DNA from: Quercus robur
Taxonomy: Eukaryota > Streptophyta > Magnoliopsida > Fagales > Fagaceae
Assembly (NCBI RefSeq): GCF_932294415.1
Contig: NC_065542.1
Coordinates: forward strand, 53,502,406-53,566,405
Reading direction: 5' to 3'
Length of the DNA: 64,000 nucleotides
Below, one piece after another: positions 1-64,000 of the stretch (within the stretch, counting starts at the first letter, position 1; each line of letters opens with the position of its first letter). Below the pieces are notes generated by a model that did no database searches, had not been told where the DNA came from, and was given only the letters and a program-made list of their open reading frames with translations. Both the position numbers and the translations under genes were made by a program.

Positions 1-93
1 TCACACATTCGTAGTATCCATTACTGACTTGAAGATTTGAAACAAACATTATTGCTTTGGAAGCAGCCTGATTGGCTACAGAAATATGTTAAC

Positions 94-977
94 GATAAGA
101 GCCAAAGTTTGCCAGTTTACAAAAGCTCCAATTAAATATGTTAACGATACCCCACAACAAATCATCAACTGTATGAGTGGCAATTAGTAGGTGAACAGGG
201 CAATGACTTACACGGTTTCCACATTCATGAGACTTTTGCCTTACCTGATGAACAATTGTAAACCCTTCCCAAAGATTCTTAGGTGTTATTTCTGCTATAT
301 ATATAGGTACCTAATTGCTATCGGGAACACAATTAATTTTACTGTTTACATGAAAGATAAATCATTGAAACTGCAATCTAACAACTTACCACATAAGAAA
401 GGAGTCCCATCCCACAACCTACCAACAGTCTCCCAAGGTGAAGCCACCAAGCACCAAGCATTCAACATTATGAAGTGAAGCTAAGATAACATATCTACTT
501 ACGACAAATTAATTCCTGAAACAATTTTGTGACATAGTTGTTCCTGATCATGGATGATCATCTAAACTTTAGTTTTATGTAAGAGCAACTACAAAATTGT
601 GATGCTGCCTCAACGATTTCCATTATCCTTATGTAAACATCTTTTCAGATAAAATGTAGGGGTTTTCATGCATGTAACATTAACATTGATGTTTGGAACT
701 GCATAAAACAGGGAGATGGGATTCAAAACCTTTGAGAATGCTATGGCTAGCCACCCTGCCAGGCAGAATATCTCTGAAAAGCCCATTGTCTGCCTTGCAA
801 AACAACCAACAAATTGAAAAACTGATGAGATGTGGAGCTTGAACCTTAATAATACCACCGGTGATGATTCCATGGTGAAGTACCTATACCTCTTCTACCT
901 ATGTAATCTGCTATTTGGCCACTCACTATTGCACCCATCATTGTTCCAATTGTCAATATTGAACCAAAAAGTGAGTA
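94..977 (-). pseudogene. ERD6-like sugar transporter, partial and broken
   Basis: Five exon-like blocks on the minus strand read as consecutive pieces of an ERD6-like monosaccharide transporter (MFS membrane protein of the tonoplast or plasma membrane). In order: 977-890 ([20 protein letters not shown], then DYIGRRG), 789-730 (MGFSEIFCLAGWLAIAFSK), 455-390 (AWWLHLGRLLVG...LLSYV), 310-245 (VPIYIAEITPKNLWEGFTIV, then HQ) and 168-94 (LMICCGVSLTYLIGAFVNWQ, then TLALI). GT donors follow 890, 730, 390, 245 and 94, and AG acceptors precede 977, 310 and 168. Damage: the acceptor at 790-792 puts the next exon one base out of phase, and the acceptor expected before 455 is TT instead of AG. The N-terminal exons are absent where element 1 begins (~1143); C-terminal exons would lie left of the window. 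Family assignment is firm; pseudogene status is inferred from the two splice defects. Confidence 0.82.
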
Positions 978-1145
978 CTACAGTATAACCAAAAGATGTA
1001 GAGAAAATCATATACAAAAATGTATTAGGCAAGCAAAAGATAGTTTACGAAACAATGCAACAAAATGGATTTTGCACAAAGCAACACGATACAACATTTC
1101 ACTTCATTTTGAAAGCTCAAACAGTGACTTCTCTATGAAGGTCAC

Positions 1146-4100
1146 ATCATCTGTCCATCATGCGCAATCTATGGCAGCCGCTATGGCGGAATTGACTCGC
1201 CAAAACCAAAAGTTAAGAATGGAGATTAATATGAGGAGGCAGACACGTGAAGAACGTGAAGAAGGAGGACAAACACAGAGTCATGGTGATAGAGAGAATA
1301 CTGAAATTGGAAGTCAGTTCAGAGGCACCACTTCACAAACGGTACCACACTTGAAAGAAGAAATGGACCAAATGAAGAAAGTCATGGAGGAAATGAAAGA
1401 GAATATGAGGAGGGCGAATCCGATAGAAGATTTGGTTCACAGAACTGATTCCCCCTTCACGGCTTCCATCAACGGTCACCCTCTACCATCAAAGTTCAAG
1501 TTGCCTTCTCTGGATTCGTATGATGGAACATGCGACCCGTTTGATCACATCGCCACCTTTAAGACCACCATGCATCTTCAAGGGGTGCCTGACGAAATAA
1601 TGTGTAGAGCCTTTCCTACCACCCTCAAGGGCCCAGCACGAGTTTGGTTCAGCAAAATACTCCCGAATTCAGTAAGTTCTTTTGAAGAGTTGAGCAAGTT
1701 GTTCGTTAACAATTGCATTGGGGGACAGAGGCACAAGCGTTCCTCGTCCAGCTTGTTGACCATAGAGCAGGGGGAGAACGAGAGCCTGCGGTCATTCATC
1801 ACCCGTTTCAACAGAGAAGCCCTGAGTGTGGACGAAGCAGATGATAAGCTCCTATTGGCAGCCTTCCATAATGGGGTGAATTCAGATTTGTTTATACATA
1901 AACTCTATGAAAAAGAGCCCTAGTCCATGGCCGAACTTGTCCATTCGGCTCAAAATTTTATGAATGTAGAAGACGCGATCATTGCTAAGAAGAGGAAGAG
2001 GTCTGAGAGAGTAGACGCAAACCCCAATCGCCATCCCGAGCAAGGCCCTCGTCTAAAGAAGGGACGAATGGAAGAAATAAGAGTCATTATAGGGGGAAGT
2101 TCAACAGGCCAGTCGTCCGAGTCTAAGAAAGCATACTTGAAGGTAGTGCAGAGCGTCCAACTTTCTGGACGGTCACCGAGAGCAAGGTCCTCGGACGAAC
2201 AAGCAATCACCTTCACGGACGAAGACGCTGAGAGAATTCATCACCCCCATGATGATGCTCTCGTCATCACCTTATTAATTGCTGACTATACAACTAGAAG
2301 AGCTAGTCTCGTCATCACCTTTATATTATCCAGCTTTTCAGCAGATGAGGTTAGGACGAGACTAGCTCCGTCCAGTAAACTCCCCCCTAGTAGGTTTTGG
2401 TGGAATGAAGGTGTAACCCGTGGGTACTATTTCCTTATCAGTGGTAGTGGGGGCATACCCACGACAAATCACTAAGGATGTGAACTTCCTTGTGGTAGAT
2501 TGTCCATCCTCCTACAACGCCATAATTGGAAGACCAACTTTGAATAGTTGGAAGACTGTTACCTCTACTTACCACCTATCAGTCAAGTTTCCAACAGAAC
2601 ACGGAGTAGGGCAGGTACAAGGGGACCAACTAGCAGCAAGAGAATGTTACCTGGCCATGTTGGCCATGGATAAACAAGTTCAAGCCATGAATATTGAAGA
2701 AAAGAGAGTTGTAGCAGAGCCTACCGAAGCATTGGAAGATATTTCCTTGGATGAAGACAACCCTGAGAGGTGTACTGGGGTCGGAGCAAATCTAGAAGAG
2801 AAGATTAAGAAGGACCTCGTCTAATTTTTGAAGAAAAATATTGATGTGTTTGCATGGAGTCATGAGGACATGCCAGGTATAGACCCTAGTGTCATTACCT
2901 ACCGTCTGAATGTATGTCCTTCCTCCAAGCCAGTGCGGCAAAAAAAGAGGATGTTTGCCCTTGAGAGAGATGATGCTATCAAAGACGAGGTTCAAAAGTT
3001 GATGGTGGCTAAGTTTATTCGGGAATTGTACTACTTGGATTGGTTGGCCAATGTAGTAATGGTAAAAAAGGCAAACGACAAGTGGAGAATGTGTGTAAAT
3101 TTCACTGACTTAAACAAGGCTTGCCCCAAGAATAGTTATCCGCTGCCACGCATTGACCAGTTGGTAGACTCAACTACGGGCCACAAGTTACTTAGTTTCA
3201 TGGATGCTTTTTCTGGATACAATCAGATAAGGATGGACAAGGCAGATCAAGAGAAAACATCTTTTGTCACCAGTCAAGGCTTATTCTGTTATAAGGTGAT
3301 GCCATTTGGCTTAAAAAACGCAGGGGCAACATATCAGAGATTGGTAAACCACATGTTTCGTCTGCAGATTGGGCGGAGTGTGGAAATCTATGTAGATGAC
3401 ATGCTGGTGAAGAGTCAGGACGAGGGAAAGCATCTAGACGACTTGCAGGAGACATTTGACACACTGAGACAGTATCACATGAAGTTGAATCCTAGCAAAT
3501 GTGCTTTTGGAGTATCATCAGGGAAATTCCTTGGCTTTATGGTCTCCCACAGGGGAATTGAAGCGAATCCTGATAAAATTCAAGCAATACTGGACATGAA
3601 GCCTCCGCAAAATACCAAAGAAATCCAATCCCTTACTGGACGAGTTGCTGCACTTAACAGGTTTGTCTCTAAAGCCACTGACAAATGTTTGCCGTTTTTT
3701 AAGGTTCTTAGAAAAGCATTCGAATGGACCGATGAGTGTCAAAGAGCTTTCGAAGATCTGAAGGCATACCTTACCATGGCTCCGTTGCTGAGTCCGTTAG
3801 TGGTGGGAGAGGAGTTATATTTATACTTAGCAGTAACCCCGCATGCCGTGAGCTCAGCATTGATAAGAGAAGAAGATAAAGTGCAAAGACCTGTGTACTA
3901 TACGAGTAAGGCATTGAGGGGAGCGGAAGGACGGTATCCACAAATGGAGAAATTAGCCTTCGCATTGATCACCGCTTCCAGGAAGCTAAGGCTTTATTTC
4001 CAAGCACATGTCATTAATGTCATGACAGATCATCCGCTCAAGAAGGCAATGAATAGACTGGAAGCTGCAGGATGATTGTTTCAGTAGGATATAGAGCTTA

Positions 4101-5912
4101 GTGAGTTTGACATTAGATATCAACCAAGGCGTGCCATAAAAGCTTAAGCATTAGCAGATTTCATTACGGAGTTTACCCCAAGTCATGATGAGACAGAAGA
4201 CAGTAAGAGATGAGTCGTCCATGTGGATGGTTCGTCTACACGGCATGTAGGTGGAATTAGTGTGGTCTTACAATCCCCGGAAGGAGACAAACTGAAACAT
4301 AAGGTTCGTCTACAGTATCAAGCAACTAACAATGAAGTCGAGTATGAAGCCCTTCTCAAAGGACTAGAATTGGCTAAGTCTGTGGAAGCCAAGTCTATAC
4401 TAGTCCTGGGGGATTCTCAGTTGATCATGGGGCAAGTAAATGGGATGTATGAAGCGAAGGAAAAACGGATGAGGAAATACCTTAGTAGGGTGATGTGCCT
4501 TATGAAAAGATTTGAAAAAGCTGACTTCGTTCAAATCCCGAGGAAGGAGAACGTGGAAGCTGACACCATAGCAAAAGAAGCCTCAGCGAATGAATCAATG
4601 GACGAATTTGATGAAGTTCAGTATATGCCAAGTATAGACATCCCGGAAGTACAACAGGTGGATAGCAGAGGAAATTGGATGACCCCGATTATATCATACT
4701 TGAAAGACGGACGACTACCAGAAGAGAAGGATGAAGCCAGGAAGTTGAGGGTGAGATCGGCTAGGTACGTTCTTATGGACGAAGTACTATACAAGAGAGG
4801 CTTTTCTCAACCTTATCTTAGGTGCTTGGCTCCAGACGAAGCAAACTACGTACTGAGAGAAGTTCATGAAGGAGCATGTGGCAATCACTCAGGAGCCAGG
4901 TCACTTGTCCACAAGGTCGTCCGTGCAGGGTATTACTGGCCAAATATGCAAGTTGATGCTAAAGCATACGTTAAGGTCTACGACCAGTGCCAACAGTTTA
5001 GTAACGGCCCCAGACAACCATCAGAGTACCTCACTCCAATGGTGGCGCCGTGGCCCTTTGCATAATGGAGACTAGACATTTTGGGTCCTTTTCCTCTGGG
5101 CACAAGGCAGATGAAGTTTCTAGTCGTGGGTATCGATTATTTCACTAAATGGGTGGAAGCTGAACCGTTAGCAAATATCACACAACAGAATGTAAAAAAT
5201 TTCGTGTGGAAGAATATTGTGTGCAAATTTGGAGTACCAAAGGTATTGGTGTTTGATAACGGACGACAATTTGACAATGCACTTTTCAGGGACTTTTGCT
5301 TACACTTTGGAATTCAAAACCATTATTCCTTACCTGCACACCCCCAAGCCAACGGCCAAGCTGAAGTTGCAAACTGATCCTTGTTGAAAATCATCAAGAC
5401 TAGGCTTGAAGGGGGCAAAGGGAGTATGGCCAGACGAGTTACCAGGAGTTTTATGGGCGTACAGGACCACAGTGAGAACCCCTACGGGGGAGACTCCTTT
5501 CAAGCTAGCCTATGGAAGCGACGCAGTCATACTTGTAGAAGTACATATGGCCAATCACAGAGTGATGATGTATCAAGACAAGGATAATGAGGAGCAACTC
5601 CGTTTGAACCTCGATCTGATAGACGAGGTAAGGGTAGACGCAGAAAACAGGGCAGCAAAATACAAGAACCTCATGGCTAGGCAGTATGATGCGATGGTGA
5701 AGCCAAGACGTTTCAACATAGGAGATCTCATCTTAAGAAAGGTCTCTTTGTCAACCAAAAACCCAGCACATGGGAAGTTGGGCCCAAATTGGGAAGGACC
5801 CTATAAAGTTATCAACTGTAAAAGGCAAGGATCCTACTACTTGGAGGCCCTAGATGGGAGAAAATTGGAATATCATTGGAATGTAGAGCACCTGAGGAGG
5901 TATTATCAGTAA
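1146..5912 (+). pseudogene. gag-pol remnant of element 1
   Basis: Order of recognisable parts: gag core (FPTTLKGPARVWFSK, about 1609-1660); RT ([10 protein letters not shown] to YVDDMLVKS, about 3040-3420); first RNase H ([20 protein letters not shown], ~3820); a second RNase H (VDGSSTR, ~4223, then NNEVEYEA); integrase zinc finger (REVHEGACGNHSG, ~4860); core DDE region (ILGPFPLG, DNGRQF, HPQANGQAEV); and the terminal HWNVEHLRRYYQ. Lesions: TAG at 1921-1923; a deletion of roughly 0.3 kb at ~2062 that removes the gag zinc knuckle; loss of the protease DNGSS site near 2310; stops near 2822, 4073 and 5063-5065; TGA at 5375-5377; frameshift near 5400. The TAA at 5063-5065 is shared with element 3. 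Confidence 0.85.
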
Positions 5913-6817
5913 AAGTGAACCTATGGACGAGCTTGGACCTTGTCCATCTACTTACGTTCTACTAATATTGATGCTGTTTGTGTTTGATACTATTTATGTT
6001 TGATGTTGTTTGTGTTTGAAACTACTACCTTATTATTTATTATGTTGTGTCATGATTATGGACGAAGTTATGAAGTTTGTACTTATTAAATAAAAAGGCA
6101 TTAGTATGCATGTGCCTTATCTGTAAACGATATTTATGTTATGTACAAAATGTTGTGCGAATTTTACATCTCCATGCTATTTTCGTCCAAACCAACCCAC
6201 AAGGGGACTAAAAGATTCAAGACGAATAAATTCTCTGGACGCAGAGATGTAACATCTAAATTTTCTTGAGTAAAACAAGGCAAAAACCTTAGGTACACTC
6301 GTCCAACTCATGGACGAGGAAAAGCCTTATAGAGCATTTTCGTCCAATTTAAAGGTGAGAATCAAAAGCCAACTGAAACAATCCAACCTTTGGACGAGAG
6401 AAAAGTTAGGCAAAATAAGTTAGATGGTATGTAAAATCGGCTTGTAGGTCTTAAGACGAATAAAACTGAATACAAATACTACCTGCAAAGACGAGTTAGA
6501 CTAACAAATAATATGAAGAATATATATATTTTCGCCATGGACGAGCCAAAGCTAGAGTTGATATAAATAACAGCATAACAGCACTCGTCCATGCAAAGAA
6601 AATGAGCCTTCATTCATTCAAAAGGTGGACGTCCTACGTCCAAAAGCCCTTGTTAAGTCAAAAAACTGAAATGATTGTTTAAAAACCCCGTCCTAAAACC
6701 ATGGACGAGGCAAGTGTACTTTGGTTACATAAGAAGGTCCCAAAATAGAGGACCAAACAAAAACCAAATAAAAGAAAAAACAAACACAAAGATTGTCCAA
6801 GTATGAAAGTCTCGTCC
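5913..6817 (+). other. Noncoding internal region of element 1 with dense TGGACGA motif
   Basis: No reading frame. Lies between the pol stop and the antisense remnant, matching 50138-51037 of element 3. TGGACGA or TCGTCCA, or close variants (AGACGA, GGACGT), recur every few tens of bases. Confidence 0.6.
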
Positions 6818-7017
6818 TTAAGAAGAGGGGGCATGGGCATTGGGGTCGTCTTGGGGTGGCTGAGTGCTGGCGTCGTCCTCCACATTGACGTCATCGGAGC
6901 CGGTCTAAATAAGAGAGCTGGTGGCAGCAACAAGGTTAAGTTTGATTGAGCTAAAGTCAACTTCAGGGAAGTTCTCAATAGCATCCATTTTGAAATCCTC
7001 AAAACCAGCTGCATAAT
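6818..7017 (-). pseudogene. Last-exon remnant of the antisense gene of element 1
   Basis: On the minus strand this reads NYAAGFEDFKMDAIENFPEV then DFSSIKLNL, an internal TAG, then SDDVNVEDDA and a terminal stop at 6818-6820. It aligns with the C-terminal part of the antisense protein of element 3. The TAG replaces a CAG of element 3. The upstream exons are missing because the element is truncated at ~7017. Confidence 0.75.
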
Positions 7018-7412
7018 TACAAAAAATTGAGTTATATAACATTGAGTTATATATTTTGTAATTCACATCGAATTACAAAAAATTCGATGTGAATAAAAAA
7101 ACAAAGAAAATATATAATTAATAAAATTTAAAATACTAATCTAATAAAAAGAATTATATAGAATGATATAACATAACAAAGAAAGACATTTTTTTTAATC
7201 TTGTAGTGCTCGCCTACGAGGCTACAGCTGCAAAATCCTTGACAATGAGACACAAGCTTCACTTTATAATTATACGTCTTTTAGTTTGGCTAGGTCTCTC
7301 TCCATTCCTTCCCCCACGTGATTTGTCAATCACCTTAAAAAACAAAAATCATTCTATTTAAGAATAAAGAAAAAATAATCAGCTTATTAGTATGTTTAGT
7401 AATAAACAATTT

Positions 7413-7574
7413 GTGGGTTCCAGTTACCTCAACTGATAAAGTCTCTGATGGTTGTATAAGAGATCTGGGGTTCAATCCCTGTCTACGTTAAAAACTGATT
7501 GGTGTCTTGGTCTGATGATAAAGAGCTATTATCAGGAGCGGACGTCATAAGTTTGAAACTCTCTAAAAAAAAAA
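7413..7574 (+). mobile_element. tRNA-derived SINE with 15-bp target duplication
   Basis: Starts GTGGGTTCCAGTTACCTC, has a B-box-like GGTTCAATCCC and ends GAAACTCTCT plus oligo(A). Flanked by an exact 15-bp duplication, AGTAATAAACAATTT (7398-7412 and 7575-7589). Nearly identical over its length to the copy at 61376-61545. Confidence 0.85.
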
Positions 7575-7623
7575 AGTAATAAACAATTTTAAAAAAATTT
7601 TGATATTAGAAATATAATAAGAT

Positions 7624-7800
7624 TAATGTTACTGCTACAAACTATTTTATAATATTTTTATAAACTGTTGCTGTGTTCAATTTTTTATTAGTTTTCATCT
7701 AGACCCACTATTAATATTACTTTTTCATTTATTAATAATTACTCATTACATCAACAGTTTGTAAAATTTTTGGTAAAAAAATTTGTATTTTTAGCATTAC
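7624..7800. mobile_element. Inverted-repeat MITE
   Basis: Left arm TAATGTTACTGCTACAAACT pairs with the right arm, whose reverse complement begins GTAATGCTAAAAATACAAAT. The inner parts of both arms carry CAAACTGTTG-like sequence. About 177 bp, no coding. Target duplication not clear. Confidence 0.5.
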
Positions 7801-8051
7801 TTATATAATAAAACCTCAAAAAATTCAATTTTTTTTCTTTTTCCATTAAAAATTAAAAAAAAATTATAAACGAATATTCTTAAGGTACTGATTAATTTTC
7901 CCCTTAAAAAATAAACAGACGTGATTCTAGTGATAATTTGAATTCGGGACGTTTTAGTTTTTTATTTTTTTAAGAGAGTTTTAGTTAGAAATACCAAAAG
8001 TGTGTACAAACTAATAAAATCACTTGTAAATATCTTTGTCCAATGTCAAAA

Positions 8052-8127
8052 ATCAATCAATATTTTAATATGATAATAAATAAAGAGCCATCAATCAATA
8101 TTTTAATATGATAATAAATAAAGAGCA
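8052..8127. repeat. 38-bp unit in two exact tandem copies
   Basis: A unit beginning ATCAATCAATATTTTAATAT occupies 8052-8089 and is repeated at 8090-8127 without change. Confidence 0.85.
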
Positions 8128-8310
8128 ATCATTGTAACCTAATACTACTAATTAAATTCTTCATAATTATAAAAGTAAAAAAAAAAAATCATCACCCCCA
8201 ATCCCGTGTTATAGTCACACCCACCAGTTAGCACATATAAATAAACAAACCATTTTGCTTTCTTATAAAAAAAAAAAAAAAAAAAAAAAGTGTAACCGAG
8301 TATCTAAATT

Positions 8311-8311
8311 A

Positions 8312-8389
<78 letters not shown>

Positions 8390-8757
8390 AGATATGATGG
8401 GACACTCACCATCAAACTCAAAGTGAAAGAGCAATAGCAAACGCTTAAAAATCCCAATCACAAATCACACTTCAGTCTTTTCTTCCAGTCAATTATCAAA
8501 AATCTACACATCAAAGCAAAAGCAAAGCAAAAAAAAGCTTTGCGAAAATGGCGAACTTTCAAAGACACCAAATTATGAATGTGTTGAGGTTCAGACTATT
8601 AGCCTCCACCATTCTTCTCTCTCTTTCTCTTTTCCTCCCTCTCTCTTTTTTCTTCACTTCTCACTCCCATGCTTCCCACCTCCACCACCTTGTAAGTCTC
8701 CCTTCTATCTCTCTCTAGATCTCAATTTTTTTCTCGAGAAACAATCAGATTTCTATG
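8311..8757 (+). pseudogene. Duplicated 5' end (UTR, exon 1, donor) of an unidentified gene
   Basis: Near-identical to 59127-59555. Exon 1 runs 8548-8691: 48 codons beginning MANFQRHQIMNVLRF, with a strongly hydrophobic Leu/Ser/Phe stretch (residues about 17-38) like a signal peptide or anchor, ending HLHHL in phase 0 at a GTAAGT donor. Similarity stops about 60 bp into the intron at ~8757, where Mutator-like transposase sequence starts in mid-protein. No later exons were found, so this is a gene fragment. Confidence 0.7.
8316..8387 (+). repeat. (TC)n microsatellite in a 5' UTR-like region
   Basis: About 36 uninterrupted TC dinucleotides just upstream of the copied exon at 8548. The paralogous gene 5' end at 59.1 kb has a shorter CT tract in the same place. 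Confidence 0.9.
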
Positions 8758-9957
8758 GATTTGAGTTTGCACGAGCTTACAAGTTAAAGCATGGATATGG
8801 CATCGAGTTTTCAAAAAATGAGAAGTCTAGGGTGAGGTATAAATGTGTTGAAGGTTGTCCTTGGAAGGTGTTTGCAGGTATTGATAACGATGCAAACTTC
8901 TAGATTAGTGCATTATATGATACTTATACATGTAGTAGGTCTTTCTATAGCAAACAGGTTTCTGCAAATTGGGTGGCAGAAAAGTATGTTGACCAATTTC
9001 AGTCTAATATTGATTACCAAGCTAAAGATTTGGTAGCTATAATGGTGAGGGATGCACAAGTATAGCTTGCCTTGTCAAAAGCATATAGAGCTAGAGAAAT
9101 TGCTAAAGCCATGGCAAGAGGGGACTTTGGTAAGAAATACACCATGGTAACAAGCTACTGTGCGGAGTTGATGAGGTCTAACCTAGGTACCACAGTTAGA
9201 GTCATAGTTGCTATTCCTGGTCATAATTTCAAGAGGGTCTACGTGTGCTTAGCTGCATGTAAAGAGGGATTTGTTGGTGATTGTAGGCCATTGATAAGCT
9301 TGGATTCTTGTCATTTGAAGGATACAGTTGCTAGCTAATTTCTAGCAGTTGTGGGTATAGATGGAAATGATGGTATATACCCAATTACTTATGTTGTTAC
9401 TGAGGCAAAGAATAAGGAGACTTGGACATGGTTTTTGGAGAATTTAATAGGTGATATAGGGCCTATAGGGATCCATGGATGGTGCTTTATTTCAGACCAA
9501 TAGAAAGGGTTACTTCCTACTTTAGTTGACGTGGTGCTAGACGCATACCATAAATTCTGTGTGAGGCATTTGTTCGCTTACTTCAAGAAGAACTATAAAG
9601 GAAAAGAGTTAAATGACTTGATGTGGGGGGCAGCTAAGCCATCAACAAGACCAGCATTTGAAAGTTTTAGGAAGTAGATGGAAATAGAGAGCAAGGATGC
9701 ACATTATGAGCTAAGAAGTAAGTCAACCCACTAGTGGGCTAGGCATGCTTTCCCCTATTATCCAAGGTGTGATATGCTATTAAATAATCTTTGTGAGATT
9801 TTTAATTCTAAGATCATGGGTGCAAGAAAAAAGCCATTGGTCACTTTGCTTGAAACCATTAGAAGATATCTCATGATTAGGATCTGAAAGAATGAATTTG
9901 ATGACTAAGTATTTAGACCCTATTTGTCAAAAGATCCAACAAAAATTGGAGAAATAT

Positions 9958-10004
9958 AAAGAGACTAGCATTTTTTTTTTTTGAGAAACAAAGAGACTAG
10001 CATT
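9958..10004. mobile_element. Micro-retroposon a: oligo(T)+GAGAAAC with 15-bp target duplication
   Basis: AAAGAGACTAGCATT occurs at 9958-9972 and again at 9990-10004. Only 17 nt lie between: ten T then GAGAAAC. On the other strand the insert is GTTTCTC followed by oligo(A). Confidence 0.75.
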
Positions 10005-10709
10005 GATTGCACATCTATTTGGTCAAGTGGGGCAAAGTGGGAGGTGAATACTTATGGGAAGCAGTTTGTGGTTGATATTGAGAAACATTCATGTGCTTTC
10101 AATAGGTGGGATTTGACTGGGATCCCTTGTAAGCATGCTATGAGCGTAATAGCTTTCAGGAAAGAACGGGCTGAGGATGATGTTCATGACTTCTATAAGA
10201 CGGATACATATATTGCTTTATATTCACATCACATTCAGCCATGCAATGGTCCTGATTTATGGTCGGACACAAATGGAGATGCAATACTTCCTCCAATACA
10301 TAAAATTTAGCTAGGGAAGGCTAAGATTAATAGAAGAAGAAATGATAAAGATGAAGTACATAACCCTTATAGGATGAAGAGGAATCAAACAAGTTTAAGA
10401 TATACACATTGTCATCAATTGAGGCATAAAAGAAGGACCTGCTGGAGCAATTAAAAGCCACCAATAGTGGCAACTGATCAAGGCAAAGGCAAGGCAGCAA
10501 ATGACAAGGGCAATGGCAAGTCAACAACTAGTGGCAGAAAGAAGGGACTTGAATTCATTTCAATTAGATCATTAATTCAGTAAATTGTGTACAATGCTAA
10601 TGTTCTTTACATGTAGGCCTCCAACTCTAAGGAGCACTTTATGGGATTCAGAGTGCAAGTAGATAGTACATTTAGCAGCCAACAAAGCAATGTATTTGTG
10701 TTATATATA

Positions 10710-10909
10710 GTGTGTGTTTAGCAAAAATTAAAAAGTTAGCTTATTTTACTATTCAGCTTATTTTTGCTACTATTTATGAACCCCACTGCACTTTTTGATA
10801 CTATTCATGGGTTTTATTGTACTATTTCATCTAACTTTTACTTTTATTTACAGTACTTTTAGTAAAAAGTTTTTAATTTCAGCAAAATAAGCGAATCCCA
10901 AACAAGCCC
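10710..10909. mobile_element. MITE-like inverted-repeat element
   Basis: Left end GTGTGTGTTTAGCAAAAATT and right end, whose reverse complement begins TGGGCTTGTTTGGGATTCGC, share the GTTT(A/G)GC-type terminus and AGCTTATTTT/AAAATAAGC inner motifs of common plant MITEs. About 200 bp, noncoding. Confidence 0.45.
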
Positions 10910-11062
10910 ATAATATATTTATTACTTATACAAACTTGTTTTTTGGAAAGAGAGTCTAATGGCCATGTAATTTTTCACATTCAGGCTGCCAATGTTGGGG
11001 GGAACTTGAAGAGATATAGAGTAAGAGCTGATGGTAGTCAACAAAGCAGCAAAACTTAGTTA

Positions 11063-12518
11063 ATTCAAGCAACATAATTTCATAAATGTTTTTATGACTT
11101 TTTGTTTATATTTGTTTTTGAACTATTATCAATTACTTAGGCATGTAGTTTGTTATGTAATTGCCCAAACTCTTAAGGAAACTATTATTTTGTGATGTTA
11201 TTGTCAATTACTTATACATGTATTTTATTATTTTGTTGCCCAAACTATTAAGGCAACAAAATATTTTGAGGTATTATTAAACAATGACATATGTAATTGC
11301 CCAAGCTGTTAAGGCAACAAATCTTTTGAAGGAAGTTAAATTACTAGGCAGGTATTTTGAAGGAAGTTGAACAGTGACTTTATTTTGTGATGTTACAGTC
11401 AATTACTAGGCAGGTTTTTTGAAAGAAGTTGAATTTTACTGCATTATATATCTGACATGTCCTTAGGAAAATTACATTGCAATTGAAAATTGAGTGCAAT
11501 TGGTTACTACAATAATTGTACTGATTTTGTATATGCATGTAATCTTTTGGTTCTTTATTTTCTATTAATTGGACACCGCAATGATTATACTAATAAAAAT
11601 AAAATAAAATAAATGTGGTCTCGGCTATACACAAGCTTTTATTTAAGATAACTAACATTGCATTGTATAGGTAGAACTCAAATTACACCATTACATGTCC
11701 TTACACATTTTTTCGTAACCAAAAAAAAAAAATATATATATATATATATATCATTACATATTATAAAATTATGACAAATACATTATTTTGTCTGTCCTAA
11801 TTTGCATATCTGCATTAAGTATGAAAATTGAAATAACAAATATGCACATAGCGCTATATGGCACTATATATTTTCCTTTCCCTTTTACCAACCAAAAAAA
11901 GGCTTTTCTTTTTTTTCTTCCTTCCTGATTTCATTTATACCTAAAAATATATAGTGTTTTATTTTTATTTATTTATTTTTTCTTTCCATTTACAAAGCAA
12001 ACAAAGGCTTTTCTTTTTTCGTTCCGTTGGATATTTGTTGCTCGACAATTAGATACGAGATTGCAAGAGATTCCGGGAGAAAAACCGAAGATATGATAAA
12101 AACAAAAAATTAATTTTTTCAAGCAGAACTGAAACATATATATATTTCGCCTGGAACGTTGGTACAGGCTAGCACAGACCGAAATTTTGAACAATATGGA
12201 ACAAGGTGGTTTGTTGTACCGGTCTACACACCCAAACGAAAAATTTTGGTCATTCCAGCTAGATTGGAATGAAATTCAAAACATTGATGAGAAATGTTTT
12301 CTTTTCTTCTTTTCTTTTTTTTTTTCTCCTCCTTTTCCCTTACTCATTTCTTTTCCTTTTCTCTTTCCTCAAGTCCAACCAAACAAAGGGTAAGAGTCAA
12401 AGGTTGAAATTATGTTTCTTTATGTGCCATTCGCATTGTTTTCTAACGATTTTACTCCGCGGGGAATTACTGGGAAGTTTGTTCTACATTGTACGTTACG
12501 GCAAACTTTTGATGGAAT
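11063..12518. other. AT-rich intergenic sequence
   Basis: 11100-11460 holds diverged local repeats of ATTACTTAGGCATGT-like and GCCCAAACTNTTAAGG-like segments downstream of the MULE. A TA tract lies at ~11732-11750. Pyrimidine-rich DNA occurs at 12296-12370. No gene was recognised. Confidence 0.5.
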
Positions 12519-12523
12519 CATAT

Positions 12524-12997
12524 TGAAGATGACAAAATACTGGGCCTGACGGGCTTACCTTAATGGGCCTGACGGACTGGGTCTCTTGGGCCTACGTAAA
12601 GATGGTCCCAGCTTTGAAGGCCCATCGAAAGGGCCCATGATCCGAAACGTCCATAGTTCAGAAAAACCCTAAGATCCGGAAATGGGGATCCTTGCTCACC
12701 ACGCTTAGAAGAATTGGGAGTAGAGTCCCACATTGAAAAGATATGGAAACCAAAAAGGAAAAATCAACCCTTTATCACTATAAAAGGCCTAATACCCACA
12801 GAAATCGAGGTACGCTTTAACAGACCCTCTCTAATGCTCTAAGTAAAACAGAACAATTCTAACTCGACCGTCAGAGAACCTTTGGCCGGCACCACACCGG
12901 TGTTCTCTGAAGGACGTCCGTCGGTTATTCTTGTCGTGCAGGTTCGATTCGAGTCGCGAGTACGGTGTGACCCATTGGTGACAATTCGACGTCATCA
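12524..12997 (+). repeat. 5' LTR of element 2
   Basis: 474 bp, starting TGAAGATGACAAAATACTGG and ending ACGTCATCA. Paired with 22176-22649. Confidence 0.96.
12779..12787 (+). promoter_or_regulatory. LTR TATA box of element 2
   Basis: TATAAAAGG about 255 bp into the 5' LTR. It is the expected core promoter for the genomic RNA, and the same motif is present in the 3' LTR. Confidence 0.7.
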
Positions 12998-12999
12998 GT

Positions 13000-13017
13000 T
13001 GGCGCCGTCTGTGGGGA
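13000..13017 (+). promoter_or_regulatory. Primer-binding site of element 2
   Basis: TGGCGCCGTCTGTGGGGA begins two bases after the LTR end. The first nine bases match the complement of a plant tRNA-Asp 3' end and the rest is imperfect, so the tRNA assignment is tentative. Confidence 0.65.
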
Positions 13018-13041
13018 GCATTTCCTAGATAAAGGAGTTAC

Positions 13042-16000
13042 ATGGTACTCACGCGCTCGATGGCAACCACAAATGACGTCCAAGAAGAAGCCCCTACGAC
13101 TGCCCTCGAGAGACAGGTCAAGACACTAGCCGCAGCCGTGGAGCGCCTCACCAAACAAAACCACGACCTGATAGAACAGCTGAATCAAAAGAGTGCGGCG
13201 GTGAATAGCCAAGGAGAAGATCAAGAAGGGAACAGTGAGGAAGGGAGAAATAATGACGGACCACAGGAGAGTAACGCCCCGAGCAAACAAGTGCGACGGG
13301 ACGCTAGCATCCCTTCAGTGACGGATACAGCTCCACAACCCCTCATCGCAGAGATGCAGGCGATGAAGGAACAGATGGAAGTACTGATGAACGCTCTCAA
13401 GGGGCGAGTGTCCAGCGATCTTGACGACCTTGTCAACTGGACTGACTCGCCATTTACGGCGTCCGTCAATTCCTTCCCCCTGCCGAGTAAGTTCCGCATG
13501 CCGAGTATGGACAGTTATGACGGAATCAAGGACCCTCTCGATCACCTAGAGACCTTCAAGACCCTGATGCACCTTCAGGGAGTGGCGGACGCAATTATGT
13601 GTAGGGCATTCCCTACAACCCTGAAGGGCGCAGCAAGGATTTGGTTCAGCCGGCTAACACCAAACTCAATCGGCACCTTCAAGGAGCTGAGCGCTCAGTT
13701 CACTACGCACTTCATCGGAGGGCATCGGTACAAGAAATCAACAGCTTGTTTGATGAATATCAAGCAGAGAGAGGAGGAGACGCTACGGGCCTACATATCA
13801 CGCTTCAATAAAGAAGCGCTATCGATCGACGAAGCCGACGACAAGATATTGGTGGCAGCGTTCACGAACGGGCTGAAGGGGGGTAAGTTTTTGTTCTCCC
13901 TATACAAAAACGACCCAAAGACCATGTCAGAGGTGCTTTACAGGGCCACCAAGTACATGAACGCTGAAGACGCACTGTTAGCCCGAGAAGACAGACCCAA
14001 GAAAAGGGACAGACAAGAGGACCCTCGACAGGACCAGGGGCGGAAGAGAGGACGGATGGGAGATCGAAGGGAGGAGAGACACCCAAAACCAATGGGCGGA
14101 AGGTTCACAAGTTTCACTCCGTTGACCGCCCCGATAGACCAAGTCCTAATGCAGATTAAGGACGAAGGATCCCTGACGTTTCCGGGAAAACTGAAGAGTG
14201 ATCCCAACAAAAGGTCCAGAGACAAATATTGCTGCTTCCACCGTGACCATGGTCACGACACGGCCGACTGCTATGATTTGAAGCAACAAATCGAAACCCT
14301 TATCCGACAAGGGAAATTGAAGAAGTTCGTCAGTAAGGAGACAGCGGATCAACCCCCACAAGAACAACACCCCCGCCGAGAGAACGAGCGACCAAGGCCC
14401 CCATTGGGGGATATAAGGATGATAATTGGAGGAACAGGTGCGGCCGGATCGTCAAAAAAGGCTCGCAAAACATATCTTCGGATGGTACAGAATGTTCAAT
14501 TGGCAGGCACAGTGCCGAAGATGGCAAGAAGGGAAGGCCCTATTATTGGGTTCTCGGAAGAGGATGCGAGACGCCTACACCATCCACACGACGATGCCCT
14601 CGTCGTCACCTTGCGGGCAGGCGACTACAACATCCACCGAGTGTTGGTCGACAACGGTAGTTCGGCCGACATCTTGTATTATCCGGCGTTCCAACAAATG
14701 AGGATTGATAGGGAGCTGCTGATACCGACAAACGCCCCACTCGTTGGTTTCGGAGGGAGTAGGATATTCCCTTTGGGCGCAGTCACGTTATCGGTGACAG
14801 TAGGAGATTACCCTCAACAAATCACCAAGGACGTAACATTCTTAGTGGTCGATTGCTCGTCAGCCTACAATGCTATTATTGGACGACCAACGCTCAACTC
14901 CTGGAAGGCGGCAACATCAACTTACCACCTGATGATCAAGTTCCCAACGGAGTATGGGGTAGGAGAGCTACGCAGAAGTCAAATTGCCGCACGAGAATGC
15001 TACGTAGCTATGATGGAGGTGGAAGACCAGATCCAGGCCTTGAACATAGAAGAACACCGAACGACGGCAGAACCTACAGAAAAGCTAGAGGAAATAACTC
15101 TCGACAGTTCCAATCCAGACCGAACCACCAGGATCGGAACGCTTGCCAAACCCGCAATCCGTCAAGAGCTCGTAGCTTTCCTGAGAAGCAATAAGGATGT
15201 GTTCGCCTGGAGCCATGACGATATGCCAGGAATCGATCCCTCGGTCATGGTACATAAGTTGAATGTGTTGCCCTCGTTTCCACCCGTCCGACAGAAGAAG
15301 AGAGTATTCGCCCCGGAACGAGACCAAGCAATCGCGGAAGAGGTCCGCAAACTCCAAGAGGCAAGCTTCATTAGGGAGGTCTACTACCCCAATTGGCTAG
15401 CGAATGTGGTAATGGTGAAGAAAACGAGCGGCAAATGGCGGATGTGCGTGGACTTCACAGATCTTAACAAAGCATGCCCCAAAGATAGCTATCCCCTTCC
15501 AAGGGTCGACATCCTAGTCGACTCGACGGCTCAACACCAGTTGCTAAGTTTCATGGATGCTTTCTCGGGTTATAACCAGATCCGCATGCACGAGGACGAT
15601 CAGGAGAAGACTTCGTTTGTAACCAGTCAAGGACTCTTCTGTTACAGAGTAATGCCATTCGGCCTGAAGAATGCAGGGGCAACATACCAGAGACTAATGA
15701 ACAAGATGTTCGCACAGCAAATCGGGAGGAATGTCCAAGTCTATGTCGACGACATGCTGGTGAAGAGCCGGAAGGAGGAAGACCACTTGGAAGATCTCAA
15801 GGAAACATTCGGCACACTTCGATCCTACAACATGAAACTCAATCCGGGAAAGTGCGCATTCGGTGTAACGGCGGGCAAATTCCTAGGATTCATGGTATCT
15901 CAAAGGGGGATTGAAGCTAACCCGGACAAAATCCGAGCCATAATGGAGATGGCCCCCCCGAGAAACGTGAAGGAAGTACAGAGCCTTAACGGCAAGGTAG

Positions 16001-18273
16001 CGGCACTGAATAGATTCGTGTCGAGAGCGACGGACAAGTGTTTACCATTCTTTCGAACATTGAAAAAGTCTTTCAAGTGGACGGACGAGTGTCAGCGAGC
16101 CTTCGAGGAGTTAAAAACCTATCTATCTTCACCACCTCTGCTGAGCCCCTCACAACCAGGTGAAGAACTCTTCCTCTATTTGGCTGTCTCCACGGCGGCC
16201 GTCAGCGCGGCCTTAATCAGAGAGGACGACAGGGCACAGAAGCCCGTGTACTACGCCAGCCGGGCGCTCCGCGGTGCCGAGGAAAGATACCAACCTATGG
16301 AGAAACTCGCTTTTGCGTTGGTCACGGCGGCTCACAAGCTCAAACCCTACTTTCAAGCCCATACCGTGAACGTGATGACCGACAAGCCCTTGCGAAGGGC
16401 ACTGAGTAATCCTGAAGCCGCGGGTCGACTGACGCTGTGGGCAATAGAATTAAGTGAGTTTGACATCAAGTACCGTCCACGTGTGGCCATCAAAGGACAA
16501 GCTGTAGCCGACTTCATAGCTGAGTTTACGCATGACGCGGACAAGGGGGCAGAAGAACCCCCCCAGTGGAACGTCTACACCGACGGATCATCCAACAAGC
16601 GAGTTGGAGGAGCCGGCATAGTATTGCTGTCACCTGAAGGAGACAAGATTGAATGTATGGTCCGTCTCGACTTCCCCATTACCAACAATGAAGCAGAATA
16701 CGAAGCGGTAGCAGCAGGACTCGACCTAGCTAAAGCCGCCGGAGCTGAAAGTGTGGCCGTGCATTGCGACTCTCAAGTCGTCACCAATCAAGTAAACGGA
16801 GATTATGAATGCAAAGGGGAAAGGTTGAAGAGATATCTTGATCAAGTGAGGGCGAGAGTCGACGGGCTAAAAGCAACGTTTGTCCAGATCCCCAGGGGAG
16901 ACAATGAGCTCGCTGATCGGCTAGCCAAAGCCGCTTCAGCAAAACATATGATAACACCGGGTAATGTACTTCCCTTTGTTCAAATCTTTCCGCTAATAGA
17001 CCCAGACAACATGCAGGAGATACGCTCCGAAAGAAACTGGACTACGCCGATAGCTTCATACTTAAAGGACGGGATATTGCCTGAAGAGAAGGAGGCAGCG
17101 AGAAAGCTCAAAGTCCGAGCGGCAAGGTTCGTCTTGATAAAAGACATTCTTTACAAGAGAGGTTTCTCCCGTCCTTACCAAAGATGCCTCGGGGTTGAAG
17201 AGGCAGACTACGTGATGAGGGAAGTACACGAAGGAATATGCGGGAACCATTCTGGATCGCGGTCGTTGGTGCACAAACTGTTACGAGCTGGATACTACTG
17301 GCCGACCATGCAAAAGGATGCTGAGTCCTATGTTAAAAGATGCGACAAATGCCAGAGGTTCAGCAATTTTATCGGACAGCCAGCTGAAGAGCTAACCCCC
17401 ATAACGGCTCCATGGCCGTTCGCTCAGTGGGGACTGGACATCATGGGACCTTTCCCAACGGCGATAAGGCAGCTAAAGTTCTTGGTAGTGGGCATTGACT
17501 ACTTCACGAAATGGGTAGAAGCGGAAGCCTTGGCCACCATTACAGAAAAGAACATTAGAAGTTTTGTCTGGCGGAACATAGTATGTAGGTTTGGTATTCC
17601 TAGAGTCCTTGTCTCAGATAACGGGAGGCAGTTCGATAACGGCCCCTTCCGTGATTTCTGCTCACAGCTAGGAATAAAAAACCACTACTCATCCCCCGCC
17701 CATCCTCAGGCTAACGGTCAGGTTGAGGTCACAAACCGATCCCTGCTAAAGATTATCAAGACTCGGCTCGAGGGGGCAAAGGGCATATGGCCAGAAGAAC
17801 TGCCAAGCATACTGTGGGCATATAGGACAACGGCGAGGACTCCGACAGGAGAGACACCGTTTCGACTGACATACGAGAGCGAGGCAGTCATCCCAGCGGA
17901 AGTTGGGCTCACAAGCTACAGGGTTCACAACCACGACGAGGGAAGGAATGACGAATCCATGAGGCTACAGCTGGACCTTATAGATGAGGTCAGGTCGGCA
18001 GCAGAACAGAGGATCGCTAGATACCAGGATCGGATGTCCAGACATTTCAACTCCCGGGTCCGACAAAGAAGCTTCCAAGTAGGAGACCTCGTACTCAGGA
18101 GGGTCATGGGTACAACAAGAGACCCTACACAGGGAAAACTCGGCCCCAACTATGAAGGACCCTACAGAGTTACGTCGTGGAAAAGGAAAGGGACATACCA
18201 CCTGGAGACAATAGACGGAGAAAAGCTACCACATCCGTGGAATGCCGAGCACTTGAGGAAATACTACCAGTGA
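13042..18273 (+). CDS. Gag-Pol polyprotein of element 2
   Basis: An uninterrupted 1,743-residue frame starting at ATG 44 bases after the 5' LTR. Gag: coiled N-terminus, then the gag core (FPTTLKGAARIWFSR, ~residue 190-285) and a knuckle of the form CxFHxxHGHxTxDC (~396-410). Aspartic protease: VLVDNGSSADILYYPAF (~533). Reverse transcriptase with active site YVDDMLVKS (~900). Connection RNase H (LFLYLAVSTAAVSAALIRED, ~1045). A second RNase H of archaeal type (YTDGSS ~1177, NNEAEYEA, HCDSQ, ADRLAKAAS), which marks the Tat lineage. Integrase with an HHCC finger (EVHEGICGNHSG...CDKCQ, ~1394) and D-D-E core (GLDIMGPF, SDNGRQF, HPQANGQVEV), ending HPWNAEHLRKYYQ. No chromodomain. gag and pol are fused without a frameshift, so maturation must be proteolytic. 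Confidence 0.96.
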   Translation: MVLTRSMATTNDVQEEAPTTALERQVKTLAAAVERLTKQNHDLIEQLNQKSAAVNSQGEDQEGNSEEGRNNDGPQESNAPSKQVRRDASIPSVTDTAPQPLIAEMQAMKEQMEVLMNALKGRVSSDLDDLVNWTDSPFTASVNSFPLPSKFRMPSMDSYDGIKDPLDHLETFKTLMHLQGVADAIMCRAFPTTLKGAARIWFSRLTPNSIGTFKELSAQFTTHFIGGHRYKKSTACLMNIKQREEETLRAYISRFNKEALSIDEADDKILVAAFTNGLKGGKFLFSLYKNDPKTMSEVLYRATKYMNAEDALLAREDRPKKRDRQEDPRQDQGRKRGRMGDRREERHPKPMGGRFTSFTPLTAPIDQVLMQIKDEGSLTFPGKLKSDPNKRSRDKYCCFHRDHGHDTADCYDLKQQIETLIRQGKLKKFVSKETADQPPQEQHPRRENERPRPPLGDIRMIIGGTGAAGSSKKARKTYLRMVQNVQLAGTVPKMARREGPIIGFSEEDARRLHHPHDDALVVTLRAGDYNIHRVLVDNGSSADILYYPAFQQMRIDRELLIPTNAPLVGFGGSRIFPLGAVTLSVTVGDYPQQITKDVTFLVVDCSSAYNAIIGRPTLNSWKAATSTYHLMIKFPTEYGVGELRRSQIAARECYVAMMEVEDQIQALNIEEHRTTAEPTEKLEEITLDSSNPDRTTRIGTLAKPAIRQELVAFLRSNKDVFAWSHDDMPGIDPSVMVHKLNVLPSFPPVRQKKRVFAPERDQAIAEEVRKLQEASFIREVYYPNWLANVVMVKKTSGKWRMCVDFTDLNKACPKDSYPLPRVDILVDSTAQHQLLSFMDAFSGYNQIRMHEDDQEKTSFVTSQGLFCYRVMPFGLKNAGATYQRLMNKMFAQQIGRNVQVYVDDMLVKSRKEEDHLEDLKETFGTLRSYNMKLNPGKCAFGVTAGKFLGFMVSQRGIEANPDKIRAIMEMAPPRNVKEVQSLNGKVAALNRFVSRATDKCLPFFRTLKKSFKWTDECQRAFEELKTYLSSPPLLSPSQPGEELFLYLAVSTAAVSAALIREDDRAQKPVYYASRALRGAEERYQPMEKLAFALVTAAHKLKPYFQAHTVNVMTDKPLRRALSNPEAAGRLTLWAIELSEFDIKYRPRVAIKGQAVADFIAEFTHDADKGAEEPPQWNVYTDGSSNKRVGGAGIVLLSPEGDKIECMVRLDFPITNNEAEYEAVAAGLDLAKAAGAESVAVHCDSQVVTNQVNGDYECKGERLKRYLDQVRARVDGLKATFVQIPRGDNELADRLAKAASAKHMITPGNVLPFVQIFPLIDPDNMQEIRSERNWTTPIASYLKDGILPEEKEAARKLKVRAARFVLIKDILYKRGFSRPYQRCLGVEEADYVMREVHEGICGNHSGSRSLVHKLLRAGYYWPTMQKDAESYVKRCDKCQRFSNFIGQPAEELTPITAPWPFAQWGLDIMGPFPTAIRQLKFLVVGIDYFTKWVEAEALATITEKNIRSFVWRNIVCRFGIPRVLVSDNGRQFDNGPFRDFCSQLGIKNHYSSPAHPQANGQVEVTNRSLLKIIKTRLEGAKGIWPEELPSILWAYRTTARTPTGETPFRLTYESEAVIPAEVGLTSYRVHNHDEGRNDESMRLQLDLIDEVRSAAEQRIARYQDRMSRHFNSRVRQRSFQVGDLVLRRVMGTTRDPTQGKLGPNYEGPYRVTSWKRKGTYHLETIDGEKLPHPWNAEHLRKYYQ

Positions 18274-18495
18274 TAGCGACACGACAACCAGTTTCTCTTT
18301 TAAGACTTTTTGGCGTTATTAACTTTTTTTTTTTTGGCACTGTTTAACTATTTTTGCTACAATATTGTCGTGCCTTTTTTAAGCCCAAGGGGGCAGGCAC
18401 TTTTCCATTACGCATTTCTATAACCAGATGCAATTTTGATCTTCTACTTGAATGTATGTCATTGCAATTGTCCACAAAGTTAACGGAAACGATAG

Positions 18496-18980
18496 AAGTC
18501 CACAAGATGGACGGATTATCCTACAGGGACGATCCCCCTAAGTCCACAAGGTGGACGGATCATCCTACAGGGATGATAACCATAAGTCCACAAGATGGAC
18601 GGACACAATATGAAGTCCACAAGATGGACGGATCGTCCTACAGGGACGGTCACCCTAAGTCCACCAAGTGGACGGATCACTAAGGTGATGAAACGTGAGT
18701 CCACAAAGTGGACGGATCACTAAGGTGGTGAAACATAAGTCCACAAAGTGGACGGATCACTAAGGTGGTGAAACATAAGTCTACAAAGTGGACGGATCAC
18801 TAAGGTGATAAAACATAAGTCCACAAAGTGGACGGATCACTAAGGTGATGAAACATAGGTCCACAAAGTGGACGGATCACTAAGATGTTGAAATACATAG
18901 GTCCACAAAGTGGACGGATCACTAAGGTGATGTAATTAGTCCACAAAGTGGACAGATCACTAAGATGTTGAAATACATTA
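18496..18980 (+). repeat. Tandem ~40-bp repeat with internal dyad in element 2
   Basis: About 12 units of 27-45 bp, each starting with a dyad of the form TCCAC-AA(A/G)-GTGGACGG. The last seven follow GTCCACAAAGTGGACGGATC ACTAAGGTGATGAAACATA (split here). The first four carry a CCTACAGGGACGGT-like spacer instead. Degenerate copies trail to ~19,300. The array lies between the pol stop and the antisense gene stop. Confidence 0.85.
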
Positions 18981-19466
18981 AATAAAGTCCTTGAGATGGA
19001 CGGACTGTCCTACATGAAATAAAGTCCCAAGGTGGACGGATATAATAGATGGACGTTTTCGCAAAGTGGACGGAAACTAGCTACGTTAAAATTTTCTACA
19101 AGTCCATTAAATACGCGATATATTTAAAAGTGATGAACAACGCCACAAAGTGGACGGTCCGCGTAATAAACCTCTCAAAACAGACGGAAAAGGAAAATCC
19201 TCACCGATGTAAATGCTCAATCAACACAAGATAACAAGTCCGCAATGTGGACGGATCATCACAGATTAACAAATATTCTCACAAAAATACTCCCTCAAGA
19301 AGGTAGACGGAGCTTTAAACAGAGTACCAAACAATTATAAAAAGCATGTGAACTTTAAGCCAAAAGCCCCAAAGGCAAATGTTTAATACAATTAAAAAGG
19401 ACGGATTGTCTTAAAAAATGAATAAAAAAGAAGGACGGATTGTTCACAAAATAAAGTACATAGGCA

Positions 19467-21608
19467 TCAATCTTTCTTTTCTTCAGCAACTGGGACATCC
19501 TTCGACGGGGCGGACTCTCCGTCTCCTTGAGCAGCACCGTCGCCAAAAAGGTCCTCCGTATTTTCGGAGGCGACGGGGAGGGCAGAAGTCTGGGCTTGGT
19601 CCTCAAGTTTGACCATTGTCAAGTCCAGCTCTGGATAAGCCTTCTTGACTTGACGGAGGGAATCATCGAAGCCTTGGAGGAAGGAGTCCGACAGCTCGCC
19701 CAAACAGGACTCCGAGCATCGGTACTCCTCGACGGCTGCCACTTTAGCCTGACGGAGCTCTTCTTTGAGTGGTTTGATCTCAGCGTCTTTATTCTCTATG
19801 ACCGTCAGCGAAGTGGCCGTCTTCTCCTCCAGCTCCTTCCTCGCCTGCTCAGAAAGCTCCAGCTTCTTCTCCATCTTGGACCTCCATCTCTGAAGTTGTC
19901 CGAGCTCTTCCTCCGTCTGCTGCGCCTTCGCGCGCACCCGGTCCAAGGTACTCTCACGGTTGAGACACCGGTCAAGTAGTCCCTTCATCATGACCAAGGA
20001 CTGCAAATAGAAAAGAGACCGTCACATAATGTAAGTAACAAGAAGAAAGAAAAATAAAAAACTTATTTGACAAACATAACCAACCTGAGCGACGGCGAAG
20101 AGGCCCGTCTCCCCCATGGCCTCCGTCGAATGGTTTCCCAGGTCTTCATAGTCTTCTGCCGTGATGATGGACGACAGCTTCTCCAATGCATACTTGGAGT
20201 CATCACGGAGAAGGGAAGGAGGTCTCTCTTGCTTACCGTCTGGGACCGTCATCAATCCCTTACCCTTCCCCTGCTTCGCTGGGGTGACGGCCTTGTTACC
20301 CTCAGCCATTAAGCCAACCACAGGTTCAAGAGAGACCTTTGGTTGCTTAAAGGGACGGTCGGATTTTGTCGTCAGTTTCCTTTTAGGGACTGAAGCTGAC
20401 GCCTTAGGAACCTCCTCGCCGGATTCCCTCTTCTTGACGGCTTGGGACTTGATCAAAGCTCTCCTCTTTGCGTCATCCATCTCTGCAAATAATGACGGAT
20501 GAAATTAAAACAAAATAAAGCATAGTAAATGACAAAGTAAAGTTGACGGGCTTACGTTTGTGAACTCGCTCGTCGTATCTTATCGCTTCTTGGGTGGGCT
20601 CAGGACCGTCGCAGTACCAATGAATGGTCCTCGGGTTCACCAACTTAGCCCAAGTCCTTTCCTCCGGCGTAGTTTTCTTGCAAACCTTTTCAAGGAAGCT
20701 AAACTCCTCGAGGCTGACTTGTGGGCGCCGTCTACCTGCAAAGAAAGATGATCAAGATATACATATATAGCTGGACGGATATGAAAAGCAGTACAAAATT
20801 TAGATGGATGCATACGTGTCTGATTTATAACTGCCCAAGTTGTGTCGACGGGCATGTACTCCGTCTCCCCTGGATGGTTCATCCATCTGTCACCCTCCAG
20901 GAAGAAATACCGACTCTTCCAGTCTCTATTTGAGTCTGGGGTCTCAAAGATCACCTTCAACAAGGGGCTCCGACTGGCAAAACTGTACATCCCCCTTGAT
21001 CCAGAAATCTCGTCTGGACGGTAACAGTGAAGAAATTCACGGACCGTCAATTTCCTTTCCCCGTTTGACATTGCACCGTAAAGAATCTCCATGGCTATGA
21101 AGACCCTCCAGGCGTTAGGGGATATCTGGGTGACGGACAACCCCAGATACTGTAAGAGTTCCCTATGAAGTGTAGAAAGCGGGAATCGAAGTCCAGCCTT
21201 CAATGCCTGCTCGTACACTCCGACACCGTCTACCCCTTCATAGTAACACTTCTCCGACACATGTGGTAGATGGATGGAAACATAGTCTGGGATTTGGAAG
21301 TTGGTCCTGAAGGTGCTGAAGTGTTTCTCCCTAATGACGGACGTGAACCTATGCACCGTCCACTCTGGCAACATGATGAACTGCCTTAGTCCATCAGCGC
21401 CTACAACGGACTCCAGTGCTTGATCCCCGTCGTCATCGGAACCCTCTATTTCGACAATCTCCACATCCTCATTTGTTGAGGATGAAGAAGAGGCAGACGG
21501 ACTCCTATCTTCGCCGGGGCTCTCTTGGTCTTTATGACCGGACGGGTATACATCCTCGTATTCCATCCCATCACGAACCACCGACTGGTTACTTGACGCA
21601 CTAGACAT
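19467..21608 (-). CDS. Antisense spliced gene of element 2 (four exons)
   Basis: Exons on the minus strand: 21608-20816, 20735-20556, 20482-20085, 20000-19467. Introns (80, 73 and 84 bp) all start GT and end TGCAG or CTCAG-type AG; phases are 1, 1, 0, and the join is one continuous frame of 634 residues. Parts: a Ser/acidic N-terminus; a region resembling the plant 'putative gypsy type transposon' family (Transposase_28), with YEQALKAGLRFPLSTLHREL and QISPNAWRVFIAMEIL; a second exon with VCKKTTPEERTWAKLVNPRT; a basic third exon (KRRALIKSQAVKKR); and a fourth exon with a long heptad coiled coil (~residues 465-560) and acidic tail. It is convergent with gag-pol. Antisense ORFs of this type are known in Tat elements, with function unknown. 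The splice model is inferred from sequence; no transcript was seen. Confidence 0.82.
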
Positions 21609-21868
21609 TTCCTACAATTGACAATGAAACCTAAGACCGACGGGTTTGAATGTGTTGACGGGTACGGAAAGCCTAACAACAATGCATGGACGGAAATGTA
21701 ACTTGACTATGGTAAATTAGAAGCACTTACCAAACTTATCAGAGGATAGGTGACGGTTGGTGTAATCAACAGATGGTCGTCCACGACGGGTTACTCTGAC
21801 AAGGTTGACGGCTTCGCTCTGACAAATGTTTTCTGAGTGAAAAGTGAAAAATGAAAGAGTGAGGCGCC

Positions 21869-21880
21869 TTATATATATAG
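21869..21880 (-). promoter_or_regulatory. TATA box for the antisense gene of element 2
   Basis: CTATATATATAA on the minus strand, about 260 bp upstream of the antisense ATG (21608) and inside the internal region, not the LTR. The equivalent site in element 3 is at 53409-53416. Confidence 0.55.
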
Positions 21881-22163
21881 GAGGTGCACGGAAGACGAAG
21901 CGACGCTTCGATCCTATACAACGACCATTCAGAGAGTGACACGTGGCATGCTTAATAAATGCTGACAACCTGTCAGTACGTACCAACAGACTCATACCCG
22001 TCATGACATCGTCAACTTGATGAATCTCACTATGACGGGTTTATCCATCTGGAACCGTCGTCCTATCTGGGCTGAATCCGTTATAAAATTGACCGTCATA
22101 CCCATACGTAAGGACCGTCACCCCACTGATCCTTTGACCCAAAAGGTGACGGACCATTGGGGT

Positions 22164-22171
22164 GAAGGGGG
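22164..22171 (+). promoter_or_regulatory. Polypurine tract of element 2
   Basis: GAAGGGGG followed by CAAC and then the 3' LTR TG. Element 3 has GAGGGGG-CAAC at the same place. Confidence 0.7.
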
Positions 22172-22175
22172 CAAC

Positions 22176-22649
22176 TGAAGATGACAAAATACTGGGCCTG
22201 ACGGGCTTACCTTAATGGGCCTGACGGACTGGGTCTCTTAGGCCTACGTAAAGATGGTCCCAGCTTTGAAGGCCCATCGAAAGGGCCCATGATCCGAAAC
22301 GTCCATAGTTCAGAAAAACCCTAAGATCCGGAAATGGGGATCCTTGCTCACCACGCTTAGAAGAATTGGGAGTAGAGTCCCACATTGAAAAGATATGGAA
22401 ACCAAAAAGGAAAAGTCAACCCTTTATCACTATAAAAGGCCTAATACCCACAGAAATCGAGGTACGCTTTAACAAACCCTCTCTAATGCTCTAAGTAAAA
22501 CAGAACAATTCTAACTCGACCGTCGGAGAACCTTTGGCCGGCACCACACCGGTGTTCTTTGAAGGACGTCCGTCGGTTGTTCTTGTCGTGCAGGTTCGAT
22601 TCGAGTCGCGAGTACGGTGTGACCCATTGGTGACAATTCGACGTCATCA
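22176..22649 (+). repeat. 3' LTR of element 2
   Basis: 474 bp, paired with 12524-12997. Six transitions separate them and there are no indels. Confidence 0.96.
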
Positions 22650-22654
22650 CATAT

Positions 22655-23418
22655 TGTTTTGGTATGGGAACTGTTCAAAGTCAATTCTAAGAGACAAAGT
22701 CAATTCGTGCCACCAAACAAGAAATTGGTGTTCTGCATTTTAATTACGACAAAAGATTATGGAACATGATTGATTACTTTGGGCCTTTTGGCCTTTATTA
22801 CAAGGTTGATTACCTGCAATAATTAACACCAGGGCCTAGGGCCTCAAATCCAAGGTAATAAATAATTATTTTTTTATTTTATTTACAAACATGTGAATTA
22901 TATTTTTTTTCTTCTACTTTTAAAAAAATATTCATACTAGAAAATACTCATTTATTATCCTTACAAATTTTCATATTTAAATACTTATTTATTATCTTCT
23001 TAAAGAGCCACTAATTACATTCATTGTCCCATTAATTTGTAAGTTTTTTATAAAAAAAAATTACAAGAAAAAAAATGTGTAATGATTTTAATATTTTCTC
23101 CAAACAATTATTAATAAATAGAAATCCAACACAATCACTATTAAGTGATTTTTTTAATTTATAAATTCAATAGTCGTGGATGGAGAGATTTGAATTGTAA
23201 ATGTCTCTGTTGGAAATGGGTATCAACTAGTTGAGTTATTAAGCGTTTGGCCACCATTAAGTGAATTAGTCATATTAAAAGCTAAAAGGTTAGAAAAAAA
23301 ATTATAATATAAAACATTAACTCAATAATATTGAGTGATATTTCTCTGCTCATTTAAAATTATCGTCTTATACCTCAAACTATATTAAGTCAGCCATGAT
23401 TAACATGAAATTGGAGTT
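22655..23418. other. Intergenic DNA right of element 2
   Basis: AT-rich with no gene. Holds a SINE-like minus-strand fragment at 23180-23262. Confidence 0.5.
23180..23262 (-). mobile_element. SINE-like fragment (second family)
   Basis: On the minus strand it reads AATAACTCAACTAGTTGATA (A-box-like) and, about 40 bases on, ACAATTCAAATCTCTCC (B-box-like). This resembles a tRNA-derived head. The ends are unclear and there is no target duplication. Confidence 0.35.
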
Positions 23419-24077
23419 TCAAGAAATTATCTGCTTGTGCAAACCCCTCATAGATATTTCAATTCTCCTATAAAATTCTCTCTTTTTCCTCTCAAATGAT
23501 GTTGATAATAAACATGACTTTAATGTTGTGAGCTGAGTTGTTTGCTTCTGATCACCTAACATGCAGAACAATCAAGATTCTAGAGTCTCAACATTCTTTT
23601 TCAATTTTGTTGTTTTTAGGCCGTGAATTGTGTTTGCAAATTGGAGGATGAAGTCTTTCTTTTGGAGTTTGAATGGTTTGTGTTTGCTTCAGTCTTGTTT
23701 AATTCATGCAAATCAAATGGTGGAAATGATAAGGGCGCCACATTTGAAAAGTCAGGAAAACTCAAAGACTACACTAAGAGCAACAAAAGTGTCACTAAGC
23801 CATAAACTAGATTCTTGACTCTAGTTCTAGGCTCTCTCTCTCTCCCGTTTTTAAAGGCGGGGTTTGAATTTGGTGCAATAGTTATCCTTTAGGGCAAGCA
23901 AATGTCGATCCGTACTTGACCCGTTTCCTGTCCATAGTTATCAAAAATTGTATAGTGCTTTGAATAATTAATTTATGGGTAAAATATCATTTTCATCCCT
24001 AAACTTTCACAAAAGTTCCTTGTTCGTCCCTAAACTTTCAAAAAAAAAAAAATTGGTCCCTAAACTTTGCAATGTTA
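23419..24077. repeat. Tandem duplication upstream of the receptor gene, copy 1
   Basis: A 659-bp unit repeated at 24078-~24710, with only scattered substitutions and small indels. Both copies contain the same 60-codon frame beginning MNCVCKLEDEVFLLEFEW (23623 and 24282), which I do not recognise and do not call a gene. Each ends with a CCCTAAACTTT-type segment common in dispersed plant repeats. Confidence 0.85.
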
Positions 24078-24710
24078 TCAAGAAATTATCTGCTTGTGCA
24101 GACCCCTCATAGATATTTCAATTCTCCTATAAAATTCTCTCTTTTTCCCCTCAGATGATGTTGTTGATAATAAACATGACTTTAATGTTGTGAGCTGAGT
24201 TGTTTGCTTCTCACCTAACATGCAGAACAATCAAGATTCTAGAGTCTCAACATTCTTTTTCGATTTTGTTGTTTTTAGGCCGTGAATTGTGTTTGCAAAT
24301 TGGAGGATGAAGTCTTTCTTTTGGAGTTTGAATGGTTTGTGTTTGCTTCAGTCTTGTTTAATTCATGCAAATCAAATGGTGGAAATGATAAGGGCGCCAC
24401 ATTTGAAAAGTCAGGAAAACTCAAAGTCTACACTAAGAACAACAAAAGTGTCACTAAGCCATAAACTAGATTCTTGACTCTAGTTCTAGTCTCTCTCTCT
24501 CTCCCGTTTTTAAAGGCGGGGTTTGGATTTGGTGCAATAGTTATCCTTTAGGGCAAGCAAATGTCGATCCGTACTTGACCCGTTTCTTGTCCATAGTTAT
24601 CAAAAATTGTATAGTGCATTGAATAATTAATTTATGGGTAAAATATCATTTTCATCCCTAAACTTTCATCAAAGTTCATTGATCGTCCCTAAACTTTGCA
24701 ATGTTTTACT
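24078..24710. repeat. Tandem duplication upstream of the receptor gene, copy 2
   Basis: Second copy of the unit at 23419-24077, offset by 659 bp. It ends about 270 bp before the receptor-like protein start, so it lies in the gene's upstream region. Confidence 0.85.
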
Positions 24711-24883
24711 TTTCATCTTTCTGTTTATGTCCATTAGTTTATGTTCTACGTGACTTAACGGAGTACTAACACAGTAATTCCCCATGGAGTAATATCATTA
24801 GACTTATTGCAATTTAAATGTGAAAATATCGTTAGACTTGTTGCAATTCAAAAGTATTCGTTTCATATCACTATGGTTTCATT

Positions 24884-24890
24884 ATATATT
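24884..24890 (+). promoter_or_regulatory. Candidate TATA box of the receptor-like protein gene
   Basis: TATATAT about 90 bp upstream of the ATG at 24978, giving a plausible short leader. Confidence 0.45.
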
Positions 24891-24977
24891 GATTTGAGAT
24901 AACAGCTCAAGAATCCCCCACAAAACAGACAACAGACTAGTAAGATCCTTTGAGGTCCAAGTATCTTTACAAGCAGA

Positions 24978-27533
24978 ATGATTAAAACCAACATCTACAT
25001 CTCCAATTCTCATCTCCTCTGCCAGGTTCTGTTCTTGTGTGTGCTGGGACCTGCCTTCCTAGGAATTATTAAACCCACTTCATGCACCAGCAACCTCACT
25101 TTTAGATGTTCACAGATGGAGAAAAATGCTCTTCTTAACTTCAAAGAAAGTCTCACAGATCCATCAAATCGCCTCTCTTCATGGGTTGGTGAAGATTGCT
25201 GTAAATGGATAGGTGCTGGATGTGACAACACTACATCACATGTTGTCAAGCTTGATCTCTACAACCCACTTCCGAGAGAAACTTACAATTGCAAGTCGTG
25301 CTTGGGGGGTAAGATAAGTCCTTCTTTACTCAATTTAACGCATTTGAGTTACCTGGACCTAAGCCTGAACAATTTTGAAGGTCAGTTACCAGCTAGTCTG
25401 GGACATCTGACCAACTTGAGCACATTGGTTTTATCTGTAAACAATATTACTGGTGAAATACCAAGCTCATTTGCCAACCTTTGCAACTTGCAAACTTTTA
25501 TACTGATGGCCAATGGCATAAGTGGGGAGATAACTCAGTTTGTAGATGGTTTATCTCAATGTTCCAACAACAGCCTTGAATTGCTGGATTTGAGTGGTAA
25601 TAAATTGCTTGGGGGCAACTTGCCTTACTCACTGGGGGCACTCAAGAACTTGAAAAACTTAGATCTTTCAAGTTGTTCCTTTTGGGGTTCAATTCCAGAT
25701 TCTATTGGGAACATGTCTTCCTTACAATTACTTGCCCTTACCGCAAATAAAATGAACGGAAGCATTCCAAGCAGCATGGGGAAACTATCAACGCTGGAAA
25801 AGTTGGCTCTTGGTGGAGGGAATTCTTGGGAAGGTGTCTTAACTGAAGCTCATTTCCAAAATCTTACGCGATTATCATTTATAGAGTTGGGTATCTCCAC
25901 TAGATGGTCATTGGTTTTAAATGTCAAACATGAATGGGTTCCTCCTTTCAGCTTGATATACATTGTATTCAATCGCATGAAGATTGGTCCCAAATTTCCA
26001 GCATGGCTTCAAACTCAAAATGAGCTCAACTATCTTAGCCTCGTTGATGTTGGCATTTCTGATACCCTTCCGCAAGGATTTTGGAATTCCAGCTCAAGTC
26101 TTAGCTATTTGAGCCTTTCCCAGAACCAAATTCAAGGACAGGTACCATACTATCAATCTTATTCTATTACATATTACTTGGATTTGAGATTCAACAATTT
26201 CGTGGGGCAGGTCCCACTTTTTCATAGTAAATTTATGAAAGTTTTATACCTTGAAGAAAATATGTTTTCTGGAGTTGTCCCTGAAAACATAGGTGAACTA
26301 TTGCCCAATTTACTTCACTTGGTCCTCTCTTCAAATTTCATTACCGGTAGAATTCCACCTTCTATTGGAATACTTAAGAGCTTGGAAATTCTTGCTTTGA
26401 GAAATAATAGCTTGTCTGGGGAACTCCCTCCTCATTGGGATGATATGCAGTCATTATACTTTTTGGACATATCAGACAACAATATATCCGGTAAACTTCC
26501 AAGTTCAATGCGATTTTTGAGTTCACTACAGTGGTTATCATTGGGACAAAATCACCTTGAGGGGGAGCTCCCTTCTTTCTTGAGAGAATGCACAAAATTG
26601 GTAAGCCTTGATCTTGGAGGGAACAAATTCTTTGGAAACATACCAGTATGGATAGGAGAAAGCTTATCAAATCTATCAAGGTTAAGCCTAAGATCCAACT
26701 TGTTTGATGAAGTCATACCTCAACAATTATGTCTTCTTTCAAGCCTTCACATCCTTGATCTTGCACATAATGATTTGTCAGGAGGAATCCCTCAATGTTT
26801 AGGGAACTTGAGTAAAAATGGTTCAAGTAAATTTGTTAATTTCTTGGAACAAATTGCAATATTTTATAAAGGAAGAGACTATCTATATAGAAACACAATT
26901 TATCTTGTCCATTCTTTAGACCTTTCAGGAAATAATCTATCAGGGGAAATACCTGATAGTATAACAGACCTTTTAAAACTCAATATCCTAAATCTCTCAA
27001 TGAATCACCTGACAGGAAAAATTCCCAAAAACATAGGGAACTTAAAAAGTTTGGAATCATTTGATCTCTCTAAAAACCAACTTTTTGGTCCCATTCCTGA
27101 AAGCCTGTCTTCTTTGACTTTCTTGAGTCACTTGAATTTGTCATTCAACAACTTGTCTGGGAAAATTCCATCTGGGAATCAACTTCAAACCTTAACTGAT
27201 CCTTCCATCTATCAGGGCAACCCTTTGCTTTGTGGACTTCCGCTTTCCAACAAGTGTCTAGGGGATGAAACTGATCCTAGAAAAACTCCAAATGGCAGCG
27301 GCAATGGAGAAGATAACAATGATGGAATGGAATTTGGGTCGCTATCATTCTACATTAGCATGGTAGCTGGCTATATTGTTGGATTTTGGGGAGTTTGTGG
27401 CACACTAATTGTCAAAACATCATGGAGACAAGCTTACTTTCGAGGCTTTGATAATTTGAAAGATAGGATTGTTCTTTTCATTATGGTTAAAGTTGCTCCT
27501 TTGATAAGGAAGATTAAGTTCGAGAGAAATTAA
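24978..27533 (+). CDS. LRR receptor-like protein, EIX/Cf type
   Basis: An intronless 851-residue frame starting at ATG. N-terminal hydrophobic signal peptide (about residues 10-34). LRRNT_2 cap ([20 protein letters not shown] ... [12 protein letters not shown], ~44-83). Then about two dozen extracellular LRRs of the plant LxxLxLxxNxLxGxIP type, broken by a short island (~[18 protein letters not shown], ~615-640). LRR C-cap ([13 protein letters not shown]), acidic juxtamembrane stretch, one membrane helix (~787-811, [20 protein letters not shown]) and a ~39-residue basic tail without kinase. Members of this family sit in the plasma membrane, sense pathogen or developmental ligands, and signal through SOBIR1/BAK1-type partner kinases. 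EIX2-like proteins are usually near 1,000 residues, so this one probably has fewer repeats. The frame is intact and functional status is plausible. Confidence 0.93.
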
Positions 27534-27599
27534 GGCGATGAGCGAGGAAGGACACTTTAACGTGCATTACCGTGTATTTCTTTTTATTGTTGTAATTCT

Positions 27600-27970
27600 A
27601 TGCTGGAGTCATATAGTTAATTAATTATTAGTAAATAATTTTACTAGGCATTTTCTATTTTTATTCCATCATGTGTTGTTGTAATAACCATTTCGAATCA
27701 TATTTTATATTGTATTATCATTCTTTATTTAAATTTTTGTGTAAGAATATCGTGAGTGAATGTTATGTAGATAACAGGTAGCTCAAGTCTTTCTTGAGCG
27801 ACCTATGCTTCAACCTTCACTTGCCAGAGTCATATAGTTAATTAGTTATTTGTAAATGATTTTGCTATTGTGAGACATTTCATCTTTTATCCCATCCCGT
27901 CTCCTAAATTCCTAATAACTATTTCTCATCATATTTTATTATTTTCTCGTTCTTGATATTAAATTTTTGG
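27600..27970 (+). repeat. Duplicated 3' flank of the receptor gene
   Basis: The segment GAGTCATATAGTTAATTA ... ATCATATTTTAT at ~27605-27745 recurs, diverged, at ~27828-27970. The copies flank ~80 bp of other sequence. Confidence 0.55.
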
Positions 27971-28268
27971 GTAAATTATGAATTTAGTTCCTAACCTTTA
28001 CATTATGTGTCAATTTAGTTCCTATGTTTTGAACGTGTTAGTTTAATCCTAAATATTTTGGTATTGTGTCAAAATAGTTTTTACCATTAAATGATGAATG
28101 AAAAATGCTGAGCTAACTGACAACTAAAATAAAATATTATTTTTATGCCACATGTGCTGCCACATCAACATAAACTTTTTAAAAAATAGTAATGTTCAAA
28201 AATATAAATAAATAAAAAATTCTAAAATGTGAAGAAAACCAAACTGTAACACAAATCAAGAATAAACA

Positions 28269-28650
28269 CAAGTCTCATCACATGTGCTCCACACGTGTTC
28301 TAAGGCTCTCTTTTTTGTTTGAGTTTAGTGTCATAATTTTCTATCCATCCCAATTTGAGGTTTATACGCATGTTCGATTATATTATGCATTTGCGAACTA
28401 TTGATATAGTCAGGTGTGTCATGAGGCCAACCACAAAAAAATGAACACCGAAATAGCATTAAAATCATATGTTCGAGTGTGAATGTGTTCATTTTTTGGA
28501 GCTAGCCTCATGACACTCCTGATTGTATCAGTAGTTTGCAAATGCATAATATGATCGAACATATACGTAAACCTCAAATTAGAATGAATATAAAATTATG
28601 ACATTAAACCCTAAAAAAAAGGTATCAAAGTATGCATGTGACGAGACTAG
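28269..28650. mobile_element. Foldback element with Helitron-like termini
   Basis: Long inverted repeat. Arms 28321-~28465 and ~28467-28611 pair at high identity (GTTTAGTGTCATAATTTT ... and CGCAAATGCATAATATAATC). The outer ends also pair weakly. Both outer ends resemble a Helitron 3' terminus: on the minus strand, CACGTGTGGAGCACATGTGA then TGAGACTTG ending at 28269; on the plus strand, GCATGTGACGAGACTAG ending at 28650. No coding. Confidence 0.55.
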
Positions 28651-28836
28651 TTAGCTATTAAAATTTTTAATTAAGAAGGGAAGTTCCAACAATCACTCCT
28701 ATCTCTCATCACACTCAAAAACTCAATAGTTCATGAGAAGTTCTAAGTATGGAAAATTTTGACATTTTTTTTTGAGAGAGAGAGAGAGAGTAACAACCCA
28801 CTTTAGACAAGTGTATAACATGCAATGAGATAGTAA

Positions 28837-29036
28837 GAAAAGATATTTGGTACTAAATGATACTATGTCAGCGGTATCAAAATCCAATAATCGAGAGATA
28901 TGTTTGCAAAAAATAACTATCTCACTAATAAATGAAAGACACGTGTTAGTGGGTAGTTATTTTTGCATACATGTCTCTCGTTTATTGTATTTTGATACGA
29001 ATGACATGATATCATTTAATACATAATACCTTTTCA
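28837..29036. mobile_element. Inverted-repeat MITE
   Basis: The left arm (GGTACTAAATGATACTATGT ... GAGAGATATGTTTGCAAAAA) pairs with the right arm (TTTTTGCATACATGTCTCTC ... ATGATATCATTTAATACATA). About 200 bp, noncoding, with diverged arms. Confidence 0.6.
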
Positions 29037-29160
29037 ACATAGTAAAAGATAATAAGTTTTTCAACATATTCAAAATTTCAACATGGGGAAAGACTAAAGT
29101 CATATATGAAAGTGTGAAACTACAAGCATAAAAAACTTACATTCATTTGTCATTTACTTA

Positions 29161-29211
29161 AGACTATCTATTAATTCTCAAAAAAAAAAAAAAAAAAAGA
29201 CTATCTATTAA
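29161..29211 (+). mobile_element. Micro-retroposon c: TTCTC+oligo(A), 14-bp target duplication
   Basis: AGACTATCTATTAA at 29161-29174 and 29198-29211. The insert is TTCTC plus 18 A. The LINE in this window also ends in ATTCTC before its poly(A). Confidence 0.75.
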
Positions 29212-29212
29212 A

Positions 29213-29266
29213 TCCAACAATGATTCTTCTCGCACCAAAAAAAAAAAAGGTCTAACAATGATGCTT
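29213..29266 (+). mobile_element. Micro-retroposon d: CTCGCACC+oligo(A)
   Basis: TCCAACAATGATTCTT (29213-29228) and TCTAACAATGATGCTT (29251-29266) match at 14 of 16 positions. The insert is 22 nt: CTCGCACC, 12 A, GG. Confidence 0.55.
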
Positions 29267-30064
29267 ATCATTTTTTTTTTCTTTTTCATTTAAGTAATGA
29301 GAAAGTTGTTTCTCAAGTAATAAAAAAGTTGTTACTAAGAAAACTAAAATTTATGAGACGACAGTTTCACTCTACCACTGAAAAAACATGAACAGCATGA
29401 CTCATAACTGATAAGTCATAACTTCTTTGTGCTTGAGATTTCTGTTCCAATAAATATAAACATAGAACCATTGAGAGACTTAACACTTGCCAATATAAAT
29501 AATTGAGTAGCAGAAACAAACATAAGAAAGACATAATCATGAATATGTAGTTTACTATAATTTCAATGACACTCTTTTATTAAAAATAAATAAATAAAAT
29601 TTGAACATATCTTTTTATTCAGCTTTACGTGAGACTGCAACTTTATGTGCCATTTTTTAACCGCATGTACCCAAGGTAAGCAGCTGAATTTCTTAGTAAT
29701 ACGTTAGCACAAATGAATTTCTCTTTTGTTGAAAAAAGATCATACTTTTTGGGTTTTTTTTTTTTTTTTTTTTGGGTTTCTTTCATTAATAGCATGTCCT
29801 TTCTATTCAGTTTGAAAAAGCTAAATGGAAAAGGACCAACAACACATCAGCATAAAAACAAATATAGTTAAATCAAGTTTTGCATTACTAACCTTGCATG
29901 CATTTCTCCTTTGATTCCTGTTGCATGTTTTCAAAGTTTTAGTTTTCATTTAGAAATATAGTTAAATTGATGAAAAAAAAGGAAAAACCAAAAAAATGGG
30001 AAATGTGGAAAAGTAAAAATTAAACCTTAATTCTTAAATAGGAATAGAATAAATATATTTGGAA
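29267..30064. other. AT-rich intergenic DNA
   Basis: No gene recognised. Contains oligo(T) tracts (29270s, 29754-29774) and a short local duplication (AAGTAATGAGAAAGTTGTT / AAGTAATAAAAAAGTTGTT near 29300). Confidence 0.5.
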
Positions 30065-30069
30065 TAGAG

Positions 30070-30420
30070 TGTTGGGGGAATCACGTTTTGACTCCCTACA
30101 ACCACTCTAAAAACAGGCCCATGTGGTGTGATGTCGAAGGCCATAAAGATTTGAATGTGTCTTCTTCACCACCAATTGCTTTTGAAGTGGAATGGCATAG
30201 CTTACAATTCGACAAATGATATCAGAGCCAAAGTCATGGGTTCGAGTCATGAGAGTATCATTGTGCTGGAGAGATTGTTGGGGAAACCACAATTTGACTC
30301 CCTACAACCACTCTAAAACAGGTCCGTGTGGTGTAATGTCAAAGGTCATAAAAGATTTGAGTGTATCTTTCTCATCACCATTTGGTTTTAAGGTAGAATG
30401 ACACAGCTCACGATCCAACA
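30070..30420 (+). mobile_element. TRIM: miniature LTR retrotransposon, 351 bp
   Basis: Two 145-bp terminal repeats (30070-30214 and 30276-30420) start TGTTGGGG and end CA. They flank a 61-bp internal part with TGATATCAGAGCC (30217-30229), a near match to the plant initiator tRNA-Met primer site TGGTATCAGAGC, and a purine tract (GGAGAGA) next to the 3' repeat. An exact TAGAG target duplication lies at 30065-30069 and 30421-30425. No coding capacity; it must depend on proteins from another element. The terminal repeats are clearly diverged, so it is old. Confidence 0.9.
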
Positions 30421-30441
30421 TAGAGAAAGGAGTAGAAGAGT

Positions 30442-30460
30442 GGGGGGGGGGGGGGGGGGG
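30442..30460 (+). repeat. G19 homopolymer
   Basis: Nineteen consecutive G followed by AGAGAGA. The length could be affected by sequencing error. Confidence 0.8.
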
Positions 30461-30751
30461 AGAGAGATGCAAAAGTAGTGAATGATCGTGGGAGATTTTG
30501 ATTTAGTGGGAAGTTAGTATTTGCGTAGTGGGACGTTTGTGTGTAGTGATTTAAGAGTGGGAGTCAATTATTCAAGGTTAAATTTTGTAAATGACATTAT
30601 CTCACTTTGAAAAGTGAAAGCATTTTTGTTGTTGGATTAATAATTATTTTCATAATTACTTTTATACCCTGATTTTTTTTTTATCCAAAGAATAACATAT
30701 TGGGGATATTTTAGGAAGTAGAAAAGGCGATAACAGACTTTCTTGAGCCTC

Positions 30752-33700
30752 TTTTTTTTTTTTTTTTTTTTTTTGAGAATGAATGCTACGAACTTTTATT
30801 AAGAAAACCCGGCCAAATCAGCCTGATATGAATGAACAACTTCCGATGGAACATCTTCCATCCATACTACACAATTTGGGATAGTAACAGCTAACTTCGC
30901 CAAATCATGCGCTACTAGGTTGCCCTCTCTCTTTGTATGAGAGTAAGACAATAAAGAAAAAGCTGGAATAAAACTGTAAGCATCCTGAATCAAAAGACCA
31001 AATGGAGCAAGTCCAACATCCTTGGTTTCTAATGCCTTAATCACCATCAAAGAATCTCCCTCAAGGATAGCTGCTGAGATGCCCACCTCCCTAGCAAACT
31101 CAAGAGCCCTAGTGGCTGCCCTGGCCTCAATTTCAATCGGCTGTAGGAGCTGGGGGATTTTTTCTGTCATGGCTGCTAGCACCAAGCCTTCTTTGTTACG
31201 GATAATAGCTCCTACCCCTGAACAATTTTCTTCGGCAAAAACGGCTCCATCAAAATTAATTTTGTAGACGTCCAATGGAGGTGGCTTCCAACGTGTCCTC
31301 ATGCGAGGTCTACTAGGTGAAGATGGCGGTAAGATAGCTTGGTATTCTGAATATCTCTCAGCTGCAAATTGAGAAAGAAGGTTCAGGGAGCAACATGGTT
31401 GTTGAGAACGCATCTGGTTCCTTTGAGTCCAGATGGACCACACCGTGAAAGCAAAGAGAGCTGGCTTCCGTTGATGCTCAAATACCCAAGCCATCAATTC
31501 ACTGAAGCTGGAAAAAGAAGTCTGGTTCCGAAAACTCCATGCGGTATCCTTATCCCACACACAATCCAGGTTTTTGCAAGTCCATACTGCATGAATCATG
31601 TCTTCCGCTTCACCTCGACAACGGTCACAGGTCTGATCCGTGATAATAGTTCTACGCAGAAGATTGCTCTTTGATGGAAGTGAGTCACGGCAAGCTCTCC
31701 AAACTAGATTCTTCACCTTATTCGGACATGCCAGAGCCCAGATTTTCTTCCATAGGCCTTTTTCATGATCAGGCCGAGCCTCCCTGTGAGAACCATCCTC
31801 TGCTTCCTTTAAGAATTGGTACCCCAGCTTGCAATTGAACTTACCATCCTGTGCTAGTGGCCAAAACAGTGAGTCTTCAGTAGCTACCCGGGCCAATGGA
31901 ATGTTCTTAATTTCTTCTGCTTCTTCCGGTGCAAACAATCCATCCACCATATCAGCATTCCATGTGCGTGTCCCTTCATCTATCAAACAATCCACAGTAG
32001 CTTCCTCCATAGATTCCACCATCGGAGATGCGACCAAAGTTGGGTGTTTTCGTGGCAGCCAATAATGTTGCCAAATTTTGATAGATTTCCCATTGCCTAC
32101 CCTCCAACAAGCTCCTTCTAGGACCACGTCACGACCCCTCAAGATGCTTTTCCAAGCATACGATCCGGAAGAGGATTCTTTTGCATCAATTAGAGAGCCA
32201 TGAGGAAAAAACTTCGCCTTAAACACCTTGTAAAAGAGAGAGTCCTTATTGTGGATAAGACGCCACGCTTGCTTGGCTAGGAGAGCATCATTGAAGTGAG
32301 CCAAGTCACGGAAGCCCATTCCTCCTACCATCTTAGATTTTGTTAATTCACTCCAACGAAGCCAATGAATTTTCCTACGATCCCCCCTTTGGCCCCACCA
32401 ATATCTTCTTATCATAGCCTCAATATCCTCACAAAGCCCAATGGGAAGTTTGAAGCAACCCATGGCATAGGAAGGAATAGCTTGAATTACAGATTTAATG
32501 AGTACCTCTCTACCGGCTTGTGATAACAACTTGCTCTCCCATCCTTGAAGCTTCCTCCATACCCTTTCTTTTATATAATCAAAACTCGCCTTTTTTCCCC
32601 TACCCACAAAAGATGGCAGCCCCAAATACTTCTCGTAGGATTTAACTTCTTGAAGTTGGAGAAGATTTTTGATATTTTCTTTTGCTTCTTCCGATGTAGA
32701 CTTGCTAAAGAAAATTGCAGTCTTGTCTTTGTTGATCTTTTGCCCCGACAACGACTCATATTCAGCAAGCAACTTCAAAATATTATTACAATCCTCATAG
32801 GTTGCCCTGCAAAAAAGCAAGCTATCGTCTGCAAAAAACAAATGGGTTAATTTCGGGCCTCTCTTGCATAAGGAAAAACCTTTGAGATCACCAATTCTCG
32901 CCGAGTGTTTAATGAGAGCATGTAGACCTTCATAACAGAGGAGGAAAAGGAACGGGGAGAGTGGATCCCCTTGCCTTATACCTCGTTTGGGATGAATCAT
33001 TCCCATGGGTTCACCATTAACCATAATGGAGTATGTCACCGTTCTAACACAACTCATAACAAGAGCAATCCACCTAGAGCAAAATCCCATTCTCTCCATA
33101 AGTTTCTCCAAATAAACCCATTCAACCCTATCATAAGCCTTACTCATATCTAGTTTTAAGGCCATAAAACCATGTCTACCCGAGCTATGATGCTTCATAT
33201 GATGGAGGGTTTCAAAGGCAACCATAATATTATCTGAGATAAGGCGATCTTTAGCAAAAGCAGATTGGTGTTCAGTGATTAGGGATGGAAGGAATTTCTT
33301 TAGTCTATTAGCTAGGACCTTGGAATATATTTTGTAGAGAACATTGCATAGACTAATAGGTCGAAACTCAGTAACAAGTTCAGGGTTATCAACTTTTGGC
33401 ACAAGAGTAATAAGAGTATGGTTTATAGGGTCGGGTAAAGTACCTGTATTTAACCAAGAGAGGATGGCAGTGGTTACATCAAGCTTCATAAGCTCCCAAA
33501 AATGCTGATAGAAGAGTGGAGGCATTCCATCCGGACCCGGAGCCTTTAAAGGTGCCATTTGATTTAAAGCTTCCCACACTTCCAATTCTGAAAAATCACG
33601 CACCAAGTCTGCATTCATCTCTTCCGTCACCAAGCAAGGGATTTTCTCAAGAGCCTCCTCAGTAAGGCTCGGCTGTGAAGAGGAGAAAAGCTCTTCGTAG

Positions 33701-34776
33701 TAGGTCGTCAACTCCAAACCCATTTCCTCCCTCTCGGTTAACCACTCACCTCTAGCATTTTTAATCCCCCTGATTACATTCTTCCTGAACCTCTTTGTTG
33801 CCTTGCTATGGAAAAAAGCTGTATTGCTATCGCCTTTACTAAGCCATAAGACTCGTGACCTTTGGCACCACATTCTAGCTTCTCTATCTAGAAGGATATT
33901 GATTTCAGCCTTGAGACCCCTAACCCGAGAGTTGTCCCCACTGACTATTGCTTCATTTTCCGCCACCACAAGCAAATTCTTCTTCTCTGCTAATTCCCTT
34001 CTCACATGACCAAAGTTATGCTTACTCCACCGAGTTAATTCCTGTTCACATTGAGCCACCTTTTTCAAGATAGCTAGGCCTGGATTCGGATCACAATTAT
34101 TATTCCAAGTTTCTTCAATAGTTTCACCACAAGAGGGCTCAGACAACCACATTTCCTCAAACCTGAAGCACTTCTTCCTACTCGGCTCTTCCAATCCCAA
34201 TAAATTCACCCAAAGTGCAGAATGATCCGATGACATAGATTGAAGGTGATGGACTCTAGTTCCCGGAAATTTGTGAAACCAGGAATTAGTAGCCAGGCAC
34301 CTATCTAGTCTTAGTCTAACAGAGTGTCCATCATCAAAATGTCTTGCCCATGTAAATTTTGAACCTACAAAACCCAAATCCATGAAGCCACACTCATCAA
34401 TCACATCTCTAAATAACTGCATTTGATTGTGCTCCCTCCTAGGTCCACCCAACTTCTCATCATGCCGAATAATTTCATTAAAATCCCCTGCACAGAGCCA
34501 AGGTCTATTCTGCCTTGAATTTAAAGACCTCAATTTGTTCCATGCTTCAATTCTCCTTGAGGTCTCAGGTTCCCCATAAAAGCCAGTAAATCTCCACTCA
34601 TTCTCGGAATTTCCATTGATAATAGTGTCAATGTAATACCTATGTGAATCTACTACAGTAAGGTTCACAGAATTCTTCCAAAATAACACTAAGCCACCAC
34701 CTCTGTTAACCCTCGACACCACCCACTTCTGATCAAAGTTTATTTTGCTCAACGTACGGTCTAGCCTTGCATCATC
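30752..34776 (-). mobile_element. LINE (non-LTR retrotransposon), 5'-truncated
   Basis: Ends with a 23-nt poly(A) (plus-strand T at 30752-30774) directly after ATTCTC. The 3' UTR is only about 24 bp and contains TAATAAAAG. Homology at the 5' end begins inside the endonuclease domain (~34776), so ORF1 and the endonuclease N-terminus are absent. No convincing target duplication was found. Confidence 0.9.
30799..34776 (-). CDS. LINE ORF2: endonuclease (partial), reverse transcriptase, zf-RVT, RNase H
   Basis: Open for over 1,317 codons with no stop or frameshift. There is no ATG at the 5' end because the copy is truncated; the frame is open from 34776. Order: the C-terminal two-thirds of an APE-type endonuclease (WLCAGDFNEII, SDHSALWVNL); RT with GPDGMPPLFYQHFW, DMSKAYDRVEW, RQGDPLSPFLF and catalytic FADDSLLF (~residue 640); a zf-RVT segment (WRACRDSLPSKSNL, CDRCRGEAED); and a plant-type RNase H (INFDGAV, EIEARAATRALE, LEGDSL, AHDLAKLA). 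It would act as an mRNP-bound target-primed reverse transcriptase. The intact frame suggests a fairly recent insertion. Without the endonuclease N-terminus it is unlikely to be autonomous. Confidence 0.92.
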   Translation of the reverse strand, partial: DDARLDRTLSKINFDQKWVVSRVNRGGGLVLFWKNSVNLTVVDSHRYYIDTIINGNSENEWRFTGFYGEPETSRRIEAWNKLRSLNSRQNRPWLCAGDFNEIIRHDEKLGGPRREHNQMQLFRDVIDECGFMDLGFVGSKFTWARHFDDGHSVRLRLDRCLATNSWFHKFPGTRVHHLQSMSSDHSALWVNLLGLEEPSRKKCFRFEEMWLSEPSCGETIEETWNNNCDPNPGLAILKKVAQCEQELTRWSKHNFGHVRRELAEKKNLLVVAENEAIVSGDNSRVRGLKAEINILLDREARMWCQRSRVLWLSKGDSNTAFFHSKATKRFRKNVIRGIKNARGEWLTEREEMGLELTTYYEELFSSSQPSLTEEALEKIPCLVTEEMNADLVRDFSELEVWEALNQMAPLKAPGPDGMPPLFYQHFWELMKLDVTTAILSWLNTGTLPDPINHTLITLVPKVDNPELVTEFRPISLCNVLYKIYSKVLANRLKKFLPSLITEHQSAFAKDRLISDNIMVAFETLHHMKHHSSGRHGFMALKLDMSKAYDRVEWVYLEKLMERMGFCSRWIALVMSCVRTVTYSIMVNGEPMGMIHPKRGIRQGDPLSPFLFLLCYEGLHALIKHSARIGDLKGFSLCKRGPKLTHLFFADDSLLFCRATYEDCNNILKLLAEYESLSGQKINKDKTAIFFSKSTSEEAKENIKNLLQLQEVKSYEKYLGLPSFVGRGKKASFDYIKERVWRKLQGWESKLLSQAGREVLIKSVIQAIPSYAMGCFKLPIGLCEDIEAMIRRYWWGQRGDRRKIHWLRWSELTKSKMVGGMGFRDLAHFNDALLAKQAWRLIHNKDSLFYKVFKAKFFPHGSLIDAKESSSGSYAWKSILRGRDVVLEGACWRVGNGKSIKIWQHYWLPRKHPTLVASPMVESMEEATVDCLIDEGTRTWNADMVDGLFAPEEAEEIKNIPLARVATEDSLFWPLAQDGKFNCKLGYQFLKEAEDGSHREARPDHEKGLWKKIWALACPNKVKNLVWRACRDSLPSKSNLLRRTIITDQTCDRCRGEAEDMIHAVWTCKNLDCVWDKDTAWSFRNQTSFSSFSELMAWVFEHQRKPALFAFTVWSIWTQRNQMRSQQPCCSLNLLSQFAAERYSEYQAILPPSSPSRPRMRTRWKPPPLDVYKINFDGAVFAEENCSGVGAIIRNKEGLVLAAMTEKIPQLLQPIEIEARAATRALEFAREVGISAAILEGDSLMVIKALETKDVGLAPFGLLIQDAYSFIPAFSLLSYSHTKREGNLVAHDLAKLAVTIPNCVVWMEDVPSEVVHSYQADLAGFS

Positions 34777-35364
34777 TTAATATATAGAAAAGAGATACAA
34801 ATAAATTTCTATCCCAAACCAGATCTGACTTCTCTCTCTCTATATGATACTAACTTGTAATCCATGCTTACACACAAAAACATTCAATAATAATGATTAT
34901 GAGATTGTTTACTTAGGTGAGTAAATGACTTGTTTGACATCAAAATTAAGAAAATTAAAATGAAGACTTGCCAAAATACATAGGAAAGTTCAATAAAAAT
35001 ATTGATCTTTAATATATATTTAATTAATAAGCTTTAATAAATAATATTTTAATTTAGAGAACTTTGTTTTTAAAAAATAAATCATGCCAACAATTCCACA
35101 AAGAGACAAAACACAATTGATAGATTTTTTAACCAAAGATGAATGACATTAAAAGGAAAATATGAAACATATAAAAATGATCGCACTTAATGAGACCTAG
35201 ATCTTCGTCGTAAATTTGTGGTTGTCGTGTTACTGTTGTTTTTTTATTATTCTTTGGAGACTGGTGGCAATGACAAAGTCTGCGGCTCACCTTTCTTGTA
35301 GTGTCCGTGTGTGTGTGAAATTGGTTTTTTTTAGGGATTTTGATCCCAATTTTGAACATTATCT

Positions 35365-35402
<38 letters not shown>
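34777..35402. other. AT-rich intergenic DNA
   Basis: No gene recognised. Ends in a T-rich run at ~35370-35402. Confidence 0.5.
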
Positions 35403-35405
<3 letters not shown>

Positions 35406-35572
35406 TTTATGTTGATGTGTCAATCCAGGGGTTCCCCTATGGACTCTTGTCCCACATCATTTAGTTTCAGTTGTGTGTGAGTTTAAAAAGCCTTGCAAGC
35501 CTTCAAGAGTTAGGCTCTTTTGAAGGTTTAAGTATTGTAAGTCTTTATAACAAAAAAGTTTATGTTAATGTG
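35403..35572 (+). mobile_element. Short retroposon with 17-bp target duplication
   Basis: AAGTTTATGTTGATGTG (35403-35419) recurs as AAGTTTATGTTAATGTG (35556-35572), differing at one base. The 136-bp insert starts TCAATCCAGGGGTTCCCCTA and ends TATAACAAAA. I do not recognise the source RNA, and no pol III boxes are obvious. Confidence 0.65.
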
Positions 35573-35859
35573 GTGATACACACGGCAGCCAACGTGGCAT
35601 ATCATACTTCATAGTAGAGACTGTTTTAACGTAATTTACCCAACAATTTTTGTAAGAAGATCAATGGGGTTGCCATATGTCTTAACACAAGAGAAGCAAG
35701 TAGTAAAAAGGTAGCAGTAGAAATAGGAGAATTTTGTAAATTAATGTTTCTTTTTATTATTATTTATTATTGAAAATGGAAATTTTTATATAATATTTGG
35801 TAACTAGTGATTTTAAAATGTTGCATTTTCAAAACACGAGTTCAAGTGCTAAAGACGTA

Positions 35860-35960
35860 TTTCCAAACATGATTTCCACTCTGAAATCATGTCCAAAACA
35901 ACCTTTTTAAGTAAAATGCAAAATTGTGTTTCTTGAAGGAAAGAACAAAACCTCCTTTAA
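35860..35960 (+). repeat. Dispersed repeat also present at ~56312-56410
   Basis: About 100 bp containing GTTTTTAAGTAAAATGCAAAA-like sequence and TTTCTTGAAGGAAA is shared by the two places. Here it is followed by a GAGCATTCACAGCAAAT-type MITE-like end (~35962-36130). Confidence 0.6.
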
Positions 35961-36205
35961 GAGCATTCACAGCAAATCTGGTATAATTGTTGTAATGCTA
36001 TTTTAGCAACTAAAACACCAAAATGCAAGTTATAACAAAGTTGCTATAATCTAAAAAAAATAGCAACAAAGCTACGGTGGGTTGCCAAAAATAACAACTC
36101 ACTGTAGCTCCAAACTTATAAAAAAATATTATTTATATATTTCTCTATCCTCTTCTCATTAAAAAAAAAATTTTCTCTCTTTTTTCTCTTCTCTCTTTCT
36201 TCTCT

Positions 36206-37153
36206 GACTCAAGAAATTCTTAGCTAGTTCAGGACTACAAGGTCACCAAGCTGACCTTGTAGTCCCAGTCAATAGATTCAAGACACCTCACTAAAATTTG
36301 CTTACTTTTGTGCCACATCAGATAAAAAACAACACCCACTTAATGTCTGTTAACACCGTAATAATCAAATCTCAATCTGAAAGGCAAAATCAAAATTTAG
36401 AAGTGAATTGGGCAGGTTAGTGAAAATTTTCAATCTCAAAACTAGGGGTGTGTAGTCAACCCGCCAACCTGCCAAAACTGACCTGACCCAACCTAACCCA
36501 TTGGGTTGGGTCGGTTTTTAGGGCTTGGTGGGTGGGGTTAGGTTACAGATTTTTTTTTGATAGCGGGTCAGGTTGGATTCGGATCATAAAATTCCAAACC
36601 CGACCCAACTCACCCATATATTTATAATATATATTTAAAATATATTATATAATTAATAAAATTTTTAAAACAACTAACTCTTCCTATCCTATATAAAAGC
36701 CAATTAGTTCGCATAAAACTTAGTAAATTACTATTGTTGTTTAGTTATTAGAGTTGTTTGCCTTTAAGGAGTTACATTGATACTAATCTTTAGGTTTTTT
36801 TAATATATTTATATTTATATTTTTTTGCTCAATTTAATAATAATAGTAATAAAAAAATTGTCCAACTCATGAGTTCAACTCTACCCAACCAGACCAATGT
36901 GGGTTGGGTTGGGTTAGACTTATGTGTGAGTTAAGTTGAGTTGAATTTTTTTTTAACCCATCATGGTAGGTTAGGTCAAAAAATCACCTTAACCCAACTT
37001 GACTCGACCCGACCTGATGCACGCACAACCCTACTCAAAACTCCAAGAACCTGCTCTATCTCTAGACCACCTCTCCTCCTTCAGCTCTTAGATCGCTCGC
37101 TTCAGGCCCAAGCTCGATGAGATCTACTAGGTCAGCAAGCTAAGAATTTCCCC
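36206..37153. mobile_element. Mutator-like TIR element hosting a hAT MITE
   Basis: Left terminus (A)AGAAATTCTTAGCTAGTT and right terminus GCTAAGAATTTCCCC are inverted. Flanking 9-mers CTCTGACTC and CTCTCACTC match at 8 of 9, the size expected for Mutator. The left end includes a 13-bp dyad (GACTACAAGGTCA...TGACCTTGTAGTC). Without the nested 591-bp insert the element is ~350 bp. An alternative is that the left end pairs with the similar right end at ~41,572. Confidence 0.5.
36443..37033. mobile_element. hAT-type MITE, 591 bp
   Basis: Terminal inverted repeats TAGGGGTGTG and CACAACCCTA with an exact 8-bp target duplication CTCAAAAC (36435-36442 and 37034-37041), the hAT signature. Both subterminal regions are packed with AACCC / GGGTTGGGT motifs, as in known plant hAT MITEs. 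No coding. Confidence 0.88.
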
Positions 37154-38039
37154 TCTCACTCTTGTGTAGCAAAAGGTTCTATGCTTGGTTGAGATTCGGT
37201 CTACTTGAAATGCATGTCCCATCTTCTTATTCTCTTTGGTTTTGTTCTTATGGTTGTTTGGTCATTTGGGTCATTGTTAATTTGTCATTTTTTTCTTTTT
37301 TCTTTTTTTCTTCTTCTTTTTTCAATGAGCAATCATTTAATTGAATGCTTTTGACGGTAACATAATCTCATATTCACAGGGAATAATAGATAAGTACAAA
37401 TATGGCTTATGGGTATGCTTCGAAATGGTCTAAGGGTGTGTGATAAGTACAAATTAGGTCCCGTATTTGATGTTTATAGTTTATTGAATTTGTGTAAGTT
37501 TGTAAATCAAAGTTTAAATGGATGGGCTTAGTCCATATGAGCTTCCTATTGGAAGATTGCCTTTAAGGTGTTTGTGAAAATGCTTGTTTCCATAGTTGAT
37601 GTCACTGAGCCAAGTAGTGCCAATTTAGTTTTTATCTTCCAACTGTTGCTCTCATAGTTTCTTCAAAAGACGATAAGAAAAAAACATGGCGTTTTTAGCT
37701 CTTATTCATTCAATACGCTGTAATTTGAGTGTTTAGTCACATGAACTTTTGAACTCCCATGCCCTCCTTTTTTTTCTTTTAGTATTGGCTTAAATTCTCT
37801 GCTCGCTTTTTTTTTTAGGTAGTGGCTTGAGAATCCCTTTTATTTTTTTGGGCACATGTTTACAAATACTTAGGCCTGAAGAGATTAGAGTGTAAGAGAA
37901 TACTTCACCAATTTTAGTTTTTGGCAAATTTACAAGCATAGGCATATGTATGCTTTGCAACTATTTTCAAGGAATGTGCATTATATTCTTGTTGCTCCAC
38001 TGATTGCTTATCACTTTTTCACCTTTCTATTTCTACTTT
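37154..38039. other. Intergenic DNA, pyrimidine-rich at the left
   Basis: No frame resembles a known protein. Part of the left side of the large inverted-repeat region. Confidence 0.4.
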
Positions 38040-38415
38040 AATTGCAGTTAATGATGGATGAATTGTTAAATTATGGTAGAAATAGTTTTTCTTTTATTGG
38101 CTTGCCTTTTTCAAAGTATTTGCCATCTGTTTTTAGCCAAGCTTGAAATAGGAGCCGTTCTAATCTCAAAAGGTATGGGTTGTGTGGTACAATAAAAGTG
38201 CTTATAACTATGTTTCAAGTTCCAATCAAATTGTTATTCTATTTCACTTGAAACCAAATGAATATATAGATTTTTTGCTGCAAGTAAATAGAGGGTTGTT
38301 TTCTAGGATGTTCCTGTACTAATTGAAATTTCTTTTTCAAAGTTACAAGATGATAGAGCCCCAGCTAAGCTATATTGCCAAAAAAGCATTTGAAGCATTC
38401 ATGATGGATTGAAAT
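38040..38415. repeat. Inverted repeat arm L
   Basis: Pairs in inverse orientation with ~39800-40145. Shared blocks include GGTTTCAAGTGAAATAGA/its inverse, GCCAAGCTTGAAATA and CTAGGATGTT. The arms are separated by ~1.4 kb and are diverged by indels. Confidence 0.75.
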
Positions 38416-38963
38416 CATGTATCCTGGACATGTTAACTTCTTTTTAGTTTGAAACAAGTGACATGTCATGTACATATTTTTGGTATTTGTTAAGTTATAT
38501 TTCTTATAGAGATTGTAATAGCTCATTGTTGAGCTTGTGAAAACAATTCTTCACTAACCCCCTTTTTTTTTGAGGTAACTCGAACTTAAGTTTCAGACCA
38601 TTTGTTGAATAAACAAAAATTTTCATGTTAGCTTTATCTCTTCAAATAATGATGCCTAGAGAAACCAAGCACTACATGCCATGTGATGTTCCATTTTTAC
38701 AAGAGAAATCAAGAAAGAAAAGCTGCAAAGTTGTTCCATGAGTTCCAAATAACAGAAACTTTAATTAGGCCTTATCATAAAATAGCACGTGTACAATTGG
38801 TGATTTGGTTCCAAGTTCAAATTGTAATTACATTATAGTACAATTTTGATCTTTTTGCAACTTCTATACAATGCATAATTTCAAGGCTTATAAACTTAAA
38901 GGAGGAAAGATAACATCTTAAGCTCTACAAAATTGTGCCCTTTAAACTTGTGGTTGATGCTTA

Positions 38964-39130
38964 TTGCAAATGCAAATAGCATCCCTAGCTATTGGTCATG
39001 TCATAGAGGACATAAGACACCTAGTAAGTCAGTTAAGAATTTGGTCCTCTGAGCATACATGCAGATATGTGAATCATGGACCTCATACACTTGCAAGACA
39101 TGCCCAATTCTTGAAAGATGAGGTTATACA
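38964..39130 (+). pseudogene. LINE RNase H remnant
   Basis: Reads IASLAIGHVIEDIRHLVSQL ... HTCRYVNHGPHTLARHAQFL, the C-terminal helix region of a plant LINE RNase H (compare AHDLAKLA in the intact LINE). No other LINE sequence adjoins it. It is a short fossil inside the loop of the inverted repeat. Confidence 0.6.
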
Positions 39131-39799
39131 GGCAGAAGGTATTCCTGGCAAAATTCTGCATCTTCTACCCATTGTCTCTATCCTTGGTTATTCAATCTTC
39201 ACAAATTCTCTATTTTTTTTTTTTGCCTCTAGCATATTTTTATTAAGAATGACTTCTAGACTACTTGCATTGCTTTGCTTGGATTAGCTTTAATTGAGGT
39301 TGGCAGCTTCTCAAAACTCCTCTCATATTCCACAAATGCACCCTTTAAAGTAAAGATTATCATTTCCAAAATGAATTTTACTAATAATGTGAAAAGCAAA
39401 AATTATACTTCACATCGGCATCAAGGTTTTGCAATTGAGCTTCAATTTCATTAATCAAAAACAGTAATTGAGCACCAATTTCAAAATGTCATTCCCCTTC
39501 ATTGAAGCACAAATAACAATTGAGCATCAATTTCAGAATGCCACTCCCCATCACAGAAATTGGCTTGATAATATTTCAAAAGATAAATCACAAACGTCAT
39601 TGTAGTTATTGAAATATTAAGAAAAGAATAACTGCATTTTCTTACATTATCTTGGTTTGTACCAGACATCCTTGTAATGGTTTTGTATAAATACACAAAG
39701 ACACTAAGTGTCAAAATTGGACAATACATATATCAAATTTAAAGCTTTAGTGAAACTGAAAATTAGTCCCATTAACTTCAAGATAAATGACTTCAATTC

Positions 39800-40145
39800 C
39801 TCATGAATGCTTCAAAATCTTTTCTGGCAATGTAGCTTGGCTAGGGCTCCATCATCTTGCAATGTTAAAAAACAAATTTCGATCAGCATAGTAACATCCT
39901 AGAAGATCAATCCTCTATTTATTAGCAAAAAAAGATTCATTTGGTTTCAAGTGAAATAGACCAACAATTCAACTGGAAATTAAATCATAGTTGCTATAAG
40001 CACTTTTCCCGTAACCCACACCTTTTTTATAAGAAAAGCCCTTATTTCAAGCTTGGCTAAAAACAGACTGCAAGTACCATGACAAAGGCAACCCAACAAA
40101 AGAAAAACTATATCTACCATAATTCGGTAATTTATCTATCATTTA
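39800..40145. repeat. Inverted repeat arm R
   Basis: Inverse copy of ~38040-38415. Confidence 0.75.
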
Positions 40146-40207
40146 CTTGAATTAGAGCAAAAACCAAATAAAAATATTAGTTGTATACTTGAATGGATGC
40201 ACCCCCA

Positions 40208-41405
40208 TTATCTGTAATTGCAATTCAAACCAACCAAATGCTTTAAGAATACTGTCAAGTTATGCCCAAATTTGCAGTGGCACCAGAAGCAACTAAGATA
40301 ATGCCTCTCTCCAGTTTTAACACATGAAGAAGCAATATCAACATGATAAACTGAAGTATTTGGAAGAAGAGTATGGACTTTGCCAACAAGTGGGACTTTC
40401 ACAAACGTCTTAAAATGAGGTACTTGAAGGGGAATAATAGAAGAAACAGCCTTGTCTATGAGCATATCCTTGGCAAAATCAAGAGCCCATTTGAAGATGT
40501 GCAACATTCATATTGCAGCAGAAGACTACCAAAACCACACCCTACGGCCTACACACCCCCCCCCCCCCAAAAAAAAAAAAAAAAAAAAAAATCCTCAACA
40601 CAAAAGCTAAAAAATTACTCAAAGATGGAATATAGTAATAGAATAGTAGTACACATAATGATTACCTGTTGAAAAGTGAGATATTGATGAAAGAAAAAAC
40701 CTTTATTTTCTTTCAAAAATTATTTGGCACAAGTAGAGCTAATTATTCTGTAGATAATGCACTAAGTTCTCAAATGGTGCACAACTATAACTTTTTAAAA
40801 AGAGAGACCATGCACTCAAAGTTCCTAATCGTAATAGGTGCTTAAAAAATATACTCGTTCTTTTATTATATGTTTTAATTTCATGTCTTTTTCCTTAACT
40901 CATGCAAGTCATATGGGTTTTTCCATTTTCCATCATATAATATTACGGTAATCTTTTCATTCAAAATTGAAACATCATTACAAGAGCTCAAATTAAACAT
41001 GACTGTACTGTTATAGGCTACAGAGTACAACTTGAGAATAAAAGCCAAGCAGACCACAAACCCAAACAATCTGAAAAACCCATAAATGCCATAGCTTCTA
41101 AAAGAGAACAAATCAACACCATCCATGAATCACACAAAACAGAGCTTATTTTCCTTCTCTTTTCCCAGCAACCAAACAGAGCTCATTAAAATAAATCAAT
41201 TAAAAAATGGTAGGAGAGAAAAACAGAAAACTTACTGGGCAGTGGCGTCGATGACAGCACAGTTGGGGTTGAGAGAAGAGCAAAAGGAATCATTGGGGAA
41301 AGAAGCCACGACACTAGTTGGTGCGGCGTCGCGTAAAGGTGATTGTGGCAGCAACCTTGGCTAGGTTGAGAGATAGAGAGAGAGAGAGAAAGTGAGAGTT
41401 TTTAA
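40208..41405 (-). pseudogene. Captured gene fragment (exon 1 and a later exon), unidentified
   Basis: On the minus strand a CT-rich leader (41405-41360) precedes ATG at ~41299 and a GC-rich exon (MIPFALLSTPTVLSSTPLP) that ends at a GTAAGTTTTCTG donor near 41236. Further on, 40507-40208 is a 99-codon frame with PLQVPHFKTFVKVPLVGKVH and ERHYLSCFWCHCKFGHNLTV. I do not recognise the protein. Arrangement next to a Mutator-like terminus (41470-41572) suggests host exons captured by a Pack-MULE. The stretch between is noncoding. Confidence 0.4.
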
Positions 41406-41469
41406 GAAAGAAAGAGGCGGGTTTTAACTCTATTGCTGACTTGGTTTCTTGTTAAATGATATCAGCACT

Positions 41470-41572
41470 TTCTCTTAGGTGTCTCAGGTGTCTCATTTTA
41501 GTTGGTCTAGACTACAAGGTCAGCAAGATGATGTTGTAGTCTTGGACTAGCTAAGAATTTCCCCTACGACTG
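41470..41572. mobile_element. Mutator-like terminus (right end)
   Basis: Its reverse complement begins GGGGAAATTCTTAGCTAGTC and contains GACTACAACATCATCTTGCT then GACCTTGTAGTC, matching the terminus at ~36206-36260 including its internal dyad. No matching left end with a 9-bp duplication was proven. Confidence 0.55.
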
Positions 41573-42102
41573 ACCATCCGTTTCTCTCCCATTTTTTCTC
41601 TTTTTCTTCTCCAAAATTCTTCTCATTTATTCTCCTCCAGATCTCTACCTACCTCCTCTTCCCCTTCTTTTTTTTTTTTTTTTCTTTTTTTTTTTTTTTA
41701 AGCTATGGCCAATAATATCACTCTCTCTTTCTTTTATTTATTTTTTCTTTCTTTCAATTTTTTTTTCACTCTTTTGTGGTGGTGATGGGTTTTGTGCCAA
41801 TTGTGGGTGTGGTGGTAATGGGTTTTGTGGCTGGTTGTAGGTGTGGTGGTCATGGGTTTTGTGGATTTTTTTTTTCCTGGTAGTATTGATGGTGGTGGCT
41901 GGCGGTGGGTTGCAAGTTGTGGGTTGCTAATCTAGAATCAAAGCCTAGGAGGAGGAGGAGGGTTCGTGGGTCGATGCTTGTGGTTCTTGGGGTTCCGATT
42001 TGCAGGATGTGGGTCGGTGACGGTAGTTCTTGGGTTCCAATTCGTAGGATGTGGGTATTGGTTATATGAGAGACATATATATTATTTTATTGTGTTTTTT
42101 AT
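41573..42102. other. Low-complexity intergenic DNA
   Basis: T-rich tracts, then 41770-41870 with three imperfect GTGGTG(G)NNATGGGTTTTGTG units. No gene. Confidence 0.5.
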
Positions 42103-42509
42103 CTCTACATATTAAGGAGATTCAGAAAGTTAGTTATGACTTCAGAAAATGTCAAAAATATCCCTAATTTAATTAGATAATCCTTATTCTTAAAAAAAAA
42201 AAAGGTTAAAATTGTAATTCAACCAAAAAAAAAAAAAAAAAAACTATTAGAGAAACTTTTTTTCCTAAAAATTAGCATACTCTTTATTTAAATATATCTC
42301 ATGCAAGTTTAATACATTTTTTCTTAAAAACTAGTTCACACTAAACCAGCAATTTAATCCATTTCAAATCATAAATTTTAGTTTTTTTTAAAATTTCTTC
42401 ATGTGTAACCTTACTAACAATAAATAAATCCATATTGAAAAAATATATTAAACTCAAAATAAGATAAAAGAGCCTCATAGCATGTGTTGAGCACGTGTGA
42501 TAAGACTAG
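42103..42509 (+). mobile_element. Non-autonomous Helitron, 407 bp
   Basis: Starts TCTCTACATATTAAGG after an A. Ends CATGTG-TTGAG-CACGTG (6-bp stem with one wobble), then TGATAAGA and CTAG, followed by T. This is the A|TC...CTAG|T pattern of plant Helitrons. No coding sequence and no target duplication, as expected. Confidence 0.75.
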
Positions 42510-42596
42510 TATTATTTTAATGTGTTGAAATTAAGTTTATTATAAAATGAATTGTTAAAATAAATGAAGTAACTTTAAGATACAAGCTAAATTTTT

Positions 42597-42642
42597 TAAC
42601 TTTGTGACTGTTTTTTTTTTGAGAAACTAACTTTGTGACTGT
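42597..42642. mobile_element. Micro-retroposon b: oligo(T)+GAGAAAC, 15-bp target duplication
   Basis: TAACTTTGTGACTGT at 42597-42611 and 42628-42642. The insert is nine T plus GAGAAAC, almost identical to the insert at 9973-9989, with an unrelated target. Confidence 0.75.
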
Positions 42643-43493
42643 GAATACTCTACGTTTGTGTTTCCATCTCCATGATATAACTTTTAGCATTTATCAACAA
42701 AAAAAACCCATAAAAAATTGAAGCCCATTTGAGTCTCCATTAAAATTCATATATCGGCTTTTTCTTCCATCCAAGACAATAACCCATAAAGGAACCAAAG
42801 CCCATTTGAGTCTCCATTAAAATTCATATATGGGCTTTTTCTTCCATCCAAGATAATACCCCATTAAGAAATTAGTTCAAATGGAAATGAAAGTAGATGT
42901 CAATTGGCCCATTCTATTAGCTTAGTCGTAACTAGACTATATCTACATGAAAAATAAGGACAGTAACAAGATGGGACAGGGTCTTCATATAAAAAAAAAA
43001 AAAAAAAAAAAAAAGATGGGACAGGATCAAATCATGAATGTCATGTACTTATCATGTTATTTCTTTAAGGCTGGGAAAACTATACGGAATAAGAACTATT
43101 CTAAATGGTTTAGAGGTTTATGGTCATTTTTAGCGCAAAATGTTTTTTTTTAATCAGAATAGTGTAAGAAGTTATAAGAACTTCTTCAAATTTATCTTCT
43201 ATTTAAATTGTATAAAATATATATAGTTTTTTTAATAAAAAAAATACAGGTAATTATAAGTAGTTATTCTAATGCAAAAAAAGTGAGGAACATGAGAAAT
43301 TTGTTTTAAATTTTAAATGTAGTGTTTACAATATACTATTTTCCTTATTAACTTTTTATTTGAATTTGAATTTTTTAAAGTAATGTGTATCTATTTTGGA
43401 CCATTTGAAAAGTGAATATAAAAAAGTTGTATGTTTTCAATAATATAGAATTATAGATATACATAGTTACATACTAAAATGAATTGTGTAATT

Positions 43494-43665
43494 TGGGTTT
43501 CAATTAACTTAATTGGTAAAGTCTTTTGTTGTCAAATAAAAATTCTAAGGTTCAAATGTCACTTATAAGAAAAATTGATTGATATCTTAAATTAATGATA
43601 AGAGCAATTATTATGGAATGGGCTTTAGGTTGAAATTCTATAATCTAAAAAAAAAAGAAGAAAAA
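43494..43665 (+). mobile_element. Old SINE copy (in duplication A)
   Basis: Diverged member of the 61376 family: AATTAACTTAATTGGTAAAG head, AGGTTCAAATG B-box-like, ATGATAAGAGCAATTAT and a GGTTGAAATTCTATAATC + oligo(A) end. Shared with 57405-57575, so it predates the duplication. Confidence 0.65.
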
Positions 43666-44002
43666 AAAAGACTATATTTATGATGTGTATCATAAATTAC
43701 AAAATATTGAAACCAAGTAATAACACTCTATTTCAATATTAAAATGTCCACCCACCAAAATTAGCGTCTAAATTATTATATTAGATGTTAGATTAATGTT
43801 AAATTAGATGCTAGTTGCAAAAATTTTATAATACAAAAGTATATGTTACAAATTCTCGCATGTTTTTAGATGCTACTTTAAACAATGGAGGGACATTTGT
43901 ATATTAATCTCATAAAATCGTATTTATTGTTAAATATTGAAGATCAAGGTGCAAATTGCAAATGTATGAATAATTTTAATTAACTTTTCAAATTGCTTTA
44001 AC

Positions 44003-44052
44003 AACTAATGGGACATAATTTCCCTCAAAAAGAAAAAACTGATGGGACATAA
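44003..44052 (+). mobile_element. Micro-retroposon e: TTTCCCTC+A-rich, empty site in copy B
   Basis: AACTAATGGGACATAA (44003-44018) and AACTGATGGGACATAA (44037-44052) flank an 18-nt insert. Copy B near 58161-58180 has a single GATGGGACATAAAG, which is the empty site. Confidence 0.75.
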
Positions 44053-44393
44053 AGTGTAAGAATTCTTAAAATAAATAAATAAAAATTTTGCTCACTTTTA
44101 TTTGGGGTTGTTTATTACTCCATTTAAAAAAAAATTAAGAGAAAAGATAATAATTACTCTGGCTCGATTGTTGAAAATATAGGGATTTTAATTTTTTTTT
44201 TGGGTAATTACAATATTCTCTTTTGAGTTTTAAGGAAATTACAATACACCCTAAATTTTAAGAGAAAAAAATACTCATGTCGCTTTATATTTGAAAAAAA
44301 AAAAAAACATTTTCATCTTTTGTTTATGTTAGTAATAGAATATTTTAAATTTTTATAAACTTTTCTTTAACAAAGTTTAATCATGATTAGTCA

Positions 44394-44891
44394 TGATGGT
44401 GTCTAAAAAATAGCCAACTCCTTACTCGTCCATGTATGTCGTCCATACAAAAGGTACGTCGTCCTAAGTTTACAAGGCAGATTACACTACTGTCGTCCAG
44501 AGAAACCTCTGGACGACATGTACTAATTGGTGAACTATCTCTCGTCCAAACAGCACTTAGGACGAGAGCAAGGCTGTTTTGACACGAAAAGATAACCGCT
44601 ATAGCGGTTATCAAATTGTACGCTCCGAACTCCGTGAAATAGGGGGAAGTTATCCAATGGATAACCGCTGCCTAAACCTATAAAAGGAGATGAATCTCCG
44701 ACAAAAAAAGGCTAAGTATTTCTTCTTTACAGACAATATATTTCTTTAAGAGGAGAATTGCTAACTTCATCATCGGAGGAATTTTGACCGGCCAACCCCG
44801 GTCTCCTCTGATCTTCTATTTCTTATCTTTCAGGCCCTCAACATCATCGTGATCTGTGTTGTTCAACTAACTGATTCCTTGATCGTTATCA
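44394..44891 (+). repeat. 5' LTR of element 3
   Basis: 498 bp, TGATGGTGTC ... TTATCA. TATA-like CCTATAAAAGGAG near 44676. Contains two perfect dyads: 44491-44518 (12-bp stem, 4-nt loop) and 44591-44612 (22-bp palindrome). Confidence 0.95.
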
Positions 44892-44893
44892 GT

Positions 44894-44911
44894 TGGGGCT
44901 GTCTGTGAGAA
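44894..44911 (+). promoter_or_regulatory. Primer-binding site region of element 3
   Basis: TGGGGCTGTCTGTGAGAA, colinear with TGGCGCCGTCTGTGGGGA of element 2 but with substitutions, so the site is probably degenerate. Confidence 0.45.
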
Positions 44912-44939
44912 GATTGTTCTTCTCTTTGACAAAAAGTTG

Positions 44940-47900
44940 ATGGTACGGACTAGATCGAGGGCTACCAGCCCAGGCCGTCAGGGAAGCAGAGATGCTTCGA
45001 GCAACCCTCACCGTGACCGCCAATCTGCACCGGCCATGCAAACTTCATCTGTTCAAAACGTACAATCCATGGCGGCCGCAATGGCGGAGTTGACTCCCCA
45101 AAACCAAGAATTAAGAATGGAGATTAATCTAAGGAGGCTGATGCGTGAAGAACGTGAGGGTGGAGGACAAATGCAGAGTCGTGATGACAGAGAGAACACT
45201 GAGATTGGAAGTCAGTTAAGAGGTACCACTTCACGAGCGGTGCCACATTTGAAGGAAGAGATGGACCAGATGAGAAGAGTCATGGAGGAAATGAAAGAGA
45301 ATATGAGAAGGACAAATCCTATAAAAGACCTGGTCCACCGAACTGATTCCCCCTTTACGGCTTCCATCAACGGTCACCCTCTACCATTGAAGTTTAAGAT
45401 GCCTTCTCTGGATTCGTACGATGGAACACGAGACCCGTTCGATCACATTGCTACCTACAAGACCACCATGCATCTCCAAGGGGTTCTCGACGAAATAATG
45501 TGCAGAGCATTCCCTACTACCCTCAAGGGCCCAGCACGAGTTTGGTTCAGCAAAATACCCCCGAATTCGGTGAGTTCTTTTGAAGAGTTGAGCAAGCTGT
45601 TTGTTAACAACTTCATAGGAGGACAAAGACATAGGCGTTCCTCGTCCAGCCTATTAACCATAAAGCAGGGAGAGAACGAGAGTTTACGGTCGTTCATCAC
45701 CCGTTTCAACAGAGAAGCCCTAAGTGTGGACGAAGCAGATGATAAGCTCTTGTTGGCAGCTTTCCATAATGGGGTGAATTCTGATTTGTTCATTCACAAA
45801 CTCTATGAAAAAGAGCCCCAGTCTATGGCAGAACTTGTCCATTCGGCTCAAAATTTTATGAATGCAGAAGACGCAATCATTGCTAAGAAGAGGAAGAGGT
45901 CTGAGAGAGTAGACGCAAATCCCGGTCGCCACTTAGAGCAAGGCCCTCGTCCAAAGAAGTGACGGACAGAAGACAGGAAAGACCGAGACATTAAGAAGCC
46001 GGGCTCTTTAGCACGGAACCAGCAGTATACCTCTTTGAATGTCCCACTTGAGCAGGTCCTTATGCAGATCAATGATGATCCTTCCTTGAAGTGGCCGGAG
46101 AAAATGAGGGGAGATCCCAATAAACGCAATCGGAACAAGTATTGTCGCTTCCACAAGGATCATGGTCATGATACAGACGAGTGTTTCGATTTAAAGCAGC
46201 AAATCGAAAATCTCATAAGGCAAGGGAAGCTGAAAAATTTCCTTGGACGAGATAACAGGGACGAGAAAATGAAAGGAAAAATGGAAGAATCATCACGACC
46301 ACCGCTCGAAGAAATAAGAGTCATTATAGGGGGAAGTTCGATAGGCCAGTCATCTAAGTCCAAGAAAGCATACTTGAAGGTAGTGCAGAGTGTCCAGCTT
46401 TCTGGACGATCACCGAGAGCAAGGACCACGGACGAAGCAGCGATCACCTTCACGAACGAAGACGCTGAGAGAATTCATCACCCCCATGATGATGCTCTCG
46501 TCATCACCTTAATGATTGCTGACTACACAACTAGAAGGGTGCTTGTAGACAACGGAAGCTCGGTGGACATTTTGTATTATCCAGCTTTTCAACAAATGAG
46601 GCTTGGACGAGACCGGCTCCGTCCAGTGAACTCCCCCCTAGTAGGTTTTGGTGGCATGAAGGTACAACCCATGGGTACTATTTCCTTATCAGTGGTAGTG
46701 AGGGCATACCCACAACAAATCACCAAGGATGTGAACTTCCTTGTGGTAAATTGTCCGTCCTCCTATAACGCCATAATTGGAAGACCAACTTTGAATAGTT
46801 GGAAGGCCGTTACCTCTACTTACCACCTATCAGTTAAGTTTCCAACAGAACACGGAGTAGGGCAGGTACAAGGGGATCAACTGGCAGCAAGAGAATGATA
46901 CTTGGCCATGGACAAGCAAATTCAAGCCATGAATATTGAAGAAAGGAGAATGGTAGCAGAGCCTACCGAAGCATTAGAAGACATTTCCCTGGACGAAGAG
47001 AACCCTGAGAAGTGTACCAGGGTTGGAGCAGATCTAGAAGATAAGATTAAGGAGGACCTCGTCCACTTTTTGAAGAAAAATATTGATGTGTTTGCATGGA
47101 GTCATGAGGACATGCCGGGTATAGACCCTAGTGTCATTACCCACCGTCTGAATGTATGCCCTTCCTCCAAGCCAGTGCGGCAAAAGAAGAGGGTGTTTGC
47201 CCCTGAGAGAAATGATGCTATCAAAGACAAAGTTCAAAAGCTGATGGGGGCGAGGTTTATCCGGGAAGTGTATTACCCAGATTGGTTGGCAAATGTTGTA
47301 ATGGTCAAGAAGGCAAATGGTAAGTGGAGAATGTGCGTGGATTTTACCGACTTGAACAAGGCTTGCCCGAAAGATAGTTATCCGCTGCCACGCATTGATC
47401 AATTGGTGGACTCAACTGTGGGCCACAAGTTGCTTAGTTTCATGGACGCTTTTTCAGGATACAATCAAATAAGGATGGACGAAGCGGACCAGGAAAAAAC
47501 ATCCTTTGTCACTAGTCAAGGTTTATTCTGTTATAAGGTGATGCCGTTCAGCTTAAAGAATGCAGGGGCCACGTATCAGAGATTGGTCAATCACATGTTT
47601 CGACAGTAGATTGGGCGGAATGTGGAAGTCTATGTAGACGACATGCTGGTAAAGAGCCAGGACGAAGGAAGGCATCTAGACGACCTGCAGGAGACATTTG
47701 ACACGCTGAGACAGTATCACATGAAGCTGAATCCTTGTAAATGTGCTTTCGGAGTATCATCAGGGAAATTCCTTGGCTTTATGGTCTCCCACAGGGGAAT
47801 TGAAGCGAATCCTGATAAAATTCAAGCAATATTGGAGATGAAGCCTCCGCAGAATACAAAGGAGATCCAATCTCTTACTGGACGAGTCGCTGCACTCAAC

Positions 47901-50137
47901 AGGTTTGTCTCTAAAGCCACTGACAAATGTTTACCATTTTTTAAAGTTCTTAGAAAAGCATTCGAATGGATCGACGAGTGTCAGAGAGTTTTTGAGGATC
48001 TGAAGGCATACCTTACCAAGTCTCCATTGTTGAGTCCGTCAGTAGTGGGAGAGGAATTATACTTATACTTGGCGGTAACCCCGTATGCCGTGAGTTCAGC
48101 ACTGATAAGAGAAGAAGGTAAAGTGCAAAGACCCGTGTACTATACGAGTAAGGCATTGAGGGAGCGGAAGGACGATATCCACAAATGGAGAAGTTAGCCT
48201 TCGCATTGATCACCACTTCCAGGAAGCTGAGTCACTATTTCCAGGCCCATGTCATTAATGTCATGACGGATCATCCACTCAAGAAGGCGATGAGCAGACT
48301 ATAAGCTGCTGGACGATTGATTCAGTGGGCTGTCGAACTCAGTGAATTTGACATCAGATATCAACCAAGGCATGCCATAAAAGCTCAAGCATTAGTAGAT
48401 TTCATTGCGGAATTTACCCCAAGTCATTATGAGACAGAAGGTAGTGACAGATGGGTCGTCCATGTGGATGGATCATCTACAAAGTATGCAGGTGGAATTG
48501 GTGTGGTTTTACAATCCCCAGAAGGAGAAAAATTGAGGCATAAGGTTCGTCTAGAGTACCAAACAACTAACAATGAAGTCGAGTATGAAGCCCTTCTCAA
48601 AGGGCTAGAATTGGCTAAGTCTGTGGAAGCCAAGTCTATACTCGTCTTGGGAGATTCTCAGTTGGTCATGAGGCAAGTAAATGGAATGTACGAAGCAAAG
48701 GAGGAACGGATGAGGAAATACCTTAGTAGGGTGATGCGCCTAATGAAGATATTTGAAAAAGCTGAATTCGTTCAAATCCCAAAGGAGGAAAACGTGGAAG
48801 CTGATACTATAGCGAAAGAAGCCTCAGCAAATGAATCTGTGGACGAATCTGATGAAATTCAGTACATGCCAAGCATAGATATTCCAGAAGTACAACAGGT
48901 GGAAAATAGAGGAAACTGGATGACCCCAATTATATCATACCTGAAAGACGGACAGCTACCAGAAGAGAAAGACGAAGCAAGGAAGCTGAGGGTGAGATCG
49001 GCTAGATACGTACTTCTGAACGAAGTGTTATACAAGAGGGGCTTTTCTCAACCTTATCTTAGGTGCTTGGCTCCGGACGAAGCAAACTACGTACTGAGGG
49101 AAGTTCATGAAGGAGCATGTGGCAATCACTCTGGAGCCAGGTTCCTTGTCTACAAGGTCGTCCGTGCAGGGTATTACTGGCCAAATATGCAAGCTGATAC
49201 TAAAGCGTACGTCAAGGTCTGCGACCAATGTCAACGATTTAGCAACGTCCCCAGACAACCGTCAGAGTACCTCACCCCGATGATGGCACCGTGGCCCTTT
49301 GCATAATGGGGACTAGACATTTTGGGTCCCTTTCCTCAGGGCATAAGGTAGATGAAATTTCTAGTTATGGGCATCGATTACTTCACAAAATGGGTGGAAG
49401 CTGAATCGTTGGCAACAATCACACAACAAAATGTTAAGCATTTCGTGTGGAAGAACATTGTATGCAGATTCGGAGTGCTCAAGGTATTGGTATTTGATAA
49501 CGGACGACAGTTTGACAACGCACTCTTTAAGGACTTCTGCGCACACTTTGGAATACAGAATCACTATTCCTCACCCGCTCATCCTCAAGCAAATGGCCAA
49601 GTTGAAGTGGCAAACCGATCCTTGTTGAAAATCATCAAGACCCGGCTTGAGGGGGCAAAGGGGGTATGGCCAGAGGAGTTGCCTGGTGTTCTATGGCCCT
49701 ACAGGACGACGGTGAGAACCCCTACGGGGGAAACTCCTTTCAAGCTAGCTTATGGAAGCGAAGCAGTCATACCTGCAGAAGTACATATGGCCAATCACAG
49801 GGTGATGATGTATCAAGATAAGGACAATGAGGAGCAGCTCCGTCTGAACCTTGATCTGGTAGACGAGGTAAGGGCAGACGCAGAATACAGGACAGCAAAG
49901 TACAAGAACCTCATGGCTAGGCAATATGATGCAATGGTGAAACCTAGGCGTTTCAACATAGGAAATCTCGTCCTGAGAAAGGTCTCTTTGGCAACCAAGA
50001 ACCTAACACATGGGAAATTGGGCCCGAATTGGGAAGGACCCTACAGAGTTATCAACTGTAAAATGCAAGGATCCTACTACTTGGAGGCCCTAGAGCACCC
50101 TTGGAACGTGGAGCACTTGAGGAGGTACTATCAGTAA
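44940..50137 (+). pseudogene. gag-pol of element 3, interrupted
   Basis: Begins ATG-GTACGGACTAGATCG, similar to element 2. All domains remain: gag core (FPTTLKGPARVWFSK), knuckle CRFHKDHGHDTDEC, protease VLVDNGSSVDILYYPAF, RT with YVDDMLVKS, two RNase H domains (second with VDGSSTK, NNEVEYEA, LGDSQ), integrase finger and DDE region, ending HPWNVEHLRRYYQ. Lesions: TGA 45960-45962, TGA 46896-46898, TAG 47607-47609, a one-base deletion near 48160, TAA 48302-48304, TAA 49304-49306, TAG ~49349, plus a small in-frame loss near 50095. The frame is otherwise maintained, so these are point lesions. It cannot make Pol. Confidence 0.92.
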
Positions 50138-51037
50138 AAGTCAGCCTAGACGGAAGTATGGACATGGACGAGGGGGGACCTTGTCTACAGACTTATGATT
50201 CTACTTATATTTAATGTTGTTTGTGTTTGGAACTACTATTTTACTATTTATGTTGTGGTGTTTACGGACGAAGTTATGGAGCTTGTACTTAATAAAAAAG
50301 GCATAAATATATGTATATGCCTTACCTGTAAACAATATTTATGTTATGTACAAAGTATTGTGTAAATTCCTAGTCTCCATGCTATTTTCGTCCCAACTAA
50401 CCCACCACAAGGCTGAAAAGCCCAAGATGAGGAAACTCTCCGAACGCGGGGATATAACTTCGACAAACAAGGGAAATGTATGCACGCCCAAGTGTAGACG
50501 AGAAAATTTTCCTTTGAAATGGCACGTCCACAAAACATCCGTCCCTGAAATAGACGGGATGGAAAATAGTACGTCCACACACGGACGAACAATAATACGT
50601 CCACAAAGCTCACCTGAAACAACGGATGAGATTTACACGTCCACACATGGACGAATACATGCAAAGACGATGTTCTGGTTTATAAACCAAGAACGTTTAA
50701 GAGCAATTAAGCTTATGGACGAATGCAAAGTCTTGCATTAGAGAAATAATCAAAAAAGAGGCGAAGTCTCAAGACGGGTGATGTTGATACTTGGGATTTC
50801 TCCAAGACGAGTAGAAAGTTCCAAGCACTTCATAAGATATCACCCTCATGGACGAGTAGAAATTTTAAAGCAAAGGCATAACTTTCGTCCTTGATATAAC
50901 AAAAAAGAAAACACAATTGTTTAAAGGGTGGACGACCAACGTCCAAACACCCTCAAGTTACATGATAACTCGTTCTGAAACTAAGGACGAGATAAATAGA
51001 AAGTTACATCAAGTCTTAAAATTACAAAAAAAGAGCA
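50138..51037 (+). other. Noncoding internal region of element 3
   Basis: Lies between pol and the convergent antisense gene. Rich in GGACGA/TCGTCC and GTCCACA motifs (for example ACGTCCACACACGGACGAAC near 50571). No tandem array, unlike element 2. Confidence 0.65.
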
Positions 51038-52092
51038 TCAGGCTGGTGGGGCGTCTTTGTTCTGCTCGTCCTGAAGTGGCTGGGTTGTAGCATCATCCTC
51101 CACATTAACATCTTCTGAGCTCGTCTGGAGGAGGGAGCTGGTAGGAGCACCACTAAGATTGAGCTTAATAGAGCTGAAATCAATGTTGGGGAAGTTCTCG
51201 ATGGCGTCCATCCTGAAGTCCTCAAACCCAGCTGCATAGTTGGTATCTAGCAGATCAGTGAACTGCTTGGACGCCTTGAACTCTGCAACCGCGTCTTCCT
51301 TGGCCTTCTTGAGAAGATCATTCAGCTCGTCATTCTTCTTTTGCAAGTTATCAAGACGAGTTTCCTTCTCCATAACATCAGTCTTCAGCTCTTCAATCTG
51401 ATTTTGCAGCTCATTTGCCCCTTCATTGGCTTTAGCAACTGCCTCAGCCCAGCGTTTGCTCTCGTCCTTCACTTCCTTGATTCTCTTCTCTAACAAGACT
51501 CTCGTCTTGTCCAGATCAGTTGCTTGCCTGGACGCAGCAATGAACTTGGACATGGCCTGAATCATGGTTTAGTTAGGCAGCTTATCAAAAAGGACGAGAC
51601 AAAATAAAACAAAAGTAAAAATACATACCTTGAAAAGATCATGAACCCTAGAATGCTCGAAGTCCTTCAAAGACATGTTGTAACAGGCAGACATGTCCGC
51701 ATCAGTCACAGCCATCCTAAATCTTTCCCAAGCCAGATCCTCGTTCCCAATGAGGTATTGAGGTGCTTGGGGAGAAGGCTGAGACGTGGACGGCGCCTTG
51801 ACTGTGGACGGGACTTGCTTGGGTGAATCTTTGGGCTCAGAGTCAAGGATCTGGACGTCTTCAGGCTCATGAATAGGAATAGGCGTAGGTTGAACGTCCT
51901 TGGGCTTGGACGACTTATGTTTGACCTTTTTCTCCCTGCGCCTGCTGGGAAGATTGCCCAGGTCAACCCCCAGTGATAAGTTTTTTCTTTTCTCACCTAC
52001 GGACGGGTGAGACTGAGGTGCGTCCTGCCCAGCGACAGCAGCCTCGTTCACAACTTCTTTACCCTTGTTTTCCTTCATTGTAGCTATTCCTG

Positions 52093-52144
<52 letters not shown>

Positions 52145-53251
52145 AAGAAAGGGAAACAATTATACGGACTTACGTCTACGAATGGTGAGCTCGTGTGCAA
52201 GGGCTTCACTGGACGAGTTGGGACCCAAACCCCAGGTGGCAAGACGTTGGAGGCTTACCAAAGAATGGAAAGCCCTATTAGTGTATAGATGAACCTTTTG
52301 AATTCTTTCAATATGAAACCTGTCTAAGTGAGGTAGTCTAGCACCTGCAAAAAAAAAAAAAATATATATATATTTATTATATAGCCGTCTACAAAAGTAA
52401 TTACAACACAGTAAAATGACAAACACAAGCATACCTTCAAGACGAAGGTTCCCTAACTCTCCTGTGTAGGGAGGAAATGGGTCTTGAGAAACCTCGAGCG
52501 GGCGTCCAGCCCAGAAACCTGAGACGAAGAAGAACTCCGTCTTCCAGTTCCTATCCGAGGAAACTATGGACTTGATCAATCTATAATCCTTCCTTCTGGC
52601 TGTGAATTGATAAAAGCCAAGGGACTGATTGATCTCAGAAGGCTTGTAACAGTAGAGGAACTCGTCCACAGTCAGAGGACGGTTCCCCTCAAAAACCTCC
52701 CTCCACAAAACTTGCATGGAGACGACTAACCTCCACGCATTGGGGTTATGCTGACAAACACCTATACCTAACCTAGTGAGTAATTCTCTGACAAAAGCAT
52801 TTAAAGGTAACCTAAGTCCACCTAAAAGATAGGCTTCGTAAATACCTACCCCAAAACGTGGTTGACAACACCACTCCCCACGAACTGCTAACCTAGGATT
52901 AAGGTCGTCTGGAATTTGATACCATTTCTTAAGCAAACCTAATCTCCTATCATCCGTCTTGGATTCTACTCCTACGGCACAGCTATACACTACCTCAACC
53001 TCGTCCTGAACTGTGGACGAGGGGGCACTTGTACCTGCCTGGGATCCAGACTCACTCCTCGTCTTGAGTCCTTGGAGAACCTCTAAAGGTACCCTAGGGA
53101 CGCCGGACACATACTCGTCCGTGGTGTTTCCTCCACCACTAGTACTATTATTATTACTATCACTAGAGCCACTAAAACTACTTTGGTCATGATACTCGTC
53201 TATGGCTTTGCCCAAACTATTACTAGACGAGGAAAGAACGGTCTCAGACAT
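51038..53251 (-). CDS. Antisense spliced gene of element 3 (four exons)
   Basis: Exons on the minus strand: 53251-52435, 52344-52174, 52089-51629, 51556-51038. Introns of 90, 84 and 72 bp, all GT-AG, with phases 1, 1, 0, exactly as in element 2. The join gives one 655-residue frame with no stop. Parts: Ser/Asn-rich N-terminus; Transposase_28-like region (GLRLPLNAFVRELLTRLGIG, HNPNAWRLVVSMQVLW); a basic third exon (RRREKKVKHKSSKPK) with Pro/Ser-rich tail and WERFRMAVTDADMSACYNMS; and a coiled-coil fourth exon (~residues 490-580) with ENFPNIDFSSIKLNL and an acidic end. Intron 2 has a ~49-nt pyrimidine (T) run before its acceptor. Probably nuclear by its basic clusters (inference). Function unknown. 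Confidence 0.82.
52093..52141 (-). repeat. ~49-nt poly(T) (minus) in intron 2 of the antisense gene
   Basis: Runs to within 3 nt of the AG acceptor at 52090-52091 and so forms the polypyrimidine tract. The length may be inexact from sequencing slippage. Confidence 0.8.
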
Positions 53252-53408
53252 TTTAGAAAACTTAAAATCTGAGAACGAGGAGTAAAGAAATACCTGAAAT
53301 CTAGACGAGGAAACTAAGGACGAGATGATACTTCTAGACGAGGCGCTAAGACGAGGATGCTCAGGGAAGGAAATCTCAGAAATGTGAAGGGCACTGGAGG
53401 AATTCTAC

Positions 53409-53416
53409 TATTTATA
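53409..53416 (-). promoter_or_regulatory. TATA box for the antisense gene of element 3
   Basis: TATAAATA on the minus strand, ~160 bp upstream of the antisense ATG (53251) and outside the LTR. The region upstream carries two CACGTGGCAT boxes (on plus, near 53464 and 53523). Confidence 0.6.
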
Positions 53417-53584
53417 AGCTGTAAACTTTGGGATGCGAAACGACGCAGCCAACCAAAGTGCGCCACGTGGCATAGATCTCGAAAATGGAACCAAACGCAT
53501 CAGTTCATCAGTTAGATTTTGACACGTGGCATACAGTACACATTTTGAAAATTGCCCAAATTATCCTTAAGACGACCCATGGAC

Positions 53585-53591
53585 GAGGGGG
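53585..53591 (+). promoter_or_regulatory. Polypurine tract of element 3
   Basis: GAGGGGG then CAAC and the 3' LTR, matching element 2. Confidence 0.65.
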
Positions 53592-53595
53592 CAAC

Positions 53596-54093
53596 TGATG
53601 GTGTCTAAAAAATAGCCAACTCCTTACTCGTCCATGTATGTCGTCCATACAAAAGGTATGTCGTCCTAAGTTTACAAGGCAGACTACACTACTGTCGTCC
53701 AGAGAAACCTCTGGACGACATGTACTAACTGGTGAACTATCTCTCGTCCAAACAGCACTTAGGACGAGAGCAAGGCAGTTTTGACATGAAAAGATAACCG
53801 TTATAGCGGTTATCAAATTGTACGCTCCGGACTCCGTGAAATAGGGGAAAGTTATCCAATGGATAATCGCTCCCTAAACCTATAAAAGGAGATGAATCTC
53901 CGACAAAAAAAGGCTAAGTATTTCTTCCTTACAGAAAATATATTTCTTTAAGAGGAGAATTGCTAACTTCATCATCGGAGGAATTTTGACTGGCCAACCC
54001 CGGTCTCCTCTGATCTTCTATTTCTTATCTTTCAGGCCCTCAACATCATCGTGATCCGTGCTGTTCAACTAACTGATTCCTTGATCGCTATCA
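53596..54093 (+). repeat. 3' LTR of element 3
   Basis: 498 bp. The 12-bp-stem dyad (53693-53720) is unchanged from the 5' LTR. The 22-bp palindrome (53793-53814) has one C-to-T change. Confidence 0.95.
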
Positions 54094-54098
54094 AGTCA

Positions 54099-54455
54099 TA
54101 ATGTAACTGATAAATTTATAATTAAAATGTAAATTTTATCAAGCACCAAAAGAATTGCAACAACAAATCTCTCTCCAATCCGTTGGAAAAACAAAAAACA
54201 AAAAACCGAAAGTCATTCAAAATATTTAAAAATGTTCTTTAATTAAAAATTCAAACAATGAATTTTAATTATAAGAAGGGAGAATAATTTTGGAAATCTG
54301 TCATTAAGCAAATGGCAGGTCAATGCACAACATTTTTAATATCAATTTGACAAATTTTGATCAAACGAATGTTAATAGAGGTAAAAATGTTTTTTCTCTT
54401 CAAGTTTAAGGTAGAGTGTAATTCTCTCAAATCTTAAAAGATTGAGCGTAACTAC

Positions 54456-54492
<37 letters not shown>

Positions 54493-55081
54493 GACTTGAT
54501 TTTAGTTTATCGAGAGAAAAAAAATCATTCAAAAATCTCAATAGGCCTAGTAGACATCACTAGCACATATGAAACAAAAAGCTGAAAAAAAAAAAAAAAA
54601 GACTTTTTATTCCTCGGCATATAACAAATAGACTTGTACCAAAATAAAGTGGGCGAATCATGGGTCAAACCAAACCCAACATACATACAAAGTAAAATCA
54701 CATAATTTAAATTACAAAGCTTAACTTGATTAAAGTAATGGGTCTAGTTTTTTGGGGTTTTCAATTTTTCTTGACCCAACTAATCTCAATAGTAGTAGTT
54801 TGGGAATTTAAAAATGGGTTTAGCTTCTTATTTTAAAACTCATTAAGTATTCACATCAAAAGTGCTAAAAATTTAGCTTCTAGCATATACTCTGTTCTTT
54901 ATACAATACACATAACATCATATAGTCTATTCTTTTACCATTTTATTTAAATATTATTTTCTTTTTTATTTTTTCTTTTACCACTCAAGTTTCTCTCTCT
55001 AACTTTCATTTAAATAACATTTTTTTTGTATTTATCATCTAGCTACAGTAAGTTGCTATAGATGACAGTTTATTGTAGTTA
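54099..55081. other. AT-rich intergenic DNA
   Basis: Right flank of element 3. An (ATT)n microsatellite lies at ~54460-54491 and a poly(A) at 54585-54600. No gene recognised. Confidence 0.5.
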
Positions 55082-55915
55082 AGGTTGTGTTTGATTTGAT
55101 AGTAATTGGTCTTTATAAAATGTTTTACACCATTGATGGTGTTTGGCATCTTAGGAAATTACAATCAAATTGAAAATACATTCAGTTGACTGTAAAATAC
55201 CCCCCCTTAAAGTGTAAAATGTTTTACACTTTGAAACTACCTTCAAATCATTTCCACTCCTCACAAAATTCCTCTCCTTACTCACACTCTCATCATTCAC
55301 GCCATGCCCAAGACAAAGGAAGGAGAAAGGCATCGTCAGTGAAGCCTAGAACCAGCCACCAACCCATGGCTCCACCGTCATGCCTACAAGCCCCGCCGCT
55401 AATGAAGGTAGTTTGGGCACTTCTCTCTTCCTCCCCTAACCCACCTCCACTGACCCATCCCTTTTCCACCACTGACCCATCTTCCTCATTTCTTTTCCCT
55501 CAAGACCCACATCCTCTAATTGAGATCTTAAGATCTAGGTTTTTATGAGGTTGTTCCCATTTATAGTGTAGGTTTTTTTTTTTTTTTTTTTTTAATTATT
55601 TGTTTGAGGTAATAACAATGATTTGTGCTTGGGTTGCAATTGATTTGTTTTTGTATGTCAGAAATTGAAAACTATAACTGATCCATAGATTTGATCAATC
55701 AATCCATTGAAAATTATACTACAATTGTATTATAGGTATTTTTTGACACTAGAAAATGTTTTACATTGGGGAACCAAACATCGGAAATAATTTTTCAGCA
55801 AATTTCCTAGAACACAACCAAATAGATGAAAATGTTTTCCTTTCCGTAAAATATATTCAACTAAAAATATTTTACACTCGGAAGTTATTTTATGTGTTGC
55901 CAAACACAGCTTAAG
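55082..55915. mobile_element. TIR element with an internal GC-richer captured-looking segment
   Basis: Left end TTAAGGTTGTGTTTGATTTG and right end, whose reverse complement is TTAAGCTGTGTTTGGCAAC, form short inverted repeats. AAAATGTTTTACA motifs recur near both ends. The centre (~55250-55545) is less AT-rich and has a frame (SSVKPRTSHQPMAPPSCLQA) unlike the flanks, possibly a captured exon. No transposase. Confidence 0.45.
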
Positions 55916-56311
55916 TATTAAAAAATTATAGATTTGACACCTTTAATGTAGTGGTTTTTAAAGTACTTTTGGTGTTAAAATAGCATTTTAACTATTTTTA
56001 ATACCTTTGATGTAAATGCTCAAAGGGGAGTTTTTAGGTATCCAAACTTAGCCAGATTACTAATTTAAAAATTATTAAAATATATTTATTTTTTATTTTC
56101 ATTACCTAAAAAGGTAAGGTTTTTACTTTCTATAATAAAATAAGTGTGTCTTTCTTTCTCCGTTAAATTAGAAGAAGGAATAACAAAAGAAAAGGCAGTG
56201 TAAAACGCTATAAAACAAAAGAAAACGCAGTGTAAAACTACACCCAATTTTCTTGCGTTTTCATGGCAATTTCCTGGCATCTTCCTTCATCCAAAAAGTC
56301 AAAGTCAAGTC

Positions 56312-56410
56312 CAAACATGATGAACTCTGAAATTATGCCCAAAACAACGTTTTTAAGTAAAATGCAAAATCGTGTTTCTTGAAGGAAATAACAAAACCCC
56401 CTTAAAGCTG
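56312..56410 (+). repeat. Dispersed repeat, second copy
   Basis: Matches ~35860-35960 (AACTCTGAAATTATGCCCAA, TTTTTAAGTAAAATGCAAAA). Confidence 0.6.
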
Positions 56411-56716
56411 CGTTTGGATTGGGCTGATTGCGTCTGCGTCTGCGTTTTGTTTGTTTGTTTTTGTTTTTGTTTTTTTTTTTTTCACGCGTTTTTCAGATTG
56501 CAGCTACTGTTCATGCACTGTTTAATGAACAGTAACCGCAAACTTTGACTTTTCAAACTTTTTTGGACCAATCAGTGCACATCGTGTACTGTTTACGGAC
56601 CCACAAATTTCACTTTTCAACAACTTTTTTATTACAAATGGGTCCCATGGTACTATTTACATATTTAAAAATTATTTCGCTACAGTGTTTTTTAACTTTC
56701 AGTTTCACTTTTCAGT
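56402..56716. mobile_element. MITE-like insertion at the left edge of duplication B
   Basis: Begins AGCTGCGTTTGGATTGGGCT and carries GCTACTGTTCATGCACTGTT, GAACAGTA and GTACTGTTTACGG motifs typical of a common plant MITE group. It ends where the duplicated sequence begins. Target duplication not established. Confidence 0.45.
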
Positions 56717-57404
56717 TCGTGTTTCCATCTCCGAGATACAACTTTGGCATTTGTCGACAAATAACCAATAAAGAAATTAAAGCCCATTTGAGTCTCCATT
56801 AAAATTTATATATTGGCCTTTTCTTCTATCCAAGAAAATAACCCATAAAGAAACTAAAGCCCATTTGAGTCCCCATAAAAATTCATATATGAAAGTAGAT
56901 GTCAATTAGCCCATTTTATTAGCCTAATTATACACTAGACTCTACATGAAAAGTAAATATGGCAATGAGTCGGGACAAGGTTAGATCAAGGGTGTCCTAT
57001 CCCTGCCATTTTCGTTCTTTAAGGCTGGAAAAACCACACAGAATAAGAACTGTTCTAGTTAGTTTAGAGGTTCATGGCCATTTTTAGCGCAAAAAGGGTT
57101 TTTTTTTTCCCTCTATAATCATAATAGTGTAAGAAGTTAGAAGAACTTCTTCATATTTAACTTCTATTTAAATCGTATAATTTTTTTTTTTTAATAAGAA
57201 AAACACAAGTAATCATAAGTAGTCATTCTAATACAAAAAAAGTGAGGAACATGAGAAATTTGTTTTAAATTTTAAATGTAGTGTTTACAAGTTTTTAAAG
57301 TAATGTGTGTATTTTGGACCATTTGAAAAGTGAATATAAAAAAGTAGTATGTTTTCAATAATATAAAATTATAGATATACATATTAAAATAGACGATGTA
57401 TTTT

Positions 57405-57575
57405 GAGTTCTAGTTAACTCAATTGGTAAAATCTCTTGTTGTCAAGTAAAAAATCAAGAGTTCGCATGCCATCTACACAAAAAATTGTTTCGTGTCTTAA
57501 CTTAATGATAAGAGCAATTATTATGGAGTGGGCTATAGGTTGAAATTCTATAATTTTTAAAAAAAAAAAAAAAAA
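57405..57575 (+). mobile_element. Old SINE copy (in duplication B)
   Basis: Paralogue of 43494-43665: GTTAACTCAATTGGTAAAAT head, GAGTTCGCATGCC B-box-like, ATGATAAGAGCAATTAT, oligo(A) tail. Confidence 0.65.
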
Positions 57576-57800
57576 AAAAGAAGATTATGTATTTATGATG
57601 TGTATTATAAATTACAAAATATTGCAATCAAGTTATAACACTCTATTTCAATATTAAAATTTCTACCCACCCAAATTAGTGTCTAAACTATTATATTAAT
57701 TGTTAGATTAATCTTAGAATTACTAAATTAGATGCTAGTTGCAAAAATTTTATAATATAAAAGTATATGTTACAAATACTCGAATGTTCAAGAAGAGTAA

Positions 57801-57962
57801 TTTTTTTTTTTAGAGAGTTTCGACGTATGGCGTCTGCCCCTGATGATAATTTTTTATCATCAAACTAAGAGACCAATCGATTTTTTGTATAAGCGGGGAT
57901 TAAACCCCAAATCTCTTATTCAATCATCAAAGACTTTACAAATTGAACTAACTGAACCTACA
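57801..57962 (-). mobile_element. SINE, minus strand, private to copy B
   Basis: Reverse complement runs GTGTAGGTTCAGTTAGTTCA ... GGGTTTAATCCCCGC ... CATCAGGGGCAGACGCCATA ... CGAAACTCTCTAAAAA. Absent at the matching place in copy A (~43865). Confidence 0.75.
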
Positions 57963-58082
57963 CTTATCTGTTAATTTAGATACTACTTTAAACAATGGAG
58001 GGACATTGTATATTAATATCATAAAATTGTATTTATTGTTAAATATTGAAGATCAAGGTACAAATTGCAAATGTACGAATAA

Positions 58083-58154
58083 TTTTAATTAACTTTACTT
58101 CTTCTTCTTCTTTTTTCTTTTTTTTTTGATAATTTTTTTTTTAATTAACTTTAC
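58083..58154. mobile_element. Micro-retroposon f: T-rich 40-nt insert, empty site in copy A
   Basis: TTTTAATTAACTTTAC at 58083-58098 and 58139-58154 flank 40 nt of TTC/T-rich sequence with GATAA. Copy A near 43976-43991 has a single TTTTAATTAACTTTTC. Confidence 0.65.
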
Positions 58155-58290
58155 ACATTAACAATAGATGGGACATAAAGTGTAAAAAACCCTTAAAATA
58201 AATAAGTAAAAGTTTTGTTAACTTTTTTCTTAGAGGTTGTTAATTACTCTGTTATTTTTATATTTTAAGAGAAAAGATAATAATTACTTA

Positions 58291-59084
58291 TTGTTGATAA
58301 TTATTCATTGCTTGATCATGTAATAGCTTACAAAATATTTGTCAAATAGTTTTAGATATTACAAAAAAATAACTCAAACTTTTAGATATTAAAACTTTGG
58401 AAAGACAAAAAAATATTTAAAAAATTAGATGATTCATTGCTTAGAAATTATTGAAAAAACCAAAAAATATATGACTAAACAATAGAGAATTATATGGGTT
58501 ACACTCAAAAAAATAATTTCAATTGTTGCAAGCCTCTTATCTTGTAAAAAATGGCTGAAGAGAGTTTGGTGATTCATGTACGAAAATTACTTTTTAAAAA
58601 ATACATGAAAAACCATAAAATAATTTTTTTTTTTTTTTTAACAAAGTAGAGGAGAAGAAAATAACATAAGAAGAGCTCATATCTCTACTCGGCTTTAAAA
58701 AAAATATTGGGGTTTGCATTGCTTTTATAGTGTTCATGATTAACCTCGCAAATTTAGAGATAAATTATCAACGTTTGAGTTTAAGTTGGATTTATTAGAG
58801 AGATAGAGTTTCACTCATTGTTAGGTTTGGATTAAACAAAGTAATTTTGTTTTAAAAAAATGATAATGATGCGTTTGAGTTTAAGTTGGACTTGTTAAGT
58901 TTGGATTAAACAAAAATAATTTTGTTTTAAAAAAAAAAATGACAATGATGAGTTTGAGTTGAAGTTGAAGTTGAACTTGTTAGAGAGATAGAGTTTCATT
59001 CCTTGTTAAGTTTGGGCTAAATAAAAATAATTTTATTTAAATATTGTGCTGACGTGGAAAATTATAAGAGTTTCAGAGGTTTCA

Positions 59085-59126
<42 letters not shown>
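58291..59126. other. AT-rich DNA with local tandem repeats
   Basis: 58760-59040 holds about three diverged copies of a unit of the form GAGTTTAAGTTGGACTTGTT ... GGATTAAACAAAAATAATTT. (TA)n follows at ~59088-59126. No gene. Confidence 0.6.
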
Positions 59127-59128
<2 letters not shown>

Positions 59129-59155
59129 TAATCTCTCTCTCTCTCTCTCTCTCAG
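59088..59155 (+). repeat. (TA)n and (CT)n microsatellites
   Basis: About 19 TA units, then ATAGATAAT, then about 11-12 CT units, directly upstream of the gene 5' end. Confidence 0.85.
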
Positions 59156-59338
59156 AGCTACGATGGGACACTCATCATCAAACTCAAAGTGAGAGAGCAA
59201 TAGCAAACACTTGGATAAAAATCTCAATCACAATCCCAAATCCCAAATCCCAAATCACACTTCACAATTTCCACATAGTCGATTATCAAAAATCTGCACA
59301 TCAAAGCAAAAGCAAAGCAAAAAAAAAAGCTTTGCAAA

Positions 59339-59482
59339 ATGGCAAACTTTCATGGACTCCGAATCATGAATGTCTTGATGTTCAAACTATTAGCCTCTGC
59401 CATTCTTCTCTCTCTTTCTCTATTCCTCACTCTCTCTTTTTTCTTCACTTCTCACTCCCACGCTTTCCACCTCCACCACCTC
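59339..59482 (+). CDS. Exon 1 of an unidentified gene, with GTAAGT donor
   Basis: 48 codons starting at ATG in good plant context (AAAATGGC): MANFHGLRIMNVLMFKLLAS, then a hydrophobic Leu/Ser/Phe segment, SHSHAFHLHHL, and a GTAAGTCTCCC donor in phase 0. The leader (59156-59338) includes a CT microsatellite. The hydrophobic stretch suggests a secretory signal or membrane anchor. Later exons were not found to 64,000; they may be far downstream, or this too is only a gene fragment. A copy is at 8548-8691. Protein family not recognised. Confidence 0.5.
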
Positions 59483-60098
59483 GTAAGTCTCCCTTCTCTC
59501 TCTCTAGATCTCAATTTTTTTTCCCAAGAAACAATCAGATTTCTATGTATCTATTTTTTTAACAAGCAATTTTTTTTTAAAAAAAAAATATTGGTTTAAT
59601 TGAAGAGAATGAGTTTCGTCGCTTAGTTTCATTTTTGTTTCGGAAATGTAATTTGAAGAATGATATTTATTTTGATTTGAATTTTTTTCCCAAGAAACAA
59701 ACAGTTTTGTCTCCATATATATTTATTTTATTTTTGGCAAGTTTTCATTTTTTTTTTTAAATTGAGAAATAAGAAAATCATATAAATAAAATATCATTTT
59801 TATTGATATGATGAAATATACATTTCATTGAAAATAATTACGGCATTCCATGAATTAGGCCCTAGATTAAAATCTAAGAAAAAGTTACAATCAAAATATA
59901 TATTCCAATATTAAGAATTTAATATTATTTTTTTTTAGAATCTATATTAGGCAATTATTAGCAGAGAGACAATTTCTTATGTTATGAACATAACATCTCT
60001 GATAGACCAATGCATTCTTAAAGTAGAGAAATCCAGGGGCAACTGGAGAGATCTCACTCGAGAAGCAGTATTGTCTTGGGTAAGGGCTGGTTGTAATA

Positions 60099-60132
<34 letters not shown>

Positions 60133-60490
60133 GTACTAGGCCGCTGAATGGAAGTTTCGGGTTGTGGGTTGAAAGTTCAATTTGGTATGGGCAGGGGGAT
60201 TTGGGTTAGATAGTGGATGGGTTGTGGGCTTAGGTTTATGAGATAGGATTTGGGCTATGGACTTTGGGTTTCAAGTTGTGTTGGTGCAATCGTGTTGGCC
60301 CTTTTTCACTTTGCTTACCCGTAGTTTAAAATTTAACACTTTGCCTACCTATATTTAGCTCCATTTGGTCTTGGTTACCCACCTTTGGGTTTTTCATTAA
60401 AAAACAACTTTTATCACCAAAATATAACATGACATGAATGAAAAGGTTAGAGTTTGAATTTTTTTCAAAAAACATTAATGAACATCTATA
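59483..60490. other. AT-rich DNA, intron or intergenic
   Basis: T tract at ~60102-60130. Nothing coding is supported. A short frame near 59985 (MNITSLIDQCILKVEKSRGN) ends at GGGTAAGG and might be an exon, but cannot be confirmed. Confidence 0.4.
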
Positions 60491-62335
60491 TCTATATATT
60501 ACTAAAAGCTGAAGCGTAGTATTTAATGTTGCTACGCTCCCGTTGAGCCACATCAGCAGTCATGTCATCATCTTTTTTCTTTTCAATTTTTCATATAATT
60601 TTTTAACATTTAAAGTGAATTAATAACTCCATTATATTAAAATCAAAATATCATATTAATCTTATTTTTAATTATTCTTATTTATTATTACACTTTCTTC
60701 AACTTTTCTCATTCCATTTTAACTTTTCATATCCCCACTACTCTCTAACTTAATATCACTATTCCCTTACCCCTTTATCTTCTTTTATTTTTGACTCTTC
60801 TTATTCTTAACCTCTTATTATAAATTTGTTGTTCTCTCAATCATTCCATGCATGATTTTCTATTTTTCCACACACAAAAAGCTCTCTCTCTATCAGTTTT
60901 TGGTGTATTTTTTAATTTTGAACTTTTTTATTCTTTACAATTCTACTTTGAATTGATATGATTTAGTTTTGTGTTTTCTGCTATTATCTTTTTAAATCTT
61001 ATTTGATTGTAAAATATTATCTTATTGTAAAATAAAAATAGTATATAATCATCATTGCAAGGAAGACATGCATTTTTTATTATAGGTTCAAAACAGGATA
61101 GGTGATTCTTTTCATCATTGTCATAAATCAGGTTGACCCCAAACTTCTTCACTTGGAAACCACTGCTTATTATGTATTATTGAATACTCCATTTCATCTC
61201 TGGCTTCCAATAGAGTGCAACCACAGATATTCCTAACATGGTATTACACGACAATTCTTTTGTTGATATTGCCATGTGATTTTCTTGGTATAATTTTTTA
61301 ATTCATAGATTATAGTGAATCCATTCATATCATGAAAGCTTCTTGCAAATATCGCACATAAAGACCATCCTCGAAGTGGGTTCCAGTTAGCTCAACTGGT
61401 AAAGTCTCTGATGGTTGTATAAGAGATCTGGGGTTCAATCCCCGCCTACACCAAAAACTGATTGGTGTCTTGGTCTGATGATAAAGAGCTATCATCAGGA
61501 GCGGACGCCATAGGTTGAAACTCTCTCAAAAAAAAAAAAAAAAAAACCATCCTCGAATCTTTTGCTTTACTAGCGTGGGCACAATAAAATATAAAACTGA
61601 TCCCTTACTCTACTCAAGCCAGTTTGGAAGCTCACCCAAAGGAAGGAAAACACTAAAACTGTCGGTTGCAATCAATTCCTAATAAATTAAATCATGAGCA
61701 ACAAATTATCATCCAAATTGAAAGTTTAAAACCCACAATCAAATTAGGAGAGAGAGATACTGGAGATAGAGAGTCATTATCTCTTGCATTTTATTTTATT
61801 CAACATTTAAATTCAGCAACATCCTCCATAATCCATATCATTAAATTATTTATATTTTGTCTCATTTAAAAAAAATTAAACATATAATATTTTACTTAAA
61901 TTCAAATAAATAAAAATTGTTCTTATAAAGTCTTCCCATGAAACCTTACAATGGAAAAATGAAATGCAAAACAAATACCAGTTTAGAAACACTAAATTAA
62001 AAAATTAATAATAATAGAATTTCAAACCAAACATAACTGAAAAGAACTAATAGTGATGGCTATACTAATTTAATGGCAGCAAAATGGAATGAAAAAAAAT
62101 AAATAAATAAACATTACAATGCATATTTAGTACATTAGAATTATTATCAAATTTGGGAAAACAATGGGATGCCAATGAATAAACAACAAGAGAGAGATTT
62201 ATAGGTAATAAAGTGTAGAGAGAGAAAGAAAAATAAAAGAAATTAAACGTCGATTTGTAACTGTTATTTAGAAAATGAAGAGGCTAACGAGTACGTGATG
62301 GGAGGAGTAAAAAAAAAAAAAAAAATAGAGATGAC
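60491..62335. repeat. Large tandem duplication, copy 1 (Helitron-like start)
   Basis: 60590-~62335 is colinear with ~62440-63470 (for example TTTAAAGTGAATTAA, ATTACAATGCATATTTAGTA then CATTAGAATTAT). It begins near TCTATATATTACTAAAAGCT (60491, preceded by A), resembling a Helitron 5' end; a CTAG terminus was not found. Copy 1 carries a SINE that copy 2 lacks. Confidence 0.6.
61376..61545 (+). mobile_element. tRNA-derived SINE with 12-bp target duplication
   Basis: Best-preserved family member. A box TAGCTCAACTGG (61388-61399), B box GGTTCAATCCC (61432-61442), unrelated body (GGTGTCTTGGTCTGATGATA), end GAAACTCTCTC + oligo(A). Exact target duplication ACCATCCTCGAA at 61364-61375 and 61546-61557. 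The B box spacing and tRNA-like head point to a tRNA ancestor, pol III transcribed. It needs LINE machinery. Confidence 0.9.
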
Positions 62336-62707
62336 CTTACGGAGGACATTAAAAACTTTATAGTGTAATAAAATTAATTGTTGCATTTATTTTTACTATG
62401 CCCATTGTAGTCACGCGACCATGTTATTATCCTTTTTCTTTCCAAATTTTCCTATAATTTTTTTAATGTTTAAAGTGAATTAAAAAATCTATTATATTAC
62501 AATCAAAATATCATATTTTTCTTTTTTTTAAACTATTCTTCTTATTATTAAATTCTAAACTTATTTTTACACTTTCTCTAACCTTTCTCATTCCTTTTAC
62601 TTTTTCATCTCTCCACTATTCTCTACCTTAATATACTATTTATCTTGCCATTTATCTACATTTATTTTGCCTTTGTTTTTATTCCCTCTCCCATTCTATG
62701 CATAATT

Positions 62708-62737
62708 ATCTCTCTCTCTCTCTCCCCCTCCCCCCCC

Positions 62738-62784
<47 letters not shown>

Positions 62785-62785
62785 T
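62708..62785 (+). repeat. Compound (TC)n-C-(AC)n-(AT)n microsatellite
   Basis: TCTCTC..., a C-rich run, then ~12 AC and ~12 AT units. Confidence 0.85.
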
Positions 62786-63189
62786 TTGAGTTTTTGTGGA
62801 TTTTTTTTCTTGCATCTCTACTTTTGGTTAATGGATTTTTGTATTTTTCAGAATTCTAAGGGGTTGATACAATTTATTTTTGTGTTTCAAGTTGTTATCT
62901 TTTTTTGTATTCTTCAGAATAATTTGGTGTTTATTGATATACATTTCATTTTTACTAATTTTCTTTTCATCTTATTTTATTCAAAATTTAAATTCAGCCA
63001 TATCCTACATATTATTAAATTATTTATATTTTCTATCATTTTTTTTTATTTTAAAAAATTAAACATAAAATATTTTACTTAAATTCAAATAAATAAAAAT
63101 TGTTCTCATAATGTCTTCCTATGAAATGCTACAATGCATCAATAGAAGAATGGAATACAAAACACATGCTATTTTAGAAACACTAAATT

Positions 63190-63193
<4 letters not shown>

Positions 63194-63230
<37 letters not shown>

Positions 63231-63245
63231 CAACAACAACAACAA
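63194..63245 (+). repeat. (ATA)n/(ACA)n microsatellite
   Basis: About 11 ATA-type units turning into about 6 ACA-type units. Confidence 0.8.
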
Positions 63246-63470
63246 TAGAACATCATACCAAACATATCATAAACAAACTAATAGTTATGGATACACTAAG
63301 TTAATGGCAGCAAATTGAATGAAAAAAATAAAATAAAAATAAACATTACAATGCATATTTAGTACATTAGAATTATCATCAAGAAATCAAATGTCAGTTA
63401 GTAACCGTTACTTGGAAAACAAAGAGCTTGATAGAAGTAAAAAATTAATTAAAGATGATCTTACGAATGT

Positions 63471-64000
63471 CAATAAAATCAATTGTTACATTCACTTAAT
63501 TAAATCATAAAATTAAATACAATCATACAAAATTTAAATATAAAAATAATCAAACTCTAATATGGAAAACCATATTTCTTATCAAAACTAAAAAGAAGAT
63601 ATTCTTCAATAATAATAGAAATATATAAAAAATAAAGATGGAAATTTTCAAAATCCTATTTTTGACATTTCATTTAACATTATTGAGGCAACATTAAGAC
63701 AAGATATAAGAATTTTAGTTTTTAACTTCCATAGAATCAAATGTTTCCCACATTATTTCAACCTTATGGAAAATAGGGTTTACATGTAGCATGCAAAATG
63801 TGTATAATTGACTTAGAGATGTACAAATTAGTCAACCAACTATGGTAGAATTAAGGTTTCAAATTTTAAATAAAACAATTTTACAATAATAAAAAATTAT
63901 TTTGCGATGAACATGATTATGAAATGCATTACTCTTCATTAAGTTAGTTCAAATTACAAAATAATGATAACAATGAGACCTCCCTTAAAAAAATAATCAC
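63471..64000. other. AT-rich intergenic DNA
   Basis: No gene or repeat recognised up to the window edge. Confidence 0.5.

Follow-up and report, generated by a model that had tools for sequence, protein, structure and literature searches.

An antisense gene with four coding exons, and GACG-core words that differ by family, in Tat-type LTR retrotransposons of Quercus robur

Two LTR retrotransposons of Quercus robur carry, on the strand opposite to gag-pol, a gene with four coding exons, and both are dense in short words that share a GACG core and differ between families. We consider it virtually certain that the antisense gene is real. The account that best explains the whole, and whose chances we judge to be even, is that of a host-style gene, transcribed by Pol II in antisense to the element, whose protein would bind the words of its own element. 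The class of gene is known; its intron architecture appears to be unreported, as far as a limited search of open-licence papers shows.

The elements lie in a stretch of 64,000 nucleotides, called the window here (contig NC_065542.1, positions 53,502,406 to 53,566,405 of the forward strand). Elements 2 and 3 are Ty3/gypsy elements of the Tat/Retand type, with the antisense gene between pol and the 3′ LTR. Element 2 has two 474-bp LTRs that are 98.7% identical and is flanked by the target-site duplication (TSD) CATAT. Its gag-pol frame encodes gag, RT, RNase H, a second RNase H (RVT_3, residues 1183-1301, between RT_RNaseH and Integrase_H2C2) and integrase. This arrangement is a hallmark of Tat elements. 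The gag-pol of element 3 is split by in-frame stops. Element 1, at the left end of the window, is kin of element 3 (about 87% in pol) and retains the tail of the antisense gene only.

6827..7018, minus strand: decayed antisense-gene remnant in element 1; last 65 residues, 75% identity to element 3
12524..12997, plus strand: 5′ LTR of element 2, 474 bp
13033..18273, plus strand: gag-pol open frame of element 2, 1746 aa, single frame
18496..18973: tandem repeat of element 2, between pol and the antisense gene; 40-44 bp units with TGGACGGAT
22176..22649, plus strand: 3′ LTR of element 2, 98.7% identity to the 5′ LTR
44394..44891, plus strand: 5′ LTR of element 3, 498 bp, 96.8% identity; TSD AGTCA
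53596..54093, plus strand: 3′ LTR of element 3; TSD AGTCA

On the minus strand of element 2, four exons join into 635 codons including the stop (634 aa). The three introns, of 80, 73 and 84 nt, are all GT-AG and lie in phases 1, 1 and 0.

20816..21608, minus strand: exon 1, with a match to Transposase_28 (PF04195) below the cut-off
20736..20815, minus strand: intron 1, 80 nt, phase 1
20556..20735, minus strand: exon 2, 180 nt; equal length in 9 of 9 F3 and F4 loci (clades introduced below)
20483..20555, minus strand: intron 2, 73 nt, phase 1
20085..20482, minus strand: exon 3 of the element 2 antisense gene
20001..20084, minus strand: intron 3, 84 nt, phase 0
19467..20000, minus strand: exon 4, coiled-coil-like by eye; TGA at its end
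51038..53251, minus strand: antisense gene of element 3; exons 53251-52435, 52344-52174, 52089-51629 and 51556-51038

The sequence-only reading had joined three minus-strand frames of element 2 into one spliced gene and had pointed to a homologue in element 3 with matching phases. The exon joins were confirmed, and 20 of 20 further copies of element 2, described below, keep the splice sites. The element 3 gene encodes 655 aa; its introns, again in phases 1, 1 and 0, measure 90, 84 and 72 nt. The two proteins are 24% identical (E 2e-47) and align over most of their length; exon 2 has 180 nt in element 2 and 171 in element 3. In a MAFFT alignment inspected by eye, introns 2 and 3 fall in identical columns and intron 1 is offset by three. 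At 24% identity, spliced alignment of the element 3 protein on element 2 DNA, and the reciprocal, missed the introns, so the comparison of introns between the two elements rests on two separate models.

That reading had also considered such agreement hard to get by chance. Without splicing, the best frame contains five stops in element 2 and three in element 3, the final stop included. The longest open reading frame allowing up to three GT-AG introns spans 647 codons in element 2 and 758 in element 3, against maxima of 291 and 280 codons in dinucleotide shuffles (30 per region), none of which got to half of the real spliced length. The same search on the opposite strands gave 324 and 234 codons. 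A rule-based automatic search for spliced frames proposed wrong introns in many loci, elements 2 and 3 included, and was replaced by spliced protein-to-DNA alignment. This method works within clades and adds extra, probably spurious introns at the variable N-terminus of clade F3 and in decayed loci.

We compared element 2 with 20 more copies, which are 91.7-99% identical to it in the longest aligned piece. They were picked among 40 scored matches to the 234 bases at the end of the gene, and the sample is therefore biased toward copies that have the gene tail. All 20 have GT-AG at all three introns and not a single indel across the 1,905 exon bases, and 17 are free of stops (L032, L036 and L041 have one each). 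Summed over the copies, indel events relative to element 2 number 40 in the 567-bp upstream zone, 106 in the 487-bp 3′ zone and 22 in the introns, 20 of the last being a single base by which element 2 differs from every copy. Divergence is 1.4, 1.6 and 6.4% at codon positions 1, 2 and 3 and 6.2% in the introns. Over 210 pairs, dN is 0.0148, dS is 0.1154 and the mean dN/dS is 0.13, with values of 0.10, 0.05, 0.17 and 0.22 for exons 1 to 4. The exons, free of indels in all 20 copies, and this dN/dS show that purifying selection acts on the protein read from the spliced frame.

The introns recur in other loci. With exon 1 of element 3 as the query, 142 of 5454 candidates were scored and six (L049-L054) were taken, all with an open exon 1. 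L049, L053 and L054 have three introns at element 3 residues 273, 330 and 483, in equal phases, plus one further, probably spurious intron each in L053 and L054. L052 has intron 1, with a GC donor, and intron 2, and it is missing intron 3; in L050 and L051, intron 3 is in place and introns 1 and/or 2 are altered. These last three loci, with four to six stops each, have a decayed appearance.

A search with PF04195, in which 150 of 4148 candidates were scored, supplied ten more loci (L055-L064), which make up two clades, F3 and F4, plus L055 apart. Their best local matches to the element 2 and 3 proteins are at about 27-35%. With the L063 protein as the query, introns lie at residues 282, 342 and 472, in phases 1, 1 and 0, in all three F4 loci (L056, L058 and L063 itself) and in all six F3 loci (L057, L059-L062 and L064), the latter with 46-50% of aligned residues identical. 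The F3 loci show in addition an early intron and one or two stops, probably owing to their variable N-terminus. In L055, introns 2 and 3 stand at matching residues and intron 1 is absent. The sequence-only reading had proposed aligning related elements at the intron positions, and residues and phases match in nine of nine F3 and F4 loci. It had also named relatives whose frames run intact when unspliced and break when spliced as evidence against the gene, and this check was run in part. In L063 and L058 intron 3 is open, yet it has 60 and 66 nt, so splicing leaves the frame unbroken; in L056 it has 65 nt and contains stops. On these alignments, the intron architecture is common to four clades, including two more divergent ones. 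No relatives were found in collections of viral contigs and genome contigs.

Upstream of both genes, outside the LTR, are a TATA box and a G-box, the latter within the shared string ATGCCACGTG.

21612..21730, minus strand: candidate 5′ UTR intron of the element 2 gene, 119 nt; donor GTAAGTG in 19 of 20 copies, acceptor in 20 of 20
21866..21880, minus strand: TATA box of the element 2 gene, kept in 19 of 20 copies
21937..21951, minus strand: G-box CCACGTGTC of the element 2 gene, core kept in 19 of 20 copies
53408..53416, minus strand: TATA box of the element 3 gene, 165 bp ahead of the ATG
53464..53528, minus strand: two G-boxes of the element 3 gene, starting at 53528 and 53469

All six element 3 relatives have TATAAA 154-169 bp ahead of the ATG. 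A 5′ UTR intron was considered for element 3 as well and gained no support: the visible GT..AG interval would be about 25 nt long. We infer that the host transcribes and splices the antisense gene. The interpretation given in the sequence-only reading stands as far as one real multi-exon gene is concerned, with its introns in 20 of 20 copies and in nine of nine F3 and F4 loci; expression by host Pol II and spliceosome, which it stated outright, is in our view probable. Retrotransposon copying passes through genomic RNA. Because the introns are antisense to that RNA, they would survive copying in these elements, as established biology predicts.

The elements 2 and 3 proteins score 23.6 and 24.2 bits against PF04195, for which the cut-off is 26.2. 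All eight exon-1 proteins match it at a threshold of E 5 (best, 1.8e-6), and the F3 and F4 loci and L055 score over the cut-off and align to elements 2 and 3. The C-terminal part of the antisense protein is charged and coiled-coil-like. There was no match to DUF1985 or DUF287 in exon 1 (E up to 5) or in the whole element 2 protein (E up to 1). An AlphaFold model of exon 1, made with two sequences, had a pLDDT of 35 and was not taken to a fold search, and a sequence search of the PDB with the eight exon-1 proteins gave no match. With that pLDDT and no solved relative, structure gives DNA binding no support. A prediction that TRP28 binds DNA is made in PMC11963269.

The GACG-core, family-specific words were overlooked in the sequence-only reading. 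Element 2 contains 97 copies of GACGG against 20.7 expected, and element 3 contains 85 of GACGA against 13.7 and 33 of TGGACGA against 1.0. Over the remainder of the window, the twelve top 5-mers and the twelve top 6-mers include no GACG word, and a LINE and an LRR gene of the window, used as controls, show no excess of words.

18980..22175: GACGG/CCGTC-dense zone of element 2; 12 words upstream, 4 in introns, 31 in exons, 9 downstream

The words sit in introns, UTRs and codon choices. Along the element 2 gene, introns and flanks included, there are 11-27 words per kb; gag-pol has 3.8 per kb, and the end of pol has 2.8-3.4 per kb in 20 of 20 copies. Dinucleotide shuffles give 1.3 GACGG for the 12 of the upstream zone, 0.0 for the 4 of the introns and 0.5 for the 9 of the 3′ zone minus the tandem repeat, and in each case 0 of 500 shuffles reach the observed count. 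With protein and codon usage fixed, the coding sequence of element 2 has 31 GACGG against 11.5 and that of element 3 has 20 GACGA against 8.3 (0 of 500 in both). Chance or codon usage as the source of the words is ruled out by these shuffles. The tandem repeat of element 2, with GGACGG in each consensus unit, is ruled out as the sole source by the counts made without it; element 3 has no comparable tandem array, only a T run in intron 2. The LTR of element 2 has 4 words against 1.1 (9 of 500), with GACGT raised too (5 against 0.9), and the 5′ LTR of element 3 has 7 GACGA against 1.1 expected. Enrichment in the introns of element 3 is weak (1 GACGA against 0.1; 26 of 500), and element 3 has words in gag-pol as well.

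Of 18 gene zones, 17 have a top 6-mer with the GACG core (z 13-32); the exception is L055, which is weak (z 8). GACG totals are 27-83 per gene zone of 3.7-4.5 kb, against 3-8 in eight control segments of the window (3.8 kb each) and 3, 17, 4 and 7 in four arbitrary genome stretches of 4.5 kb, none of which has a GACG-type top word. The word is dense in the element and rare in the rest of the window and the four genome stretches. Two of the eight control segments have a GACG-type top word, each from just two occurrences. The genome stretch with 17 GACG contains an NB-ARC gene, and another is satellite-like.

The words differ by clade: GACGG in element 2, TRGACGAG in the element 3 clade, GGACGA in F3 and TGACGA in F4. 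In the element 2 zone, the +1 position of GACG is G in 76%; in the element 3 zone, −1 is A or G in 98%, +1 is A in 60% and +2 is G in 47%. All clades share the GACG core, and a length of 5 to 8 bases is little for a family-specific word. Under fixed codon usage, GACGA is raised in exon 1 of six of six element 3 relatives, at most 1 of 300 shuffles reaching the count in four of them. GACGG is raised besides GACGA in exon 1 of L049, L059, L062 and L063, which suggests a looser specificity in coding DNA.

Individual sites differ between elements. In the pol zone, 18 of 21 sites of element 2 lack a counterpart word in element 3, as do 28 of 33 sites of element 3 in the opposite comparison; most sites were gained separately in the two elements. 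Exon 1 of seven element 3-type genes has 19 word columns, one of them common to all seven. Such comparisons indicate that word density persists while sites turn over. Among the element 2 copies, noncoding sites are kept at 0.793, against 0.659 for shifted positions (18 of 1294 shifts reach this), and exon sites at 0.950, against 0.855 (7 of 1907); LTR sites show no extra conservation among the copies (0.525 against 0.587). Conservation looked stronger in raw pairs (0.902 against 0.696), and we relied on the site-level shift test instead. Between elements 1 and 3, 23 of 47 words are kept (Fisher p 0.001), a test that ignores codon constraint and on which we therefore place little weight.

Antisense genes of this class have been described before, and their function is called unknown, in PMC7264820 and PMC11963269. 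The former, a 2020 review, wants antisense and spliced transcripts to be looked for; the latter, a survey (Vicient 2025), reports predicted DNA binding and family-specific tandem repeats for antisense genes. Retand ORF4, RIRE2 and Grande gene23 likewise lie antisense between pol and the 3′ LTR and are accompanied by regional tandem repeats; they have the TRP28/Transposase_28 domain (PF04195), of which the genes here are candidate carriers. Grande gene23 is reported to have its own promoter (PMC7264820), as is predicted for the antisense genes here. The antisense ORFs of Retand/Tat elements are described there as open frames, in contrast to the four coding exons, recurring introns and GACG-core words found here. 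PMC11963269 nowhere uses the word "intron", and in a limited search of open-licence papers we found no report of introns in TRP28 antisense genes or of a dispersed word. Another Tat-lineage element also has a host-spliced intron, but on the sense strand, in gag-pol; such an intron is lost if spliced RNA is copied, whereas the antisense introns here would be kept. The Tekay 5′ aORF of sunflower (PMC11728184) is also an additional retrotransposon ORF with a proposed silencing role; it differs in belonging to a chromovirus, in its 5′ position and in a proposed dsRNA-binding likeness rather than TRP28.

A close parallel is the anti-silencing system VANC/VANDAL (Hosaka 2017). There, a gene with introns, encoded by a transposable element, goes with a short motif that is specific to the family and dense in introns and tandem repeats, where it is the proven target; the motif differs between related families. 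According to PMC5735166, VANC21 of VANDAL21 binds such a motif and causes loss of methylation, VANC6 uses another motif than VANC21, and VANC21 sites are mainly noncoding. Unlike VANDAL, the elements here are LTR retrotransposons rather than Mu-like DNA transposons, and their proteins have no DUF1985/DUF287 match; the words lie also in coding DNA, and their core holds a CpG.

In our preferred reading, host Pol II would transcribe the antisense gene from its own TATA/G-box promoter, and the host would splice the transcript. The protein, with its candidate TRP28 domain, would go to the nucleus and bind the cognate words of its own element, and the many dispersed bound sites would keep the element or its antisense promoter unsilenced or otherwise control transcription. 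The differing flanks (GACGG, TRGACGAG, GGACGA and TGACGA) would reflect co-evolution of protein and site, as in VANC/VANDAL. A trans-acting protein and cis sites on one element would be the simplest joint account. We lean slightly toward the view that the protein binds the words. That its effect is anti-silencing is a tentative proposal by analogy, which we think rather less probable. Equally tentative is the wider idea that TRP28 proteins may be self-targeting, sequence-specific DNA binders of LTR retrotransposons, anti-silencing or self-activating, in a system that would have arisen separately from VANC and in which words and protein co-evolve.

The protein might instead assist the replication cycle as an accessory factor, perhaps in nuclear entry of the pre-integration complex, as PMC7264820 suggests for additional antisense ORFs. 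The words might then be unrelated to it, for instance sites for a host transcription factor or a compositional habit of Tat elements. Grande GENE23 is nuclear, with a proposed accessory role, in PMC7264820, and a GACG core common to the tested clades would fit one host factor. However, the flanking bases vary among the sampled clades, and in element 2 the density peaks near the antisense gene, falling in gag-pol and at the pol end of every copy. We think this explanation unlikely, though it deserves to be taken seriously.

We regard it as highly improbable that the antisense transcript itself is the function, pairing with genomic RNA in a regulation by dsRNA with the protein secondary. Its overlap with the 3′ part of the genomic RNA would allow such pairing, which PMC7264820 considers possible, but a reading frame would be superfluous for an RNA-only role, and the exons free of indels and the low dN/dS speak for selection on the protein.

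The words might instead work in RNA, for instance as packaging or stability signals of the genomic RNA. Plus-oriented words do outnumber minus-oriented ones overall: between pol and the element 2 gene (21 to 0) and outside the tandem repeat (37 to 23 in element 2 and 28 to 18 in element 3). Exon words, in contrast, are frequent in both orientations (plus/minus, 16/15 in element 2 and 12/8 in element 3) and are present in each of the three frames, a point in favor of double-stranded DNA being the recognized form, and words sit in the introns of an opposite-strand gene. We consider a role in RNA highly improbable. Outside the exons, plus-oriented words are the commoner ones.

That the exon-intron model is an accident of decayed open reading frames has next to no chance of being right: it is favored only by the failed direct spliced alignment of elements 2 and 3, is contradicted by the homologue, the shuffles, the dN/dS and the recurrence of the introns in other clades, and is already refuted by the 20 copies.

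For the antisense gene as we read it, the intron-exon model supplies a full protein for expression instead of ORF fragments, and the family-specific words are a concrete candidate DNA target and a handle on function. A retroelement can keep introns by placing a gene antisense to the RNA that is copied. If the protein does bind the words, plant LTR retrotransposons would own a VANC-like, self-targeting DNA-binding factor, which would bear on how these elements spread despite silencing.

Synonymous divergence is uneven along the four-exon antisense gene of element 2, a Tat/Retand-type LTR retrotransposon (12524-22649). Among 20 further genomic copies of this element, dS was 0.049 in exon 4 (19467-20000), far below the values of 0.13-0.19 found in exons 1 to 3. 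Because the copies had been found by the tail of this same gene, ascertainment accounts for part of the low exon 4 value; gene conversion or mosaic copies are a possible source as well.

The antisense gene of element 3, another Tat/Retand-type element (44394-54093), is fully open, yet several in-frame stops interrupt gag-pol (44883-50137) in the same copy. With only this one copy to consider, the pairing of an open antisense gene with a broken gag-pol may be due to chance. Intron 2 of the gene is closed by a run of 49 T on the gene strand (52093-52141), lying just ahead of the acceptor.

The window also holds the following features:
23416-24701, two direct repeats of 0.63 kb each, 96.5% identical and about 32 bp apart
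24954-27533, plus strand, LRR open frame of 859 aa
30799-34776, minus strand, LINE-like open frame of 1325 aa

The family-specific word of element 2, GACGG, is spread evenly and without clumping through the gene zone (18980-22649), with a variance/mean ratio of 0.73 in 250-bp bins. The corresponding words of element 3 are not evenly spread (variance/mean 1.34).

A second word, GATGTAC/GTACATC, is over-represented in clade F3 of the related loci (L057, L059-L062, and L064), with 5 to 11 copies per locus. It occurs once in element 2, not at all in element 3, and in none of the ten other Tat zones fetched (L049-L056, L058, and L063). One arbitrary genome stretch used as a word-count control (L068, G000:C40:33000000-33004500) showed strong over-representation of AGCCTG and CGGGTC and looks like a satellite array.
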